Part shown: positions 1-64,000 of the stretch, piece after piece
How positions within the stretch are numbered: position 1 is the stretch's first letter
Layout: every line of letters starts with the position of its first letter
Notes under the pieces: model-generated
What the model was told of the DNA's origin: nothing
Databases searched by the model: none
What the model saw: the letters and a program-made list of their open reading frames with translations, nothing else
Program-made: the position numbers and the translations under genes
NCBI RefSeq assembly: GCF_001697225.1
Contig: NZ_CP014671.1
Location: forward strand, 124,001-188,000
DNA from: Immundisolibacter cernigliae
GTDB taxonomy: Bacteria > Pseudomonadota > Gammaproteobacteria > Immundisolibacterales > Immundisolibacteraceae
Direction: 5' to 3'
DNA: 64,000 nt

Positions 1-789
1 CTCGCCGGTCACGAACTTGGCTGCCGGGCTTGCCAGGTACGCGCAGGCCTCGGCCACGTCGTACACGTCGCCCAGCGCCCGCATCGGGTTGGCGTTGTAG
101 AACTGGTTCAGTTGCCCGGCCGGGTACTGCGCAAAGCCGCTGCTCTCGATGGCGCCGGGCGCCACGCAGTTGATGCGGATGCGGTGCGGCGCCCACTCCA
201 CCGCCAGCGTGCGCGCCAGGTTCATCACCGCCGCGCGGGCGGCGCTGGAATGCGCGATCGACGGCATGCCGCGGAAGTTGTCGAGCACGATGCTGACCAC
301 GTTGCCCGGCTGCGCGTGCTCGCGCCAGGCGCGCGCCGCCGCCTGCGTCACGTACCAGGTGCCGTTCAGGTTGGTATCCACGACCGCGTTCCAGCCGCGC
401 GGGCTCAGGTCCAGCGCCGGCTGCGCAAACTGCCCCCCGGCGTTGTTGATCAGCACATCGAGCCGACCAAAGCGCTGCCAGGTGTGGTCGATCAGCGCCT
501 GCACCTGGTCCGGGTCGCGGATGGTCATGGCCCGTGCATCCGCTTGCGCGCCCAGTTCCCGCAGCAAAGCCAGCGTTTCCTGCAGCGGCTCCGGCCGGCG
601 GCCGCAGATCATCACCGACGCGCCCAGCCGCGCGAACAGCACGGCTATCGCCTTGCCGATACCGCTGCCACCACCGGTGACCAGCACGGTCTGGCCGGCA
701 AAAAGATCGGCGCGGAACACGATCGGGCGGGTCCGCAGCACCTCATCGTCCAGGCCAAAGGACGTGCGCACGGACAGGTCGTCGAACAC
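1..789 (-). CDS. SDR-family enoyl-CoA reductase-like oxidoreductase (C-terminus cut by window edge)
   Basis: The gene reads in frame for 263 codons and leaves the window before its stop. Start is GTG at 789, preceded by GAGGAG. The N-terminal region has a Rossmann glycine motif (VLVTGGGSGIGKA) and NNAGG follows near residue 100, so it is a short-chain dehydrogenase/reductase. At the place of the usual YxxxK it reads AHSSAARAAVMNLAR, which matches the peroxisomal trans-2-enoyl-CoA reductase (PECR) branch rather than classical SDRs. A role in reducing an acyl- or enoyl-CoA intermediate is inferred from that branch. It is the last gene before the edge in a minus-strand catabolic run, with a palindrome 46 bases upstream of its start. 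Confidence 0.85.
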   Translation of the reverse strand, partial: MFDDLSVRTSFGLDDEVLRTRPIVFRADLFAGQTVLVTGGGSGIGKAIAVLFARLGASVMICGRRPEPLQETLALLRELGAQADARAMTIRDPDQVQALIDHTWQRFGRLDVLINNAGGQFAQPALDLSPRGWNAVVDTNLNGTWYVTQAAARAWREHAQPGNVVSIVLDNFRGMPSIAHSSAARAAVMNLARTLAVEWAPHRIRINCVAPGAIESSGFAQYPAGQLNQFYNANPMRALGDVYDVAEACAYLASPAAKFVTGE

Positions 790-834
790 GGAAGTCTCCT
801 CGCGCGTGAACCAGGCCATCCGTGGCCGCGCCCG

Positions 835-854
835 AACTACACGGGCGTTTAGTT
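835..854. promoter_or_regulatory. 20-bp near-perfect palindrome, candidate TetR-type operator
   Basis: AACTACACGGGCGTTTAGTT differs from its own reverse complement only at one base per arm and in the two central bases. It lies 46 bases upstream of the SDR start at 789. Its core ACG-NN-CGTT is shared with sites at 19370 and 54582. Palindrome seen in the sequence; regulator inferred. Confidence 0.45.
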
Positions 855-894
855 ATTTTATGCGCGAAAGAGGGCCGCCGGTGTCAGAAGCGGT

Positions 895-1506
895 TCAGGC
901 CTGCGCGCTGGGCCGGGCAGAAACAGCGGCGTGCCAGCGCGCCAGGTGCGGCCGCTCACCGATGCGGATGCCGCTGATGCGGCCAAAATCGATGCCGCAC
1001 AGGGCCGTGACGTCGGCAATCGTGTACCTGTCACCGGCGATGAACGGCCGCCCGTCGGCGAGTTCGCCATCCAGCCAGTCCAGACGCTTGAGCGCATGCG
1101 CCCGGCATACCTCGCCGTACTCCGGCAACTGTGGGTGCTTGCCCTTGAAGAACGGATGAATATGCCGGAACACGTTGGCAATTGGCCAGAACAGCTCGAA
1201 CTCCATGCGCCGGTTCCACATTTCCACCCGCGCCATCTCCAAGCCGGGCTCTCCAAAAAGCGCAGGTTTCGGATGCAAATATTCGAAGTAACGACAGATT
1301 GCTACCGATTCCGTCAGGCAACTGCCGTCATCCAGCTCCAGAACCGGCACCTGAGCCAGCGCATTGCGGCGCAGGAACTGCGGCGCCAGGATGCCGCCCT
1401 CGCCGATGCTGACGGCGACAAATTCGACATCCGTGATGCCCTTTTCGGCCAGGAACACCCGCACCCGTCGCGGGTTCGGGGCCACGCGGTCTTCGTAGAT
1501 CTTCAT
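895..1506 (-). CDS. Glutathione S-transferase family protein
   Basis: This 203-residue protein has the length and two-domain layout of a cytosolic GST. A thioredoxin-like N-terminal half contains APNPRRVRVFLAEKG and the cis-proline region QVPVLELDDG followed by LTESVAICRY. An all-helical C-terminal half includes the conserved FIAGDRYTIADV. GSTs conjugate glutathione to electrophiles or remove halides; the substrate cannot be told. Its ATG overlaps the stop of the upstream universal stress gene by four bases (ATGA), so the two are translationally coupled. Detoxification of ring-oxidation products is a reasonable inference from context. Confidence 0.9.
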   Translation of the reverse strand: MKIYEDRVAPNPRRVRVFLAEKGITDVEFVAVSIGEGGILAPQFLRRNALAQVPVLELDDGSCLTESVAICRYFEYLHPKPALFGEPGLEMARVEMWNRRMEFELFWPIANVFRHIHPFFKGKHPQLPEYGEVCRAHALKRLDWLDGELADGRPFIAGDRYTIADVTALCGIDFGRISGIRIGERPHLARWHAAVSARPSAQA

Positions 1507-1946
1507 GTCATTGCCGCCGGTAGCACCAGCACCGCGCAGGGCGCGTGATGCACCACCTTGGCCGCCACCGACGGGACAAACACCCGCTCCAGCAGGGAGC
1601 GCGGCCGGGTTTCGAGCACGATCAGATCGACGCCGTGTTCGCGAGCCAGGGCCAAGATTCCGTCGCCTGGATCGTCAACCCGCGCCACCGCCTCGTGCGG
1701 CAGATCGCCGAATTCCTCCTCAATGATGACACCCAGCGCACCTTCCAGGCGGTCGCGAATCTGATCCAGGCTTTCCAGTCTGAAACCGACCTGCTCCATA
1801 TGGCCGGGCTCCGGCGATACATAGGCCAGGATCAAGCGGCAGCCGAGTTCACGCGCCATCTGTCCGGCGGCGCGCAGGGCCAGTCGCGCCGGCCGCTCGG
1901 CGGTAAGGGGCACCATGATGGTTTTCGGGGCCAGTGAGTTGTGCAT
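1503..1946 (-). CDS. Universal stress protein (UspA family)
   Basis: The 147-residue product is a single Usp domain: an N-terminal strand (KTIMVPLTAERPARLALRAA), the DLIVLETRPRS segment and a C-terminal HHAPCAVLVLP strand typical of the family. The usual ATP-binding G-x2-G-x9-G-S/T signature is not clearly kept (the region reads RPRSLLERVFVPSVAAKVV), so it may be a non-nucleotide-binding member. It precedes and overlaps the GST gene in one operon. Its role is probably stress protection tied to catabolism; no specific ligand can be assigned. Confidence 0.85.
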   Translation of the reverse strand: MHNSLAPKTIMVPLTAERPARLALRAAGQMARELGCRLILAYVSPEPGHMEQVGFRLESLDQIRDRLEGALGVIIEEEFGDLPHEAVARVDDPGDGILALAREHGVDLIVLETRPRSLLERVFVPSVAAKVVHHAPCAVLVLPAAMT

Positions 1947-1971
1947 GATCGCGTCCTTGTGTTGCGCCTGT

Positions 1972-2766
1972 TCAACCGGCCATCGAGTAACCGCCGCTGA
2001 CCGACAGCACCTGGCCCGTCACATGGCCAGCCACCCGGTCGGAAGCCAGAAACAGCACCGCGTTGGCGATATCCCGCGGCTTGCCGATTTTCTTCAGCGG
2101 CAAGGCCTTGGCGACTTTTTCCAGCTGCTCGTCGGTGAACATGGCGCCCTTGGCGGCCCACATGCTGTTGGCGCCGACTTCCCCCTGCTCGTCCGGAATG
2201 GTCACCCCGGGACAGACCACGTTGCAGCGCACGCCAAAGCGGCCGTTCTCGCGCGCCACGCTTTTCATGAAGCTGTTGATGGCCGCCTTGATGCCGCCAT
2301 ACACCGCCTCGCGGGCCTCGCCCTGACGGCTGGCGTCCGAGCTGATCGACACGATAGCCCCGCCGCCGGAATTGAGCATGCCGTCCAGCGCCGTCTTGGT
2401 GCAGTTCAGGGCGCCGATGTAATTGATGCGGATGATCTTGTCCCAGAACGCGGGCGTGGTTTCCGTGAAGTACATCAGCTGGTCCCAGCCGACCGCATTC
2501 ACCAGTACCTTGACCGGCCCGTGCGCCGATTCGGCCGCCGCAAACATGCGCTGCACCTGCGCAAGATCGGTTACGTCCGTGGCCACCGCCTGCGCCTGGC
2601 CGCCCAGCATCTGCGCCGCGTCGGCCACCCGACCGGCCTGCTCGGCATCAATGTCGCCGATGGTCACCCGCGCGCCTTCGGATGCAAAACCCAGCGCAAT
2701 CGCCCGACCGATGTTGGACGCCGCGCCGGTCACCACCACGCTTATTCCCGAATACCCCAAGTCCAC
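1972..2766 (-). CDS. SDR-family NAD(P)-dependent dehydrogenase
   Basis: A complete 264-residue classical SDR. Visible are the cofactor motif (VTGAASNIGRAIA), the NAVGW turn in place of NNAG, the catalytic serine region (VSISSDASR), the YxxxK active site (VYGGIKAAINSF) and the C-terminal VTGQVLSVSGG. It resembles the 2-hydroxycyclohexanecarboxyl-CoA dehydrogenase/BadH-type and 3-oxoacyl reductase branches, so oxidation of a hydroxyl on a ring- or CoA-bound intermediate is likely. It lies 25 bases upstream of the universal stress gene on the same strand, probably in the same operon. Confidence 0.88.
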   Translation of the reverse strand: MDLGYSGISVVVTGAASNIGRAIALGFASEGARVTIGDIDAEQAGRVADAAQMLGGQAQAVATDVTDLAQVQRMFAAAESAHGPVKVLVNAVGWDQLMYFTETTPAFWDKIIRINYIGALNCTKTALDGMLNSGGGAIVSISSDASRQGEAREAVYGGIKAAINSFMKSVARENGRFGVRCNVVCPGVTIPDEQGEVGANSMWAAKGAMFTDEQLEKVAKALPLKKIGKPRDIANAVLFLASDRVAGHVTGQVLSVSGGYSMAG

Positions 2767-2821
2767 GTACCGTTCTCCCTGATTGATTGCGTTTGGCCCA
2801 TGACTGCGTGCAGGGCGACGG

Positions 2822-3796
2822 TCAGACCACCCCCAGCTCCTTCAGCCGCCCGCGGATCCACTCGCGCTTCTCGGGCGCCACCTGGCGGATCGGCGAGCGC
2901 ATGACGCCGCCGGCCATGCCCAGCGCCTCGTAGCAGACCTTCAGGTTGCCCAGCGTGGTGGCGTAGGTGAAGTTACCGGACAGCGGCGCGAACATGATCT
3001 CGTCGTAGAAGTCGCGCACCGGCTGCAGTTGCTGCGAGACGGCAAACGCCTCTTCCCACTTGCCGGCCCGCGCCAGTGCCGTGTACTGCTCCAGCAGGCC
3101 GCGCTTTTTGCCATACAGGATGTGGGCAAAAGCGCCGTAGATGACCTGGCCGCCCTGACGCAGGTCGTTCAGCCAGTGGTGCTCGAACGGGTCGCTGACG
3201 ATGAAATCCTCGCCCGTCATGCGCCGCAGCTTGAGCGAATCATCGTGGTTCAGGCTGCCCTGCTTCATGCCCACGTAGGTCGGGATCTCCGACAGGCGCC
3301 GGGAAAGATCCAGGCTGATCAGGTGCCCGGCCACCATGGAGCGGTAGAACAGCAGCGCCAGATTGGAGTGGTCGGCCAGGTACTTGAAGTAGTCGTAGAT
3401 TTCCTGGTCCGAGCGCAGTTGCACGATGGGCGTGATGACTTCCGCCGCCACGAAGCCGAGCTTCTCGCAGAAGTTGAGCTTCTCCATCGCCTGATGGACG
3501 CTCTGGTCGAAGATGATGGTGTGCAGCGGGATGCGACCGGCAGCCGTCTCGGCGATCACCTCGTGGTAGCGCATCCACTCGGTGACCGACATGTTCCAGC
3601 ACTCGGCCACGAAGCCGCCCAGCACCAGCCCGCTCTCGCCGATGTCGATGAAGTGTTCGACGTTGCGGCGCAGGCCCTCCTCGTCGAGGCTGTCGTCGGG
3701 CAGGAACGGCGTGCACGGGCAGTCGTACCAGTCGCGTAGGGTCTGCTTGGCCCAGGTCTTGGCTTCGGATTTGGTGAAGGGCAGTTTGTTGGCCAT
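2822..3796 (-). CDS. DapA-family class I aldolase/lyase
   Basis: The 324-residue protein is a dihydrodipicolinate synthase-family TIM barrel. The Schiff-base lysine lies in VGMKQGS and the family tyrosine in LLFYRS. The N-terminal PCTPFLPDDSLDEEGLRRNV is the typical DapA opening. True lysine biosynthesis is unlikely given the catabolic surroundings and divergence (GGFVAECW where DapA has GTTGE). It probably cleaves or hydrates a 2-oxo acid in an aromatic or terpenoid pathway. It is distinct from the NahE-like relative at 20408. A good ribosome site (GAGGAG) precedes the ATG. Confidence 0.85.
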   Translation of the reverse strand: MANKLPFTKSEAKTWAKQTLRDWYDCPCTPFLPDDSLDEEGLRRNVEHFIDIGESGLVLGGFVAECWNMSVTEWMRYHEVIAETAAGRIPLHTIIFDQSVHQAMEKLNFCEKLGFVAAEVITPIVQLRSDQEIYDYFKYLADHSNLALLFYRSMVAGHLISLDLSRRLSEIPTYVGMKQGSLNHDDSLKLRRMTGEDFIVSDPFEHHWLNDLRQGGQVIYGAFAHILYGKKRGLLEQYTALARAGKWEEAFAVSQQLQPVRDFYDEIMFAPLSGNFTYATTLGNLKVCYEALGMAGGVMRSPIRQVAPEKREWIRGRLKELGVV

Positions 3797-3823
3797 GGGA
3801 ATTCTCCTCGGGTGCGAATGAAA

Positions 3824-4114
3824 TCAGGGCGCGGGCGCGTCGATCACCAGCAGCGTGATGTCGGCCGCCCGGTCGCGCAGGGGTTTCAGCTTGGCGTATT
3901 CGGGATCGTTCAGCCACACGTCCACGGCTTCCCGACTCGGAAAGCGGAACAGCACCACCGAATCGGCGGGCGTGCCGTGCAGGCATTCGGGCGCGTTGCT
4001 GCGACCCAGCAGCTCACCGCCGTGGCCGCGCACGATGGGGCCGGCGCCCTTGCGGTACTCGGCGAGCAAATCCCAGTCCTTGACCTTGAGGGTCGAAACC
4101 ATGATGACGGCCAT
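3824..4114 (-). CDS. DUF1330 family protein
   Basis: This 96-residue protein matches the DUF1330 family, small ferredoxin-like alpha/beta-barrel proteins of about 95 residues. Typical features are the TLKVKDWDLLAEYRKGAGPIV opening, the central GGELLGRSN and VVLFRFPSREAVDVWLNDPEY. The biochemical role of the family is not established. It sits between the aldolase and the molybdenum hydroxylase large subunit on the same strand, with 14 bases to the latter, so co-transcription is likely. Confidence 0.85.
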   Translation of the reverse strand: MAVIMVSTLKVKDWDLLAEYRKGAGPIVRGHGGELLGRSNAPECLHGTPADSVVLFRFPSREAVDVWLNDPEYAKLKPLRDRAADITLLVIDAPAP

Positions 4115-4128
4115 TTCGGCGCTCCTGT

Positions 4129-6378
4129 TCAGGCCGCTTGCGGGCGGCGGGTGGCTTGCAGCAATCCGTAAACACGCTCGGCGCTGACCGGCAGTTGCAT
4201 GATCGGCGCGCCAATGGCATCGGCCACGGCGTTGGCAATGGCGGCCGGCGCCGGCACGTTGGCCGCCTCGGCGATCGGTCCGCAGTTGAACGGCCCCGGC
4301 CCTTCGGCGCGTTCCAGCAGCACGGTTTTGAGCTGCGGAATGTCCGCGATGCAGGGAATCTTGTAGTCACCCAGGTGCAGCGCCAGCGGCTGGCCGTCTT
4401 CCATGCGGTGTTCGGACATCAGCGCGAAGCCCAGGCCCATCAGCGTGCCGCCCTCGATCTGGCCCTGGTGCGCCTCCGGATTGACTATGGTGCCCACGTC
4501 GTGGGCGCTGGTGATGCGCCGCACGCGCACCTGCCCGGTCTCGGCGTCGACCTCCACTTCCGCCACCTGGGCGGTGAAGTTGGTGTCCGCGTTGTCCGGA
4601 AACAGGCCGAGTTTTTCGTACACCTGCGCCGCCAGCGGACCGTCGGCGCGGGCGGCCAGGTCGACGAGATCGATGTCGCGGCCGTTACCGATGGCGCGGC
4701 CGCGCTGCCACGTGAGCGCCTGCGCATCGCAGCCCAGCGCCGCGGCGGCGATCGGCGCCAGCTTCTCGCGCAGCGCGGCGACGGCGTTCATGACGGTCTG
4801 GCCGATGGCGTAGGTGGTGCGGCAGCCGCCGACGCCAAAGTCGAACGGCAGCCCGTCGGTGTCGGCAATGCGGATGCCGACCTGCGCCGGCGGCATGCCG
4901 AGCGCCTCGGCCACGAACTGCTGCACGGCGGTAAACGTGCCCTGCCCCGGATCGCCGATCGGCAACAGCACCGTGATTTTTCCGTCGGTGGCCAGCTCGA
5001 TCCGGCAGCTCGAATCGCCGCCGACCACGCCGCGCTCGTACATGGCAATGCCAAAGCCGACATTCGGTTCCTTGCCGCGGCGTTCGTGGTAGCCGGACTC
5101 GCGCAGGGCCGCTTGCAGCGTTTCGGCCGCGCGCACGGTCGGCCACTGCACGCCGGTCGGCGAGGCATCGCCCTCGCGCAGGACGTTCTTGAGTCGAAAC
5201 GCCGCCGGGTCCATGCCCAGCGCCCTGGCGATCAGGTCGAACTGCGCCTCGACCGCGAACATGGTCTGCGGGCAGCCGGGGCTGCGCATGTGACCGCCGG
5301 GAATGGTGTTGGTGTAGACGACCGTGCTGTGGATGTCGATGGCCGGCACCCGGTAGCAGCTGGCCGCCTGGTCGGCGCCGTGCAGGTTCAGGCTCGGCAG
5401 CGGCTTGTAGGCGCCGTAGGCCCCGCCGTTGAATTTGAGGTCTACCTGCATGGCGGTGATGGTGCCGTCGCTGCGCACACCGGTCTTGATGTCGATGCGC
5501 GCGGCGTGGCGCGCGTTGGCGGCCATCAGTTCTTCGGTGTAGCTCATCACCAGCTTGACCGGCCGCCCGGCCTCGCGGGCAAGCAGATAGGCCACCGGCG
5601 CCTCCATCTGCGAACCCTTGCCGCCGAAATCGCCGCCGATGTGCAGGTTGTGCAGCTTGATCGTGGCCGGCTCCACGCCAAAGCAGGCCGCCAGCTGCGC
5701 CCGCAGCATGTACGGGCTCTTGTTGGACGCCCACACCTCGGCCCGGCCATCGGTATCCACCCGCGCCAGCACGGCGTGCGGCTCGATGTAGCCGTGGTGC
5801 TCGGTCGGGGTGCGAAAGGTGTGCTCGAACACCCGGTCGGCGGCAGCGAAACCGGCGTCCAGTTCCCCATGCTGCCAGCGCATATAGGCGCATACGTTGG
5901 GCAGATCCGGCTCCTGCGGGTGGGTGAAGGCGCCGGCGTAGGACTTGGGCTGCTCATGCACCCGCGGCGCGCCGGGCGCCAGCGCCGTGTCCACGTCGAA
6001 CACCGCCGGCAGTTCCTCGTACTCCACCTCGATCAGCGACAGCGCCTGCTCGGCGATGTCGCGCGTTTGCGCGGCCACCGCCGCCACCCGGTCGCCGACG
6101 AAGCGCACCGTGCCCACCGCCAGCACGGCGTGGTCGCGAATGGCGCGCCCGGCGTAGTAGGGAAAATCCTTGCCGGTGACCACGGCATACACGCCCGGCA
6201 GCGCCCGCGCCGCGGCGGTGTCGATGCGCACGATGCGCGCGTGCGGATACGGACTGCGCAGGATGCGCCCCCAGGCCATGCCGGGCAGGACGTAATCGGC
6301 AGCGTAACGGGCGGCACCGGTAACCTTGTCCGGCCCTTCCATGCGCGAGGTGCGCTGGCCGACGAATTTGTGCGCCAT
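4129..6378 (-). CDS. Molybdenum hydroxylase, molybdopterin-binding large subunit
   Basis: At 749 residues this is the large subunit of a xanthine dehydrogenase/CO dehydrogenase-type hydroxylase. It has the N-terminal hammerhead domain (DKVTGAARYAADYVLPGM), cofactor loops (HIGGDFGGKG, GDPGQGTFTAVQQF, FGVGGCRTTYA) and the C-terminal AAIANAVADAIG. The catalytic glutamate region reads CGPIAEAANVP instead of the usual KGVGE, but a glutamate is retained. Start at 6378 is chosen because AAAAGGAGGAAC lies just upstream; the longer reading to 6441 has no ribosome site. It is divergent from its two partner genes at 6481 and 6954, an unusual split of a normally collinear operon. Substrate unknown: a hydroxylation of an aromatic or CoA-bound ring is likely. 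Confidence 0.93.
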   Translation of the reverse strand: MAHKFVGQRTSRMEGPDKVTGAARYAADYVLPGMAWGRILRSPYPHARIVRIDTAAARALPGVYAVVTGKDFPYYAGRAIRDHAVLAVGTVRFVGDRVAAVAAQTRDIAEQALSLIEVEYEELPAVFDVDTALAPGAPRVHEQPKSYAGAFTHPQEPDLPNVCAYMRWQHGELDAGFAAADRVFEHTFRTPTEHHGYIEPHAVLARVDTDGRAEVWASNKSPYMLRAQLAACFGVEPATIKLHNLHIGGDFGGKGSQMEAPVAYLLAREAGRPVKLVMSYTEELMAANARHAARIDIKTGVRSDGTITAMQVDLKFNGGAYGAYKPLPSLNLHGADQAASCYRVPAIDIHSTVVYTNTIPGGHMRSPGCPQTMFAVEAQFDLIARALGMDPAAFRLKNVLREGDASPTGVQWPTVRAAETLQAALRESGYHERRGKEPNVGFGIAMYERGVVGGDSSCRIELATDGKITVLLPIGDPGQGTFTAVQQFVAEALGMPPAQVGIRIADTDGLPFDFGVGGCRTTYAIGQTVMNAVAALREKLAPIAAAALGCDAQALTWQRGRAIGNGRDIDLVDLAARADGPLAAQVYEKLGLFPDNADTNFTAQVAEVEVDAETGQVRVRRITSAHDVGTIVNPEAHQGQIEGGTLMGLGFALMSEHRMEDGQPLALHLGDYKIPCIADIPQLKTVLLERAEGPGPFNCGPIAEAANVPAPAAIANAVADAIGAPIMQLPVSAERVYGLLQATRRPQAA

Positions 6379-6480
6379 GGAACTGTTCCTCCTTTTAATC
6401 GTGCGGCAGGCCTGCCGGGCAGCGGCTTGGGACATTATCATGGCCCACCGCCGACCAAACGATCAGCAAGGAGGAGGCCC
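6379..6480. promoter_or_regulatory. Divergent promoter region of the molybdenum hydroxylase genes, with a 12-bp palindrome
   Basis: This 102-base gap must carry promoters for both directions. It holds the perfect palindrome GGCAGGCCTGCC at 6405-6416 and good ribosome sites at both ends (AGGAGG on each strand). No sure -35/-10 pair was picked out. The palindrome is a candidate operator by position only. Confidence 0.4.
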
Positions 6481-6957
6481 ATGTCCGACCCCACGGTAAC
6501 CCTGTCATTGCGCATAAACGGCGCGCCCTGGCAGGGCGAGGTGCCCGCCAACCGCCTACTGGTGGACTTCCTGCGCTACGACGTCGGCCTGACCGGCACC
6601 AAGGAAGGTTGCAGCGTGGGCGTGTGCGGCGCCTGCACGGTGCGCCTCGATGACCGGCTGGTGAGTTCCTGCCTGACGCTGGCCGCCATGGCCAACGGCA
6701 CCGAGCTGACCACCGTCGAGGGCCTCGCCGACCGCGCGGAACTCAAGCCCATCCAGCGCGCCTTCATCGAGCACGGCGGTTTCCAGTGCGGCATCTGCAC
6801 GCCCGGTCAGCTGATGGCCGCGCAGACGCTGCTGGAACACGACCCGAACCCCAGCGAGGACGCCATCAAGGCCTGGATGATGAGCAACCTGTGCCGCTGC
6901 ACCGGCTACTACGGCATCGTGCGCTCGGTGAAGGCCGCCGCCGGGGGCGCCGCGTGA
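6481..6957 (+). CDS. Molybdenum hydroxylase, [2Fe-2S] small subunit
   Basis: The 158-residue product carries both iron-sulfur clusters of the enzyme. The plant-type ferredoxin motif is at residues about 41-65 (KEGCSVGVCGACTVRL, then SSC). The helical domain motif is CGICTPGQ with the closing CRCTGYYG near the C-terminus. It passes electrons from the molybdenum site to FAD. ATG at 6481 follows AGGAGGAGGC. The stop overlaps the next gene's GTG start by four bases (GTGA), which fixes the start of that gene. Confidence 0.95.
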   Translation: MSDPTVTLSLRINGAPWQGEVPANRLLVDFLRYDVGLTGTKEGCSVGVCGACTVRLDDRLVSSCLTLAAMANGTELTTVEGLADRAELKPIQRAFIEHGGFQCGICTPGQLMAAQTLLEHDPNPSEDAIKAWMMSNLCRCTGYYGIVRSVKAAAGGAA

Positions 6958-7823
6958 GGGCCTTCGACTTCAAGGCCCCGGACAGCCTGGACGAGGTCTG
7001 CGCGCTGCTGGCGCAGTACGGCAGCGATGCCAAGCTGCTGGCCGGCGGCACCGGCCTGCTGAACCTGATGAAACAGGAGCTCGTGCAGCCGGCGGTGCTG
7101 GTCAGCCTGCAGCGCGTGCCGGATCTGGACACCCTGACGATTGACGGCAACGGCATCCGCGCCGGTGCCAGCGTGCGCCACCGGCGCATGGAAACCGACG
7201 CCGCGCTGCAACAGGCCGCGCCGCTGCTGGCCGCCGCCTACGGCCATGTGGCCACCGTGCGCATCCGCATGTCGGCCACGGTCGGCGGCGGGCTGGCACA
7301 CGCCGACCCGGCCATGGATGCACCAGCCGTGTGGCGGGTGCTGGGCGCGACCATGCACCTGCGCTCGGCCAGCGGCACCCGGCAAGTGGCGGCGGACGAT
7401 TTTTTCGAGGACTTCTACACCACGGCGCTGGCGCCGGAAGAAGTGCTGACCGAGATCACCGCCCCTGCCCTGCCCGCCGGCGCCGGCTGGTCGTATCAGA
7501 AGTTTCTGCCGCGCAGCGCCGACGACTACGCCGCCGTGTCGGTGTCCGCACTGCTGTGCCTGGACGGCGACGGCCGCGTGGCGCGGGCGCGGGTCGGCAT
7601 CGGCTCCGCGGCGCCGATTCCGGTTCTGGCCGAGGCGGTCGGCGCGGCGCTGGTCGGCCAGCAGCCCACACCACAGGCCATTGCCGACGCCGCGCAGCTC
7701 GCCCGCGATGCCGTCGACCCGCTCGACGACCTGCGCGGCAGCGCCGCCTACAAGCGCGACATGGCGGTCGTGTTCACGCGCCGGGCGCTGTCCGAAGCCG
7801 CCGCCCGCGCCCGCCCCGCCTGA
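6954..7823 (+). CDS. Molybdenum hydroxylase, FAD-binding medium subunit
   Basis: This 289-residue protein is the flavin subunit (FAD_binding_5 plus CO_deh_flav_C). Visible motifs are LLAGGTGLLNLMK near residue 28 and SATVGGGLAHADPAMD near residue 105, the two FAD-contacting loops. The C-terminal part has PRSADDYAAVSV and VARARVGIGSAAP. The start is the GTG at 6954 that overlaps the stop of the small subunit; an upstream in-frame ATG at 6786 lies inside the small-subunit gene and is rejected. It completes the three-subunit enzyme with the genes at 4129 and 6481. Confidence 0.93.
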   Translation: MRAFDFKAPDSLDEVCALLAQYGSDAKLLAGGTGLLNLMKQELVQPAVLVSLQRVPDLDTLTIDGNGIRAGASVRHRRMETDAALQQAAPLLAAAYGHVATVRIRMSATVGGGLAHADPAMDAPAVWRVLGATMHLRSASGTRQVAADDFFEDFYTTALAPEEVLTEITAPALPAGAGWSYQKFLPRSADDYAAVSVSALLCLDGDGRVARARVGIGSAAPIPVLAEAVGAALVGQQPTPQAIADAAQLARDAVDPLDDLRGSAAYKRDMAVVFTRRALSEAAARARPA

Positions 7824-7856
7824 TCCACACCGCACCCGACCCAAACCGGACATGAC

Positions 7857-8321
7857 ATGGAATTCGAGTTCAGACACGCCCTACCCGCCCCGGTCGAGAC
7901 CGTCTGGGCCGCCATCGAGAACATCGAAACCGTGGCCCTGTGCATCCCTGGCGTGGTGCGCGTCGAGCGCGAAGATGCCGACCGTTACGTCGGCGCCCTG
8001 CGCATCAAGGTCGGGCCTATTTCGCTGGAGCTGGGCGGCCTGGTTACGGTGGAACTGCTGGATGCCGCATCCCGCACGCTGCGCTTTCTGGGCGAAGCCA
8101 AGGACCGGCGCGTGCCGGGGCAGATCAAAAGCCGCGCCACGCTGATCGTCACCGCGCACGCCGACGGCGGCAGCGAGCTTTACCTGCACAGCGACACGCA
8201 CATCCTGGGCAAGATCGGCGAATTCGGCCAGCCGGTGGTGCGCAAGAAAACCGAACAGGTGCTGCGCGAGTTCAGCCAGAACCTGAGCCGCCAGCTGATC
8301 GGCGACGACCCGGCCGGCTGA
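7857..8321 (+). CDS. CoxG-like SRPBCC family protein
   Basis: The 154-residue protein begins MEFEFRHALPAPVETVWAAI, the opening of the carbon monoxide dehydrogenase subunit G (CoxG) family of START/SRPBCC folds. CIPGVVRVE, the central beta sheet and a C-terminal helix follow. CoxG proteins recruit molybdenum CO dehydrogenase to the membrane, and homologues accompany other molybdenum hydroxylases. A membrane-docking or maturation role for the enzyme encoded just upstream is inferred. It lacks the proline-rich C-terminal tail often seen in longer CoxG proteins. Confidence 0.88.
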   Translation: MEFEFRHALPAPVETVWAAIENIETVALCIPGVVRVEREDADRYVGALRIKVGPISLELGGLVTVELLDAASRTLRFLGEAKDRRVPGQIKSRATLIVTAHADGGSELYLHSDTHILGKIGEFGQPVVRKKTEQVLREFSQNLSRQLIGDDPAG

Positions 8322-8376
8322 CGACACACGGAACCCGGCGCCGCGCGCGCCACCACATCACACACGGGAGACAGCA

Positions 8377-9387
8377 ATGCGAGTTTGCATCTTGGGCGCG
8401 GGCGGCTTGGGCTCGGTATTCGGCGCCGCGCTGGCCCTGGCCGGCGAGGAAGTGACCTTGATCGCCCGCCCGGCGCACGCCGATGCCATCCGCAAGAACG
8501 GCCTCAAGCTGACCGGCATTCGCGGCGAGCACATCATCCGCGAGCCGCTGACCGCGGTGGCCGATCCGAAGGACGCGCAGGGTGAGTTCGACTACCTGAT
8601 CCTGGGCGTCAAGGGCAAGGACACCGACGCGGCGCTGAAAGGCGCCGATTGCCTGCGCGATCGCATCAAGACCGCCCTGTCCTTCCAGAACAACGTGGTC
8701 AAGGAAGACATCCTCGCCCGCTGGCTGGGCGACCCCAAGCGCGTGATCGGCTTCTCCACCATCGAGGCCGGCCACATGGTCGAACCCGGCCACGTGCACA
8801 ACGGCCTGACCATCCCCACCACCAACTACGTCGGCGAGATGGACGGCACGCTCACGCCGCGCGTCGAGGCCCTCGCCGACGCCTTCAACCGCGCCGGCAT
8901 GGGGACCAAGGCCGTCACCAACATCAAGCAGGTGCTGTGGGAAAAACTCACCCAGATCTGCGGCGCGGCGGCCTGGTCCGTGAGCTGCCTTGCCGGCGGC
9001 AAGGACCTGTACTACCCGGACGGCCTGGTGGTGCGCGAAGGCGCCGCCCATTACGTGCAGGTCAGCCGCGACGCGCTGGCCGTCTACAAGGCCATGGGCT
9101 ACGCGCCGCAAAACTTCTACGCGCCAGTCTCCAAGCTCAAGGAACTGGACGCCGTGGAAGACTTCGAAGCCGCCGTCGACATGATGATGGAACTCGGCCG
9201 CGGCATGCAGGCCCAGGGCTACCGCGGCACCACCTCCATGCACGAGGACGTGCGCCGCGGCAAGAAAACCGAAGTCGACTGGATCATCAAACCGCTGATC
9301 GACAAAGGCCTGGAACTGGGCGTGCCGGTGCCGACCCTGACCGCGGCGTACCGGATCATCAAGACGCTGGATAATTACCTGAGCTGA
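8377..9387 (+). CDS. Ketopantoate reductase-type (PanE/ApbA) oxidoreductase
   Basis: A complete 336-residue ApbA/PanE-family protein. The N-terminal NADP site is CILGAGGLGSVFGAALALAG and the ILGVKGKD strand follows. The substrate-side Lys-Asn region reads SFQNNVVKED and the C-terminal helical half has the catalytic lysine region IKQVLWEKLTQICG. Location behind the molybdenum hydroxylase genes suggests a catabolic 2-oxo/2-hydroxy acid substrate rather than pantoate synthesis. It is the last ordinary chromosomal gene before the cassette array. Confidence 0.88.
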   Translation: MRVCILGAGGLGSVFGAALALAGEEVTLIARPAHADAIRKNGLKLTGIRGEHIIREPLTAVADPKDAQGEFDYLILGVKGKDTDAALKGADCLRDRIKTALSFQNNVVKEDILARWLGDPKRVIGFSTIEAGHMVEPGHVHNGLTIPTTNYVGEMDGTLTPRVEALADAFNRAGMGTKAVTNIKQVLWEKLTQICGAAAWSVSCLAGGKDLYYPDGLVVREGAAHYVQVSRDALAVYKAMGYAPQNFYAPVSKLKELDAVEDFEAAVDMMMELGRGMQAQGYRGTTSMHEDVRRGKKTEVDWIIKPLIDKGLELGVPVPTLTAAYRIIKTLDNYLS

Positions 9388-9539
9388 CGGCCCGGCAGGC
9401 GCGATGACGAAAACGGAGGTTGCGGCGTATAACTCGGCGCACTGTCCCAACTCTTTGTTATTAAATGCTATGTCGAATAAACCGAACCAGATTATGCGCC
9501 ACTTGGTGTACATATCATGTAATGTGACATGGAGGCGTC

Positions 9540-10043
9540 GTGTGTGATGCGAAAGTCATGGAGCATGTAGCGCCAGGATTTCACAACCTGTCTGTGCCTG
9601 AAGTTCAGGCAATAACGTCTTTTACATTGCTTTGGACTCTCTTTGAGGCCCAGGCTTTGGGAACCAATGCTTCTGCAGCGAGGATCTCCGAGCAGGTCTC
9701 CTTATGGGAGCGGCAAGGCTCAATTCAAGCATCTTGGGTAGATCCGGCCTTTGTCTATTTCCAATCCAGATACGTTGAGGGTGGAGCTACAAACCACCGG
9801 TTCGATGCTTTGAACTTGCGGGCACCAGATCAACCAGAACGCATTCGGGCCGCCTTTCTAAGTGGCGGCGCGGCTCTGCCAGAGAGGCTTACGGCCTCAC
9901 TGATAGTTGTTTATAGATACCGTAATAATCTTTTCCATGGCTTGAAGTGGGCGTATGAAATGCGAGGACAGCAAGATAACTTTGAGCAGTCTTCCCGGCT
10001 TCTGTCCAAGTGCCTTGAAATAAATAGAGTGAATGTCACATAA
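9540..10043 (+). CDS. Cassette 1: HEPN-like hypothetical protein
   Basis: A 167-residue protein with a GTG start preceded by GGAGG. Its base composition is visibly AT-richer than the chromosome. Residues 126-134 read YRYRNNLFHG: R128-N-x3-H133 fits the Rx4-6H catalytic motif of HEPN-domain ribonucleases, and the rest is predominantly helical. HEPN proteins serve as toxins and phage-defence effectors, so an RNase or defence role is possible but inferred from one short motif. The stop codon is embedded in the left end of attC1, as is normal for cassettes. Confidence 0.7.
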   Translation: MCDAKVMEHVAPGFHNLSVPEVQAITSFTLLWTLFEAQALGTNASAARISEQVSLWERQGSIQASWVDPAFVYFQSRYVEGGATNHRFDALNLRAPDQPERIRAAFLSGGAALPERLTASLIVVYRYRNNLFHGLKWAYEMRGQQDNFEQSSRLLSKCLEINRVNVT

Positions 10044-10101
10044 CAATTCGCTGCAGGCGCGACCGCCCTCACGGGCGGCGGCCTGAGCTCAAACGTTAGG
10101 T
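10038..10101 (+). other. attC site 1 (64 bp)
   Basis: The left box ends in ATAAC (10038-10044) and the right box is GTTAGGT (10095-10101), matching the GTTRRRY core. Between them are nested inverted arms: CAGGC near 10054 pairs with GCCTG at 10081, and CCGCCC pairs with GGGCGG around a TCAC loop. The CAATTCG and CTCAAAC shoulders are those of classical 59-base elements. Confidence 0.85.
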
Positions 10102-10106
10102 CTCCA

Positions 10107-10709
10107 ATGATCGTCTGGCGTCAACTCCCGCAATGGTTTCTCCGTGCGTGGCCAGTCATAGCCCTAGCGCCAGTGGCTGCTGCCCACGCTATCGCGCTGG
10201 CGCACTTCGACACGAACCACGTATTGGTCAACAAGCTCGTGGGCATGTCACTTCAGGTTCTGGGCGGAATACTCATTCTGTACTCCCTCGATCAGAACCT
10301 CGGAATCTTTCGCGAACGTTCGCTTGTCGCCACACTCCTCCAATGGCTTCGGGAGTTCCCGCTGCGCCGTGAAACTCGCACATTCGCGTTCGTTGGCACC
10401 GGCGGCGCGTCAGCGGGCGGCACCGCCTCGGTCACCGCTCGTCGCAACCCGACCTCTCTTGAAGAAAGAGTCGCCCAATTAGAGCTCGCGCTCCAAGAAG
10501 CACAGGTCTCGCTTCGCAAGGAGCTTCTTGCGGTAGAGTCTCGCTTTACCTTGAAGCTCTCCGAACACGGGTCGCACCTTACGGCAACCCGCGATCAGCT
10601 TTCCGCCCTATCTGCAAAGGTCGCAGAGGTCGCAGTTGGTGGCTTCAAGGTTCAGGCTTTTGGCGTCTTGCTTGCCTTGTATGGAGCGATTACAAGTGTG
10701 TTCGCGTAA
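10107..10709 (+). CDS. Cassette 2: membrane protein with coiled coil, unknown function
   Basis: The 200-residue product has a hydrophobic segment at about residues 14-32, a second at about 45-62, a long charged heptad-like stretch at about 115-170 (LEERVAQLELALQEAQVSLR) and a third hydrophobic segment at the extreme C-terminus. It looks like a membrane-anchored coiled-coil protein. No family is recognised. It starts six bases after attC1 and ends four bases before attC2, the tight packing expected of a cassette gene. Confidence 0.7.
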   Translation: MIVWRQLPQWFLRAWPVIALAPVAAAHAIALAHFDTNHVLVNKLVGMSLQVLGGILILYSLDQNLGIFRERSLVATLLQWLREFPLRRETRTFAFVGTGGASAGGTASVTARRNPTSLEERVAQLELALQEAQVSLRKELLAVESRFTLKLSEHGSHLTATRDQLSALSAKVAEVAVGGFKVQAFGVLLALYGAITSVFA

Positions 10710-10712
10710 GAG

Positions 10713-10784
10713 GCCTAACCATTCGGTCAAGCCGACGCGCTCCGGGCTACACCCTCCACGCGCGGCTTACCTCAAACGTTATGC
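10713..10784 (+). other. attC site 2 (72 bp)
   Basis: The left box GCCTAAC (10713-10719) fits RYYYAAC perfectly and the right box is GTTATGC (10778-10784). Arms AAGCCG and CGGCTT pair, extended by CGCG on both sides of the loop. The CATTCGG and CTCAAAC shoulders match attC1. Confidence 0.85.
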
Positions 10785-10859
10785 GGCACGAAATCTTGAC
10801 GCGCAAGTCATGACGCACTGGCTACACTCGGTCCGCCAACATCCAATAACAGGGTGCTC

Positions 10860-10904
10860 ATGAATATGGCCAATGTCGCAGTAGCACTCGCGAAGCAAGC
10901 GTAG
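10860..10904 (+). pseudogene. Cassette 3 first gene, truncated by repeat
   Basis: An ATG at 10860, 75 bases after attC2, opens MNMANVAVALAKQA and meets TAG exactly where the composite repeat begins. The position is right for the original gene of cassette 3, apparently cut after about 12 codons. Only the start remains, so no function can be given. Confidence 0.4.
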
Positions 10905-11166
10905 CCCGGATGCAGCGCAGCGAAATCCGGGATTCTTCACACACTCGGCTATCGTCTCCCCATCGCCCCATACCCCAGCGTCGTTGCGAGGCCGCGCAGC
11001 GGCCGTGGCAACCTTGCCTTGCCTTGCCTACCCGCCGGCGCTGCCGACGCAACGCATAAAGGCAAGGCCCTCACGTCGCTGCGCTCCTCAGGGCGACGGG
11101 GTGGGGGCTCCCCGCGTGGGACGCGTCGTGCGAACGATTGGCCTGGTTTTGGGGCCGTGGCAGCAA
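10895..11166. repeat. Composite repeat, copy 1
   Basis: About 270 bases in three parts: a 37-base segment containing CCCGGAT and ATCCGGG as an inverted pair (10901-10937); a segment with GTTGCGAGGCCGCGCAGCGG followed by CCTTGCC; and, after a spacer, GGCAAGG, which can pair with CCTTGCC, ending near TTGGCCTGGTTTTGG. Copies 2 and 3 follow at 12143 and 12420. Confidence 0.8.
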
Positions 11167-11168
11167 GC

Positions 11169-11205
11169 GTAGCCTGGATGCAGCGCAGCGAAATCCGGGA
11201 TTCTT
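11169..11205. repeat. Isolated first segment of the composite repeat
   Basis: The 37 bases repeat 10901-10937 with one difference (GCCTGG for GCCCGG). They mark the end of composite copy 1 and directly precede the IS110 fragment. Confidence 0.8.
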
Positions 11206-11224
11206 TAGGGCCGGGTAGATACTG

Positions 11225-11491
<267 letters not shown>

Positions 11492-11505
11492 CTACACTGG
11501 GCGGC

Positions 11506-11784
11506 ATGATCAAGTCACTCAAGCATAAGGGGCTGGAGGAGTTTTTTAACTCCGGCTCTACTCGCGGTATTCAGGCGGCACATGCCAATAAACTGCGTAT
11601 GCAGCTGGCCGCTTTGGATACCGCTACAGTCATAGAAGACATGAACATCCCCGGCTACCGCCTGCACCCGCTGAAAGGCGATCGCAAGGGGCTTTGGTCA
11701 ATTACGGTCAACGGGAACTGGCGCGTCACGTTCGAGTTCACGGACGGCAATGTCTATATCGTCAATTACGAGGACTACCACTAA
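11506..11784 (+). CDS. higB: HigB/RelE-family toxin
   Basis: The 92-residue protein matches the plasmid-maintenance killer (HigB) branch of RelE/ParE ribonucleases. It opens MIKSLKHKGLEEFFNSGSTRG and has the conserved GYRLHPLKGDRKGLWSITVNG, WRVTFEF and the C-terminal VNYEDYH. HigB toxins cut mRNA on the ribosome. The ATG at 11506 is used; the longer frame upstream runs through IS110 remnant sequence. Toxin before antitoxin is the usual higBA order, and the stop overlaps the antitoxin ATG by one base. Confidence 0.93.
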   Translation: MIKSLKHKGLEEFFNSGSTRGIQAAHANKLRMQLAALDTATVIEDMNIPGYRLHPLKGDRKGLWSITVNGNWRVTFEFTDGNVYIVNYEDYH

Positions 11785-12077
11785 TGGCAATGCACAATCC
11801 TCCCCATCCCGGCGAGTTCATCCTGGCGACGTACATGGAGCCTTTTGGGGTCAGCTGCCGGTCTCTTGCCGAACACCTTGATGTGGCTGCTTCCACCCTT
11901 AATCGGATACTGAAGCAGCAGAGTGGTGTTAGCCCGGAAATGGCGCTGCGTCTCTCGAAGGTGCTCGGCCGCTCCCCTGAGAGCTGGCTTGCCATGCAGG
12001 ACGCTTATGACCTTTGGGTGGCCAGGAAAACGGTCAAGCTGTCTGGTGTGCAGCGTCTCAATCTCGATGCCGCATAA
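11784..12077 (+). CDS. higA: HigA-family antitoxin (HTH)
   Basis: This 97-residue protein is a HigA-type XRE helix-turn-helix antitoxin. It has the family opening NPPHPGEFI, the HTH (SLAEHLDVAASTLNRILK) and ALRLSKVLGRSPESWLAMQ. It binds and neutralises HigB and represses the higBA promoter. The gene ends inside the left box of attC3, so the pair is the working part of cassette 3. Toxin-antitoxin pairs are common in large cassette arrays, where they discourage loss of the array. Confidence 0.93.
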   Translation: MAMHNPPHPGEFILATYMEPFGVSCRSLAEHLDVAASTLNRILKQQSGVSPEMALRLSKVLGRSPESWLAMQDAYDLWVARKTVKLSGVQRLNLDAA

Positions 12078-12136
12078 CCATTCGCGGCAGGCACGACGGC
12101 CCTGACGGGCCGCGGGCCTGAGCTCAGACGTCAGCG
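12072..12136 (+). other. attC site 3 (about 65 bp, right box degenerate)
   Basis: Left box GCATAAC (12072-12078) and CATTCGCGG shoulder are good. Arms CAGGC/GCCTG and GGCCC/GGGCC pair around a short loop. The right shoulder GAGCTCAGAC is kept, but the core reads GTCAGCG instead of GTTRRRY. It may no longer recombine well. Confidence 0.7.
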
Positions 12137-12142
12137 CGCTCA

Positions 12143-12424
12143 GCAAGCGTAGCCCGGATGCAGCGCAGCGAAATCCGGGATTCTTGAGCTGTCTCGCCCT
12201 CCCCCTCGCCCCATACCCCCGGCGTCGTTGCGAGGTCGCACAGTTGCGAGGCCGCACAGCGGCCGCGGCAACCTTGCCTTGCCTGCATGCGGGCAGCGCC
12301 GACGCAACGCAATAAAGGCAAGGCCCTCACGTCGCTACGCTCCTCAGGGCGACGGGGGTGTGGCCTCCCCGCGTGGGGCGCGTCGTGCGGACGGTTGGCC
12401 TAGTTTTGGGTTCGAGATAGCACG
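12143..12424. repeat. Composite repeat, copy 2
   Basis: Same order of segments as copy 1: first segment at 12149-12185, the GTTGCGAGG segment (partly duplicated here at 12227-12258), CCTTGCC and GGCAAGG arms, ending TTGGCCTAGTTTTGG. It starts directly behind attC3. Confidence 0.8.
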
Positions 12425-12643
12425 CGTAGCCCGGATGCAGCGCAGCGAAATCCGGGATTCTTCACACACTCAGCTACCGTCTCTCCCTCGCCCCATAACC
12501 CCGGCGTCGTTGCGAGGCCGCGCAGCGGCCGTGGCAACCTTGCCTTGCCTGCCGGCCGGCACTGCCGACGCAACCCATAAAGGCAAGGCCCTCACGTCGC
12601 TGCGCTCCTCAGGGCGACGGGATGGGGCCTCCCCGCGTGGGCC
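12420..12643. repeat. Composite repeat, copy 3 (tail shortened)
   Basis: First segment at 12426-12462, then the GTTGCGAGG segment and the CCTTGCC/GGCAAGG arms. It breaks off after CTCCCCGCGTGGG. Copies 2 and 3 stand in direct tandem. Confidence 0.8.
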
Positions 12644-12832
12644 GCTCGGATCAACCACCACACGGCGCAGCGCCTGTTAGGCCCTGCGTGGCTGCTCGGG
12701 AACGACCGTGGTTCTGAACGCCGGGAACCGCGAATTCGTGCTTGCCGTTTTCCGCACTGCAAAGTAAGCTGGCCGGGCGCCTCTTTGAGGTACCAAATGG
12801 TTGTTTAATTAACTGTTGGAAAACGGTTTTTC

Positions 12833-13390
12833 ATGGCAATCACAAATCACGAACCGGTCACGGTCAGCATCGCCCGGCGCGTGCGGCCGGGCAAGGAACA
12901 GGCATACGAATCCTGGGTCCGGCAGATCATCGCCGCCGTCTCCCGCTACCCGGGCCACCTGGGTGTGGCGGTGCTAAGACCCGTGCCCGGCGGGCAGGCC
13001 GATTACGTGCTGGTGGACCGCTTCGACAGCCTGCAACATCAGCAGAACTGGGAGCAGTCCGCCGAGCGGGCCGGTTTTCTGCAACGCCTGGCGGATCTGA
13101 CCGACGGCGAGGAACGCATACAGAAGGTATCCGGCCTCGAATTCTGGTTCTCGCTGCCGGAGGTGCCGGCCGAGGCCGTGCCACACCGGCACAAGATGAC
13201 GCTGGTCATCACCCTGGCGGTGTTCTTCCTGGGGATGATCCTGAATGGGCTGTTCGGTGAGGTGTTGCACCAGCTGCCGTTGGCAGTGCGCGTGGCGGTG
13301 CTGTCGATCGTGCAGGTCGTGGTGCTCAGTTACCTGCTCATGCCGCGTCTGACGGCGCTGCTCAAACACTGGCTTTACGACACCCCCTGA
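12833..13390 (+). CDS. ABM-domain protein with C-terminal membrane segments
   Basis: The 185-residue protein has an N-terminal antibiotic-biosynthesis-monooxygenase (ABM, dimeric ferredoxin-like) domain at about residues 5-100: VTVSIARRVRPGKEQAYESW, then YPGHLGVAVLRP and YVLVDRFDS. Two hydrophobic helices follow (about 120-140 and 148-168). Similar ABM-TM proteins are widespread and of unknown function; membrane association is inferred from the helices. It is transcribed alone, after the repeat region. Confidence 0.85.
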   Translation: MAITNHEPVTVSIARRVRPGKEQAYESWVRQIIAAVSRYPGHLGVAVLRPVPGGQADYVLVDRFDSLQHQQNWEQSAERAGFLQRLADLTDGEERIQKVSGLEFWFSLPEVPAEAVPHRHKMTLVITLAVFFLGMILNGLFGEVLHQLPLAVRVAVLSIVQVVVLSYLLMPRLTALLKHWLYDTP

Positions 13391-13420
13391 AGGCACCGCC
13401 CTGCCCGCATACCCCTGAAT

Positions 13421-13462
13421 CACCACCCGCTGGCGGCGCGCTTGGGACGCGCCGCGGTGGTG
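13421..13462. other. Long GC-rich inverted repeat
   Basis: CACCACC (13421-13427) pairs with GGTGGTG (13456-13462), and GCGGCGC pairs with GCGCCGC inside. The structure follows the ABM gene by 30 bases. It could end transcription or be a small repeat; it has no T-run on either strand. Confidence 0.4.
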
Positions 13463-13586
13463 TCGGACTTCTGCGAGAGGTTGGGGGGCACCATGTATAC
13501 ACGGGGTGAGTGACGATGGGTTACGGTCTGACGACATCCACCCATCCTGCGCGGGCTGACCCGCCTGCGTTCATCCGGAGTCTGCG

Positions 13587-14204
13587 GTGAACCTCTACGA
13601 CCGTTACCTGATGCCGCTGCTGATCGACGCCGGCTGCGGCCTGAAGGATTTCCAGGCGCTGCGCGCGCTGTTGCTGCCGCAGGCCGCCGGCGCGGTGCTG
13701 GAAATCGGCATCGGCACCGGGCGCAACCTGCCGTTCTACGATCCGGCGCGGGTCAGCTCGCTGCAGGGTCTTGACCCGGCCGGCCAGATGCACGGCAAGG
13801 CGAAAAGGCGCGCCAAGGCAGCCGGGCTTGAGGTGGAGCTGATCGCCTTGTCCGCGGAGCAGATTCCGGCGCCCGATGCCAGCTACGACACCGTGGTCTG
13901 CACCTTCACGCTGTGCACCATTCCCGATCCGGTGACGGCGCTGCGGGAGATGCGGCGTGTGCTCAAGCCAGGCGGCAGGCTGCTGTTCTGCGAGCATGGC
14001 CGCGCGCCCGAGGCGCCGGTGCAGCGCTGGCAGGACCGACTGACGCCGTGGTGGAAGCCCATCGCCGGCGGCTGTCACCTGAACCGCGACGTGCGGGCCA
14101 TGCTCAGCGCCGGCGGCTTCGTGCCGACGCAAATCGAGTCGAGCTATCTGAACGGCCCCAAGCCGCTGGTGTACGTGACGCGCGGCGTTGCGGTGGCCGG
14201 CTGA
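13587..14204 (+). CDS. Class I SAM-dependent methyltransferase
   Basis: A 205-residue methyltransferase of the Methyltransf_11 type. Motif I is VLEIGIGTGRNLPFY near residue 50, the acidic loop LQGLDPAGQMHGKAK follows, then the VVCTFTLCTIPDP strand and the [17 protein letters not shown] motif. The last part has HLNRDVRAML, as in phosphatidylethanolamine N-methyltransferase-like and UbiE-like small enzymes. Substrate unknown, lipid or quinone possible. The start codon is the GTG at 13587. Confidence 0.88.
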   Translation: MNLYDRYLMPLLIDAGCGLKDFQALRALLLPQAAGAVLEIGIGTGRNLPFYDPARVSSLQGLDPAGQMHGKAKRRAKAAGLEVELIALSAEQIPAPDASYDTVVCTFTLCTIPDPVTALREMRRVLKPGGRLLFCEHGRAPEAPVQRWQDRLTPWWKPIAGGCHLNRDVRAMLSAGGFVPTQIESSYLNGPKPLVYVTRGVAVAG

Positions 14205-14226
14205 ACGGACTGGTCCGTAGCGCCAG

Positions 14227-14346
14227 ATGTTCCAGATCAAGTCGCCCGACATCCTGTCGCCCGGCCCGGTCGCACTGAACGACGGCCTGCGGCAACTGCA
14301 CGCGCGCATCGGCGCCCGCGCGCAGGCCATGGCGGCGCAGTCATGA
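14227..14346 (+). CDS. Possible 39-residue small protein
   Basis: ATG at 14227 opens MFQIKSPDILSPGPVALNDG and continues for 39 codons. Its stop overlaps the ATG of the next gene as ATGA. The coupling and otherwise tight spacing favour translation. No ribosome site of note and no family is recognised, so it may also be a chance leader. Confidence 0.35.
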   Translation: MFQIKSPDILSPGPVALNDGLRQLHARIGARAQAMAAQS

Positions 14347-14954
14347 AACGCCTGCTGCTGGTCCTGCTGTTGGTGACGCTGGCCTGGCACTGGTGGCCCG
14401 TGCATGCACCGGCGGTGGAAAGCCCGCCGCCGCTGGTCGATCTGCCTGCGGCCGAGTTCACGCAGGCACCGGTTCAGCAGGATCTGCGCTCCGGACCGCA
14501 GTTCTTGCTGAACGGCATTCCCGCCCGTGCGCTTGCCCAGTACGCGGTCAGCGGACGCGTACTGTCGAGCACGCGCTATCGGCTGGGGCGAACAGCCGTC
14601 CTGGCGCCGTTCGATTTGGCCCTCGGCTGGGGGCGCATGACGGAACCGGCGGTGATCAAGCGGCTCGACATCAGCCAGGGCGGGCGCTGGTACTTCTGGA
14701 GCTATCAAGGCGAGCCGCCGCTGCCGGTGCGAGAAATCGAAACCTCGAGCGCCAACGTGCACCTGATCCCGGCCGACGCCGCCGTGGCGCGTGACCTGCG
14801 CCGCGTCGATGCCGGCCAGACCATTGCGCTGCGTGGCTATCTGGTGGAGCTGCGCGCCAACGACGGCTGGCAGTGGCGCAGCTCGCTTCGCCGTGACGAC
14901 ACTGGCGACGGCAGCTGCGAGCTGATGTACGTACAGGCCGTAGGCCGACCCTGA
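14343..14954 (+). CDS. Conserved-looking exported or membrane-anchored protein, function unknown
   Basis: The 203-residue product begins with a short positive stretch and a strong hydrophobic helix (MKRLLLVLLLVTLAWHWWPV), so it is exported or anchored with the rest in the periplasm. The body contains STRYRLGRTAVLAPFDLALG and WGRMTEPAVIK, then RRVDAGQTIALRGYLVELRA. It reads like a conserved uncharacterised periplasmic protein, but no name can be given. It follows the possible small ORF with an ATGA overlap. Confidence 0.75.
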   Translation: MKRLLLVLLLVTLAWHWWPVHAPAVESPPPLVDLPAAEFTQAPVQQDLRSGPQFLLNGIPARALAQYAVSGRVLSSTRYRLGRTAVLAPFDLALGWGRMTEPAVIKRLDISQGGRWYFWSYQGEPPLPVREIETSSANVHLIPADAAVARDLRRVDAGQTIALRGYLVELRANDGWQWRSSLRRDDTGDGSCELMYVQAVGRP

Positions 14955-14996
14955 GCGGTTCCCGAAGGCCGCCCCGACAAGTGGTGGCCCGGACGC

Positions 14997-16586
14997 TTAT
15001 CCCGCTTCTCTGCCCCAGGGCAGGGTGTCCGGATGCTGGCGAAACCCTTCGCGTAGCTGATGCTTGGCGATCTTGTGGGTGCCGCCCTTGGGCAGGTCGG
15101 GCACGATCTGCACGTATTTGGGCACTTCCCACTTGCCGACCTTGCCGCGGCAAAAGTCGATGAGCTCCTGCGGCGTCGCGGTGGCGCCGTCCCGCAGCGA
15201 AACCACGGCCACCACCGCCTCGCCCCATTCGGGGTGCGGAGCGCCCACGACGGCGCATTCGCGGATGGCGGCGTGCTCCGCCAGCACGTTTTCGACCACC
15301 ACCGGGAACACGTTGAAGGCGCCGGAGATGATCATGAATTTCTTGCGGTCGGTGAGGTAGTAATAGCCGCGTTCGTCCATCTTGCCCAGATCGTTGCAGC
15401 GCAGCCAGGCGCCGTGCTCGTCGTGACCGAACAGCTCCGCGTTTTCCTCCGGGCGGTTCAGATATCCGGCGATGTTGGTGTCGGTGAGTGCCCACAGTTC
15501 GCCCACTTCGCCGGTCGGCAGCGCCCTGCCGTCGGCGTCGCGAATCGACAAATCGACATGCAGCGCCGGCTTGCCGCAGGAGGTCAGCAACTGCGGCTCA
15601 CCGGCGAAGGCCCGCAGGTGATCCTCGTGCCGCAGGAACGACAGCCAGCCGCCGGTGGATTCGGTCAGGCCATAGATCTGCATGATTTCGCCGCCGAAGG
15701 TGGCGTGCCAGTCGCGGATCACCGGCGGGCGGGTCGGTTCGGAGCCGTAGACGATCTGGCGCAGCGAGGAGGCGTCGTAGTGGCCGGCCTTGTACAGCTC
15801 CAGCACGCGCTGCAGCAGGGTCGGCATCAGGATGGACGTGGTGGCGCGCTCGGCCTGCAGCAGCTCCAGCCAGCCGACGGCGGAAAAATCGCCACCCGGC
15901 AACACCATGCGCATGCCGTTCACGAGGCCAAACGAGTTCAGCACGATGCCGACACCGGCCGTCGAGCCCGGCGACAGGAACACGTCCTCGTGGCGCAGGC
16001 CGATCTGCAGGTTGGTGTGCAGCAGGCATTCGCGCACGCTGCGCTGCGTCCACAGCGCGCCCTTGGGCAGGCCGGTGGTGCCGGACGTGTAGCTGATGCC
16101 GATGATGTCGTCGTCGGTGAGTGCCGGCAGTGTCGGCCGTGCGTTGTGGCCGGCAAGCAGCTTCTCGTAGTCGATTTCCAGGCCGTGTCCGCCGCGCAGG
16201 CCCACCAGGCGCACGCCGGCAGCGCGGATGGTGTCCAGGTGCTCGCCCAGCAGCGGCAGGCAGTTGTCCTGCACGATCAGCACCTTGGCCGCGCAGTCGT
16301 GGATCAGGTGCAGCATCTCGCGCGGCGCGTAGCGCCAGTTCACGCCCACCCGCACGGCGCCGATCTTGATGCAGGCGAACCAGTGCTCCAGCACCTCGAC
16401 GTGGTCGTGGGCGAGGATCGCAACCACATCGCCCTTGCCTACGCCCATGGCCTGCAGCGCCGAGGCGAGGCGGTCCGAGCGCTCGTGCATCTGGCCCCAG
16501 GTGCGGCGCAGCGCGCCGTCGACGAAGGCGACCTTGTCCGGGTAGCTGGTGGCGCAGCGGCGCACGAAATCGCGCGGCAGGATCAT
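14997..16586 (-). CDS. Acyl-CoA ligase (AMP-dependent synthetase), block A
   Basis: A complete 529-residue ANL-superfamily enzyme that activates a carboxylic acid with ATP and CoA. The P-loop is SYTSGTTGLPKGALW, A5 is YGLTESTGGW, A8 is YLTDRKKFMIISGAFNVFP and the C-terminal catalytic lysine lies in GGTHKIAKHQ. The order of motifs and length are those of medium/long-chain or aromatic acid ligases. A close paralogue sits in block B at 49269. It is last in a minus-strand operon with the hydrolase and oxygenase genes upstream. Confidence 0.92.
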   Translation of the reverse strand: MILPRDFVRRCATSYPDKVAFVDGALRRTWGQMHERSDRLASALQAMGVGKGDVVAILAHDHVEVLEHWFACIKIGAVRVGVNWRYAPREMLHLIHDCAAKVLIVQDNCLPLLGEHLDTIRAAGVRLVGLRGGHGLEIDYEKLLAGHNARPTLPALTDDDIIGISYTSGTTGLPKGALWTQRSVRECLLHTNLQIGLRHEDVFLSPGSTAGVGIVLNSFGLVNGMRMVLPGGDFSAVGWLELLQAERATTSILMPTLLQRVLELYKAGHYDASSLRQIVYGSEPTRPPVIRDWHATFGGEIMQIYGLTESTGGWLSFLRHEDHLRAFAGEPQLLTSCGKPALHVDLSIRDADGRALPTGEVGELWALTDTNIAGYLNRPEENAELFGHDEHGAWLRCNDLGKMDERGYYYLTDRKKFMIISGAFNVFPVVVENVLAEHAAIRECAVVGAPHPEWGEAVVAVVSLRDGATATPQELIDFCRGKVGKWEVPKYVQIVPDLPKGGTHKIAKHQLREGFRQHPDTLPWGREAG

Positions 16587-16651
16587 GGCGGACTCCTCGT
16601 GATGGTCGTAGGTCGTGCGGGTGACCGACCGGGTTTTGATTTATCCAGCGT

Positions 16652-17485
16652 CTACAGGCCCGACAGGAAACCGAGCACGGCCTCGGTGAACACGTCGTTG
16701 CTGTCGCCGGCCACCATGTGGCCGGCGCCGGGCACTTCCACAAACTGTGCATGGGGCACGGTGGCCAGGAATTCGCGGGCGCCTTCGGGGCTGACAACAT
16801 CGCTGATCTGGCCGCGGATCAGCAAGGTCGGCACCGTCAACGCGCGGGCGCTCGCTTCCAGACGTTCCCGCACCGACGCACCCTTGGCGAAGGACTGCAT
16901 CATCCGCGTGTCCCAGTGCCAGTAGTAGCGGCCGTCGCGCAAGCGAAGGTTGCGCTCCAGGCCGGACACGTCGTCGGGTCGCGGACGGTGCGGCAGGTAG
17001 CTGGCGACGGCATCCGCCGCTTCGTCGAGCGAGGCAAAGCCGCGCGGATTGCCGGCCATGAAGTTGCGAACCTGTCCCTCGCCGCGCCGTTCGATGCGCG
17101 GCACGATATCCACCAGCACCAGCGCGCGCAGGAATTCGCCCTGCCGCTCGCCCTCGCTGAGCAGTCCGACCAATCCGCCCAGCGACGCGCCGACCAGCAC
17201 CGGCGGACGCGCCAGCGTGGCGACCACGCCACGAAAGTCCTGCACGTAGTCGTCGAAGCTGTAGTGACCGTCGTGTGCCCAGTCACTCTGGCCGTGACCA
17301 CGCTGGTCTACCGCCAACACGTACCAGCCGCGCTGCGCCAGCACGCGGGCCGTGCCCTGCCATGAGTGGCGGGTCTGGCCGCCACCGTGCAGCAGAATCA
17401 CCGGCGGGTTGGCCGGGTCGCCCCAGGTCTCGGCGGCCAGCGTGACTCCGCCGGCGGCGGCAAAACTGAGCAGTTGTGCCGTCAT
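16652..17485 (-). CDS. Alpha/beta-fold hydrolase
   Basis: The 277-residue protein is a classical alpha/beta hydrolase. The oxyanion loop is ILLHGGGQTRHSW, the nucleophile elbow is VGASLGGLVG with Ser near residue 104, and the histidine is in GAGHMVAGD near the C-terminus. An acid is expected at TLLIRGQISDVVSPE. It could be a C-C bond hydrolase, an esterase or an epoxide-hydrolase relative; C-C cleavage after ring opening would fit the operon. It lies between the oxygenase beta subunit and the CoA ligase. Confidence 0.9.
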   Translation of the reverse strand: MTAQLLSFAAAGGVTLAAETWGDPANPPVILLHGGGQTRHSWQGTARVLAQRGWYVLAVDQRGHGQSDWAHDGHYSFDDYVQDFRGVVATLARPPVLVGASLGGLVGLLSEGERQGEFLRALVLVDIVPRIERRGEGQVRNFMAGNPRGFASLDEAADAVASYLPHRPRPDDVSGLERNLRLRDGRYYWHWDTRMMQSFAKGASVRERLEASARALTVPTLLIRGQISDVVSPEGAREFLATVPHAQFVEVPGAGHMVAGDSNDVFTEAVLGFLSGL

Positions 17486-17510
17486 GGCTGCGTTCTGGCT
17501 GGCGTCACGA

Positions 17511-17996
17511 TCAGATCAGGAACGAAATGTTCGGGATCGGCTCGTCGCCATCGACCAGCACCACTTTCTTGGCCGCCATCAGCCAGCCGTCCCCGGCTTG
17601 GCGCAGGCGATGGGTGATGCGTCCGCCCCAGACGTGTACGTCCCGCGTCGACTGGATGGCCAGTTCCAGCAGGATGAAGTTCGAGCCGACGACGTAGTCG
17701 TTGCCGTCGATGGCCTCCACCACAATGCCCGACACGACCCGGCGCATGGGTGAAGGCGGCGTCTGACTGTGCCGGGTGCCGGTGAGCAACTGTGCGATCC
17801 GGGTATGAATGCGGCGTCGGTTGTCGTTGATGTGCGACACCTGCTTTTCCGGATCCAGGCCGTCGGAACGCGGCACCCAGTAATGGCCATCCTCGGTCCA
17901 CAGGGCCTCCCATTCGGCGTAACGGGACTCGTCACACAGGCGTGCTTCGTGATGAATGAAGTCGCTGATCTGCCTCAGCAGCGGGTCTGAAACCAT
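17511..17996 (-). CDS. Ring-hydroxylating oxygenase beta subunit, block A
   Basis: This 161-residue protein is a small (beta) subunit of an aromatic-ring-hydroxylating dioxygenase, a SnoaL/NTF2-like fold. Marks include FIHHEARLCDESRYAEWEAL, DGHYWVPR and the C-terminal KKVVLVDGDEPIPNISFLI. Beta subunits structure the alpha3beta3 hexamer. It is a clear paralogue of the beta subunit at 52647 (shared DESRYA-WEALWT-DG-YWVPR and HLRLRQ-like C-terminal pattern). It lies 73 bases downstream of its alpha partner. Confidence 0.93.
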   Translation of the reverse strand: MVSDPLLRQISDFIHHEARLCDESRYAEWEALWTEDGHYWVPRSDGLDPEKQVSHINDNRRRIHTRIAQLLTGTRHSQTPPSPMRRVVSGIVVEAIDGNDYVVGSNFILLELAIQSTRDVHVWGGRITHRLRQAGDGWLMAAKKVVLVDGDEPIPNISFLI

Positions 17997-18069
17997 CGGT
18001 TCGATCCTGGATGACGCGGCAGCAAATGGCGGACCCCGGATGGGGCGTGTCGCCAGTGGGTGGTCCGGC

Positions 18070-19350
18070 TCAGGTCGCGGCGCGCAGATCGCGCTGCATG
18101 GCCGCCTTGTAACGCCGGTAAAAGGACCGGTTCACGGTCTCATCCGACATGTGCGAGACGGTCAGGCCGTCTTCCTGGTATTCCCGATGCAGACCCCGAC
18201 TGAGGTCCATCCATTCGGGCTGCTGCGCCGCCAGGCCGGCCTGATTGCGCTCGGCGATGACCACATCCTCCGGAATCAGGAACGAGCCCGGCCCCACGGC
18301 GCCCTCGGTCTGGTGGATGGCGCGCCGGTTCATTTCCGGCGCGCCCTTTAGCAGCATCGGCGTATACAGCTGCACGCACTCGCCGGGGCTTACCGGGTAG
18401 TAAAAGACGACATTCAGTTCGCCCAGAAAAAGATTCGGGAAGATGATGGCGTGCGGCGGGCCACCACAGAACATCTCGTGGGATTTTTCCTTTCCGTAGC
18501 GGGCCTCCATGGCCGTGACGTAGTCCGGCAATTTCGACGCCGGCACCCGGCCGAACCACTCGAACGGAATGCCGCGCTTGCGGTACGCGACGCCAAAGTC
18601 GATTTCCATGTGCCCGTTGCCCCAGTCCCGCACGACCGGCTCGCCGCCGCCCTGGATAAGGTCGATGGCCTGCGAGTCGGTGGCGGACATGAACGACGAG
18701 TGTGTGAAATCGACGTGATACCCGTCGCAATCGTTCTCCGGCAGCATCTTCCAGTTGGCCTTGAACCGGTGTTTCAGCCAGCCGGCGGTCAGTTGCAACT
18801 CGCCTTGCGGCGACAGGTCGGCGCAGCGGTCCAGCAAGTCGGTGGCGCGACCGAGGTGCTCGGCCAGCGTCATGCGCGAGTGGTTCAGGCTGGCGAACAC
18901 GAAGCCGCGATACACCTCCACCTGCGCCGCCGGCGCCATGCCGTGGGCGGACTTGTCGAAATCCGGGCCGTAGCCGTCGGCCTGCGGCGTGTCCAGCAGG
19001 CTGCCGTCCAGATCGAACACCCAGCCGTGGTACGGGCAGGCGAACACCTTTTCGTTGCCGGCGTCGCGTGCGCAGACCTTGTTGCCACGATGGGCACAGC
19101 GGTTGCGAACGACGTGCACGCGCCCGTCCTTGCCGCGCGACATGATGACCGGCTGCTGGCCGATCTGCCGGGTGACGTAGTCGCCGGGATTGGGAATCTC
19201 GCTGTCGTGGCCGACGAACACCCAGCCGTGGTGGAAGATCTTTTCCATCTCCTCGTCGAAGATGACCGGGTCCGTATACAGCGCGCTGTGTACCCGGTCT
19301 GGCTGGATGAGCAGGTCGTAATCGATCGGAACCGCCCGTTCGATGCGCAT
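18070..19350 (-). CDS. Rieske ring-hydroxylating oxygenase alpha subunit, block A
   Basis: The 426-residue catalytic subunit inserts oxygen into an aromatic ring or removes a substituent. The Rieske cluster ligands are C85, H87, C105 and H108 (CAHRG and CPYHGW). The mononuclear iron site is in ENDCDGYHVDFTHSSF. Start at 19350 is chosen because AGGAGG stands six bases upstream; the ATG at 19368 lies ahead of that site. A candidate operator (19370-19379) overlaps the leader. It is closely related to the alpha subunit at 53167, including the opening MRIER and LIQPDRVH-LYT. It needs an outside reductase. Confidence 0.94.
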   Translation of the reverse strand: MRIERAVPIDYDLLIQPDRVHSALYTDPVIFDEEMEKIFHHGWVFVGHDSEIPNPGDYVTRQIGQQPVIMSRGKDGRVHVVRNRCAHRGNKVCARDAGNEKVFACPYHGWVFDLDGSLLDTPQADGYGPDFDKSAHGMAPAAQVEVYRGFVFASLNHSRMTLAEHLGRATDLLDRCADLSPQGELQLTAGWLKHRFKANWKMLPENDCDGYHVDFTHSSFMSATDSQAIDLIQGGGEPVVRDWGNGHMEIDFGVAYRKRGIPFEWFGRVPASKLPDYVTAMEARYGKEKSHEMFCGGPPHAIIFPNLFLGELNVVFYYPVSPGECVQLYTPMLLKGAPEMNRRAIHQTEGAVGPGSFLIPEDVVIAERNQAGLAAQQPEWMDLSRGLHREYQEDGLTVSHMSDETVNRSFYRRYKAAMQRDLRAAT

Positions 19351-19369
19351 CGGCAACCTCCTATTCATG

Positions 19370-19379
19370 AACGTTCGTT
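19370..19379. promoter_or_regulatory. Candidate operator AACG-NN-CGTT (block A)
   Basis: AACGTTCGTT lies 20 bases upstream of the chosen start of the block A alpha subunit. It shares the AACG-NN-CGTT core with the palindrome at 54582 before the paralogous alpha subunit. The position near the ribosome site suits repression by a TetR-type protein; the regulator is inferred. Confidence 0.45.
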
Positions 19380-19470
19380 TCTATGTCGGCGCCGCCACCA
19401 CCGGGGCTGGCCGCTTCGGCGCGCGGCCACGCAGACCATAGTGCCACGCGGCGGCGTTAAGGTGACCTGC

Positions 19471-20310
19471 CTACAGTCGGCTGGACAGCACCTGCCAGGC
19501 CTCCAGAAACGCGGCGAGGTGCGCGCGGCCCTGGGCGATCTGCGCCTGTAGCAGATCGCGCACGCGCTGTTGCTCCTGCGCATAGGCGCGGTCGTCGAAG
19601 TGGCCGCCCAGATGCGCCAGGCGCAGCCACACCAGATACGTGGTCAGCGCATCGCACTCGTTGTAGGCGACGATGCGATCGAGCTGGCCGTCCAGCCACA
19701 GGCTGGCCACGGCGTTGCCGTCCACGTCCAACTTGCCGGGAATGCCGGACAGCGTGGCCAGTTCGTGCAGCGATGGTGTGGCCTTGCCCCAGCCGCCCAG
19801 GATGTCCTTGATGTCGACATGCGCATCGCCGCGGGCAAAGTAGTCCACGCCCTCCCAAGGCTTGTCCGGGCGGTGGCAAAAATCCGCTGCCGACAGGCCG
19901 TTGACCACCGCCCGCTGCAGCAGGATCTTCATGTCGGCGGCTATCGAGTTGAAACCGACCAGCTGCGGCTTGTGCTCGCCGACGGCGTCCAGGAAAGTGC
20001 CGATCACGTGCCCTTCCGCCGCCTGTGCGGCATCACTCACGTCCTTTGGCAACGACAGCAGATGCAGTTGCACACTGCCGTCGCGCCGACGCTGGCGCGT
20101 CACGGCGGCAATCGACACCACCCGGCAGACGATGGTCTTCAGGAACGGCATCGGGTCCTCGTCGCTGGCGCCGGCCTGCTGCCACATGTGTTCCATCACC
20201 TCGCGGTCCGGCATGGCGGCCGGCAGCTTGTACAGCGCCCGCCCGGCGGCCGGATCGGGCACCCATTCGCAGTCGAAGGCCCAGACCCTGTCGAATACGC
20301 TCTTGAACAT
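19471..20310 (-). CDS. PolB-like 3'-5' exonuclease
   Basis: The 279-residue protein is a stand-alone DEDD-type exonuclease of the predicted 3'-5' exonuclease (PolB-like) family. Exo I is VWAFDCEWVPD near residue 10, Exo II is LVGFNSIAADMKIL near residue 117, and Exo III is YNECDALTTYLVW near residue 220, all with the expected acids. It would trim DNA or RNA 3' ends; its cellular role is unclear. It is transcribed away from the NahE-like gene. Confidence 0.88.
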   Translation of the reverse strand: MFKSVFDRVWAFDCEWVPDPAAGRALYKLPAAMPDREVMEHMWQQAGASDEDPMPFLKTIVCRVVSIAAVTRQRRRDGSVQLHLLSLPKDVSDAAQAAEGHVIGTFLDAVGEHKPQLVGFNSIAADMKILLQRAVVNGLSAADFCHRPDKPWEGVDYFARGDAHVDIKDILGGWGKATPSLHELATLSGIPGKLDVDGNAVASLWLDGQLDRIVAYNECDALTTYLVWLRLAHLGGHFDDRAYAQEQQRVRDLLQAQIAQGRAHLAAFLEAWQVLSSRL

Positions 20311-20407
20311 CGCTTTTTTCCATTGAAAGGCCCGCCTGACTGGTCGGTCGGTGGGCTGGGGCTATAAGCTACGGGGTCAACTGTCACCCATTTTCGAGGA
20401 GCCTGCC

Positions 20408-21403
20408 ATGCCAAGACGCGACCGCCTGACCGTGAACGACGTTCACGGCGCCTGGGCCATCATCCCCACCCCGGCCGTGGACAACGCCGAGGACTGGCGC
20501 TGCGAGGACAGCATCGACTATGACGAGGTTGCCAAGGCCGTCGACGGCCTGATCGTGGGCGGCGTCGACGCCATCATGGCCCAGGGCACCTTCGGCGAAG
20601 GCGCCACCATCACCTGGGAAGAAAAGAAAAAGATGATGTCGGTGATGGTCGAGACCGCCCGCGGCCGCAAGCCCATCTTCGTCGGCGTGACCACGCTGAA
20701 CACCCGCGACACCATCAAGCAGCTGAAGCACGCGCGCGACATCGGCGCCGACGGCACCATGCTCGGCCTGCCCATGTGGCAGGTGTGCGACGTGCCCAAC
20801 GCGGTGCGCTTCTACCGCGACGTGGCCGAGGCGGTGCCGGAAATGGCGATCTGCGTGTACGCCAACCCGGAGGCGTTCAAGTTCCAGTTCCCGACCCCGT
20901 TCTGGGCCGGCGTGGCGGAAATTCCGCAGGTCATAACCTGTAAGTACATCCACATTGGCCAGCTGTCCATACACACGGCGGTGACCAAAAAGCGCATCCG
21001 TTTCCTGCCGATCGAGTTCGATCACCTGGACGCCGCGCGCATCGATCCGGAGTTCCACACCGCCTTCTGGTCGCCCTGCGCCAACGGTGGACCGGAGATG
21101 ACCATCCGCATCCGCGACACCGTAAAGGAAGCCGTCAAGACCGGCGACTGGAGCACCGCGCTGCGCGTATGGGGCGCCGCTGCGCCAGTCATGGGCCATC
21201 TGATGCCGCCGGGTGGTTTCCCGGAGTTCTCGCGCTACAACATCCAGCTCGACAAGGCGCGCATCAACGCCAGCGGCTGGATGAAGGCCGGCCCCTGCCG
21301 TCCGCCGTACCTGACCGCCCCGGCCAACTACCTTGAAGGCGCCGTCAAGGCCGGCAAGGGCTGGGCCGAGCTGTGCGCCAAGGTGCGCGCCGGCGAGCTG
21401 TAA
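20408..21403 (+). CDS. NahE-like hydratase-aldolase
   Basis: The 331-residue protein closely follows trans-o-hydroxybenzylidenepyruvate hydratase-aldolase (NahE/PhdG), the DapA-family enzyme that releases pyruvate and an aromatic aldehyde in naphthalene and phenanthrene upper pathways. Shared stretches include GTFGEGATITWEEK, DIGADGTMLGLPMW, VYANPEAFKFQFP (Tyr151), QVITCKYIHIG (Schiff-base Lys179) and GWMKAGPCRPPY. Start at 20408 follows GAGGAG; the ATG-less upstream extension is rejected. The substrate could be a different polycyclic. It is the strongest single marker of PAH degradation in the window. Confidence 0.9.
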   Translation: MPRRDRLTVNDVHGAWAIIPTPAVDNAEDWRCEDSIDYDEVAKAVDGLIVGGVDAIMAQGTFGEGATITWEEKKKMMSVMVETARGRKPIFVGVTTLNTRDTIKQLKHARDIGADGTMLGLPMWQVCDVPNAVRFYRDVAEAVPEMAICVYANPEAFKFQFPTPFWAGVAEIPQVITCKYIHIGQLSIHTAVTKKRIRFLPIEFDHLDAARIDPEFHTAFWSPCANGGPEMTIRIRDTVKEAVKTGDWSTALRVWGAAAPVMGHLMPPGGFPEFSRYNIQLDKARINASGWMKAGPCRPPYLTAPANYLEGAVKAGKGWAELCAKVRAGEL

Positions 21404-21491
21404 ACAACCCTGCATGCCATCGCCGGGGCAGCCCTGGCGATGGCAGCCGGACGCTCAAGTCAACCGATAAAACTCCCCGGAGGAGAACACC

Positions 21492-22331
21492 ATGGCCAAG
21501 CAGCCTACCGCCGCCGAAATCACCCGCCAGACCCTGCACATCATGTCGCAGGGTGCCTCGGCCCAGCAGCACGTGGTCAATGCCTACATGGCAAAGCGCA
21601 ACCGCGAGCGCGACATCAACTGGGTGGTCATCCAGGCCGCGCGCGAGTATGGCGCCACCAACATGTACGCCGACCGGGCGCGCCTGGCGCTGGGCACCGG
21701 CATCGGGGTGCGCGAGGCCGACCGCTTCGCCGGCATCATGAAGGAGGAACTGGACCACTACCGGGCCTACATGAACCTGCTGGACCTGACGCTGGGCAAG
21801 GGCAAGGAGCCGCCTGAAAGCGATTCCTTCCATTACCTGAACGTCGAGTTCACCGGCCAGGGTGCCGGCTTTCACGGCGCCTCGGGCGACATCGTGGCGC
21901 GCAAGTGGCCGGAGCATCACCGCTTCATCACGCTGTGGATGAAGATCTACAACACGCTGCCGAAGTGGACCTCGCGCCTGCTGATGACGCAGGGCGAAGG
22001 CGGCTCGGTCGGCTGGCACTGGTGCATGAGCAACCTGCCGGGCAACGACGAGTTCCTGCGCCTGGCCGCCAAGCTGGAAAAAACCGTGGTCGAGGACGAA
22101 ATCTTCCACGGCCCGGAAGAAATCAAGGAACTGGCGGCCAGCTTCGATCCGGCGCAGGCCCTGCCCTGGGACGAGACGGTCAATCTGGCCCGTGAGATGC
22201 GGTACCTGGACGTGCGCGAGCGCAACGAGCAGTTCATGTACCCGCTCGGCGAAGATGAACTGGAAGACATCCGCCGCGCCATTTTCGAAGACACGCTGGC
22301 GCCGAGCGACATTTACGCCGCTGTGGCGTAA
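21492..22331 (+). CDS. Diiron ferritin-like oxygenase, phenylacetyl-CoA epoxidase (PaaA/PaaC)-related
   Basis: A 279-residue all-helical protein with two carboxylate-iron motifs, E86-x2-H89 (KEELDHYR) and E203-x2-H206 (VEDEIFHGPEE). This is the pattern of ferritin-like diiron proteins of the phenylacetic-acid catabolic family. Unlike a complete paaABCDE operon it stands alone, 88 bases after the NahE-like gene and with AGGAGG before its ATG. An oxygenase acting on a ring intermediate is likely; reductase partners are not adjacent. It may also be a regulatory or structural member of the family. Confidence 0.78.
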   Translation: MAKQPTAAEITRQTLHIMSQGASAQQHVVNAYMAKRNRERDINWVVIQAAREYGATNMYADRARLALGTGIGVREADRFAGIMKEELDHYRAYMNLLDLTLGKGKEPPESDSFHYLNVEFTGQGAGFHGASGDIVARKWPEHHRFITLWMKIYNTLPKWTSRLLMTQGEGGSVGWHWCMSNLPGNDEFLRLAAKLEKTVVEDEIFHGPEEIKELAASFDPAQALPWDETVNLAREMRYLDVRERNEQFMYPLGEDELEDIRRAIFEDTLAPSDIYAAVA

Positions 22332-22343
22332 TAGAGTCAAAGT

Positions 22344-22371
22344 CGGGAAAGGGCCTCCCCGCTCTTTCCCA
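22344..22371 (+). terminator. Candidate terminator hairpin
   Basis: CGGGAAAG (22344-22351) pairs with CTTTCCC (22364-22370) just after the diiron gene. There is no clean T-run, so termination is uncertain, but position and stem fit. Confidence 0.45.
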
Positions 22372-22382
22372 ACCCGATACAC

Positions 22383-23438
22383 ATGCCAACTCTTAGGGTT
22401 CCATTTGGGCAAGTAGGAGATCGACTCTTTGAGCCACTACAAGTACCAAATGGGAAGACCTGTGGGTGTGTCTGTCCAGCATGCAAACGACCCTTAATCG
22501 CTCGACAGCGTGCACGGACCCCCCACTTTGCGCATGAACCCGGGCAAGATTGTGCCCATGCTCTCGAGACTGCTGTCCACCTAGCCGCCAAACAGCTAAT
22601 AGCCACCCGGAGAGAACTGCGGTTACCCGTCATACGATATTCGAACCCTTACAAGAAAGAGGCGAGCTTTGACACAATTTTTACCGAGCAGTTAGTAAAA
22701 CCAGAAACCGTCGCTCTCGAAGCTTGGCTGACAGATATTCGCCCCGATTTAATTGCAACCGTGGCAGGACAGCCGTACCTCGTGGAAATCGCTGTAACCC
22801 ACTTCGTGGATGAAGAAAAACTGGAAAAAATATATCACCATAAAATTCCCACTTTTGAAATTGACGCCGAACGTCTAAAGGGGTCATTCACGTTCGCATC
22901 TTTGTCCGACCTGCTTTTCTCTGGGGCCTATTCCGCCCGTTGGCTATACCACCCTGAATTAGAAAAGTTATCAGAGAATTCTCGCCAAGATCATTTAAAA
23001 GAGATCGCGGCTGAAGAGGAAAAAAGGCGCCAGCGAGAAGAAGAATTCGAAAAATACAAAAACATGCCATACAGGGAAAAGCTGGCTTTAAATCGCCGCC
23101 GGCTTGGACTGAATGATACCCAATTCAGAAAATTAACCAGCTCTGTTCCGTGGGAACGATCTTTCAGGGCGCCACGAGAAGTATGGCAATCGGCAGTTTT
23201 GGCATATATAACGCAAGCGGACGACTGTCCAGACCCATCTATGCCGTATTGGGTTGATACTGATGATTGCTTGGATTGGCTAAAAAAAGTATTCGAAATT
23301 CAGCCCCAAGTCCCGGACGGAGATCAAATCGCTGTTTTTAAGTATTTCAGACACTTAGAAAATTCGGGGATTTTGAAGCATGAGTCCGCCAAAGAATTCC
23401 TAGTAGTCCTACCGCCAGATCAGTGGGCGAAGATTTAG
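22383..23438 (+). CDS. CoiA-like nuclease protein
   Basis: The 351-residue protein has a CoiA-type layout. An N-terminal zinc-finger-like part has C-x2-C in CGCVCPACKR and then HFAHEPGQDC. A central PD-(D/E)xK-type nuclease region reads DIRPDLIATV, LVEIAVTHFVDEEK, with Asp, Glu and Lys in order. A charged helical tail is at about residues 195-225. CoiA proteins act in competence, and relatives occur in defence and mobile islands. The gene is clearly AT-richer than both neighbours, a sign of transfer. It ends 10 bases from the convergent ubiB stop. Confidence 0.75.
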   Translation: MPTLRVPFGQVGDRLFEPLQVPNGKTCGCVCPACKRPLIARQRARTPHFAHEPGQDCAHALETAVHLAAKQLIATRRELRLPVIRYSNPYKKEASFDTIFTEQLVKPETVALEAWLTDIRPDLIATVAGQPYLVEIAVTHFVDEEKLEKIYHHKIPTFEIDAERLKGSFTFASLSDLLFSGAYSARWLYHPELEKLSENSRQDHLKEIAAEEEKRRQREEEFEKYKNMPYREKLALNRRRLGLNDTQFRKLTSSVPWERSFRAPREVWQSAVLAYITQADDCPDPSMPYWVDTDDCLDWLKKVFEIQPQVPDGDQIAVFKYFRHLENSGILKHESAKEFLVVLPPDQWAKI

Positions 23439-23447
23439 TCAGTGCGA

Positions 23448-25058
23448 CTAACCCCGCCGCGGCCACAACAAGACGATCGTCAGCAGGCCGAGCGGCCACG
23501 CCAGGGCCGGTATTCCCAACCACACCGGCTGAGCGAAGCCGGCAAGCTGCCAGACCCAGCCCCCCGCGGCGGTCAGCCCCGCGCCGCCCAGCACCAGTTC
23601 GAGCCGTCCCGGCCAGCGCCTTCGCGGCGCCGGCGGCGACAGCTTGGGCCGCTGCGCCTGCTCAAGCGCGCCGTAAATGAGATTCGGCACCCGCGGCAGG
23701 GTTTCCGCCCACAGCGGCGCCTCCTCGCGCAGGGTGTTGCGCAGTGCCCGCCAGCCGATGCGCTCGGCCATCCAGCGCTCCAGAAACGGCTTGGCGGTGC
23801 GCCAAAGATCAAGCTCCGGATAAAGACGCCGGCCCAAGCCCTCGATATTGAGCAAGGTTTTCTGCAAGAGCACCAGCTGCGGCTGCACCTGCATGTCGAA
23901 ACGCCGTGCCACCTGGAACAGCCGCAGCAGCAGCACGCCGAAGGAAATGTCCTTCAGTGGCTTGTCGAAGATCGGCTCGCACACGGCGCGAATGGCGCCC
24001 TCGAACTGATCGACCCGCAGGTCGGCCGGCACCCAGCCGGCGCGCAGGTGGGCCTTGGCCACGGTGGCGTAGTCGCGGTTGAAGAAGGCCACGAAGTTCT
24101 CGGCCAGGTAGCGTTGGTCTTCCGGGCGCAGGCTGCCGACGATGCCGAAATCGACCGCAATGTATTGCTCGTTCGGGCCGACGAAGATGTTGCCGGCGTG
24201 CATGTCGGCATGAAAGAAATTGTGCTCGAACACCTGCCGGAAAAAGATCTCCACGCCGCGCTCGGCCAGGCGCTGGAAGTCCACGCCGGCGGCGTGCATG
24301 GCGACGATGTTGTCGATGCCGATGCCGCGGATGCGCTCCATCATCATCACGTTCGGGCGCACGTAGTCCCAGTACACCTCCGGCACGTACAGGTCGGGCG
24401 AGTCCAGCCAGTGGCGGCGCAGCTGGCTGGCGTTGCCGGCTTCGCGCATCAGGTCGAGTTCGTCGAGCAGCGTCAACTCGAACTCGCGCACCACTTCCAC
24501 CGGGCGCAGGCGGCGCGTCTCGCGCACCACCCGGTGCGCGAACCGGGCCAGCATGTACAGCAGGCGGATATCGCGCCGGATGCGTGGTGCGATGCCCGGC
24601 CGCACCACCTTGATGACGATTTCGCGCCCGTCCGGCAGGCGCCCGGCATGCACCTGGGCGATCGAGGCCGACGCCAGTGGCACGTCGTCGAATTCGGCCA
24701 GCACCGTGCTCAGCGGCTGGCCGTAAGCGGTTTCGATCAGCCGGCGCGCCTGATCGCCCGGAAACGGCGGTACCTGATCCTGCAGGCGCACCAGCTCGTC
24801 GGCAATGTCCGGCGGCAACAGGTCGCGCCGGGTGGACAGAATCTGCCCGAACTTGACGAAGATCGGCCCGAGCTTTTCAAGCGCCTCGCGCAGGCGCACG
24901 CCGCGTGGCGGGCGCGCACGCCAGCGCCAGGGCAGCAGGCGCAGCAGCAGGCGCCCGCCCGGCAGGCGCGGGTGACCCAGGATGATCTCGTCGCCGCCGG
25001 CGCGCGCCAGCACGAACAGCACCCACCACAGGCGCAGCAGGCCCGGCAGGCTGGTCAT
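23448..25058 (-). CDS. ubiB: Ubiquinone biosynthesis ABC1/UbiB atypical kinase
   Basis: The 536-residue protein is UbiB, an atypical kinase/ATPase needed for ubiquinone synthesis. It has the KxGQ motif (GPIFVKFGQILSTR), the alanine-rich nucleotide loop (ASASIAQVHAGRL), VVRPGIAPRIRRD, the catalytic-loop HADMHAGNIFV and the metal-binding VDFGIVGSL. Two hydrophobic helices close the C-terminus, anchoring it in the membrane. Length and order match E. coli UbiB (546). Its start overlaps the ubiJ stop by four bases. Confidence 0.96.
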   Translation of the reverse strand: MTSLPGLLRLWWVLFVLARAGGDEIILGHPRLPGGRLLLRLLPWRWRARPPRGVRLREALEKLGPIFVKFGQILSTRRDLLPPDIADELVRLQDQVPPFPGDQARRLIETAYGQPLSTVLAEFDDVPLASASIAQVHAGRLPDGREIVIKVVRPGIAPRIRRDIRLLYMLARFAHRVVRETRRLRPVEVVREFELTLLDELDLMREAGNASQLRRHWLDSPDLYVPEVYWDYVRPNVMMMERIRGIGIDNIVAMHAAGVDFQRLAERGVEIFFRQVFEHNFFHADMHAGNIFVGPNEQYIAVDFGIVGSLRPEDQRYLAENFVAFFNRDYATVAKAHLRAGWVPADLRVDQFEGAIRAVCEPIFDKPLKDISFGVLLLRLFQVARRFDMQVQPQLVLLQKTLLNIEGLGRRLYPELDLWRTAKPFLERWMAERIGWRALRNTLREEAPLWAETLPRVPNLIYGALEQAQRPKLSPPAPRRRWPGRLELVLGGAGLTAAGGWVWQLAGFAQPVWLGIPALAWPLGLLTIVLLWPRRG

Positions 25059-25666
25059 TGCTGGCGCAGGGCGAGCAAGGCGATGCGTCGTTCCAGCGCG
25101 CCGACCGCCTCGTGAAGTTCACGCACTTCGGCCTTGAAGCTGCCCCACTCGGCAGCGCTGACCAGCACCGGGCGCTCGTACTGCAGGAACTCGGCGCCAC
25201 TGCGCAGCAGCGAATCGGCGCCCTCGGCCAGCGCGCCGGCCAGCGATTCGAGCGCCTGCACGCCACGCTGCGTGGCCACGTCGCCCAACCAGGGCGCGAG
25301 CAGCTCCGGCCAGTCGATGCGCGCCTCGCGCAGCGCGCTGGCGAAGGCACTGGCCAGATGCTTGTCACCTTCTATTTGCAGGCCCTCCAGACCGCCGCCG
25401 GCCTGGGCGCGCAGCAGACCGGCCAGGCTGCCGCTGATGTGCGCGTCGACTGTCTCTGGCGCGGGCGACAGCCACTGCAGACCGTTGGCATGGGGCGCAA
25501 ACGTGAACTGCAAGCCCAGCGCCGGCACTTCGAGCCGGATCACACGCCCGTCCAGCGCCGCCAGCCGTTCCAGCGTCAGCGGGTCCAGCGCCAGCAGCCG
25601 GTTCAGGGCGATTTCCAGCGCCGCCAGCGGCAGGCCTGTGCCGGTGCTCGCCCGCTCGTCCGTCAC
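25055..25666 (-). CDS. ubiJ: Ubiquinone biosynthesis accessory factor UbiJ (SCP2 domain)
   Basis: This 203-residue protein has an SCP2-like lipid-binding N-terminal domain ([20 protein letters not shown], then [15 protein letters not shown]) and a C-terminal helical tail. UbiJ binds lipid intermediates and, with UbiK, organises the soluble Ubi complex. The position between ubiE and ubiB, overlapping both by four bases, is the conserved gammaproteobacterial arrangement and supports the name. Confidence 0.92.
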
Positions 25667-26409
25667 AGTCGATAGCCCCGATGCACGGCCACGATGCCGC
25701 CGGTGAGGTTGAAATACTGGCAGCGGCTGAAGCCGGCCGCATGCAGCATGCCCAGCAGCGTGTCCTGGTCGGGGTGGCGGCGGATGGATTCGGCCAGATA
25801 GCGGTAACTGTCAGCGTCGCCAGCCACCAGCCGGCCGATGCGCGGCAGCACCTTGAAGCTGTAGGCGTCATACAGGGGCTTGAGCGGCGCCAGCACGGGC
25901 TGCGAGAACTCCAGCACCAGCGCCCGCCCGCCGGGCTTTAGCACGCGCTGCATTTCGGTCAGCGCGGCCTGCTTGTCGGTGACGTTGCGCAGGCCAAAAC
26001 CGATGACCACGCAATCGAGGCTGCCATCCGCCAGCGGCAGCCGCTCGGCATCCACCTGCAGGTAGTCCACGTTACCGGCAATGCCGGCATCCAGCAGCCG
26101 GTCGCGGCCGCGCGCCAGCATGGCGCCGTTGATGTCCGCCAGCAGCACGCGACCGGTCGACCCCACCTGGGGCGCCAGCTGGCGCGTCAGATCACCGGTG
26201 CCGCCGGCCAGATCGAGCACCCGCTCGCCGCGCCGCACGGCGGCCAGTTCCACCGCAAAGCGCTTCCACAGCCGGTGCAGGCCCAGCGACATCAGATCGT
26301 TCATCAGGTCATAGCGCGGCGCCACCGAGTCGAACACCTCGCGCACCCGCCGCGCCTTGTCGGCGACCGGCACTTCGCTGAAGCCGAAATCCGTGGTGTC
26401 GTGTTCCAT
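25663..26409 (-). CDS. ubiE: Ubiquinone/menaquinone C-methyltransferase UbiE
   Basis: At 248 residues from the ATG at 26409, it matches UbiE in length. Signatures are [19 protein letters not shown], motif [16 protein letters not shown], the second UbiE signature [17 protein letters not shown] and [17 protein letters not shown]. It methylates the quinone ring carbon in ubiquinone synthesis. The earlier ATG at 26478 adds 23 arginine-rich residues not seen in the family and is rejected. First gene of the ubiE-ubiJ-ubiB operon. Confidence 0.96.
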
Positions 26410-26550
26410 GGCGGTACCGATGGCGTGTGAATCGACCGTGAGCGGCGGCCGGCGCGCACGATGGCGCAGCGGGCGCAAGTTTACTCGACCGTCCGCCGCG
26501 CCCCGCTCGCCACACGATCGTCGCTGCGAGGTCTCGCCGGGATATCGCCC

Positions 26551-27618
26551 TCAGGCGTCGCCCGCGGTCTGGAGCTTCTGCCGGCGGGTGAAGTCCAGCA
26601 TCCGCTCGATCGGTATCCGGGCGCGCGCGCCGATGACCGGATCGACGTGAATCTCCCCGGCGCCGGTTTCCAGCGCATGCAGCAACGCGGTCAGGCTGTT
26701 CATGGCCATCCACGGACAGTGCGCGCAGCTGCGGCAGGTGGCGCTCTTGCCGGCGGTGGGCGCCTCGATCAGCCGCTTGCCCGGCGCCAGCTGGCGCATC
26801 TTGTGGAAGATGCCGCGGTCGGTGGCGACGATGAACTCGTCGGCGTCCATGTCGCGAACCGCCTGCACCATGCGACTGGTGGAACCGACCACGTCGGCCT
26901 GGGCGACGACGCTGGCCGGCGATTCCGGGTGCGCCAACACCTTGGCGCGCGGGTGTTCGCGGCGCAGCGCCTCCAGCTCGGCGCCCTTGAATTCCTCGTG
27001 CACGATGCAGGCGCCGTCCCACAGCAGCATGTCGGCGCCGGTCTGCTCTTTGATATAGGCACCCAGGTGCTTGTCCGGCGCCCACAGGATCTTTTGCCCC
27101 TGATCGCGCAGGTGCGCCACGATGTCCGCCGCGCAGGACGAGGTCACCATCCAGTCTGCCCGCGCCTTCACCGCCGCCGAGGTGTTGGCGTACACCACCA
27201 CCGTGCGGTCCGGGTGCTGGTCGCAGAAAGCCGCAAAGCGGTCTATCGGGCAGCCCAGGTCCAGCGAGCAGGTGGCCTCCAGCTCCGGCATCAGCACGCG
27301 CTTCTCCGGGTTCAGGATCTTGGCCGTCTCACCCATGAAGCGCACGCCGGCGACGATCAACGTCGAGGCCGGGTGCTCGTGGCCGAAGCGCGCCATGTCG
27401 AGCGAGTCGGACACGTAGCCGCCGCTGGATTCGGCCAGCGCCTGCAGCGCGTCCTCGACGTAGTAATGCGCCACCAGCACGGCGTCCTGCGCCTTGAGCA
27501 ACTCGCGGATGCGGGCCTCCAGCGCCGCACGCTCGGCGCCAGCCGGCTCCGGACGCTCCACGTCCGCGGTGCGCGGATAGTCATTGACCGGGGTGGCGTA
27601 CAGGGTATCGATGGACAT
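26551..27618 (-). CDS. nadA: Quinolinate synthase A
   Basis: The 355-residue protein is NadA, which condenses iminoaspartate with dihydroxyacetone phosphate to quinolinate in NAD synthesis, using a [4Fe-4S] cluster. It has the [15 protein letters not shown] opening, [12 protein letters not shown], [14 protein letters not shown] motif ([13 protein letters not shown]), and the C-terminal [13 protein letters not shown]. The gene is alone on the minus strand, 141 bases upstream of ubiE. Confidence 0.96.
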
Positions 27619-27782
27619 GGAAGAGGCTCCAGAAGGTACATTCGCCGTCCCGCGAGCGGCGTGAAAGCTTACGGCATGAGATCGGAATCGATGCCGGCAC
27701 GGGCCCGGGAATCTGCGGTGGCTGGGCCAAAGGAACCTGTTCTAACCGCCAGGCCTGTGCCTCAGCAGCGGCCCGATTCCGT

Positions 27783-27908
27783 TTCGCGCCGTTGCCCATT
27801 GCTCTGACAACCGCGCCGCCTGTTCGAGCACGGTCCGAGCTGCTTTTTCCTGTTGGTCGGGTGGGTGTAGCCGTGCTTGCGCAAGATGCGCTCGACGATG
27901 GCGCGCGG
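27783..27908 (-). pseudogene. Type I restriction HsdR C-terminal remnant, frameshifted
   Basis: The minus strand encodes RAIVERILRKHGY in one frame and, after a shift near 27868, PPDQQEKAARTVLEQAARLSEQWA in the next (split here: PPDQQEKAARTV, LEQAARLSEQWA). Together these resemble the C-terminal end of type I restriction R subunits. No start, helicase or nuclease part remains. Identification rests on recalled similarity over about 37 residues. Confidence 0.5.
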
Positions 27909-28296
27909 TTGGGCGCGCACGTTCGCTACCCATGGCGACATGCACCAGCAGGGACCGGCCAGGGTGGCCAGCCAGTGATCGATGCTGCGGCCAGCACCTG
28001 GACCACCTCGCCCGGCGTGGCGATCACCAACTCGGCCTTGCTGCGAACACCATGGGTTGACGTGGTATTGCCATGTCGAGAGCTCCCGACTAGGGTTGAG
28101 TATGCTCGTCGGGGATCACCGTGGCGCTGGCTTGCCAAGATCGTCGGTCCGCACGGCCGATGGATTCCCCATCGGCGCAGAGGCGAAACGGGTGGGACGA
28201 TTTCTCCTCGGTCTGTGCCCAAGGCCAGATGCGAAGCTCGTCCCTCCAGCCCAACCAGCCCTTTCTGGCCTTCTGGCCTGTCGAGACACAACATAC

Positions 28297-28347
28297 AAGC
28301 GCAGCTGTGCTGCGCGATGATCGCCCGGCATAGCCGGGCTCCTACAG
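28297..28347. repeat. REP-like palindromic repeat, copy 1
   Basis: Two adjacent hairpins: GCGCAGCTGTGCTGCGC and GCCCGGCATAGCCGGGC, ending in TCCTACAG. It is in the same orientation as copy 4 and opposite to copies 2, 3 and 5. Confidence 0.8.
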
Positions 28348-28387
28348 TTTTTTCCGATGGCTCATTCGAAATCAGGAGTATCCAATC

Positions 28388-29242
28388 ATGACCGACTCGT
28401 CAGTTTACGTTCCGCCCAAGGTCTGGAAATGGAAAGCCGGCGGCGAGGGAAGATTCGCCAACATCAACCGGCCGATTTCCGGCGCCACGCATGACAAGGA
28501 ATTGCCCGTCGGCAAGCATCCGCTGCAGCTGTATTCGCTGGCAACCCCGAACGGGGTCAAGGTCACGATCCTGCTGGAAGAACTGCTGGCGCTGGGCAAG
28601 CAAGGGGCCGAATACGACGCGCACCTGATCAACATCATGGAAGGCGATCAGTTCGGCAGTGGTTTCGTGGCCGTGAATCCCAATTCCAAGATTCCGGCCC
28701 TGGTGGATCGCGGCGCATCTCCGCCGACGCGGGTGTTCGAATCCGGGGCCATTCTGGTTTATCTGGCCGAGAAGTTCGACGCCTTCTTGCCCAGGGCGCC
28801 GTCTGCACGGGCCGAATGCATGTCGTGGCTGTTCTGGCAGATCGGCAGCGCGCCTTACGTGGGCGGCGGCTTTGGACACTTTTATGCCTACGCGCCGGTG
28901 AAGATCGAATACTGCATCGATCGGTTCACCATGGAAGCAAAGCGCCTGCTCGATGTGCTGGATCGCACCCTCGCCGGGCGGCGCTATCTGTGTGGCGACG
29001 AGTACACCATCGCCGACATGGCCAACGTAGCCTGGTACGGCAGCCTGGTGCTGGACAATCTTTACGAGGCGCAGGAGTTTCTGGATGTGGCCTCGTACAC
29101 CCACGTCGTGCGCTGGGCGACCGAGATTCGGGCGCGTCCGGCCGTGCAACGCGGTCGGCGCGTCAACAGGACCTGGGGGCCGGAAGAGGAACGCTTGCCG
29201 GAACGGCACGACGCCAGCGACTTCGAGGCCAAGCGGGGTTAA
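28388..29242 (+). CDS. yghU: YghU-type glutathione S-transferase / disulfide-bond oxidoreductase
   Basis: The 284-residue protein follows E. coli YghU over its length: YVPPKVWKWK, FANINRPISGATHDKELPVG, KHPLQLYSLATPNGVKVTI, GFVAVNPNSKIPAL, FGHFYAYAPVKIEY and the ending ERHDASDFE. YghU is a nu-class GST with glutathione-dependent disulfide reductase and peroxide-reducing activity. Start ATG at 28388; it stands alone after a repeat. Function is inferred from the E. coli family member. Confidence 0.93.
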   Translation: MTDSSVYVPPKVWKWKAGGEGRFANINRPISGATHDKELPVGKHPLQLYSLATPNGVKVTILLEELLALGKQGAEYDAHLINIMEGDQFGSGFVAVNPNSKIPALVDRGASPPTRVFESGAILVYLAEKFDAFLPRAPSARAECMSWLFWQIGSAPYVGGGFGHFYAYAPVKIEYCIDRFTMEAKRLLDVLDRTLAGRRYLCGDEYTIADMANVAWYGSLVLDNLYEAQEFLDVASYTHVVRWATEIRARPAVQRGRRVNRTWGPEEERLPERHDASDFEAKRG

Positions 29243-29283
29243 GGAGCGGTTGCAAGCCGCTGACTGTGTGAGCCATCGGGAAA

Positions 29284-29341
29284 CTGTAGGAGCCCGGCTG
29301 TGCCGGGCGATCATCGCGCAGCAGAGCTGCGCTCCCACAAG
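29284..29341. repeat. REP-like palindromic repeat, copy 2
   Basis: CTGTAGGAGCCCGGCTGTGC opens the first hairpin (GCCCGGC/GCCGGGC) and GCGCAGCAGAGCTGCGC forms the second. Flanks are also repeated: GTGAGCCATCG ahead and GAAATCCAG...GGATTATTCAGC behind, as at copy 5. Confidence 0.85.
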
Positions 29342-29447
29342 GGTTTTTGATGGCGGACGCTCAAGAAATCCAGGCCTGCCCCGGTGGAAACCGGGGATGG
29401 ATTATTCAGCGCTTCCAGCAGCTTCTCACCTCACCGGATGAACAGCC

Positions 29448-29735
29448 ATGCAAGCAATCTGGAACGGACAGGTCATCGCCGAGTCGCCCGACACCGTGGT
29501 CGTGGAGGGGAATCACTACTTTCCGCTTGAATCCGTGAACCGCGCATTGCTTGAGCAAAGCGTGACGACGACGGTTTGCCCCTGGAAAGGAACGGCGAAT
29601 TACTACTCGCTCAACGTCGACGGTGCGCGCAACGTCGATGCGGTGTGGTACTACGCGCAGCCGAAGCCCGCCGCGGCGCAGATTGCCGGCCGCGTGGCCT
29701 TCTGGCGGGGCGTGCAGATCGTCGACCCGGCCTGA
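29448..29735 (+). CDS. DUF427 family protein
   Basis: A complete 95-residue DUF427 protein, a small beta-rich fold. Characteristic are the WNGQVIAESPDTVVVEGNHYFP opening and TTVCPWKGTANYYSL in the middle, and ARNVDAVWYYAQPKPAA at the end. The family function is not known; single-domain members are widespread. It stands between the repeat and the CocE gene. Confidence 0.88.
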   Translation: MQAIWNGQVIAESPDTVVVEGNHYFPLESVNRALLEQSVTTTVCPWKGTANYYSLNVDGARNVDAVWYYAQPKPAAAQIAGRVAFWRGVQIVDPA

Positions 29736-29853
29736 TCGCGGGGCGCGCTGCGGCTGCACAAATAGTCCGCGAAGCGCCCGATGCCGGACGCGGGGGTGGC
29801 ATCATGTGCGCGAGCCCACCGGGCCCACAAAAAATCAGGAGGAGACCACGACG

Positions 29854-31623
29854 ATGACGGACGCCGAACTCGAACGCGCCCTGGCGGCAGTCGACCTGCC
29901 CCGCCCTGGCTACTGGCAGGCGCAGTACCTGAAAAACGTCGAGCAGCTGTCGAAGCCGCAGTACACGATGATCGTCGAGCGCGACGTGCCGCTGCAGATG
30001 CGCGACGGCGTGACGCTGCGCGCGGACGTGTTCCGCCCGGACGCGCCGGGCAAGTTCCCGGGCCTGCTGGCGCTGTCGGCCTACGGCAAGGACTGCCAGT
30101 CGGCGCCCATCCCGGCGCAGCCGATCAACTCCTGGGTGTTCGACCACAACGTCGAGGCCGGCGACATCGAGTTCTTTGTCCGGCGCGGCTACGTGTACGT
30201 GATCCCGGACGAGCGCGGCCTTGGCAAGTCCGAGGGCGCATGGAACGGCCCGTTCAGCGTGCAGGAACAGGAGGACGGCCACGACATCGTGGAATGGATC
30301 GCCGCCCAGCCGTGGTGCAGCGGCAAGGTCGGCATGATGGGCATTTCCTGGTTCGGCATGATCCAGCGCTTCGTGGCCGCCCAACAGCCGCCGCACCTGG
30401 CCGCCATCTTTCCCTACGAAGCCGCCAATGATCTGTATGGCGTGGCCTACGAAGGCGGCGTGATCCAGCCGTTCTGGTGGGAGCTGGAGCGCGAGATTCC
30501 GGCCCACACCACGGCGTCCGAGTCCGAGAAGCTGTACTCGCCGGAAGAACTCGAAGCGCGCGTCAACGCCATCGCGGCGACCAAGGACATCGCCCTCAAC
30601 ACCAACTACGTGCGCCTGCTGGCGCGGCGCAAGACGGCCTTTTTCGACCAGCTGCTGCACCCCACCAACACCGACTTCTGGGCCCGGCGCCGCTCGCGCG
30701 ACAAGGTCGGGAAGATCACCGTGCCGGTGTATACGGCCAGCTGCTGGATTCCGTTCTTCAAGCCGTTCATGCAGGCCGTGTGGGACGACATGAACGACCC
30801 GACCCTGAACGTGCCCAAGAAGGCCGCCATCTTCGGCCACCACATCCACACCGCCCTGCCCGGCCCGCCGGAGCTCAAATACGAGGCGCTGCGCTGGTAC
30901 GACCACTGGATGAAGGGCGTCGACACCGGAATCATGGACGAGCCGCCCATTCGGTTGTTCGTGATGGGCACAAACCAATACCGCTTCGAGCACGAATGGC
31001 CACTGGCGCGCACGCAGTGGACCCGGCTTTACCTGCGCCCGTTCGGGGCGCTCACGCCGCTGCCCGAACCCACCGACGCGGACCCCGACCCGCTGGTCCA
31101 TCGCCCGCCGATCATCTCCACCGAGCGCAACTCGGTGCGCTATTCGACGCCGCCGATGAGCGCGCCGATGGAAGTCACCGGACCTGTGGTGCTGAACCTG
31201 CACGCGGCGCTGGATCAGCCGGATGCGACGTTCATTGCCAAACTGTGGGCGGTCGGACCCGGCGACGCGCGTTTCCCGCTGTGCCGCGGCGTGCTCAAGG
31301 CCTCACACCGGGCGCTGGATGCCGAAAAATCCACGCCCTGGAATCCGGTGCAGACCCATGTCGACCCGCAGCCGGTGGTGCCGGGCGAGGTGAACGAGTA
31401 CTCGATCGGCTTCCCGTCGATCTCCTACGTGTTCCGGCCCGGCGAGCGCATGGAGCTCGAAATCAGCACCTGCGACCCGATCGACATCCCCTGGCACCAC
31501 CGCATGAACGTGATGGGCCCCCTGCCCAGCATGACGCTGACCTACTACAAGCTGTACCGCGACAAGGACCACGCCTCGCACCTGCTGGTGCCGGTGATTC
31601 CGATCGGCGCACCGCACGGCTGA
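29854..31623 (+). CDS. CocE/NonD family hydrolase (peptidase S15-like)
   Basis: The 589-residue protein has an X-Pro dipeptidyl-peptidase-like alpha/beta hydrolase domain and a C-terminal jelly-roll domain (XPP_C/CocE). VPLQMRDGVTLRADVFRP opens the domain, the nucleophile elbow is MMGISWFGM (Ser165), and the histidine is likely in GHHIHTALPG near residue 330. Members hydrolyse esters or amides, such as cocaine esterase. Start is ATG 29854 after AGGAGGAG; longer upstream reading is rejected. It lies 30 bases ahead of the oxygenase alpha gene, so a shared operon is likely. Confidence 0.9.
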   Translation: MTDAELERALAAVDLPRPGYWQAQYLKNVEQLSKPQYTMIVERDVPLQMRDGVTLRADVFRPDAPGKFPGLLALSAYGKDCQSAPIPAQPINSWVFDHNVEAGDIEFFVRRGYVYVIPDERGLGKSEGAWNGPFSVQEQEDGHDIVEWIAAQPWCSGKVGMMGISWFGMIQRFVAAQQPPHLAAIFPYEAANDLYGVAYEGGVIQPFWWELEREIPAHTTASESEKLYSPEELEARVNAIAATKDIALNTNYVRLLARRKTAFFDQLLHPTNTDFWARRRSRDKVGKITVPVYTASCWIPFFKPFMQAVWDDMNDPTLNVPKKAAIFGHHIHTALPGPPELKYEALRWYDHWMKGVDTGIMDEPPIRLFVMGTNQYRFEHEWPLARTQWTRLYLRPFGALTPLPEPTDADPDPLVHRPPIISTERNSVRYSTPPMSAPMEVTGPVVLNLHAALDQPDATFIAKLWAVGPGDARFPLCRGVLKASHRALDAEKSTPWNPVQTHVDPQPVVPGEVNEYSIGFPSISYVFRPGERMELEISTCDPIDIPWHHRMNVMGPLPSMTLTYYKLYRDKDHASHLLVPVIPIGAPHG

Positions 31624-31653
31624 ACGTACCCGCTCACGCCAGGGAGGCCAACC

Positions 31654-32967
31654 ATGCTGATGCGCAGCAACGAACCGGACTGGGACACGCTGGTCGACGA
31701 ACCCAGCGCACGCGTCAGCCGCAGCGTGTTCGTGGACGAGGCCATCCACGCGCTGGAGATCGAACGCATCTTCAACCGCTGCTGGCTGTTCCTGGGGCAC
31801 GAGTCGGAAATCCCAAACCCCGGCGACTACGTCACCCGCCGCATGGCGGACGACCATGTGATCGTCATGCGGGGCCCGGATGGCCGCGTGCGGGTGTTCC
31901 TGAATGCGTGCGCGCACCGCGGGGTGAAAGTCTGCCGTGCGGATTCCGGCCATGCCAAACAGCTCATCTGCCCCTACCACGGCTGGACCTACGACACCGC
32001 AGGGCAATTGCTGACCACGGGCTTCGACGACTTCTACGCCGGCAAACTCGACAAGGCCGGCAGTGGCCTGAAGCAGGTCGCGCAGGTCGACACGCACGGC
32101 GGGCTGATCTTCGCCACCTTCGACCCGCAGGCGGTGAGCCTGGCCGACTATCTGGGCGACGCGCGCTTCTATCTGGACACCTACTTCAACCGCACGCCCG
32201 GCGGCATGGTGGTGCTGAGCCCACCGCAGCGCTGGGTGGTACAGGCCAACTGGAAGATGGGCGCGCTCAACTTCGGCACCGACAACCAGCACCTGTACCC
32301 CACGCATCTGGGGCCGACGGCCATGGAGCTGGTCGGCGTGCCGACGGCAGCCGTGATGGCCGGGCTGGGTGCCAGCCACCAGCTCAGCCTGGCCGGCGGT
32401 CACGGCACGGTCAGCACAGTGGTGCCGGAACAGCACGTCGTGCCCTACTGCGGCCTGAATCCGGACCTGATCCCCCTGTACGAGAAAACGCTGAACCCGG
32501 CCCAACTGGACCTGCTGCGGCGCAACGTGGTCACCGTGGGCAATGTGTTCCCGCACCTGGCCTGGATTCAGCCGGCGCTGGACGTGGAGCGCAATGGCAA
32601 GGTCGTGGCCAGCGGCACGCTGCGCGTGTGGCAGCCGCTGGGGCCATACGCCATGGAACTGACCTCGTGGTACCTGGCCGAGCGTGAAGCCTCCGACGAA
32701 TGGAAGCAAAAGGTGCTCGAAGCGGGCGTGCGCGGCTTTGGCATGAGCGGCGTGTTCGAGGAAGACGACGTCGACGTGTGGTCCTCGGTCACGCAGGTGT
32801 GCCGCGGCCGGCAGGCGCGCGCCGGCCAGGCCAGCTTCGAAACTGCGCTCAATTTCGCGCCGGTGGATGATTTCACCGGTCCTGGCACGGCTTATTTCCC
32901 GATGCTGCCGGAGTGCGAGCAGTTCAACTTCATGAAGCACTGGAAAGGGTTGATGCGCACGCCCTGA
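31654..32967 (+). CDS. Rieske ring-hydroxylating oxygenase alpha subunit
   Basis: A 437-residue alpha subunit. Rieske ligands are C86, H88 (CAHRG), C106 and H109 (CPYHGW). The catalytic iron histidines lie in FGTDNQHLYPTHLG, with the bridging aspartate. It is more distant from the block A and B alpha subunits than they are from each other, so it likely has another substrate. Co-transcribed with the beta subunit 37 bases downstream and with the CocE hydrolase. ATG 31654 follows AGGGAGG. Confidence 0.93.
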   Translation: MLMRSNEPDWDTLVDEPSARVSRSVFVDEAIHALEIERIFNRCWLFLGHESEIPNPGDYVTRRMADDHVIVMRGPDGRVRVFLNACAHRGVKVCRADSGHAKQLICPYHGWTYDTAGQLLTTGFDDFYAGKLDKAGSGLKQVAQVDTHGGLIFATFDPQAVSLADYLGDARFYLDTYFNRTPGGMVVLSPPQRWVVQANWKMGALNFGTDNQHLYPTHLGPTAMELVGVPTAAVMAGLGASHQLSLAGGHGTVSTVVPEQHVVPYCGLNPDLIPLYEKTLNPAQLDLLRRNVVTVGNVFPHLAWIQPALDVERNGKVVASGTLRVWQPLGPYAMELTSWYLAEREASDEWKQKVLEAGVRGFGMSGVFEEDDVDVWSSVTQVCRGRQARAGQASFETALNFAPVDDFTGPGTAYFPMLPECEQFNFMKHWKGLMRTP

Positions 32968-33004
32968 GCGCGCTCCACCACCTCATCTGAAGGAAGAAAC
33001 TGCC

Positions 33005-33502
33005 GTGGACGAGCGCCTGTTTGCCCGGATTTACGAACACCTGATGGATGAAGCCGCGCTGCTGGACGCGCGCCAGTACCTGGAATGGCACGCCACGCTG
33101 GATCCGGACATCCGTTACAGCGCCTACGCCAACCTGGTGCGCATGCAGGGCGAGGAAGGCCCTACCGGGGCGCCGCTGTTCCTGGAGAACCACGCCAGCC
33201 TGCGCACGCGCTGCGAGCAGCTGACCACGCCCGGCTTCAGTGTGTCGGACAATCCGCCGGCCGCCACGCGGCATTTCGTGACCAACGTGCGCCTGCGCCC
33301 GGCCGAGGCGCCCGGCACCTGCCGGGTGGACAGCAACGTGCTGATCTACCGCACGCGCGGCACGGACCTGGCGCCGTTTTTCCTGTCCGCGGCGCGCCAG
33401 GACGAGTTTGCCGACACGTCGCAGGGGCTGCGCCTGAGGCGCCGGCTGGTGCATTGCGACGACGCCGTCATCGGCAGTCGCAGCTTGAGCTTCTTCATAT
33501 AG
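33005..33502 (+). CDS. Ring-hydroxylating oxygenase beta subunit (divergent)
   Basis: The 165-residue protein is an NTF2-like beta subunit, seen in EHLMDEAALLDARQYLEWHA, the LRTRCEQLTTPG helix, PPAATRHFVTNVRLRP and RRRLVHCDD. It ends SRSLSFFI in the place where other beta subunits end near LSFLI. It is the partner of the alpha subunit just upstream. GTG start at 33005 following GAAGGAAG. Confidence 0.88.
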   Translation: MDERLFARIYEHLMDEAALLDARQYLEWHATLDPDIRYSAYANLVRMQGEEGPTGAPLFLENHASLRTRCEQLTTPGFSVSDNPPAATRHFVTNVRLRPAEAPGTCRVDSNVLIYRTRGTDLAPFFLSAARQDEFADTSQGLRLRRRLVHCDDAVIGSRSLSFFI

Positions 33503-33556
33503 CCGATTGATTTATAAAACAAATCATCCGGCTCCAATCCGATCGGCGACCCGGCA

Positions 33557-34753
33557 TCAGGGTGCCACCGGCCGCACCCGCGCCGCGGCATCACGCGCCC
33601 GCTGACGGGCGAGCTCCACGTCCGCGGCGCGCGCCAGGGCTACGCCCATGCGGCGACGGGCGTGCGACTCGGGCTTGCCGAACAGGCGAATGTCGGTGCC
33701 GGGGATGCGCAGCGCCTCGTCGACGCCGGCATAGCCGATGCCGACCGCATCCAGCTGGCCATAGATGACGGCGCTGGCGGCCGGGCTGGTCATCTCCACG
33801 TCCACCGGCAGGCCCAGAATGGCGCGCGCGTGCAGCTCGAACTCCGACAGCCGCTGGCTGGCCAGGGTCACCAGGCCGGTGTCGTGCGGGCGCGGGCTGA
33901 CCTCGCTGAACCACACCGCGTCGCCGCGCACGAACAGTTCCACGCCAAAAATGCCGCGCCCGCCCAGCGCCTGCGTGATGCGCCCGGCGATGTCCTGTGC
34001 CCGGGCAAAGGCGGTCTCGCTCATGAGCTGCGGCTGCCAGCTTTCCACGTAATCGCCGTGCACCTGGCGGTGGCCGATCGGCGCGCAGTAGTGGGTTTCG
34101 GTATCGCCGTATACGCCCAGGCTGCGCACCGTCAGCAGCGTGATCTCGTAGTCGAACGCAATCTGCTCCTCGACGATCAGGCGCGCCTGGCGCACCCGGC
34201 CGGCGTCGAGCGCGTGCTGCCAGGCCCGTTCCAGTTCCGCAGCCTCATGGACCCGCGACTGGCCCTTGCCGGACGAGGACATGACCGGCTTCACGAAACA
34301 GGGGAACCCGATCTCGGCCGCCGCAACGCGCAGTTGCTCCAGGCTGTCCACGAAGGCGTAGCGCGAGGTCGGCAGGCCCAGTTCCTCGGCGGCCAGGCGG
34401 CGGATGCCTTCGCGGTTCATGGTCAGCTGCGCGGCGCGGGCGGTGGGGATGACCTCGGCCAGGCCGTCGGCTTCGATCTGCAGCAGCATGTCGGTGGCGA
34501 TGGCCTCGATTTCCGGCACGATGATGGCCGGCTGCTCGCGCTCGATCAGCGCCCGCAGCGCGGCGCCGTCGGTCATCTCGATCACATGCGCGCGGTGCGC
34601 CACCTGCTGGCCGGGCGCGTTCGGGTAGCGGTCCACCGCGATGGTCTCCACGCCCAGGCGCTGCAGGGCGATGATGACTTCCTTGCCGAGCTCGCCGGCG
34701 CCCAGCAGCATGACGCGGGTGGCATTGGCGGCAAGCGGGGTGCCGATCAGCAT
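33557..34753 (-). CDS. purT: Formate-dependent phosphoribosylglycinamide formyltransferase
   Basis: At 398 residues this is PurT (E. coli 392), an ATP-grasp enzyme that makes formyl-GAR from formate in purine synthesis. Visible are [39 protein letters not shown], the ATP-grasp loop [12 protein letters not shown], and [12 protein letters not shown] with [10 protein letters not shown]. No partner gene is adjacent. Confidence 0.95.
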
Positions 34754-34831
34754 GGCAATATCCGGGCAGATGATTGGTTGGGCATTGTCTCAGCCGGCAT
34801 CGGTATAGGGACACTCAACGGCTGCAAACCA

Positions 34832-34896
34832 CTGTAGGAGCCCGGCTGTGCCGGGCGATCAGCCGATCAATCGCGCAGCGAAGCTGCGCTCCTACA
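34832..34896. repeat. REP-like palindromic repeat, copy 3
   Basis: Same two hairpins as copy 2 but with about nine extra bases between them (AGCCGATCA, an imperfect duplication). It is followed by the repeated GAAAAATCCAG and GGATTCATTC flank. Confidence 0.85.
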
Positions 34897-34936
34897 TGTT
34901 TTCTCGATGGCTGGCGCTGAAAAATCCAGACCGGAT

Positions 34937-35674
34937 TCATTCGGCGTCTCCATAGAGAAACTCCCAGCGCTCGGCGTGCAGTTCGCGCTCCCACACCACC
35001 CGCGCCGGCGGCAGCAGGGTCAGCTGCCAGGTCTGGTGCGTGTTGCGGTACGGCTGCGCCACCTGACGAAACGGCGCCGGCGTGAGCAGGGCCAGGCACA
35101 CGCCATCCGCCAGCCGCGCCGAGCCGTAGCGGATCAGGTCGATGCCCGCCGCGCGCGCCTGTGCGGCCAGCGCCTGGCTGGCGGTGTAGTCATGCGGATG
35201 GGCCAGCGCCGCCCGCGCATCAGCGAATGCGACCGTGGTCAGGTCAAGTGCCCCGTCGGACGCGGCATGAAATTCAAACAGCGTGAGCGACACCGTAGCG
35301 GACTCGTCGGCCAGGTCCGCGCTGTCCAGAAAAAACCGCAGTCGCCAGTAACCCGCTTCGGCGCAGGCCGTCGGCCGGTCCTGCGCACCGTAGAACACGC
35401 CAGGATCGGTGCGCCCCCGGAAACGCGAGCCGCCAACCGGCGGGCGGTAACGAAACGGCGTCGCCAGCAGCCAGTGCAGGTCGCCGGTCGCGCCCACCGT
35501 CGGCGGCTTGGCGGCGTCGAGGATGTCCTCCAGCAGGCGCTGGTCTTCCAGATTGCCGCGCGCCAGGCGCAGCGTGGCCACCTGATGCTGCGCCTCCACC
35601 GCCCGCCAGCCGCTGCCGGCCCAGCGCCCGGCCTCAGACGCGAGCGCGGTGGGCGTCCAGGTATTCGCAGGCAT
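34937..35674 (-). CDS. RES-domain toxin
   Basis: The protein (245 residues from ATG 35674) has a RES domain: WRAVEAQHQVATLRLARG, then TPFRYRPPVGGSRFRG with the key arginine, VFYGAQDRPTACAEAGYWR with the key glutamate, and VSLTLFEF. RES toxins degrade NAD+ and stop growth. The start is not certain. ATG 35674 is the first plausible codon and makes a 41-base overlap with the antitoxin gene, which is usual for this pair. It stands downstream of the Xre antitoxin. Confidence 0.85.
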   Translation of the reverse strand: MPANTWTPTALASEAGRWAGSGWRAVEAQHQVATLRLARGNLEDQRLLEDILDAAKPPTVGATGDLHWLLATPFRYRPPVGGSRFRGRTDPGVFYGAQDRPTACAEAGYWRLRFFLDSADLADESATVSLTLFEFHAASDGALDLTTVAFADARAALAHPHDYTASQALAAQARAAGIDLIRYGSARLADGVCLALLTPAPFRQVAQPYRNTHQTWQLTLLPPARVVWERELHAERWEFLYGDAE

Positions 35675-36014
35675 GCAGCAGGCCATCCACGCGCTTGATG
35701 GCGTCGATTGGCCGGGCATTTTCGAAAGCCAGATTGGCACTGCGCAGCCAGCGGCTGGCCAGCGCGTCGTCGCCGCCGACCATGGCCGACAGCGAGCGGT
35801 ACAGGCGCACCAGATGGGCCGCCAGCTCGAAGGGCTTGCTGCCGGGCGTCAGCTGGTAGGCGCCGTGCAGCAGGCGCGAGGCGGTCGGCTGGCTGACGCC
35901 GATGATGGCCTTCAGCTCGCTCGGGCCGACGCTGAGCCGGTCGGCCGTTTCGACAAGGGCCTGGGTCAGTACCCGGCCAGTGTTGGACACCGTGGCGGCG
36001 AGAGCCTGGGGCAT
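35634..36014 (-). CDS. Xre/MbcA/ParS-type antitoxin
   Basis: The 126-residue protein has an N-terminal helix-turn-helix (AIIGVSQPTASRLLHGAYQL) and a C-terminal toxin-binding part (LVRLYRSLSAMVGGDDALASRWLRSANLAFENARPIDAI; split: LVRLYRSLSAMVGG and ARPIDAIKRVDG). That is the composition of Xre antitoxins paired with RES toxins. It neutralises the toxin and represses the operon. First gene of the pair. Confidence 0.9.
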   Translation of the reverse strand: MPQALAATVSNTGRVLTQALVETADRLSVGPSELKAIIGVSQPTASRLLHGAYQLTPGSKPFELAAHLVRLYRSLSAMVGGDDALASRWLRSANLAFENARPIDAIKRVDGLLHACEYLDAHRARV

Positions 36015-36081
36015 GGGGCATTCTCAGTAGGCGATCGAGCGAGAATATATTCTCAAGAATAAATTATCGCAAGATAAATCA

Positions 36082-37263
36082 TCAGGAATGCCGATCCGCG
36101 CCCAAGCCGGCCAATACTTCCGCCGTGTGCTCGCCAAGCCGCGGCGCCCGGCCGCGCACTGCGCCCGGCGTGGCCGACAGATGCACCGGCACACCGGCGA
36201 TGGTGACCGGCGTGGCGCTGCCCGGCTGCTCTACCTGTACCAGCATGTCGCGTGCGGCGAAGTGCGGGTCGGCAAAGATTTCGGCCGCGTTCTGCACCGG
36301 CCCGAACGGCACCCGCCCGCCGAACAGCGCCTTCAGTTCCGCCTTGCTGCGCTGGCTGGTGAAACCCTCGATCAGGGTCGTGACCTCGCCGCGGCGGGCC
36401 AGACGCGCCGCATTGGTGGCCCAGCCGGGGTCGGTCGCCAGTTCCGGGCGGCCGATGGCAGCGGCCAGTTCCACCCAGAACTTGTCGGTCGGACAGCCGA
36501 TCGCCACCCAGCCGTCGGCGGCGCGAAACAGCCCGAACGGACACAGCAGCGGGTGGCCGTTGCCCTCCGGGCCGGCCACCTCGCCGGCGTAGCTGTACTG
36601 ATGCACCAGCCGCTCGCACAGGGCCAGCACACCGTCGATCATGGAAATGTCCAGGAACTGCCCCTGCCCGCTGCGCTCGGCATGGCGCACGGCGGCCAGG
36701 ATGCCGAAGGCCAGCATCAGCGCCGGCACGGTGTCGCCCACGCCGGGGCCGACCTTCAGCGGTTGGTTGGCGCTGGGACCGGTGATGCCCATGATGCCGC
36801 CCATGGCCTGCGCCACCACGTCGAAGGCCGGCCAGTCGTTGTACGGACTCTCGCCGCTGCGCGGGTCGCCGAAGCCGCGAATCGCGCCGTAGACCAGGCG
36901 CGGGTTGATCCTTGCCAGCGCCTCGAAGCCCAGACCGAGGCGCTCCATGACGCCGGCGCGGTAGTTCTCGACCAGCACGTCGGCGCTGGCCACCAGCTTC
37001 AGGAAAGCCGCTCGCCCGGCGGGGTCTTTCAGATCCAGCACCACGCTTTTCTTGCCGCGGTTGATGCTCTGGAAATAGCCGCCGAAGGCGCGCTCCGTGT
37101 CATCGGCCCGAAACGGCGCAAAGCGGCGCGCCGGATCGCCCTCCGGCGGCTCGATCTTGATGACTTCCGCGCCGTGGTCGGCCAGCATTTGGGTGCAAAA
37201 CGGTCCTGCCAGCACCTGCGACAGGTCCAGCACGCGCAGCCCGGCCAGGGCTCCCGGACTCAC
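36082..37263 (-). CDS. CaiB/BaiF-type CoA transferase (family III)
   Basis: The 393-residue protein is a family III CoA transferase: GLRVLDLSQVLAGPFCTQML, the ADHGAEVIKIEPP strand, LKDPAGRAAFLKLVASADVLVENYRAG (split: ASADVLVENYRAG) with the nucleophilic aspartate expected in the FDVVAQAMGGIM region. It moves CoA between acids. It starts with GTG at 37263, which overlaps the acyl-CoA dehydrogenase stop (GTGA). The pair would activate and oxidise a side chain. Confidence 0.93.
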   Translation of the reverse strand: MSPGALAGLRVLDLSQVLAGPFCTQMLADHGAEVIKIEPPEGDPARRFAPFRADDTERAFGGYFQSINRGKKSVVLDLKDPAGRAAFLKLVASADVLVENYRAGVMERLGLGFEALARINPRLVYGAIRGFGDPRSGESPYNDWPAFDVVAQAMGGIMGITGPSANQPLKVGPGVGDTVPALMLAFGILAAVRHAERSGQGQFLDISMIDGVLALCERLVHQYSYAGEVAGPEGNGHPLLCPFGLFRAADGWVAIGCPTDKFWVELAAAIGRPELATDPGWATNAARLARRGEVTTLIEGFTSQRSKAELKALFGGRVPFGPVQNAAEIFADPHFAARDMLVQVEQPGSATPVTIAGVPVHLSATPGAVRGRAPRLGEHTAEVLAGLGADRHS

Positions 37264-38888
37264 GCGCCACCGCCGAGCAGCTGACGACCGATAACCTTCA
37301 GTTCCAGAATCGGCTCCACGCCCTCGAAGATCGGCAGCACCAGCGCATCGGCCACCAAGCGGGCGATCAGGAATTCCTCCGCATAGCCCCAGCCGCCGTG
37401 CAGCAGCTGCGCGCGCTGCGAGACCTCCACCGCCACGCGGCAGGCGAACAGCTTGGCCATGGCCGCCAGTAGGCCGGCGTCGGCGGCACCCGCGTCCATG
37501 GCGCGGGCCGCCGCGTGGCTGAGCTGGCGCGCCGCCTCGGTGCGCAGCGCCATCCAGCCCAGCTCATAGGCGGTGCTCTGAAACTCGCCGATCGGCCGGC
37601 CGAATTGCCGCCGCTGCTGCGCGTACTGCCCGGCCGCCAGCAGACTGGCCTGGGCAAGGCCGGTGGCCCGACCGGCAGTTTGCAAGCGCCCGGCCGCGAA
37701 ACCGGCCATCTGGTAATAAAAGCCCCGACCGGCCTCCCCCACCAGTCGGTCGCCGGGCACGAACCAGCGCTCGAACTGCAGTGTGAACGAGTGCATGCCC
37801 CGATACCCTGGCGTGCGGTCGGCCTTGCCGCTGAGCCGCCCGCCGCCCGGCTGCGTCAGGTCGATCTGGTGCCCCAGGCAGCGCTGCTTCTCGACGATGA
37901 ACAGCGACAGCCCGCGGTGGCCAGCGGCCGGATCGGGATCCGTGCGCGCCAGCAGCGCCAGCACGTCGGCGCGACCGGCAAAGGTGCTCCAGGCCTTGGC
38001 GCCGTCGATCGACCATCCGGCCACGCCGTCCTGCACCGCGGGTGTCGCCCGGCAGCGCAGCGCGGCCACGTCGGAGCCGGTATCGGGCTCAGTCACCGCC
38101 ACGCCGACCATCAGCTCGCCGCGCGCCACCGGCCCCAGCCAGCGCTGTTTCTGGGCCTCGCTGCCGCCGGCCAGCAGCGCCTTGGCCAGCACCTCCGGGC
38201 GCGTGATCAGGCTGCCGGCGGCCGGCAGCGAGGCCACCGACAGCTCCTCGGTGGCCACCACCATGGCCAGGTTGCTCATCCCGGTGCCGCCGTATTCGGC
38301 CGGAATGGACATGCCGAAAAAGCCCAGCTCGGCCATGCCGCCGATCAGTTCCTCCGGCACCAGCAGGTCGTCCAGGTGAATGCGCTGGGCAAGCGGCGCC
38401 ACGCGCTCGACGGCGAAACGGCGGGCGCCATCGCGCAGCGCCAGCGTGAGCTCGGCGTCCTCGCCGTGGATGGCGCCGTGATTGACGAAGCCGTGGCCGG
38501 CGGCGCGCTCGGCCAGCGCGCGAAACCGGCTTTCGGACAGCGCGGACGCCAATGCAGGCCGCGCGCCGGCCGGCAAGGCGGCGTCGCTATCGGCCGCCGC
38601 CAGCCCGAAATCGGCGCCGTGGCGCTCGATCGCGTGCAGCGCTTCGAGTGCGAAATCGGCGGCGAACAGGTCCGCCATCTGGCGCGCCGATGGATCCTCG
38701 TCGGCCCATTCGGCCAGCGCCTGGGCGGCCTTCAGTCGCGCTTCGAGGTTGGCATAACGGCGCACCGCCACCTGATGGCCGTCGATGTCGCGCCCGCCGG
38801 CGGTGCGCTGCACCAGTTGATCGCGCACCTGCGTGAGCGCCGCCGCTGCCCCCCGCAGCGCCGTTAGCCCCAGTTCGCCTGCCGTCAT
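37260..38888 (-). CDS. Acyl-CoA dehydrogenase with N-terminal extension
   Basis: The 542-residue protein is longer than the usual 380. The acyl-CoA dehydrogenase core begins near residue 160: FGMSIPAEYGGTGMSNLAMV, GVAVTEPDTGSDVAAL, then WSIDGAKAWSTFAGRADVL, and the C-terminal YAEEFLIARLVADALVLPIFEG (split: GGWGYAEEFLIARLV). The first 150 residues are helical, with no recognised domain. The catalytic base is expected at the IFEGVEP glutamate. Translationally coupled to the CaiB gene. Confidence 0.9.
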   Translation of the reverse strand: MTAGELGLTALRGAAAALTQVRDQLVQRTAGGRDIDGHQVAVRRYANLEARLKAAQALAEWADEDPSARQMADLFAADFALEALHAIERHGADFGLAAADSDAALPAGARPALASALSESRFRALAERAAGHGFVNHGAIHGEDAELTLALRDGARRFAVERVAPLAQRIHLDDLLVPEELIGGMAELGFFGMSIPAEYGGTGMSNLAMVVATEELSVASLPAAGSLITRPEVLAKALLAGGSEAQKQRWLGPVARGELMVGVAVTEPDTGSDVAALRCRATPAVQDGVAGWSIDGAKAWSTFAGRADVLALLARTDPDPAAGHRGLSLFIVEKQRCLGHQIDLTQPGGGRLSGKADRTPGYRGMHSFTLQFERWFVPGDRLVGEAGRGFYYQMAGFAAGRLQTAGRATGLAQASLLAAGQYAQQRRQFGRPIGEFQSTAYELGWMALRTEAARQLSHAAARAMDAGAADAGLLAAMAKLFACRVAVEVSQRAQLLHGGWGYAEEFLIARLVADALVLPIFEGVEPILELKVIGRQLLGGGA

Positions 38889-38901
38889 GTCGTCTCCCGG
38901 T

Positions 38902-38912
38902 GAACGCCGTTC
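38902..38912. promoter_or_regulatory. Palindrome before the acyl-CoA dehydrogenase operon
   Basis: GAACGCCGTTC is a perfect inverted repeat around one central C, 14 bases upstream of the ATG at 38888. Half-site AACG resembles the operators at 19370 and 54582, but the spacing is one base not two. It may be a relative or chance. Confidence 0.3.
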
Positions 38913-39005
38913 GTCGCGTCATCCGCCACAGCTGCGGCAACGCCAGTTGCGGCCGGGATTATCGACGAGCCAACAGGGCATTCGCGCCCGCCGGGCGCGC
39001 CGCCC

Positions 39006-40157
39006 TCAGGATTCCGTGTCGGCGAGCGCCGTTTCCTGCACCGGCAGCCGGGCGCGTTCATGTGCCGCGCGGCGTTTCAGGTACGCCTCGCGGGCGATCT
39101 GCATGTCCTCGACGAACAGCGGCAGCTCCTCCAGCGTCAGCGCCTGCGGGCCATCCACCAGCGCCTTGGCCGGCGCCGGGTGGAAGTCCACCAGCACCAG
39201 ATTGGCGCCGGCAATCACGCCCTGCGCGGCGGCATGGTGGATGTCCTCGATACCGTCCGGTCCAACATCGCGGCGGCCGACCGAGTGTGACGGGTCGACG
39301 CCCACCGGCATGCGCGTGAGGCGCTTGACCACCGGCACGTGCGCGAAATCGACCAAGTTGCGGTGCGGGTCGCCCAGGCTGGTCTTGACCCCGCGCAGGC
39401 AGAACACGACCCGCTGGTTGCCTTCGCTGGCCAGGTACTCGGCGGCGTTCAGCGATTCTTCCAGCGAGATGCCGAAACCGCGCTTGAGCAGCACCGGGAA
39501 TTCGTGTTGGCGGCCGATGGCCTTGAGCAGCTCGAAGTTCTGCGTGTTGCGCGTGCCGACCTGCAGCATGACGCCGGTCGGCTGGCCCACGGCGGACAGC
39601 GCATCGTTGATTTCCTGGATGTGCTTCTCGTGGGTGATTTCCATGGCGATCACCCGCACGCCGTGGCGGCCGGCCGACTCGAACACGAACGGCAGACAGG
39701 CCGCGCCGTGGCCCTGGAAGGCATACGGGCTGGTGCGCGGCTTGTAGGCCCCCATGCGCGCGCAGCGCAGGCCCTGCACGGCCAGCGCGGCGAAGGTGCG
39801 ATCCACATGCTCGCGGTTGTCCACGGCGCACAGGCCCGGGAACAACTCGAAGCTGTCCTGGCTGAACGTAACGCCGTTGTACTCGAAGCCGCTCGGCCGG
39901 AAGTCGTCCTGATGGCGGCCGACAATCCGGTACTCGCGCGACACGCGCACCACCTGCTCCACGCCGGGCAGATCGGCGATTTCCTCCCGGTCCAGGGTGG
40001 CGGTATCGCCGATCAGGTAAAGCTCAGTCAGGGTCTGCTGCGCGCCCTTTATCTCCTGCGCGCGCACGCTGACGCCGGGCCGCCGGGACAGGTACTCCAT
40101 GATGGAGACGAACGCCGGCGTGCCGGCATGGACGTGTTCTTGCAGGATCAGAATCAT
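39006..40157 (-). CDS. DAHP synthase-family protein (divergent)
   Basis: The 383-residue protein has the two-part type I-beta DAHP synthase layout: an N-terminal ferredoxin-like regulatory domain (residues 1-75) and a TIM barrel. Family motifs KPRTSPYAFQG (139-149), VLLKRG and DPSHSVGRRD are kept. Others differ: GLCAVD (108-113) for GPCAVE, CLRG for CERG, and DFHPAPAKALVDG for EVHPDPEKALSDG, which turns the presumed metal-binding Glu to Asp. It may make DAHP for aromatic amino acids or a related product. Isolated on the minus strand. Confidence 0.82.
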   Translation of the reverse strand: MILILQEHVHAGTPAFVSIMEYLSRRPGVSVRAQEIKGAQQTLTELYLIGDTATLDREEIADLPGVEQVVRVSREYRIVGRHQDDFRPSGFEYNGVTFSQDSFELFPGLCAVDNREHVDRTFAALAVQGLRCARMGAYKPRTSPYAFQGHGAACLPFVFESAGRHGVRVIAMEITHEKHIQEINDALSAVGQPTGVMLQVGTRNTQNFELLKAIGRQHEFPVLLKRGFGISLEESLNAAEYLASEGNQRVVFCLRGVKTSLGDPHRNLVDFAHVPVVKRLTRMPVGVDPSHSVGRRDVGPDGIEDIHHAAAQGVIAGANLVLVDFHPAPAKALVDGPQALTLEELPLFVEDMQIAREAYLKRRAAHERARLPVQETALADTES

Positions 40158-40344
40158 GGCGCATCTCGGCAGCGGAAACCGGCCGCCATACTAGGACAAG
40201 TCCGGGCCGGCACCTTGACCCAAGGGACAAGCCCGGCGAGCGACTTGCATAGGCATCCACCTGAGCCGCCTAAAGTTCCCGCCCTGTCTGGCGATACACA
40301 ATCCAGCAGCCGAACCGGGCTGCCCAGAGCATCGGTCATCGCCT

Positions 40345-41655
40345 ATGAAAAACTCCGTCGACGACACACTGGAACCGCTTCTGCGACAAATCGTGCCGCA
40401 GCTGTGCGAGTTGGCTGCGGCCTGCAATCCCGGCCTTGCCGCAGCGCTGGCAGATCTGCGCGAGGCAGCCACCACCGATCACATCGGCACAGCCCTGCAA
40501 GAGGCATTTTCGAAATTGTCACAGTCAGTAAAGCCGGGCGTGCTGGCACCGAGCAATAAGCCGGGCCCTGTCCCAGGAAACAAAAACGAATCTCCACTGA
40601 ACACCCGCGAGGGTCAACTGATCCGGAGCGTTCTGCAGCATGTGCTGGTGCCGGCGCCCCTGGAGCCGCTGGCGCAGGATATCGAGCGCGCGCTGGGCAG
40701 GCCGACCGATGAAACCGGTCGCCAGAAACTTGCCGCCCAACTGATCCACCTGCTGGTGGAGTCCAAGGCCCATGCGCAACGGCGCCAGGCCGAGCTTCAG
40801 GAATTCCTCAAGGCCACCGTCGGCCGCCTGGTGCAACTCGAGACGGCCCTCAACGAAGCGCACAGCCTGAATCGCCAGGCCGGCGCAGAGGCCCTGCAGA
40901 CGCGGCAGATCACCGAAGCGCAATTCCTGCAGCTGCGCAGCGTGTCGTCGGAAACGGACGACCTGGACCGGCTCAAGTCCTTTATCGGCGAGCGCCTGGA
41001 CCATCTGCAGGATCACCTGCGTCAGCAGGACCAGGCTGGCGACGGCCACCAGCGCCGACTGGAGGACCACCTCGGCCAGCTCAGCCAGCAGGTCGCGCAA
41101 TTGAGTGCGGAAACCATCACCCTGCGCAGCCGGCTGGATGTCACCACCGAAGAGGCCCTGCGCGATCCGTTGACCGGCGCCTACAACCGGCTTGCCTACG
41201 ACCGCAGGGCGGCACTGGAAGTCGCCCGCTGGCGCAGTGACGGCGGCAACCTGTCGATGATCGTCTGCGACATCGACCACTTCAAACGCATCAACGACAC
41301 CTTCGGGCACACCGCCGGCGACAAGGTGCTCAAGGAAGTGGTGCGCCTGCTACAGGACCAGTTGCGCTCGTCGGATTTCGTGGCCCGTTACGGCGGCGAG
41401 GAATTCGTGGTGATCCTCAACGGCGCCGCCGAGGACGCCGCCCTGCAGATCGCCGAGAAACTGCGCCGCACCATCAAGTCCGCGCCGTTTCGCAGTCGCG
41501 GCGAGCGGGTGCCGGTCACCATCTCCTGTGGCGTGGCCACCTTTAACAGCGAGGACACATTGGAAACGGTCTTCGAGCGCACCGATGCGGCCCTGTATGC
41601 CGCCAAGGCCCAGGGGCGGGATCGCTGCATACACTCTGGCAAGAAAGCCGCCTGA
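40345..41655 (+). CDS. Diguanylate cyclase (GGDEF)
   Basis: A 436-residue cytoplasmic protein ending in a GGDEF domain (about residues 275-436), with DPLTGAYNRLAYD, the metal region CDIDHFKRINDTFGH and the active site YGGEEF. RSSD precedes it by five residues and is an intact RxxD inhibitory site. The N-terminal 270 residues are helical with a coiled coil (about 185-260), a sensor of unknown input. It makes cyclic di-GMP and is expected to be product-inhibited. Confidence 0.93.
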   Translation: MKNSVDDTLEPLLRQIVPQLCELAAACNPGLAAALADLREAATTDHIGTALQEAFSKLSQSVKPGVLAPSNKPGPVPGNKNESPLNTREGQLIRSVLQHVLVPAPLEPLAQDIERALGRPTDETGRQKLAAQLIHLLVESKAHAQRRQAELQEFLKATVGRLVQLETALNEAHSLNRQAGAEALQTRQITEAQFLQLRSVSSETDDLDRLKSFIGERLDHLQDHLRQQDQAGDGHQRRLEDHLGQLSQQVAQLSAETITLRSRLDVTTEEALRDPLTGAYNRLAYDRRAALEVARWRSDGGNLSMIVCDIDHFKRINDTFGHTAGDKVLKEVVRLLQDQLRSSDFVARYGGEEFVVILNGAAEDAALQIAEKLRRTIKSAPFRSRGERVPVTISCGVATFNSEDTLETVFERTDAALYAAKAQGRDRCIHSGKKAA

Positions 41656-41724
41656 GGCAATGCCGGACAGGTCACCGGGTCTACCGGTAGCCCTGCACCG
41701 GCCTCGCCGACCGTTGCACGGGCA

Positions 41725-42774
41725 TCAAAAGGCCGGCGCCAGTCCGGCCTTCAGCGCAGCGTTCCATTCCCGCACCAGGCCCTCGCCACGGGCCACTTCC
41801 TCGTTGCCCAGCTGCGGGCGCAGCAGATCGAGCGCTTTCTTCGCATTGGCGTTGTCGCGCGCCGCCGCCAGCGTGAACAGCGCGTAGGCGCGCACCGGGT
41901 CGGCCGGCACGCCCAGGCCGTTGTAGACCATGAAGCCGAGGTTGTTCAGGGCAAAGGCATCCCCCTTGGCGGCCGCCCGGCGATACCAGTGGACGGACTG
42001 GACATCGTCCCGCATCACGCCCTCGCCCAGGTGGTACATACGCCCCAGGTTGAAGGCGGCCAGCGGGTCGTCCTGTTCGGCCGCCTTGCGGTACCAGTCG
42101 GCGGCGGCCTTCAGATCGGCTGCCATGCCGGCCCCGACATAGGCCATCACGCCCAGGTTGTACTGCGCCTCACGGTGCCCTTGCGCCGCAGCGGCACTGA
42201 ACCAGCGCAGGGCCGTCGCGTCGTTGGCCTCGACGCCGATGCCCTCGTAGTACATCTGTCCGAGCGTGTACTGCGCGCCGGCGTGACCGGCGTCGGCGGC
42301 CTTGCGGTACCAGGCCAGCGCCTGCGCCGCGTCGGGCGAAACGCCCAAACCCTGGTCATAGAGCACGCCAAGGTTGTAGGCCGCTGACGGCACGCTGGCT
42401 GCCGCCTGCTCGAACTGGCCCCGGGCGAGGCCGTAATCGCGCGCCACGCCGCGGCCGTTCACCGTCAGCACGCCCAGGTTGTAAGCGGCCTGGGCATGGC
42501 CCTGCGCGGCGGCGGCGGCGAACCACTTCGCCGCCGCCGCATCGTCGCGTGCCACGCCGTCGCCGTGCGCGTACATCAGCCCGAGCGCGTACTGCGCCCC
42601 GGCGTCGCCGGCCTTGGCGGCGGCGGTCTGGGCCTCGACCGAAATGGCGGGCGCAGCGTCCGCGGCCGGCGTCGCCGTGGCCTCCAGACCGGCCGCGGCA
42701 GCGCCGGCGCAACCCAGGCAAAGGACCGACAGCAGCAGGTGGCGAACGAGCAAATGCGGCGTGTTCAGGAGCAC
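41725..42774 (-). CDS. Sel1-like repeat protein, exported
   Basis: From the GTG at 42774 the product is 349 residues. It has a signal-like hydrophobic helix (HLLLSVLCLGCAGAAAAG) and then seven Sel1/TPR-like repeats of about 36 residues, such as GAQYALGLMYAHGDGVARDD and AAYNLGVLYDQGLGVSPD. Sel1 repeats form protein-binding solenoids. The exact start is open: an ATG at 42825 gives 17 more residues ahead of the signal. It is divergent from hrpA. Function unknown. Confidence 0.85.
   Translation of the reverse strand: MLLNTPHLLVRHLLLSVLCLGCAGAAAAGLEATATPAADAAPAISVEAQTAAAKAGDAGAQYALGLMYAHGDGVARDDAAAAKWFAAAAAQGHAQAAYNLGVLTVNGRGVARDYGLARGQFEQAAASVPSAAYNLGVLYDQGLGVSPDAAQALAWYRKAADAGHAGAQYTLGQMYYEGIGVEANDATALRWFSAAAAQGHREAQYNLGVMAYVGAGMAADLKAAADWYRKAAEQDDPLAAFNLGRMYHLGEGVMRDDVQSVHWYRRAAAKGDAFALNNLGFMVYNGLGVPADPVRAYALFTLAAARDNANAKKALDLLRPQLGNEEVARGEGLVREWNAALKAGLAPAF
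41727..41751. terminator. Candidate terminator between dgc and Sel1 gene
   Basis: GGCCGG (41731-41736) pairs with CCGGCC (41744-41749), with AAAA on the left and TT on the right. It overlaps the end of the Sel1-repeat gene, giving CCGGCCTTTTG on its strand. It may end that gene's transcript. Confidence 0.45.
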
Positions 42775-42840
42775 AGATGCGGCTTCATGGGGGCTTGGGG
42801 GCGCTATGGTACGCTGCCCGGGCAACCTGTCACCGCACCC

Positions 42841-45800
42841 GTGAACCGCCCAGAACCCCCGCCTGACGCCGACTCGGCCTTGCTGTCATCCGGCGTGCAG
42901 ACACTGGCAGCGCAGGTCGAAGACGCCTTGCTGGCCGACCGACCCGCGCTTGCGAAACGCCTCGCCGCGCTGCAGCGGCGGCTCGCCGGCGGGCAGCCCG
43001 CCGATCGGCTGCAGGCTGAGGTCGCCGCCCAGCTCGCCCGCTCCGCGGCGGTGGTCAGCGCGCGGCGGGCCGCACGGCCGGCAAGCGTCACGTTCCCGCC
43101 CGAGCTGCCGATAACCGCCCATCTGCCGGAAATCACCGCCGCCCTGCAGGCGCATCAGGTGATCGTGGTCTGCGGCGAGACCGGCTCGGGCAAGACCACG
43201 CAGCTGGCCAAGCTGTGCCTGCATCTGGGCCGTGGCGTGCATGGCCGCATCGGCCACACCCAGCCGCGGCGCATCGCCGCCCGCGCGGTGGCGGCGCGTC
43301 TGGCGGTGGAACTGGCCGCGCCGCGTGCAGTCGGCTACAGCGTGCGCTTCGACGACACGGTCGCCGACGGCGCCGCCATCCAGGTGCTGACCGACGGCCT
43401 GCTGCTGGCGCACGCGCAGTCCGATCCGCAGCTGCTGGCCTACGACACGCTGATCATCGACGAGGCGCACGAGCGCAGCCTGAACATCGATTTTCTGCTC
43501 GGCTACCTGCACCGCCTGTTGCCGCAGCGGCCGGACCTGCGCCTGATCATCACCTCGGCCACCATCGACCCGCAGCGCTTTGCGCAGCACTTCGGCGGCG
43601 CGCCGATCATCGAGGTATCCGGCCGCGGTCATCCGGTCGAGGTGCGCTACCGCCCGCTGCTCACGCCGGACCCCGACCAGGCCGACCGCACGCTGGTGGA
43701 GGGCATCGTGGCCGCCGTCGCGGAATTGCAGGGCGAAGGCCCGGGTGATGTGCTGGTGTTCCTGCCCGGCGAGCGGGAGATCCGCGACGCCACCGAGGCG
43801 CTGCGCGCGCACGGCACCGCCGGCCTGGAACTGCTGCCGCTGTACGCTCGTCTGTCGCGCGCCGAGCAGGACCGGGTGTTCGCGCCCTCCAAACAGCGCC
43901 GCGTGGTGCTGGCCACCAACGTGGCCGAGACCTCGCTGACCGTGCCCGGCATTCGCTACGTGGTCGACAGCGGCCTGGCGCGTGTCAGCCGCTATGGCGC
44001 CCGCAGCCATGTGCAGCGTCTGGGCATCGAGAAAATCTCCCAGGCCGCCGCCGATCAGCGCGCCGGGCGCTGCGGCCGGCTCGGCCCCGGCGTGTGCATC
44101 CGCCTGTATGCGCAGGACGATTACGCCAACCGCAATCCCTATACCGATCCGGAAATCCACCGCGCCAGCCTGGCCAGCGTGGTGCTGCGCATGCAGGCCT
44201 TGCAGTTGGGCGAGGCGGCGGATTTTCCGTTCCTGGACCCGCCGCAGCGGCGCCACCTGCGGGCCGCGCAGCAAGCCCTGTTCGAGTTGGGCGCGGTGGA
44301 CAGTGCCGGGGTGCTGACCGGCGTCGGTCGGCAACTGGCGCGCTTTGCGCTCGATCCGGCGCTCGGCCGCATGCTGATCGAGGCCGGCCGAACCGGCGCG
44401 CTGCACGAAGTGCTGATCATCACCGCCGCGCTGACCGTGCCGGACGTGCGCGAGCGCCCGCTCGACGCCCGCGAGCACGCCGACCAGGTGCACCGGCAGT
44501 TTGCCGACGCGCGCTCGGATTTCCTCGGCTTGCTCAACATCTATCGGGCCTTCGAGCAGGAAGCCCGCCACCGCTCGCAGGCCAAGCTGCGCCTGTGGTG
44601 CCGCGAGCATTTTTTGTCCTACCTGCGCCTTCGCGAATGGCGAGACATCGCCGGGCAACTCACGGAGCTGGCCAACGGCATGGGCCTGCGCGGCTCCAGC
44701 CTCGGCGCCGACTACGACGCCATCCACCGCGCGCTGCTGGCGGGCCTGCTCGGACGCATCGCCCGGCGCCAGGACGGCCCGCGCGGCGAATCCCGGCGGG
44801 CGCGCCTGTCCCGCGGCCTGGAGGGCGCGCGCGGCGCGCAAATGTGGGTATTCCCCGGCTCGGCCTTGGCCAAAAAACCGCCGCGCTGGCTGATGGCCGC
44901 CGAGCTGGTGGAAACCGGTCGCCTGTATGCGCGCACCGTGGCCGCCATCGAGCCGCACTGGGTGGAGGCCGCCGCCGCACATTTGCTGCGCCGCGACTAC
45001 AGCGAGCCGCAGTGGGATGTCGCCAGCCGGCGCCCGGTGGCCTTCGAGCGGGTGACGCTGTTTGGCCTGACCTTGGCCAGCCGGCGACGCATTGCCTATG
45101 GCCCAATCGATCCGGCCCACGCGCGGGCCATCTTCATTCGCGAGGGCGTGATCGACGGCGCGCTGGATGCCGCGTGCCCGGCGCTGGCCGCCAATCGCCG
45201 CCTGCTGGGGGAGCTTGAAACGCTACAGGCCAAGGCGCGCCGGCCATTGCTGATCGACGAAGACGCCCTGTTCGCGCTGTACGACGCGCGCTTGCCGCCG
45301 GATGTCTGGGACGGGCACCGCTTCGACCACTGGTTGCGCCGGCAGGCGCCCGATGCGCTGCGCCTGTCCGCCGAGCAGTTGTTGATCGACCGCGCCGATG
45401 CGATCACGCCTCAGGATTTTCCTGATCGCCTGGCGGCCGGCGGCGCGCTGCTGCCGCTGCGTTACCGCTTCGAGCCCGGCCACGACGACGACGGCATCAC
45501 CGTGCGCCTGCCGCGCGCACTGCTGCAGCGGATCGACGCCCATGTCTTCGACTGGCTGATTCCCGGCTGGCTGCCCGAAAAATGCGCGGCGCTGATCCGC
45601 AGCCTGCCCGGCGCGCTGCGCCGCCAGTTCGTGCCGGCACCGGACTACGCCGGTCAGGCGCTGGCGCGATTGAAACCGGGCACAGGTCCGCTGCTGCCGG
45701 CGCTGGCAGGTGCGCTGTCCGATCTCGCCGGGGCGCCCTGCCCACCGGAGGCTTTCGACCCCGACCGCCTGGACCGGCACCTGCGCCTGCGTTTCGAAAT

Positions 45801-46761
45801 CGTGGATGAGCACGGCACGGCGCTGGCCACCGGCCGGGACTGGTCGCAGCTGCAGGCCCGTTTCGGTCAGACTCGGACACCCGTCGCAACCGCCGGCCGC
45901 CCCCACCCGCTGGAGCGCAGCGGTATCACCGACTGGGATTTCGGCGCCCTGCCGCGGCAGGTGACCACGCCCGGCCCCGGCGGCGCGCTGCTGCTGCGCT
46001 GGCCGGCTCTGGTCGATACGGGTGACGATTGCGCGGTGCGTCTGTTCGACGACGAGGCCGCCGCCGCGGTAGCGCATCGCGGCGGCGTGCGTGCCCTGCT
46101 GACGCGCGCCCTGGCCGACCGGCTGCCGACGCCGGACACGCTGGCGCCGGCGGCAGCGCTTTACCGGCGCCTGGGTACCCCAACCCAGCTGCTGCGCGAC
46201 CTGCAGCGGGCGATCATCGACAGCGCCTGGGATGATCCAAACGCACCACGCGACGGCGCCGAATTCGCCGTGCTGGTCGCTGCACTGCAACCTCTGCTGG
46301 CTCCCACGTCGGACAGGCTCACCAAGTCCGTCACCGATACCCTGCGCGCCTGGCGGGACATCGAGCGCCGACTCGACCACGCCACCACGCTGGCGCTGCT
46401 TGAAGTGGCCGCCGACCTGCGCGACCAGCTCGGGCGTTTGATTTACAGCGGCTTTGTCGAAAAAACGCCGCCGCCGTGGCTGGCCGAACTGCCGCGCTAC
46501 CTGAACGCCGCGGCAACGCGCCTGGAGCGCGCGCAGCGCGATCCGGCTTGCGAGCGCGCCGATCGCCAGGCCTTGCTGCCGCTGTGGCAGGCGTTCTGGC
46601 ACGCCTACCCGCCCCACGCCGACAATCCGGCCTGGATTGAGCTGCGCTGGCTGCTGGAGGAATTGCGGGTCGCACTGTTTGCGCCGCATCTGGGGACGAC
46701 GCAGCCAGTATCCGTCGCCCGGCTGCAGCGACTCTTCGATGTGGCAAAAGCCGGCGCTTAG
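42841..46761 (+). CDS. hrpA: ATP-dependent RNA helicase HrpA
   Basis: From the GTG at 42841 the protein has 1306 residues, close to E. coli HrpA (1300). DEAH-box helicase motifs: GETGSGKTTQ (I), TQPRRIAARA (Ia), DEAHERSLN (II), TSATID (III), VFLPGEREIRD (IV), TNVAETSLTVPGI (V) and QRAGRCGRLGPG (VI). The large C-terminal HA2/OB region and DUF3418 follow. HrpA rescues stalled ribosomes and remodels RNA. Longer readings to 42496 cross the Sel1 gene and are rejected. Confidence 0.96.
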   Translation: MNRPEPPPDADSALLSSGVQTLAAQVEDALLADRPALAKRLAALQRRLAGGQPADRLQAEVAAQLARSAAVVSARRAARPASVTFPPELPITAHLPEITAALQAHQVIVVCGETGSGKTTQLAKLCLHLGRGVHGRIGHTQPRRIAARAVAARLAVELAAPRAVGYSVRFDDTVADGAAIQVLTDGLLLAHAQSDPQLLAYDTLIIDEAHERSLNIDFLLGYLHRLLPQRPDLRLIITSATIDPQRFAQHFGGAPIIEVSGRGHPVEVRYRPLLTPDPDQADRTLVEGIVAAVAELQGEGPGDVLVFLPGEREIRDATEALRAHGTAGLELLPLYARLSRAEQDRVFAPSKQRRVVLATNVAETSLTVPGIRYVVDSGLARVSRYGARSHVQRLGIEKISQAAADQRAGRCGRLGPGVCIRLYAQDDYANRNPYTDPEIHRASLASVVLRMQALQLGEAADFPFLDPPQRRHLRAAQQALFELGAVDSAGVLTGVGRQLARFALDPALGRMLIEAGRTGALHEVLIITAALTVPDVRERPLDAREHADQVHRQFADARSDFLGLLNIYRAFEQEARHRSQAKLRLWCREHFLSYLRLREWRDIAGQLTELANGMGLRGSSLGADYDAIHRALLAGLLGRIARRQDGPRGESRRARLSRGLEGARGAQMWVFPGSALAKKPPRWLMAAELVETGRLYARTVAAIEPHWVEAAAAHLLRRDYSEPQWDVASRRPVAFERVTLFGLTLASRRRIAYGPIDPAHARAIFIREGVIDGALDAACPALAANRRLLGELETLQAKARRPLLIDEDALFALYDARLPPDVWDGHRFDHWLRRQAPDALRLSAEQLLIDRADAITPQDFPDRLAAGGALLPLRYRFEPGHDDDGITVRLPRALLQRIDAHVFDWLIPGWLPEKCAALIRSLPGALRRQFVPAPDYAGQALARLKPGTGPLLPALAGALSDLAGAPCPPEAFDPDRLDRHLRLRFEIVDEHGTALATGRDWSQLQARFGQTRTPVATAGRPHPLERSGITDWDFGALPRQVTTPGPGGALLLRWPALVDTGDDCAVRLFDDEAAAAVAHRGGVRALLTRALADRLPTPDTLAPAAALYRRLGTPTQLLRDLQRAIIDSAWDDPNAPRDGAEFAVLVAALQPLLAPTSDRLTKSVTDTLRAWRDIERRLDHATTLALLEVAADLRDQLGRLIYSGFVEKTPPPWLAELPRYLNAAATRLERAQRDPACERADRQALLPLWQAFWHAYPPHADNPAWIELRWLLEELRVALFAPHLGTTQPVSVARLQRLFDVAKAGA

Positions 46762-46815
46762 CAAAACGCTGAACAAGTCCATCCCGGATTTCTCGGCGCC
46801 CGCAACCCGAAACCC

Positions 46816-46872
46816 TTGTGGGAGCGCAGCTTCGCTGCGCGATGATCGCCCGGCACAGCCGGGCTCCCACAG
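46816..46872. repeat. REP-like palindromic repeat, copy 4
   Basis: Inverse orientation to copies 2, 3 and 5: CTTGTGGGAGCGCAGCTTCG, then GCGCGATGATCGCCCGGCAC and AGCCGGGCTCCCACAG. The flanks CCATCCCGGATTTCTCGGCG and TTCAGCGCTTCCA match those of other copies. Confidence 0.85.
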
Positions 46873-46912
46873 TTCTCTGTTCAGCGCTTCCATGACACGC
46901 AGGCCGGCCGCA

Positions 46913-46952
46913 CAAACAAAAACCCCGCCTGCGCCATTGCGCAGACGGGGTT
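46913..46952 (-). terminator. Intrinsic terminator of the block B operon
   Basis: On the minus strand, AACCCCG (46952-46946) and CGGGGTT (46927-46921) pair, with inner CTGCGC/GCGCAG extension around AATG, followed by TTTGTTTG. It lies 20 bases after the isochorismatase-fold gene and is a classic rho-independent terminator. Confidence 0.85.
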
Positions 46953-46972
46953 CCAATTCAGACGGTTATCGC

Positions 46973-47590
46973 TTACTTCTGAATGGCCGCGATGAATTCG
47001 TCCGCCTTGCACAGGTCGGCAAGATAGGTCAGCGAGGTCTGGATGGCCGCGTCGTGGGCTTCCTTGCTGCCGGCGCAGACGCAGTCTTCGATGACGATGC
47101 AGTTGTAGCCCTTGTCCACGGCGCTCCAGGTGGTGCCTTCCACCACGAAGGTGGTGGCCACACCGATCATGGCGATGTCGGTGATGCCGTTCTTCTTGAG
47201 TACCTCGTCCAGGTTCGAGCCGACGAAGGCGCTGATCATGGATTTCTTGACGATTTCGTCGCCCGGCTTGGGCGCCACGTCGTCGTGAATCTGCGCCCCC
47301 CAGGTGCCCGGCACCAGGGTCGGACCACCGGCGCCCAACATGCGGAAAAACGCCCCGCGCGTGGGCATCGGCGCCGCGTCAGGCCCGAACTCCACCATCA
47401 CATGGATGACCTTCATGCCGGCCTGGCGGGCGGCATCCAGCAGCTTGGCGCTGCGCGGCAGGATGCCGGTTTCCTGCACCATCTTGGCGAAACCGGCCGC
47501 CTGCGCCAGGGGGGCATCCGGATGGATGATGTCGTTCTGGAAATCCATCGACAGGACAGCGGTCTTCTTCACGTCGATTTCGATGGGCAT
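46973..47590 (-). CDS. Isochorismatase-fold hydrolase lacking the usual Cys
   Basis: The 205-residue protein has the isochorismatase/cysteine hydrolase fold: VLSMDFQND (Asp16), KSMISAF (Lys near 116) and the GVATTFVVEGT loop (143-153). In cysteine hydrolases that loop reads GVATNVCVEST; here Val149 replaces the nucleophile. True isochorismatases also lack it, so a non-cysteine hydrolase is likely. It ends the minus-strand block B and is followed by a terminator. Substrate unknown. Confidence 0.85.
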   Translation of the reverse strand: MPIEIDVKKTAVLSMDFQNDIIHPDAPLAQAAGFAKMVQETGILPRSAKLLDAARQAGMKVIHVMVEFGPDAAPMPTRGAFFRMLGAGGPTLVPGTWGAQIHDDVAPKPGDEIVKKSMISAFVGSNLDEVLKKNGITDIAMIGVATTFVVEGTTWSAVDKGYNCIVIEDCVCAGSKEAHDAAIQTSLTYLADLCKADEFIAAIQK

Positions 47591-47651
47591 CTATTGGCTT
47601 CCTTCGGTTGATTGACGGGTGGATGCGACGTACCGGCCTGGCAGCACCGCC

Positions 47652-47981
47652 TCAGAAATGCACCTCGAAGCGGCTGGGCTCGAAGCCGTCCGGCACGGTC
47701 GGCGAGTGCAGCAGCTCCACTGACGGCGACACTTCCACGAACACCAGCGCCAGGAGCATCAGGTTGGCCTCGGCCGGCGGAAGATCGTTGATCGGGAACT
47801 GATCCAGATGCGCGATCATCGGCTCGATGCGCGGCAGCAGCGCGTCGTACACGCGCTGGATTTCGGGCAGTGGCGTGCCGATGCGCTTGCTGTGCCGCCC
47901 GCGTTCGGTCGGCAGCGCCCAGTCGGCCAGCCAGGCCAGGTCCCGATAAGCCTCGGGCAGGGCAAAGCCGGTCTCGCTCAT
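47652..47981 (-). CDS. Small protein coupled to Rieske alpha, unknown family
   Basis: From ATG 47981 the product has 109 residues (opening MSETGFALPEAYRDLAWLAD). The ATG overlaps the stop of the Rieske alpha subunit as ATGA, which fixes the start over a longer one at 47996. It has no Cys, no signal, and is acidic with helices. No family is recognised. As this oxygenase lacks an adjacent beta subunit, the protein may be an accessory partner; inference only. Confidence 0.7.
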   Translation of the reverse strand: MSETGFALPEAYRDLAWLADWALPTERGRHSKRIGTPLPEIQRVYDALLPRIEPMIAHLDQFPINDLPPAEANLMLLALVFVEVSPSVELLHSPTVPDGFEPSRFEVHF

Positions 47982-49177
47982 GGCCGGTTCACCCATTCCT
48001 GCACCGTGTGCAGCTGATGGCGCACGGCAATTTCCATCTCACTGACCGGCAGGTGCTTGAGCACACCCGAACCCATCGCCTTCTGGGCGAATTCGAGCGT
48101 GCTCAGGTCCTCGTACAGGATGTCGCGCAGCAGCACCTTGGTATGTTCCTGGGCGAATTTCTGGCCCGCCGTTTCGGCGTCGAGCTGGTAGATGTTCATC
48201 TCCCAGGTCGACTCGTCCACCGACACCGGCCAGAAGTTGTAGGTGAAGTACCAGCCCGGCCCGACGTCGATGAAGAAGTTCGGGAACAACACGTTGATGT
48301 CGAACCACCAGTTGGCGGACTTGTCCGGATTCAGGCCCGGCAGGTCGACCATGTCGCCGGGCGCGAAGCTCATGCCGTATTTCCAGGCCAGGGTTTCCGA
48401 GGGCGTCGGCGTGTGGTTCGGGTTCACCCACACGGAACCGGAATGATGCGGGCCGTAAATGCGCGCAGAGCTGAGCAGGCCATAGGGGTTTTCCTGCCCG
48501 GCGCAGGCGTCGGGCACCGTGTGCCGGTGCACCATCATCACGTGGTAGGCCTCGTGGAAGGCGTCGATGAAGGTCTTCCAGTTCGCCTTCACCCGCGCGC
48601 TGTAGCGGGCGATGTGGTTGAAGCGGGCGAACGGATAGTCGTCCAGCTGCGTGGCCATGCCGCCCAGGAACTCGCGCAGGCCGACCTTGGGCTCCGGTTC
48701 CCAGTGCACGAAGATGAAGCCGTTCCAGGTGTCGGTGGCCACCGGCCGCAGGCCGTACTCGGCGCGATCCAGATTGGCAAAGTATTCCTCGCCCGGCAGG
48801 CCCTTGAGGCGCCCGTCCAGGTCAAACGTCCAGCCGTGGAAGTTGCAGATGAAGCCCTGCGCGTTGCCCTTGTCACAGATGGCGACCGCCATGCCGCGGT
48901 GCGTGCACACATTGTGGAAGCCACGCACTACGCCGTCCTTGCCGCGCACGAGTAGGACCGAGGTCTTGAGCACTTCGATCTGGCGCACCACGTAATCGCC
49001 CGCATTGGGCAGTTCTTCGGTGCGCGCGACTTCCAGCCAGGCGCGGCGGAAGATTTTTTCGCGCTCCTTCTCGAAGAATTCGGCCGAGATGTAGGGCTCG
49101 ACCGGCAGCGGCCCGGTGCCCATATCCGGCATCTGGGTGGTGATCTGGGTATGGAATTTCTCGTCCGGCTTGGTCAT
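47978..49177 (-). CDS. Rieske ring-hydroxylating oxygenase alpha subunit without beta partner
   Basis: 399 residues from ATG 49177, chosen for GGAGAGAG just upstream (the 49240 start adds 21 residues). Rieske ligands C91, H93 (CTHRG), C111, H114 (CNFHGWTF). The iron site is FIDAFHEAYHVMMVHRHT. It is the most distant of the five alpha subunits and lacks a beta neighbour; many single-component alpha3 oxygenases do the same. A 109-residue protein is coupled downstream. Substrate unknown. Confidence 0.92.
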   Translation of the reverse strand: MTKPDEKFHTQITTQMPDMGTGPLPVEPYISAEFFEKEREKIFRRAWLEVARTEELPNAGDYVVRQIEVLKTSVLLVRGKDGVVRGFHNVCTHRGMAVAICDKGNAQGFICNFHGWTFDLDGRLKGLPGEEYFANLDRAEYGLRPVATDTWNGFIFVHWEPEPKVGLREFLGGMATQLDDYPFARFNHIARYSARVKANWKTFIDAFHEAYHVMMVHRHTVPDACAGQENPYGLLSSARIYGPHHSGSVWVNPNHTPTPSETLAWKYGMSFAPGDMVDLPGLNPDKSANWWFDINVLFPNFFIDVGPGWYFTYNFWPVSVDESTWEMNIYQLDAETAGQKFAQEHTKVLLRDILYEDLSTLEFAQKAMGSGVLKHLPVSEMEIAVRHQLHTVQEWVNRP

Positions 49178-49268
49178 GACGTCTCTCTCCGGCATATGGT
49201 TGTGCGGACCGCAGCGCATGCGGCCGCCGCGCGACAGCAACGCGAATGGTAAGCGAATTAACGGCCGA

Positions 49269-50840
49269 TCAGTCGACCGCTTTCCAGGGCAGCCGCGCCG
49301 GGTTGTCCCTGTACCAGCCCTGGATGTTCTTCTTGAGCACCTTGCCGGTCAGGCCCTTGGGCAGGTCATCGATGATCTCGATGTGCTTGGGCACTTCGTA
49401 CTTGGCCAGGCGCGGCCGGCAGAAGGCCAGCAGCTCGGCAGCACTGGCGCTCGTGCCTTCCCGCAGGCTGACCGTCGCCACCACCGCCTCGCCCCACTCC
49501 GGGTGCGGCGCGCCGATCACCGCCACCTCGCGCACCGCCGGATGCTCGGCCAGCACGGTTTCGACCACGCTCGGGTAGACGTTGGCCGCCCCGGAGATGA
49601 TCAGGAAATTCTTGCGGTCGGTCAGGTAGAGGTAACCGTCGGCATCCAGCCGGCCCAGATCGTGGGTCTTGAGCCAGCCGTCGACCAGCGTCTGCGCGGT
49701 CAGATCGGGCAGGTTCAGATAGCCGCGCATGTTGGTGCTGGCGCGTATCCAGACCTCGCCGACCTCACCCGCCGCAAGCGGCCGCCCGCGCTCGTCGCGA
49801 ATGGAAAGCTCCATGTGCACGCCGCCGCGACCGCAGGAGGTCAGCAGTTCCGGGCGCTCGGACAGCCCGCGCAGGTGATCGTCGTGATGCAGGAAGCTGA
49901 CCCAGCCGCCGGTGGTTTCCGTGATGCCATACAACTGCATCAACTCGCAACCGAAGGTATCCATGGTGCGGCGAATCAGCGCCGGGCGCGCCGGCGAAGA
50001 ACCGTAGGTGACCAGCCGCAGCGAGGACAGGTCGTAACCGCCCCGGTCGTACTCGTCCAGCAGGCGCTGCATCATCAGCGGCACGATGATGGTGGCCGTG
50101 ACCCGATAGCGACCGACGAACTGCAGAAAGCGCGCGGTATCGAAATCGCCATTGGGCAGCACCACGGTCATGCCGTTCATCAGGTTCATCGAACCCAGCA
50201 CGAAGGTGATCCAGCCCGAGGCCGTGGGCGGAAACCACACATCCTCGTAGCGCAGGCCGATGCCCAGCACCGTGTAGAGCATCGAATCGCGCATGGCGCC
50301 CTGTGTCAGCATCACGCCCTTGGGCAGGCCGGTGGTGCCCGAGGTGTAGCTGAGCGCGATCAGGTCGTCTTGGTCCAGCTCGGTTGGGCGCGGCCTCGCA
50401 TCCGCGCGGTCGATCAGGGTCTCGTAGTCGTGCTGCAGGCCATGCGCGCCGCCGTAGCCGATCAGAATCCGGCCGTCGGCGCGGATGTCGTCCAGGATCT
50501 CGGCCAGCAGCGGCACGCAGTTAGCCTGCACCAGAATCACCCGCGCGTTGCTGTCGCGGATGACGTGCAGCATCTCGCGCGGCGCATAGCGCCAGTTGAT
50601 GCCGCAGCGCAGCAGGCCGGTCTTGTAGCAGGCGTAGAGGTGCTCGTAGACCTCCAGGTGCTCGTGACTGAGGATGGCGGCCGCGTCGCCTTTTTTCAGG
50701 CCAAGGCCCTGCAGGGCGGCGGCGAGGCGGTCCGAGCGGGCATGCACCTGCTGCCAGCTCAGCGCCCGGTCACCGTCGTGATAGGCAATCCTGTCCGGGT
50801 AGTGCGTCGCGCAGCGGGCAATGTAATCGCGTGGCAGCAT
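49269..50840 (-). CDS. Acyl-CoA ligase (AMP-dependent synthetase), block B
   Basis: 523 residues, an ANL enzyme and close relative of the block A ligase at 14997 (shared LPRDYIARCATHYPD-like opening and YTSGTTGLPKG). A5 is YGITETTGGWVSF, A8 is YLTDRKNFLIISGAANVYP and the catalytic lysine is in GLTGKVLKKN. It activates an acid for the thiolase steps encoded next to it. Confidence 0.92.
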   Translation of the reverse strand: MLPRDYIARCATHYPDRIAYHDGDRALSWQQVHARSDRLAAALQGLGLKKGDAAAILSHEHLEVYEHLYACYKTGLLRCGINWRYAPREMLHVIRDSNARVILVQANCVPLLAEILDDIRADGRILIGYGGAHGLQHDYETLIDRADARPRPTELDQDDLIALSYTSGTTGLPKGVMLTQGAMRDSMLYTVLGIGLRYEDVWFPPTASGWITFVLGSMNLMNGMTVVLPNGDFDTARFLQFVGRYRVTATIIVPLMMQRLLDEYDRGGYDLSSLRLVTYGSSPARPALIRRTMDTFGCELMQLYGITETTGGWVSFLHHDDHLRGLSERPELLTSCGRGGVHMELSIRDERGRPLAAGEVGEVWIRASTNMRGYLNLPDLTAQTLVDGWLKTHDLGRLDADGYLYLTDRKNFLIISGAANVYPSVVETVLAEHPAVREVAVIGAPHPEWGEAVVATVSLREGTSASAAELLAFCRPRLAKYEVPKHIEIIDDLPKGLTGKVLKKNIQGWYRDNPARLPWKAVD

Positions 50841-50889
50841 GGCCGCCGTCTCCTGTCGCAGGTCTGGTGGGGGCAGAACGCGGCGAGGA

Positions 50890-51309
50890 TCAGCCGGGCT
50901 TGAACTTCAGCAGCGGCAGTCCCTCGCCGACTTTCTCGAACGTGGCCTGCACGGCGCAACCGATGGCCAGCTCGCTATTGGCGATGCCGACCACGTTGGC
51001 CAACAGGCGCGGGCCTTCGGCGAGCTCGATCAGGCACACGTTGTACGGGACCATGGCCTCGAAGGCCGGGTCGAAGGTGCGATTCATGACCACGTAGCTG
51101 TAGATCTCGCCGCGGCCGCAGGCTTCACGCCACTGCACGCCGGTCGAGCCGCAGTTCTCGCACAGAAAAGCGCCCGGCGCCAGCCAGGTATCGCAGTCCG
51201 GGCAGTGCTGGACCATGACCTTGCCGTCGGCCATGGCGTCGAAATGCGGCTGGTTCAGTTCGTTCAGGACCGGCATCGGCCAGCCCTTGATGCGCGTGAT
51301 GTCGTACAT
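50890..51309 (-). CDS. Zn-ribbon OB-fold protein (DUF35)
   Basis: The 139-residue protein has a DUF35 layout: an N-terminal rubredoxin-like zinc ribbon (CPDCDTW, then CENCGS) and a C-terminal OB fold (GRGEIYSYVVMNRTF, VCLIELAEGPRLLANV). DUF35 proteins pair with thiolase-like proteins as acyl-CoA binding partners, for example in steroid side-chain aldol cleavage. The thiolase gene is directly upstream (10 bases), consistent with that complex. Confidence 0.93.
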   Translation of the reverse strand: MYDITRIKGWPMPVLNELNQPHFDAMADGKVMVQHCPDCDTWLAPGAFLCENCGSTGVQWREACGRGEIYSYVVMNRTFDPAFEAMVPYNVCLIELAEGPRLLANVVGIANSELAIGCAVQATFEKVGEGLPLLKFKPG

Positions 51310-51319
51310 GGCGGCCTCC

Positions 51320-52495
51320 TTACAGGCTGGCGTGTGGGCTGGTGATCATGCAGGCGTGGTACATCATGCGCCCGCCGTAGGCGGCGGTGAGCACCAGATC
51401 GTGCTTGACCTGCCGCTCGCCGGCCGTGCCACGGGCCTGCATCACGCCCTCCGACAGCGGCGTGCCGCCCTGCAGGTAATAGCCGGACAACTGGCCGCCG
51501 CCGGTGTTGACCGGGAAGCTGCCGCCCGGCGCCGTCTGGCCGGCCAACGCGAATGCGCCGCCGCCGCCCGGCTCGACGAAGCCGTACTGCTCCAGCTGCA
51601 GCAGGATGCAGTAGGTAAAGGCGTCGTAAACCTGCGCGCAGTCGATGTCCTTGGGGCCGACACCGGCCATGGCATAGGCACCCTGCCCGGCCAGCTTGGC
51701 ACCGATCTCGATCTCGTTCTCGAAGCCGCGCCGGTTGGTCACACCGCGGTGCCCCTGCCCCATGCCGTGGATGTACACCGCCGGCTGTGGGCCGTCGGCG
51801 GCACGCTCGGCACTGGTCACGACCACGGCCACGGCACCGTTGACCGGGAACGAGCAATCGAACAGATGAAACGGCTCCACCACGTACGGCGAGTTGTGGT
51901 GGTCTTCCATGCTGAGCGGCTTTTTCATCATCGCCAGCGGGTTCTTGAGCGCCCACTGCCGGCAGGCGACTGCCACCGCGCCCAGGTGGTCCTCGGTGAG
52001 GCTGTTCTTGTGCATGTAACGGCGCGCCGCCAATGCATAGGCCGCCACCGGCCCGAACAGGCCGGTCGGCGCCTCGCTGCCGAGCTTGCCCATCAGCGGC
52101 AGCGGCATGCCAAAGGCCTGCTGGGTGCTGACGCCGGGCACGATCGGCGCGTCCGCGAACACGCACACCACCGCCTTGGCCATGCCCGCCTGCACCGCCA
52201 GGGCGGCCTGCTGCACCATCTGCACGCCGGACGAGCCCTCGGCCTCGACCACCGAGCACAGGGTCAGATCCTTCAGGCCCGCGTAGTCCAGCAGATCCAT
52301 CGGCAGGTCCATCAGCGAGGCCACCGGGCTCTTGTTGATGAGCAGGCCGTCGATGTCGGACTTTTTCAGCCCGGCGTCGGCAATGGCGCGGTGGATGGCG
52401 GTGACCGCCAGTTGCCAACCCGGTCCGATGTACTGACGGCTCAGATCCGACATGGCAAAGCCACGGATCGCCGCCAGCGGTTTCTTGCTGGCCAT
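51320..52495 (-). CDS. Thiolase-family protein (SCP-x/Ltp2-like)
   Basis: From ATG 52495 (after GAGGAG) the product has 391 residues. It is a thiolase superfamily member of the SCP-x/lipid-transfer branch: SVVEAEGSSGVQMVQQAALAV, PVNGAVAVVVTSAERA, GRRGFENEI, and DIDCAQVYDAFTYCILLQLE (split: DCAQVYDAFTYCI). The usual nucleophilic Cys position reads EAEGSSG, as in Ltp2-type aldolases, so a C-C aldolase activity with DUF35 is possible rather than true thiolysis. Confidence 0.88.
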   Translation of the reverse strand: MASKKPLAAIRGFAMSDLSRQYIGPGWQLAVTAIHRAIADAGLKKSDIDGLLINKSPVASLMDLPMDLLDYAGLKDLTLCSVVEAEGSSGVQMVQQAALAVQAGMAKAVVCVFADAPIVPGVSTQQAFGMPLPLMGKLGSEAPTGLFGPVAAYALAARRYMHKNSLTEDHLGAVAVACRQWALKNPLAMMKKPLSMEDHHNSPYVVEPFHLFDCSFPVNGAVAVVVTSAERAADGPQPAVYIHGMGQGHRGVTNRRGFENEIEIGAKLAGQGAYAMAGVGPKDIDCAQVYDAFTYCILLQLEQYGFVEPGGGGAFALAGQTAPGGSFPVNTGGGQLSGYYLQGGTPLSEGVMQARGTAGERQVKHDLVLTAAYGGRMMYHACMITSPHASL

Positions 52496-52646
52496 GCGGT
52501 TTCTCCTCAAGGTTGTGGGGCAGGCCCGAGTCAGTCCATCCCGGACTTCGCGGGCCCCGAAAACCCGATCGGGGAAACGGGTCTTCTTCTGTCGGGCGAG
52601 CCGAAGGAGCTCTCTGGGGCGGAATCCCTACCGCACCGGCAAACCA

Positions 52647-53156
52647 TCAAATCAGAAATGCGAGGTTCGGAATGGCCTCGTCGCCATTGACCAGGACGAC
52701 CTTCTTGTAGGCCATCTTCAGGCCTTCGTCCGTGCGCCGCAGGCGGTGCGTGGTGCGCCCGGCCCAGATGCGCATGGCGTGTGTGGACTGGACCACCGTC
52801 TCGATCAGCATGAAGTTCGAGCCGACCTCGTAGCCGTCGTCGGTGCGGCCGATCTCGACATTGGAAATCAGGCGCCGCATCGGCGAGGCCGGCTCCTGAC
52901 TGTAACGGTAGCCGGTCAGCAGCTGGCGCACGCGGGTGGCGATACGGGTGCGGTTGTCGTAGATGTGCGACACGTGCGTGTTCGGGTCGTGGCCCTCGGC
53001 GCGCGGCACCCAGTACACGCCGTCGTCGGTCCACAGGGCTTCCCAGTCGGCGTAGCGGGACTCGTCGGCCAGGCGCGCTTCCTGATAGATGAAGCCGGTC
53101 ACTTCGCGCAGTTCGGCTTCACCGAGCGCGGCTTGTTCGAGTGTTGCAGTGCTCAT
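52647..53156 (-). CDS. Ring-hydroxylating oxygenase beta subunit, block B
   Basis: 169 residues; FIYQEARLADESRYADWEAL, DDGVYWVPRAEGHDP, VSHIYDNRTRI and VNGDEAIPNLAFLI follow the block A beta subunit closely. NTF2-like fold, partner of the alpha gene 10 bases upstream. A 150-base gap to the thiolase gene downstream holds a shortened repeat flank (CAGTCCATCCCGGACTTCGC). Confidence 0.93.
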   Translation of the reverse strand: MSTATLEQAALGEAELREVTGFIYQEARLADESRYADWEALWTDDGVYWVPRAEGHDPNTHVSHIYDNRTRIATRVRQLLTGYRYSQEPASPMRRLISNVEIGRTDDGYEVGSNFMLIETVVQSTHAMRIWAGRTTHRLRRTDEGLKMAYKKVVLVNGDEAIPNLAFLI

Positions 53157-53166
53157 TGCGTGCCCC

Positions 53167-54414
53167 TCAGCCGGCCATGACGTGCAGGTAGTGCTGCCAG
53201 AAACCGCGGTTCGAAGTCTCGTCGGTCATGTGCGAGGTACGCACGCCGCGCGCGTCGGTTTCTTCCCGCTCCAGGCCGCGACTCAGATCACACCACGGAT
53301 CACCGGCTTCGAGTGCCTGCTGCGCCCGCTCGGCAATCGACGCGTCGTCCGCCACCAGGAACGAGGCCGGCCCCAGCGCCCCCTCGCTTTGCCGCAGCAG
53401 CCGAAAATCCAGACTCGGCGCGCCTTCCAGCAGCATCGGCGTGTGCCACTGCACGCTCTTGTTCACGGCCAGCGGCTGGAAGATGACGATGTTCATCTCG
53501 GCCAGAAACAGGTTCGGCCAGATGCAGGCGTGCGGCGGACCCAGGCGCATCAGCTCTGCGGCCCGCTCCTTGCCGTAGGATTTTTCCATCGCGGCCACGT
53601 AGTCGGCGGCCTTTTCGGGGCTGGTACCCAGCCACTCCAGCGGCTTGGTGTAGCCGCCTGCAAAGTCGATCTCGGTGTGGCCGTTGCCCCAGTCGCGGAT
53701 GACGCCGTTGGCCGAGGTGTCGTCCGCCACGAACTGGTCGTACTGCGAGCGGATGGCCCGCACGAAGGACTGGTGCGTGAAACCGACGTGGTAACCGTCG
53801 GTGTCGTTCTCGGGCAGCATCTTCCAGTTGGCGCCGTACTCATGGCGCACCCAGCCGGCGGAAAGGCGCAGCCTGCCATCCGGCGACAGGTCGCAGGCGC
53901 GGTCGATCAGCGCCTTGGCCCGGCCAAGGTGTTCGTCGAGCGTGATGCCGTCCTGGGCCGCGCTGGCAAACACAAACCCGCGGTAGCTGCCGCTGCGCGG
54001 CACTTCCAGGCCCAGCTTGTTCCAGTCCTTCTGGAAGCCGCCGGCGTGCGGCACATCCTGCAGCTCGCCGTTCAGGCCGAAGGTCCAGCCGTGGTAGGGG
54101 CAGGTGAAATTCTTGGCGTTGCCGGCGGCGGTGTTGCACACCAGGTTGCCGCGGTGCTGGCAACGGTTGATGAACACGTTCACCGCGCCATCCTGACCGC
54201 GCACCACCAGATAGTGCTGGCGACCGACGGTGCGGGTGATGTAGTCGCCCGGGTTCGGCAGCTCGCTGTCGTGTGCCACGAACACCCAGCCGCGGGAAAA
54301 AATCTTGTCCAGCTCGTCCTCGAACACGTACGGCTCGGTGTACAGCGAGCCGTGGACGCGGTCCGGCTGGATCAGGTCCCGGTAACTGGCCGGGGAGAGA
54401 CGTTCGATACGCAT
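53167..54414 (-). CDS. Rieske ring-hydroxylating oxygenase alpha subunit, block B
   Basis: 415 residues from ATG 54414 (AGGAGC upstream). Rieske ligands C85, H87, C105, H108; iron site ENDTDGYHVGFTHQSF. Paralogue of block A alpha: same MRIER opening, LIQPDRVH and NPGDY-TR. The palindrome at 54582 shares its core with the block A operator. The longer start at 54519 (GTG) has no ribosome site and adds an arginine-rich stretch. Confidence 0.94.
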   Translation of the reverse strand: MRIERLSPASYRDLIQPDRVHGSLYTEPYVFEDELDKIFSRGWVFVAHDSELPNPGDYITRTVGRQHYLVVRGQDGAVNVFINRCQHRGNLVCNTAAGNAKNFTCPYHGWTFGLNGELQDVPHAGGFQKDWNKLGLEVPRSGSYRGFVFASAAQDGITLDEHLGRAKALIDRACDLSPDGRLRLSAGWVRHEYGANWKMLPENDTDGYHVGFTHQSFVRAIRSQYDQFVADDTSANGVIRDWGNGHTEIDFAGGYTKPLEWLGTSPEKAADYVAAMEKSYGKERAAELMRLGPPHACIWPNLFLAEMNIVIFQPLAVNKSVQWHTPMLLEGAPSLDFRLLRQSEGALGPASFLVADDASIAERAQQALEAGDPWCDLSRGLEREETDARGVRTSHMTDETSNRGFWQHYLHVMAG

Positions 54415-54581
54415 GCCCTTGCTCCTGCGTAATGCCGGCACCGGGCCGGCGGATCGGGCTGCCCTACGGCGGGGCGCCCTTGCCTGGTATGGAAAGCGCG
54501 CGCCGGGTGCCACCCGCACCGCCTAGCGCCCGTTCATGGGCTAGCGGACTCCCGCGCGCGTTGCCAGAGTCAGCCTGCATT

Positions 54582-54595
54582 CTAACGGTCGTTAG
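54582..54595. promoter_or_regulatory. Palindromic candidate operator (block B)
   Basis: CTAACGGTCGTTAG has perfect 6-base arms (CTAACG/CGTTAG) around GT. It lies 167 bases upstream of the block B alpha start in a 232-base gap. AACG-NN-CGTT is also found at 19370. Confidence 0.55.
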
Positions 54596-54646
54596 CCTCG
54601 TTCAACCACCCGCACCGACGCCGGCCTGACCGGCGTCAATACCGGC

Positions 54647-55804
54647 TCACAGCCGGTGCCGCCGATCGCCACTCGCAAAGCCGATCAGTCCGTCGCCGGC
54701 GTGCAGCCCACGTGTCAACGCCAGCACCTTGAAGGCCTCGCCCATGGCCTGCGGCAGCAGCAGCTGCCGCGCCTGCAAGGCAAGGTCCATATACGCCGGA
54801 TCGGCCGGGTCGATCGCCTCCAGCAACTGAGGCAGGCCGCAGTTGATGAGGAACTGCGCCTGACTGGCGAAACCGGCCAGCGTCGCCCCGACGGCGCACC
54901 CGGCCTGCGCCATGGCAGTGAAATCGACATGCGCCGTGATGTCCTGCAGGCCCGGCCACAGCAGCGCATCGGCATGCGCGTGCTGGCGGTAATGGCACTG
55001 CAGCGTGCCGGTGTGGCGCTGCGGGTGGTAGTACTCGGCCTGCGCGTAGCCGTAGTCGATCAGCAGCAGCAGGCCGCGCTGCAGGCGCTCGCACAGCGTG
55101 CTGACCCAAGCCTCGGCGGCGAAATTGACTTCCGATTCGTAACCGGTGGGCAGATCGAGCGATACCACGCGGGCTGCCAGCAGCTCGTCCTGCGGCGGAC
55201 CGTTCACCAGCTCCATGCCCTCCCCCGCCGTGGTCACGTAAAGCTCAGTAATGCCGCCATCCACCACACGAAAGCGCCGCACCGGCATGGCATCCAGCAC
55301 CTCGTTGGCAATCACCACGCCGCTGAACCGTTCCGGCAACTGCGCGAGCCACGCCACCCGTTCAGCCAGATGTGGCACGCGCCGGGCAATGGCCGCGCGC
55401 TGGCGCTGCTGCAGCTCGGCGCTCAGCTCCAGCATCAGGTAGCGCCGCGGCGGGCAACCGAGCGTGTCGAGTTCCGCCAGCAGCTCGGCCGCCAGCGCGC
55501 CGCTGCCTGGGCCGAATTCCAGCACCTCGCCATCCGGCACGGCGCTGAGTACCTGCGCCACCTGCCGCGCCAGCGCGCGGGCAAACAGCGGCGAGCGCTC
55601 CGGCGCGGTAGTGAAATCGCCCTCCTCCCCAAACTTGCGCAGCCCGTTGGCGTAATAACCCAGCCCCGGCTCGTACAGGGCCCGCTGCATGTAGGCATCG
55701 AAACCCAGCCGCCCGCCGGCCGCGGCAATCGCCGCGCGGATGCGGTCTGCAAGCCGTGCCGACAGCGCCAGGGCGGCCGTGTCGGGTGTGGGCAGGTCAG
55801 ACAT
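54647..55804 (-). CDS. MidA/NDUFAF7-type SAM-dependent methyltransferase
   Basis: 385 residues of the DUF185/MidA family. GFDAYMQRALYEPGLGYYANG, DFTTAPERSPLFARALARQ and motif I VLEFGPGSGALAAELL are typical; VVIANEVLDAMPVRRF completes the core. The mitochondrial relative methylates an arginine of complex I subunit NDUFS2; the bacterial target is likely a protein. Divergent from plsY, 71 bases between starts. Confidence 0.92.
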   Translation of the reverse strand: MSDLPTPDTAALALSARLADRIRAAIAAAGGRLGFDAYMQRALYEPGLGYYANGLRKFGEEGDFTTAPERSPLFARALARQVAQVLSAVPDGEVLEFGPGSGALAAELLAELDTLGCPPRRYLMLELSAELQQRQRAAIARRVPHLAERVAWLAQLPERFSGVVIANEVLDAMPVRRFRVVDGGITELYVTTAGEGMELVNGPPQDELLAARVVSLDLPTGYESEVNFAAEAWVSTLCERLQRGLLLLIDYGYAQAEYYHPQRHTGTLQCHYRQHAHADALLWPGLQDITAHVDFTAMAQAGCAVGATLAGFASQAQFLINCGLPQLLEAIDPADPAYMDLALQARQLLLPQAMGEAFKVLALTRGLHAGDGLIGFASGDRRHRL

Positions 55805-55875
55805 GGACCGGCACCGTTACTATCCGCGTCGCCGCGTTCATCGCCCGCCGCGTTTCATCCATCCCGGTCATTCGC

Positions 55876-56486
55876 ATGTTGATTCTGTCCCTGGCTCTCA
55901 CCGTCGTTGCTTATCTACTGGGCTCGCTGTCGGCAGCCATCGTCGTGTGTCGCCTGCTTGGCCTGCCGGACCCGCGCGGCGCAGGTTCCCGCAATCCGGG
56001 CGCCACCAACGTGCTGCGCATCGGCGGCAAGTGGCCGGCTTTCCTGACCCTGGCCGGCGATCTGCTCAAGGGCGTGCTGCCGGTACTGCTGGCGCACGCG
56101 CTGCACCTGCCGCCCTGGGGCCTGGCGGCGGTCATGTTCGCCGCCTTTGTCGGCCACCTGTACCCGCTCTATTTTGGCTTTGTCGGCGGCAAGGGCGTCG
56201 CCACCACGCTGGGCGTGGTGCTGGCCATGAGCCCGCCGGTTGGCCTCGCCACCTGTCTTACCTGGCTGGCCACCGCCGCCATCACGCGCTATTCCTCCCT
56301 GGCCGCCCTGGTCGCCATCGGGTTGACGCCGGTCTACACCTTTCTGTGGACCCGCCAGCCGGCGCTGGCCGTGGCCACGGCGCTGATCGCCGTCATTCTG
56401 ACCTGGCGCCACCGCGAGAACATCGCGCGCCTGCGCGCCGGCACGGAAAGCCGCATCGGCCGCAAATCAGCCGCCCCGGGTGCCCC

Positions 56487-56490
<4 letters not shown>
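55876..56490 (+). CDS. plsY: Glycerol-3-phosphate acyltransferase PlsY
   Basis: 204 residues with about five membrane helices. Family motifs are GSRNPGATNVLRIGG (near 36), GHLYPLYFGFVGGKGVATTLG, and LTWRHRENIARL at the end. PlsY acylates glycerol-3-phosphate with acyl-phosphate, the first step in phospholipid synthesis. ATG 55876 is used over 55756. Its stop overlaps the EVE gene start (ATGA). Confidence 0.95.
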
Positions 56491-56975
<485 letters not shown>

Positions 56976-57047
56976 GCTCGCAGCCACCTCCCGACCCCAC
57001 CGAACCCAAGACCCACTTCCCGCGCCAGATTCCGTACACTGGAATTC

Positions 57048-57329
57048 ATGGCACCAGCAACGATCAGCCAGTTCCGCCACCTGATCCGCACGCTGAACTA
57101 CGTCGTTTCCACCCACGCCGCCGAAGAGCTTGAAGATGACCACCTCTGCATCCTCGACCTCGAAAACATCATCCTCACGGGGCAAATCACCGCGCGCCAG
57201 CGCGACCCCCAAACCCGCGAAGTCAAGTGCGTCGTCACGGGCGCCACGCTCAACGGCACCGCTGCGGAAGCTGTCGTCAAAATCGGCATCACCGGCAGGC
57301 TCATCGTCGTCACCGTCTACCGTTGTTGA
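57048..57329 (+). CDS. DUF4258 family protein
   Basis: 93 residues; the fold is RelE-like: VVSTHAAEELEDDHLCILDL, TGQITARQRDPQTREVKCVV and KIGITGRLIVVTVYRC at the end. DUF4258 proteins are often encoded with YgiT-type zinc-finger proteins as toxin-antitoxin-like pairs. The partner follows directly. Confidence 0.85.
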   Translation: MAPATISQFRHLIRTLNYVVSTHAAEELEDDHLCILDLENIILTGQITARQRDPQTREVKCVVTGATLNGTAAEAVVKIGITGRLIVVTVYRC

Positions 57330-57570
57330 GCAGCACTGCGCTTATTGCGGCAGCACCGCAGTGCAGTTGAAACACGTCACGCGCAACTTCGGCCAGGGCG
57401 CGGCCCTGTTGGTCATCGAGGCCATTCCCATGTGGTCGTGCCCGAGTTGCGGCGAGTCTTACTTCTCCGCGCAAACCCTGCACGAAATCGAGCGCATCAA
57501 GGCGCTGCGCAAGTCGATCGCCGTCAATCGAATGGTGCCGGTCGCGGCCTTCGAGGCTGCCGATGCGTGA
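57322..57570 (+). CDS. YgiT-type zinc-finger protein (start unclear)
   Basis: About 82 residues with HCAYCGSTAV (C-x2-C) and WSCPSCGESYFSA (C-x2-C), as in MqsA-type YgiT domains, and ALRKSIAVNR at the end. No ATG, GTG or TTG lies near the domain start in this frame; the first ATG upstream is 57130, inside the DUF4258 gene, and gives a low-complexity extension. Frameshift fusion or a rare start is possible. Confidence 0.65.
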   Translation, partial: VVEQHCAYCGSTAVQLKHVTRNFGQGAALLVIEAIPMWSCPSCGESYFSAQTLHEIERIKALRKSIAVNRMVPVAAFEAADA

Positions 57571-57830
57571 CTGACCGGGCGTTGGCAATCCCCGTCAAGC
57601 GAGGGATCCCGGTCGCACACCGGACGATTCACTTCCCGTTCAACAATCGGGTGCGGAGAGGGCGCGGTGTCAGCCGGTTGGTGCAGGGCGATCAACCTGC
57701 GAGCGCCACCCATTCAGCTGCCCGCCCCTCCTGCTCGTCTCTCTAAAACACCTCACAGGCCGGCGGCCGAGGGCAAGGAGGGGGCCATCGTCATGCGTCT
57801 TGACACGACAACCAGAGAACAAAAACCGGC
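57571..57830. other. Gap with no recognised gene
   Basis: 260 bases with no supported ORF or repeat. The last 30 bases serve the truncated gene at 57831. Confidence 0.5.
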
Positions 57831-57990
57831 ATGAATGGCCTGCTCTTCACCCAGGATTTCCTGCTCGACGGAATCAAGACCACCCCGCTGTGGACGGCCT
57901 TGCCCGAATCCATGCTCGACGAATTCATCGCCGGCCTGCGGCGCGTCTACGCGTCCTGTCAGGGCGACAGCGCGCTCAACGCCGCTGATT
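57831..57990 (+). pseudogene. N-terminal gene fragment cut by a REP-like repeat
   Basis: ATG 57831 opens MNGLLFTQDFLLDGIKTTPL and runs 53 codons into the repeat at 57990-58113. It faintly recalls the N-terminus of large class I DNA methyltransferase/restriction proteins. The rest of the gene is missing. Identity uncertain. Confidence 0.4.
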
Positions 57991-58009
57991 TTGTGAGCCA
58001 TCGAAAAAA

Positions 58010-58068
58010 CTGTGGGAGCCCGGCTGCGCCGGGCGATCATCGCGCAGCGAAGCTGCGCTCCCACAAGG
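58010..58068. repeat. REP-like palindromic repeat, copy 5
   Basis: CTGTGGGAGCCCGGCTGCGC and GCGCAGCGAAGCTGCGCTCC hairpins, as in copy 2. The outer flanks GTGAGCCATCG and GAAATCCAGGAGGGATTTAT match copy 2. Confidence 0.85.
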
Positions 58069-58203
58069 TTTTTCGGTTGCGGGCGCCGAGAAATCCAGGA
58101 GGGATTTATTCAGCACCTCCTTGGGCACATCCTTTCGATCGACAATCGGTAATGTCCTGTCGTGCTCGCTTCTTCACGGTGCACCAAGAAAGGAGATATC
58201 TGA

Positions 58204-58746
58204 ATGGACAAACTGCTCGAACAGCTTCCACAGATCATCACCGCCGCCGCGCAAAGTTATCTCGGCATCCTGGCGCTGCTGTCGGTTGCCTTGGCCGTGC
58301 TGGCCTATTTCTTCTTCGCCAGCGCCTCCGAGAAGGTCAAGGTCGGCATCTTTGTTCTGCTTTTTCTGGGTGTTGCCGGTTTTGGCGCGGCCATGTTTCG
58401 AGTGGCACCAAAAACGACGGAGGCCACACGCGACACATCCCCTCAAGCGGCCCCTGATCCGCTGGCCTCGCTGTCCAGCGAAGCGAAGCAGCTTCTGAAA
58501 GAGGCCGCCGCGGACCCGGCCGGCGCTGTGCAGTTCGCCCACTACGGCATGGGGGACGAGCTGATCACCAACGACAAGAATCTGCTGCCCGACAACAACC
58601 GCGCAGATGCGCGCACCACGGCGGCCTGGGAAGCGGCCCTGAAAGAGCTGGTCGACGGCGGCCTGCTGGCTGCCCGCGGCACGGCAGGGGAGATATTCGA
58701 GGTCACGAAAAAGGGCTACGACGCGGCCAACCGCCTGCCTGAATAG
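58204..58746 (+). CDS. Two-TM protein with cytoplasmic C-terminal domain
   Basis: 180 residues; helices at about 19-37 and 46-64, a Pro/Thr linker, then an 80-residue soluble domain (SSEAKQLLKEAAADPAGAVQ, WEAALKELVDGGLLAARG, FEVTKKGYDAA) that looks like a winged helix. No family known. ATG 58204 after AGGAGA. Between a repeat and the fifth oxygenase. Confidence 0.78.
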   Translation: MDKLLEQLPQIITAAAQSYLGILALLSVALAVLAYFFFASASEKVKVGIFVLLFLGVAGFGAAMFRVAPKTTEATRDTSPQAAPDPLASLSSEAKQLLKEAAADPAGAVQFAHYGMGDELITNDKNLLPDNNRADARTTAAWEAALKELVDGGLLAARGTAGEIFEVTKKGYDAANRLPE

Positions 58747-58906
58747 ACGCACCACACGTTGGCCGGGCACGGCGCGCCAGTGGGCGCCTGTGGCCTGCGC
58801 CGCGGCCAGCGAGCGCTGCGCACGGCCGCATGTGCGACCGAAAAGCGTCGGATAATCACGCCACCCGATTCAACTGCCGCCAAGTGCAGACCGAGGAGAC
58901 TGAACG

Positions 58907-60184
58907 ATGTCGCAGAGCCATTACCGACCGGACATGTCCCGGCCCGAGGCCAACCACGCCGAGCTGTACCGTGACCCGGCCATCTTCGACGAGGAGATGG
59001 ACAAGATTTTTCACGCCACCTGGGTGTACGTGGGTCACGACAGCGAGGTGCCCAACCCGGGCGACTACAAGACCAGCTTCATCGGCCGCGTGCCGGTGGT
59101 CATGTCGCGCGACATGGCAGGCAAGATCCATGTGTTCGCCAACCGCTGCACGCACCGCGGCTCGACCCTGTGCGCACGCGAGTTCGGCCACGCGGAGAGC
59201 TTTACCTGCCCCTACCACGCCTGGACCTTTCGCCTGGACGGCAGCCTGGAGGCGGTCGGCCTGCCGCGCGGCTACAACGAGGGCGAGCTCGATTACGCCG
59301 GCCTGGGCCTGCCGGTGGCGCCGCGCGTGGGCAGCTACCGCGGCTTCGTGTTCGCGAGCCTGAATGACGACGTGCGCGATTTCGACACGCACATCGAGCC
59401 GGCCCGCAAATACATCGACTACTACTGCGACCTGTCGCCGACCGGCGAAATCACCGTCGGGCGCACCGGCATCTACAAGCACCGCTACCGCGGCAACTGG
59501 AAGGCGCAGCTCGAGGGCAGCGTCGAGGGTTACCACGTGTGGCACAACCACCGCACGGCCATCGACATCATGAGCCGCTTCCTGCCGATCATGAAGCAGT
59601 ACCAGAACCTGCCCATGAAGGCCTACGACCTGGGCTTCGGCCACAACGTGGTCGAGAACTACACGCTCACCGACGCGCAGGTGCACGAGCGCTGGCCGGC
59701 CGAGTTCATCGACATGCTGGTCAATGCGCATGGCCGCGAGCGGGCGATGAACGCGCTGCGCCACCGTTTCAACGTGGTGCTGTTCCCGAACATGGCGATT
59801 CTGGAATACCACGTGCGGGTGATCCGGCCCCTGGCGGCCGACCTCACCGAGGTGCGCCAGTACCACACGTCCATGGTCGGCCTGCCGGCCGAGATGAACC
59901 TGCGCCGGGTGCGCGAGCACGAGTTCTTCTACGGTCCCGGCGGTGCCGGCGGGCCGGACGATCTGGCCACGTTTGACCGCATCCAGCAGGGCATGGAGGC
60001 GCACACGGCGCCGTGGGTGTTGTTCAACCGGGGTCTGAAATCGGAGGAAACCACGCCCGAGGGTCAGCGCTTCGGCCACCACACGCAGGAAACGCCCCAG
60101 CGGGCGCCCTACTACGAATACCGACGATTGATGGAAGGGAAGGCGCCCGCGCCCAGCCGCATCCGCCTGGCCGCGGCAGGCTGA
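58907..60184 (+). CDS. Rieske ring-hydroxylating oxygenase alpha subunit (fifth)
   Basis: 425 residues. Rieske ligands C81, H83 (CTHRG), C101, H104 (CPYHAWTF). The iron site is LEGSVEGYHVWHNHRTAID. Its beta subunit follows after 10 bases and the only reductase faces it from the minus strand. ATG 58907 after GAGGAG. Substrate unknown. Confidence 0.94.
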   Translation: MSQSHYRPDMSRPEANHAELYRDPAIFDEEMDKIFHATWVYVGHDSEVPNPGDYKTSFIGRVPVVMSRDMAGKIHVFANRCTHRGSTLCAREFGHAESFTCPYHAWTFRLDGSLEAVGLPRGYNEGELDYAGLGLPVAPRVGSYRGFVFASLNDDVRDFDTHIEPARKYIDYYCDLSPTGEITVGRTGIYKHRYRGNWKAQLEGSVEGYHVWHNHRTAIDIMSRFLPIMKQYQNLPMKAYDLGFGHNVVENYTLTDAQVHERWPAEFIDMLVNAHGRERAMNALRHRFNVVLFPNMAILEYHVRVIRPLAADLTEVRQYHTSMVGLPAEMNLRRVREHEFFYGPGGAGGPDDLATFDRIQQGMEAHTAPWVLFNRGLKSEETTPEGQRFGHHTQETPQRAPYYEYRRLMEGKAPAPSRIRLAAAG

Positions 60185-60194
60185 GGAGCAGCAC

Positions 60195-60680
60195 ATGAAC
60201 CAGGCCCAGGCTGAAGCTTTCCTGTTCCGCGAAGTGCGGCTGCTCGATCAGCGCAAGTTTCGCGATTGGCGACAACTGCTGACCGACGATGCGATCTACT
60301 GGGTGCCCAACGGCGATGCCGACGGCGATCCACAGCTGCACTGCTCCATCGTCTACGCCACGCCGTCCATGGTGGAAGACCGCCTCGACCGGGCCGAAAG
60401 CCCGTTCTACTGGGTGGGCGACCCACCCATCCGCAGCGTGCATACGGTCAGCAACGTGCTGCTGGAGCGTGCCGATGGCGACAGCGCCGACATCGCCTGC
60501 AACCGGGTGATCTACCTGTACCGCGAGAACGACCAGCGCCGCGATCAGGTGCTGGAGGTCCTGCCGGCACAGTGCGAATACCGGCTGCAGCGGCACGGCG
60601 ACCAGTGGCGAATCGCCCACAAGAAGGTCGCCCTGCTCAACAGCGACGGCCTGGTGCCGTTGCTGCCGCCGATCATCTGA
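60195..60680 (+). CDS. Ring-hydroxylating oxygenase beta subunit
   Basis: 161 residues; AEAFLFREVRLLDQRKFRDW, DDAIYWVPNGDADGDPQ, VSNVLLERADGD and WRIAHKKVALLNSDGLVP. NTF2-like fold, partner of the alpha upstream. ATG 60195 after GAGGAG. Confidence 0.93.
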   Translation: MNQAQAEAFLFREVRLLDQRKFRDWRQLLTDDAIYWVPNGDADGDPQLHCSIVYATPSMVEDRLDRAESPFYWVGDPPIRSVHTVSNVLLERADGDSADIACNRVIYLYRENDQRRDQVLEVLPAQCEYRLQRHGDQWRIAHKKVALLNSDGLVPLLPPII

Positions 60681-60689
60681 GACGGTTCG

Positions 60690-60836
60690 TCAGGCCGCCC
60701 GCCGCAGGTGGTACCGGAGCGCCTGCGTAGCCGCGTCCAGCGGCGGCGGAAGCAGCTTGTCCACCCAGGCGGCGTCGATCACCCCGTAGCCGGCCCAGCT
60801 TTTGCCGCCGCGCGCCCGGCAGGACGGGCGGGCGAC
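60690..60836 (-). pseudogene. Possible C-terminal gene remnant
   Basis: Reverse frame after a TGA at 60839 gives 48 residues to a stop, with SWAGYGVIDAAWVDKLLPPP and ATQALRYHLRRAA. It has no start codon and sits between convergent genes. It reads like a gene end, family unknown. Confidence 0.3.
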
Positions 60837-60843
60837 TCACCGA

Positions 60844-61872
60844 TCAGACGAAGCTGTCGTAATGGATACGGTCCGGCGGCACCTTCAGCTCGCCGCCCAG
60901 CATCTGCATGACGGCGTTGATCATCACCGGCGGGCCGCAGGTGTAGAACTCGCACTCCATCAGCTGGTCGGCCGGGATGTGCGCCTTGACCTGCTCGTGG
61001 ATGAAGCCCAGCAGGCCGGTCCAGCTGCCGGCCTTGGCCAGGTCCGGATCGGACAGCGCGGGGAAAAACTCGATGCGATCGCCAAAGCCCGGCAGGGCCT
61101 TGAGTTCATCCTCGCCGCACAGGTCGCGCGGGCCGCGGGCGCCATAGAAGAACTTCAGCTTCACGCCGTCCATGGACGGGTCCGCCACCATGCCGCGGGC
61201 GATGGACAGCATGGGCGCCAGGCCCGAGCCGCCGCCGATGCACACCACCGTGCGCTTGACCTCGGTACGCAGGTAGGCCAGGCCGTACGGGCCGTCGATG
61301 TCGATGCGGTCGCCGACTTTCAGCTCGAACAGTGCCGCGGTGCCGGCGCCGTTGGGCACCTTGCGGATGATGAACTCCCAGCGCCCCTCGGGGTTGCGGA
61401 TGTTGGACATGGAATAGGCGCGCGGGCCGTTGACGCCCGGCAGGTGCAGCAGCGCGTACTGGCCCGGCCGGAAGCCCGCCGGCTGGCTGTCGGTGAACAC
61501 GAACTCGCGGATGTCGTGCGTCAGATCGCGGATCGCCACCAGCTCGCTGGTGAACCGGCGCGGCGTGTCGGTCGGGATGAAGTGATCGTCGATGATCATC
61601 GGCTTGATCACGCAGTCGCTCACCGGCACGCACTGGCAGGCCAGCAGCCGGCCGCGCTGGCGGTCACGCGGGTTCAGGCCCGGGGCTTCCTCCCACAGGC
61701 TGCGCACCTCGCCTTCCACCACCTCGAATTTGCAGCTGCCGCAGCTGCCGACGTTGCACTCGTAGGACAGGCCAATACCCGCCCGCAGACCGGCGCGCAG
61801 CACCGTATCGTCCGGGGCGCAGGAATACTCGGCGCCGGATTGCTGCACGCGGATGGAGAAGGCCTGGCTCAT
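60844..61872 (-). CDS. Oxygenase reductase (2Fe-2S ferredoxin plus FNR)
   Basis: 342 residues: plant-type ferredoxin (C39, C44, C47 in YECNVGSCGSCKFE, fourth Cys in LLACQC), FAD domain (RAYSMSN) and NAD domain (CIGGGSGLAPMLS, YTCGPPVMINAVMQ). It moves electrons from NAD(P)H to Rieske oxygenases. It is the only reductase for five alpha subunits in the window. Convergent with the fifth alpha/beta pair. Confidence 0.95.
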   Translation of the reverse strand: MSQAFSIRVQQSGAEYSCAPDDTVLRAGLRAGIGLSYECNVGSCGSCKFEVVEGEVRSLWEEAPGLNPRDRQRGRLLACQCVPVSDCVIKPMIIDDHFIPTDTPRRFTSELVAIRDLTHDIREFVFTDSQPAGFRPGQYALLHLPGVNGPRAYSMSNIRNPEGRWEFIIRKVPNGAGTAALFELKVGDRIDIDGPYGLAYLRTEVKRTVVCIGGGSGLAPMLSIARGMVADPSMDGVKLKFFYGARGPRDLCGEDELKALPGFGDRIEFFPALSDPDLAKAGSWTGLLGFIHEQVKAHIPADQLMECEFYTCGPPVMINAVMQMLGGELKVPPDRIHYDSFV

Positions 61873-61949
61873 GGGTCTACCTGTATGGGTCGTGAACGAA
61901 AGGGGTGGCGCGGAAAAAATCGCGCCGCAAGTTTAACCAAGGCGGGCGG

Positions 61950-62675
61950 TCAGGAATCGTCGCCGCCGGCCAGCCACAGGCAACGCCCGCCGCTGGCCTT
62001 GTCGATGGCCGCCAGGCGGGCCATGTGGGCAAGCATCTCGGCCTCGGTCGGTGTGGTCACCGGCAGCGCCGGTCGGTCGGCACGAACGCGCATCGGCTGG
62101 GACCCATCGCCGTCGTGCGCGGCGTTGGCCTCGTCGCCCAGCAGCAGCGTGACCTGGCCGCCGGTCATGGCCAGGTACACATCCGCCAGAATCTGCGCGT
62201 CCAGCAGCGCGCCGTGCAGGCTGCGCCCGGAGTTGTCCACGCCGTAGCGGCGGCACAGGGCATCGAGCGTGTTGCGCTGGCCGGGGTGCATGCGCCGCGC
62301 CATCGGCAGCGTGTCGAGGACGCTGCACAGCGCATCGATGCGCTCGCATTCGCTATTTTCCAGACGCGCCAGCTCGGCGTTCAGAAAGCCAATGTCGAAG
62401 GCCGCGTTGTGGATCACCAGTTCGGCGCCGGCGATGAACTCCAGGAATTCCGCCGCCACGTCGCCAAAGCGCGGCTTGTCGGCCAGGAACTCGTTGCTGA
62501 TGCCGTGCACTTCTTCGGCGCCGGGGTCGATCGGCCGGTCCGGCTGCAGGTAGTGGTGGAAATGCTTGCCGGTCAGGCGACGGTTCAGCAGCTCGACCGC
62601 GCCGATTTCGATCACGCGGTGGCCCTCGGACGGCGACAGGCCCGTGGTCTCGGTATCCAGAACGATCTGCCTCAT
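61950..62675 (-). CDS. dnaQ: DNA polymerase III epsilon (proofreading)
   Basis: 241 residues; DEDDh exonuclease motifs [18 protein letters not shown] (I), [13 protein letters not shown] (II) and [17 protein letters not shown] (III), with the C-terminal tail that binds the alpha subunit. Overlaps rnhA by four bases; order with rnhA as in E. coli, though there the genes diverge. Confidence 0.96.
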
Positions 62676-63145
62676 CGCCGCGCGCCCGCACCGGCCGCGG
62701 CCTTGCCGCCCAGCAGTTCATCGATGCCGCGATTGGCCAGGGCGTCGGCGCGCTCGTTTTCCGGATGCCCGGTATGGCCACGCACCCAGGTCCACTCGGC
62801 CTGATGCGGCGCCAGCAGCTCATCCAGACGCTCCCACAGCTCCTGGTTCTTGACCGGCTTGCCGTCGGCGGTGCGCCAGCCACGGCGCTTCCAGCCGGCC
62901 AGCCACTGCGTGATGCCGTGCAGCACGTACTGCGAGTCGGTGACGATGTGCAGCCGGCTTGGCCGTTGCAGCACCTCCAGCGCACGAATCACGGCCGTCA
63001 GTTCCATGCGGTTGTTGGTGGTGTGGGCCTCGCCACCCCACAGCTCGCGCTCCTGCTCGCCGTAGCGCAGCAGCGCGCCCCAGCCGCCAGGACCCGGATT
63101 GCCGCGGCAGGCGCCGTCGGCAAAGATTTGCACCGGCTGGCTCAT
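62672..63145 (-). CDS. rnhA: Ribonuclease HI
   Basis: 157 residues from ATG 63145. [16 protein letters not shown] (Asp), [14 protein letters not shown] (Glu), [11 protein letters not shown] (Asp) and [19 protein letters not shown] (His, Asp) are the active site. Removes RNA from RNA-DNA hybrids. Longer starts cross the methyltransferase gene. ATGA overlap at both ends. Confidence 0.96.
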
Positions 63146-63882
63146 GCCGCCGCCCGCCCGGCCGGCAGGCGCTGCGGGCGTGCACCGTAAACCGGCAGGC
63201 GCTGCCACTGCAGGCGCAGCGGGCGCACCGCAAAGCGCCGCTTGCTGGCGGCCAGGCAATACAGGCCGCCACTGCGCGGCAGCAGGCGCGGGCCGAGGCG
63301 TTCCATGACGCGCGTACCACGCAGCGCCCATTGCCGCTCCAGCGGCAGGCGGAAAAACGCTGTCGTGACGTCCTCCACCTGCATCGGCAAGCGGGCCAGC
63401 TGCTGGCGCAGTTCGCCCACCGAGCGCAAATGCTGCGGCCACCAGTCGCGGGAATGATTACCGAAGCGCTCGGCCAGCCCACGCAGGCCGCACAGGCTCC
63501 ACGGGTTGAAGCCGGCCACCAGCAGCCGCCCGAACGGCATCAGCACCCGCTCGGCCTCGGCCAGGATCGGTACCGGATCGGCCACCTGTTCCAGCACGTG
63601 CAGCAGGATCACCACCGCCGCGCTGTCGCTGGCCAACGGCCAGGCGGCCGAATCGGCGCGCAGGCCGACACCCGCAGCAGGCGCACCCGGCCCGGCCATG
63701 ACGACCGACCAGGCGCGGTCGCCGCGCACGCCCAGGTCCACGGCCGGCCAATGCCCCGGCACCTGCACCACCAGACCCTGCAGACCCCGCGGCAGCAAGG
63801 CACAGACCTGCGCGTGCAGGGTCTGCGCGAGGGCGGCAGCCAGTGGATCGGGCGCCTGGATAGGGGACGGTGTGGAACTCAT
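63142..63882 (-). CDS. YafS-like SAM-dependent methyltransferase
   Basis: 246 residues. [40 protein letters not shown] and [16 protein letters not shown] mark a Methyltransf_11 protein of the YafS type found beside rnhA. The SAM motif I is weak ([13 protein letters not shown]). Substrate unknown. Confidence 0.85.
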
Positions 63883-63939
63883 GTGATCAGGATACAGCGC
63901 GCAACAGCAGGCTCTGGCAGGTCGGCGACGGCGGGGGTC

Positions 63940-64000
63940 TCAAGCCACAGCCGGCTTTTCAGCCGCCGTGTGCGCCGGACGGCTGCCACCGGCACGACCG
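63940..64000 (-). CDS. Possible C-terminal end of a gene entering from the right
   Basis: Minus-strand frame ends RPAHTAAEKPAVA then TGA at 63940. Only about 20 residues are in the window, so this is a guess from an Ala/Pro-rich tail. Confidence 0.25.
   Translation of the reverse strand, partial: GRAGGSRPAHTAAEKPAVA

What the first reader, a model, noticed from the sequence alone, without database searches (positions are those of the whole stretch)
20408..22331. NahE-like aldolase beside a lone diiron oxygenase-like protein
The aldolase matches naphthalene/phenanthrene enzymes, but the neighbour is a PaaA/PaaC-type diiron protein without PaaB/D/E. This pairing could be a new ring-processing step.
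Basis: partly seen in the sequence, partly recalled or inferred. Interest (0 to 1): 0.55.

Follow-up and report, generated by a model that had tools for sequence, protein, structure and literature searches.

The report
Undescribed diiron protein beside Rieske oxygenases
Next to an ordinary naphthalene-type aldolase in a pollutant-degrading bacterium sits a protein that no family library we searched recognises, with the sequence signature of an oxygen-activating two-iron enzyme, and its relatives repeatedly sit next to ring-attacking oxygenases, so it is a good candidate for an untested step in breaking down aromatic pollutants.

Summary
Both genes are real and at the stated coordinates. The aldolase (20408-21403 +) is an ordinary NahE-type hydratase-aldolase: 55% identical to solved NahE, four recalled active-site residues kept. 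The neighbour (21492-22331 +) is not a detectable PaaA/PaaC protein: no Pfam, NCBIfam or PDB match, no profile-profile similarity, no PF05138 in the genome. It carries a 2-His/4-carboxylate diiron signature (E52, E86xxH89, E169, E203xxH206), invariant in ten of ten family members down to 35% identity. All 7 sampled genomes of the host family (Immundisolibacteraceae, inferred) have it; about 1,150 overlapping genome draws outside gave one probable remote relative and two weak hits set aside. The aldolase-diiron pair is kept in 3 of 3 genomes of the genus, not beyond. The recurrent neighbour is a Rieske ring-hydroxylating oxygenase, touching the diiron gene in three of four arrangement types, from three separate places in the oxygenase tree. 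Best reading: a new family of ferritin-like diiron oxygenase/oxidase in Rieske-initiated aromatic catabolism, recruited beside the aldolase in one genus. Structure prediction failed (pLDDT 42); fold, iron and substrate are untested.

The parts
20408..21403 (+). NahE-type trans-o-hydroxybenzylidenepyruvate hydratase-aldolase (P0001)
   Evidence: DHDPS Pfam; best PDB hit NahE 6dao, 54.8% identity, NahE W128/Y155/N157/K183 kept as W124/Y151/N153/K179 (the residue roles are recalled)
21492..22331 (+). Ferritin-like diiron oxygenase/oxidase candidate of an undescribed family (P0002)
   Evidence: No Pfam/NCBIfam match, no meaningful PDB match; E52, E86xxH89, E169, E203xxH206 invariant in 10 homologues
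21404..21491 (+). 88-base gap between aldolase and diiron gene; no rightward terminator-like site found, so one transcript is likely (inferred)
   Evidence: two terminator-like hits in 20290-22420, both on the - strand (one of them, 21485-21473, inside this gap), against a mean of 1.6 in shuffles
19471..20310 (-). Divergent 3'-5' exonuclease-like gene (DNA_pol_B_exo2); constant neighbour of the aldolase, not thought to be part of the pathway
   Evidence: the same divergent arrangement in G150, G369, G370 and G371 (in G371 the gene is cut by the contig end)
18070..19368 (-). Rieske ring-hydroxylating oxygenase alpha subunit nearest to the pair (exonuclease-like gene and aldolase lie between it and the diiron gene)
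   Evidence: PF00355/PF00848; same starred four-row clade as the alpha subunit facing the G370 diiron orthologue (98/92)
17511..17996 (-). Ring-hydroxylating oxygenase beta subunit
   Evidence: PF00866
16652..17485 (-). Alpha/beta hydrolase of the oxygenase operon
   Evidence: 59-62% relatives beside the same oxygenase in G262, G370, G371, G372
14997..16586 (-). Acyl/aryl-CoA ligase of the oxygenase operon
   Evidence: PF00501; 69-71% relatives in G370, G371, G372

Best explanation
The 279-aa protein is the window's member of an undescribed family of ferritin-like diiron proteins with a 2-His/4-carboxylate site, most likely an O2-activating oxygenase or oxidase. It works in Rieske-initiated aromatic catabolism in Immundisolibacteraceae. 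The Rieske enzyme makes a cis-dihydrodiol, the ring is opened, and the hydratase-aldolase splits the side chain into pyruvate and an o-hydroxy-arylaldehyde; the diiron protein, probably on the aldolase's transcript, acts on a ring or side-chain intermediate at or next to that point, with electrons from a shared ferredoxin/reductase. Shown here: sequence family, invariant ligand pattern, purifying selection, gene neighbourhoods. Inferred: fold, iron, O2 chemistry, co-transcription, reductase, substrate.
For: E52, E86xxH89, E169, E203xxH206 invariant in 10 of 10 rows, with an E-to-ExxH spacing of 34 in both halves and an invariant carboxylate just before each ExxH (E85, D202). PMC12101540 (passages) says most nonheme diiron hydroxylases use 2 His/4 carboxylates and that D135 and D226 of AurF hydrogen-bond its histidine ligands. 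A Rieske alpha subunit is the immediate neighbour in three of four arrangement types: divergent in G000/G150/G369, directly downstream in G262/G371, divergent with a beta subunit in G370. These alpha subunits lie in three separate places of the alpha-subunit tree, so the pairing is not one block copied around. With 65 PF00848 matches in this genome and about 3,000 genes (my assumption), at most about 4% of genes can touch one; 3 or more of 4 by chance is then about 3e-4 (my arithmetic). Aldolase and diiron gene stay adjacent in 3 of 3 genomes of the genus. dN/dS about 0.12.
Against: The structure model failed (pLDDT 42, pTM 0.28), so the fold is unproven. In the window's own arrangement no Rieske gene touches the diiron gene: the nearest is two genes away, and in G150 none was found within the 18 kb read. 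The window's Rieske-hydrolase-CoA ligase operon occurs in four other genomes without either gene as far as their contigs reach. The adjacency estimate was made after the fact, and these genomes are crowded with Rieske genes (22-62 hits each). No dedicated reductase was seen beside the pair. The probable remote relative in G936 sits by a fumarate-reductase-like flavoprotein and a 2Fe-2S protein, with no Rieske gene recognised nearby.
Confidence: 0.5

Rival explanations
1. The diiron protein is not an oxygenase but a support protein (ferroxidase, peroxide scavenger, or iron supply for the many Rieske/mononuclear-iron enzymes).
For: Ferritin-like 2-His/4-carboxylate sites also serve ferroxidases and rubrerythrins (general knowledge); the family accompanies Rieske enzymes from several parts of their tree, which suits a general helper; no reductase of its own was seen nearby.
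Against: In this genome only one of its two copies touches a Rieske gene, one of 65; type 3 and 4 neighbours are catabolic enzymes (aldehyde and alcohol dehydrogenases, CoA ligase, thiamine enzyme).
Confidence: 0.2
2. It is a bystander: the diiron gene drifted next to the aldolase in the ancestor of one genus and the two have no shared pathway.
For: The pair was not seen outside the genus; G371 has a hydrolase in that place and G370 carries the two genes on separate contigs.
Against: Kept in 3 of 3 genomes of the genus, same strand, short gap, both under purifying selection.
Confidence: 0.25
3. A lone PaaA/BoxB-like epoxidase acting on an aryl-CoA thioester made by the neighbouring CoA ligases.
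For: CoA ligases near the gene in the window (14997-16586) and in G370 (L043 11377-12948); a similar E...ExxH...ExxH layout.
Against: No PF05138 match, no hhalign similarity to PaaA/PaaC; no PF05138 in the genome; no relative of the window CoA ligase at E <= 1e-8 in the type 2 and type 3 loci read. BoxB itself was not compared.
Confidence: 0.1
4. The motif is coincidental and the protein has another fold or no metal.
For: No fold confirmed; the pattern alone occurs in 3.8% of shuffles.
Against: All six positions invariant down to 35% identity; 3 of 20,000 when invariant letters are reshuffled; DExxH and RNExF stretches recur in the remote G936 relative.
Confidence: 0.07

Closest known systems
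NahE trans-o-hydroxybenzylidenepyruvate hydratase-aldolase (PDB 6dao, 8do5)
   Same: 54.8% identity over the aligned length, active-site W/Y/N/K kept (roles recalled)
   Different: Substrate ring size untested; two further copies, 44% and 42% identical, elsewhere in the genome
PaaA/PaaC, phenylacetyl-CoA epoxidase subunits (PF05138)
   Same: General layout with two ExxH motifs, each preceded by a carboxylate (PaaA alignment A4)
   Different: No HMM or profile-profile similarity; no PF05138 in the genome
AurF N-oxygenase and CylC halogenase (ferritin-like diiron enzymes)
   Same: Invariant carboxylate before each ExxH, as AurF D135/D226 (passages of PMC12101540)
   Different: AurF uses 3 His/4 carboxylates; the position of the extra His (HxxDExxH) is V or I here; no AurF Pfam match
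Haem-oxygenase-like dimetal oxidases (PF14518)
   Same: Neighbours of the family in type 3 loci
   Different: P0002 itself has no match to PF14518

Membership tests
NahE-type hydratase-aldolase | DHDPS/N-acetylneuraminate-lyase superfamily domain | tested here: met
   PF00701 E 8.9e-19
NahE-type hydratase-aldolase | Schiff-base Lys183 with W128, Y155, N157 (roles recalled) | tested here: met
   K179, W124, Y151, N153 in the alignment to 6dao
NahE-type hydratase-aldolase | Retro-aldol cleavage to pyruvate and aryl aldehyde | not testable with these tools
   needs an enzyme assay
PaaA/PaaC (phenylacetyl-CoA epoxidase) | Match to PF05138 | tested here: not met
   no match listed at E up to 10 for the 5 rows of A1 and 2 further members
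PaaA/PaaC (phenylacetyl-CoA epoxidase) | Profile-level similarity to PaaA or PaaC | tested here: not met
   hhalign probability 0.2% and 0.4%; shallow profiles (4 and 2 rows on the Paa side), so insensitive
PaaA/PaaC (phenylacetyl-CoA epoxidase) | PaaABCDE gene set | tested here: not met
   0 PF05138 matches (PaaA and PaaC) in the genome; PaaB, D, E not searched
Ferritin-like diiron oxygenase/oxidase | Two ExxH and two further carboxylates, conserved | tested here: met
   invariant in 10 of 10
Ferritin-like diiron oxygenase/oxidase | Four-helix bundle bringing the ligands together | tested here: inconclusive
   AlphaFold2 pLDDT 42, only three rows, 92-95% identical
Ferritin-like diiron oxygenase/oxidase | Two bound Fe and O2 activation | not testable with these tools
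   needs metal analysis and assays
AurF-type N-oxygenase | Third histidine ligand four residues before the glutamate of the last ExxH | tested here: not met
   position 199 is V or I in alignment A3
Haem-oxygenase-like dimetal oxidase | PF14518 match | tested here: not met

The most novel reading that the evidence does not exclude
P0002 belongs to a previously undescribed class of single-component diiron oxygenases that pairs with Rieske dioxygenases from several parts of their tree. In Immundisolibacter it acts directly on the product of the hydratase-aldolase (an o-hydroxy-arylaldehyde), removing or oxidising the formyl carbon or hydroxylating the ring, and so replaces or extends the salicylaldehyde-dehydrogenase step of PAH breakdown.
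Probability: 0.13. Interest if true: 0.78.

Novelty: new variant of a known kind. Interest (0 to 1): 0.48.

Why it matters
[quoted passage not shown] A protein family with no match in Pfam, NCBIfam or PDB sequences, with an intact diiron signature and repeated linkage to Rieske oxygenases, is a concrete and testable candidate for an unknown oxidation step. If it is only a helper, it would still show how organisms with dozens of Rieske oxygenases keep them supplied or protected.

Tried and rejected
PaaA/PaaC membership: rejected after Pfam, hhalign and a genome search. AurF-type N-oxygenase: the extra histidine is missing. Haem-oxygenase-like oxidase: no match. Weak profile hits in G412 and G432 (G412 again): the matched stretch of G412 was translated, has no ExxH, and was set aside as chance; G432 matches the same profile stretch and was set aside without translating its match. 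G936 246-aa protein kept as a probable remote relative: 24.4 bits against a best of 9.6 among 2,000 shuffles plus the reversed sequence; DExxH, EGGG and RNExF stretches are present, but only profile positions 187-256 align by HMM, the helix-1 ligand is ambiguous (E46 or E60) and MAFFT misplaces the first ExxH. Searches that found no relative: plasmids with three queries and viral contigs (38 pattern matches, none confirmed); the scan of genome contigs with the single sequence found only one Immundisolibacter MAG (16 pattern matches, 2 confirmed). PADLOC gave no match. Structure prediction with three near-identical rows was useless, so no fold search was run and the second job was not used. A random-placement estimate of Rieske adjacency gave 1.1% of placements within 300 bases and 5.2% within 1,500 bases of a padded Rieske gene; I judged it too crude and used the larger bound of about 4% per gene. 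The alpha-subunit tree had 72 rows: 77 ORFs found by the Rieske pattern, less 3 identical and 2 short ones; at least two rows are second readings of another row, and alpha subunits without the exact pattern are missing. A search of the order of G014 covered one genome only and shows nothing. Literature: searches; no listed title or abstract start was about this protein, but only open-licence PMC papers are held, lists were capped, and beyond listings I saw only the passages.

Full report
Setting. The window is bases 124001-188000 of a complete 3,243,537-base chromosome. The genome holds 65 matches to the ring-hydroxylating oxygenase alpha-subunit domain PF00848. A paper reports 21 xylX variants in I. 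cernigliae (PMC9535955, passages only).

The aldolase. The ORF 20408-21403 is a DHDPS-superfamily protein. Its best solved relatives are NahE (6dao, 393 bits) and a second hydratase-aldolase (9frt, 391 bits), well ahead of PhdJ (270 bits) (the name NahE for 6dao is recalled, the record says trans-o-hydroxybenzylidenepyruvate hydratase-aldolase). Identity to 6dao is 177 of 323 aligned positions, and its W128, Y155, N157, K183 are matched by W124, Y151, N153, K179 (the roles of these residues are recalled). The genome has two further such copies at 44% and 42% identity. This part is ordinary.

The neighbour. The ORF 21492-22331 (279 aa) has no match in Pfam or NCBIfam (Pfam again at E up to 10) and none worth notice in PDB sequences (best E 1.2, unrelated). 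Ten family members from seven genomes align with E52, E86xxH89, E169 and E203xxH206 invariant, and the residues before each ExxH (E85, D202) are also invariant. The spacing from the lone glutamate to ExxH is 34 in both halves. The pattern alone is not rare in shuffles of this protein (754 of 20,000), but when the letters of the 62 invariant columns are reshuffled among those columns it appears in 3 of 20,000. This is the 2-His/4-carboxylate set that PMC12101540 gives as usual for diiron hydroxylases (passages). It is not detectably PaaA/PaaC. AlphaFold2 with the three near-identical rows allowed gave pLDDT 42 and says nothing about fold.

Distribution. All 7 of 7 sampled genomes of family f1 have the protein; the one other genome of the order does not. 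Three of 369 genomes drawn from the class match, all in family f1. The phylum search (3 of 398 genomes) gave the own genome and two weak hits. A search of 385 genomes of the class of G412 gave 2: one of those weak hits again and one probable remote relative in G936. These samples overlap in part. Plasmids (three queries) and viral contigs gave none.

Neighbourhoods, four arrangement types over ten genes (an eleventh match, G369:C208, is taken to be the rest of the gene cut at G369:C303). Type 1 (G000 window, G150, G369; 3 genes): exonuclease-like gene divergent from the aldolase, then the diiron gene. No Rieske gene was seen to touch the diiron gene: in G000 the nearest lies two genes away, in G150 none was found within the 18 kb read, and in G369 the contig ends inside the gene. 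Type 2 (G000 at 2157628, G150, G369; 3 of 3): diiron gene divergent from a Rieske alpha subunit, with a beta subunit identified in G369. Type 3 (G262, G371, G372): one or two haem-oxygenase-like genes, then the diiron gene, then a Rieske alpha subunit (2 of 3; in G372 the contig ends first), with aldehyde or alcohol dehydrogenase genes downstream. Type 4 (G370; 61% to P0002): divergent from a Rieske alpha subunit (Rieske domain matched, PF00848 not) and beta subunit, followed by a thiamine-diphosphate enzyme and a CoA ligase. Sources. In a tree of 72 alpha subunits the diiron-adjacent ones lie in three separate places, and the type 4 one lies in a well-supported four-row clade with the window's 18070-19368 subunit (98/92). 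Counted against the four window subunits, the label needs at least three changes and is not more clustered than in shuffles (246 of 500 as low), which fits several separate recruitments.

Is the pair conserved? Within the genus, yes (3 of 3). Outside, it was not seen. Aldolase orthologues in G370 (78%) and G371 (76%) keep the divergent exonuclease-like gene. In G371 the next gene is an alpha/beta hydrolase; in G370 the contig ends about 170 bases after the aldolase, and the diiron gene is on another contig. In G370 a Rieske alpha/beta pair again sits behind the exonuclease-like gene, but that alpha subunit is only 31% identical to the window's. The window's oxygenase alpha-beta-hydrolase-CoA ligase operon (14997-19368) occurs without either gene in G370 and G371 and, as far as short contigs reach, in G262 and G372.

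Interpretation. The protein is most likely a ferritin-like diiron oxygenase or oxidase used in Rieske-initiated aromatic catabolism, recruited beside the aldolase in one genus. Sequence family, ligand conservation, selection and neighbourhoods are shown. Fold, metal, chemistry, electron donor and substrate are inferred. The adjacency argument is after the fact and rests on a rough gene count: at most about 130 of about 3,000 genes (my assumption) can touch one of 65 alpha subunits, so 3 or more of 4 types by chance is about 3e-4 (my arithmetic). The main rivals are a helper protein for iron enzymes and a simple bystander of the aldolase.

Verdict. The wider finding, an undescribed diiron family linked to Rieske oxygenases, is moderately interesting and directly testable.

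Noticed in passing
whole genome; window 18070-19368, 31654-32967, 47978-49240, 53167-54519, 58907-60184: 65 PF00848 matches in a 3.24 Mb genome, four of them in the window; a fifth window ORF (31654-32967) carries the Rieske CxH...CxxH pattern. Six related genomes have 22-62 hits each to the window alpha subunit at E <= 1e-20.
   Followed up: partly
L044 5662-7208, L045 1076-2622, L021 28-744: One or two haem-oxygenase-like genes (PF14518 in the three proteins scanned; those in L045 by close likeness) sit directly upstream of the diiron gene in the sister genus, with Rieske alpha subunits downstream in L021 and L044: possibly two different diiron folds plus a Rieske enzyme in one operon.
   Followed up: partly
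L044 2069-3397 -: Second Rieske-type alpha subunit of that operon (PF00355/PF00848) in which the first Rieske ligand motif CxH reads STH in the printed sequence, so its 2Fe-2S site may be altered.
   Followed up: no
window 22383-23438 +: CoiA-like gene (just over the Pfam cut-off) of low coding bias, absent between the diiron gene and the next shared gene (23448-25058) in G150 (L019); looks like a recent insertion.
   Followed up: no
window 60844-61872 -: Reductase with Fer2-FAD-NAD order, a likely electron donor for Rieske oxygenases in the window; the Fer2 domain is N-terminal, unlike PaaE (recalled).
   Followed up: no
window 2822-3796 -: A second DHDPS-family protein in the window; not among the 10 matches to the NahE-like aldolase in this genome.
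   Followed up: no
L169 7887-8627 + (G936): Probable remote family member divergent from a fumarate-reductase-like flavoprotein and a Fer2_3 protein; could point to an electron donor.
   Followed up: partly
genome 2771684-2772325 and 2231066-2231596: Two Rieske alpha-subunit matches contain an in-frame stop (TAG, TGA), so some of the 65 copies may be broken.
   Followed up: no
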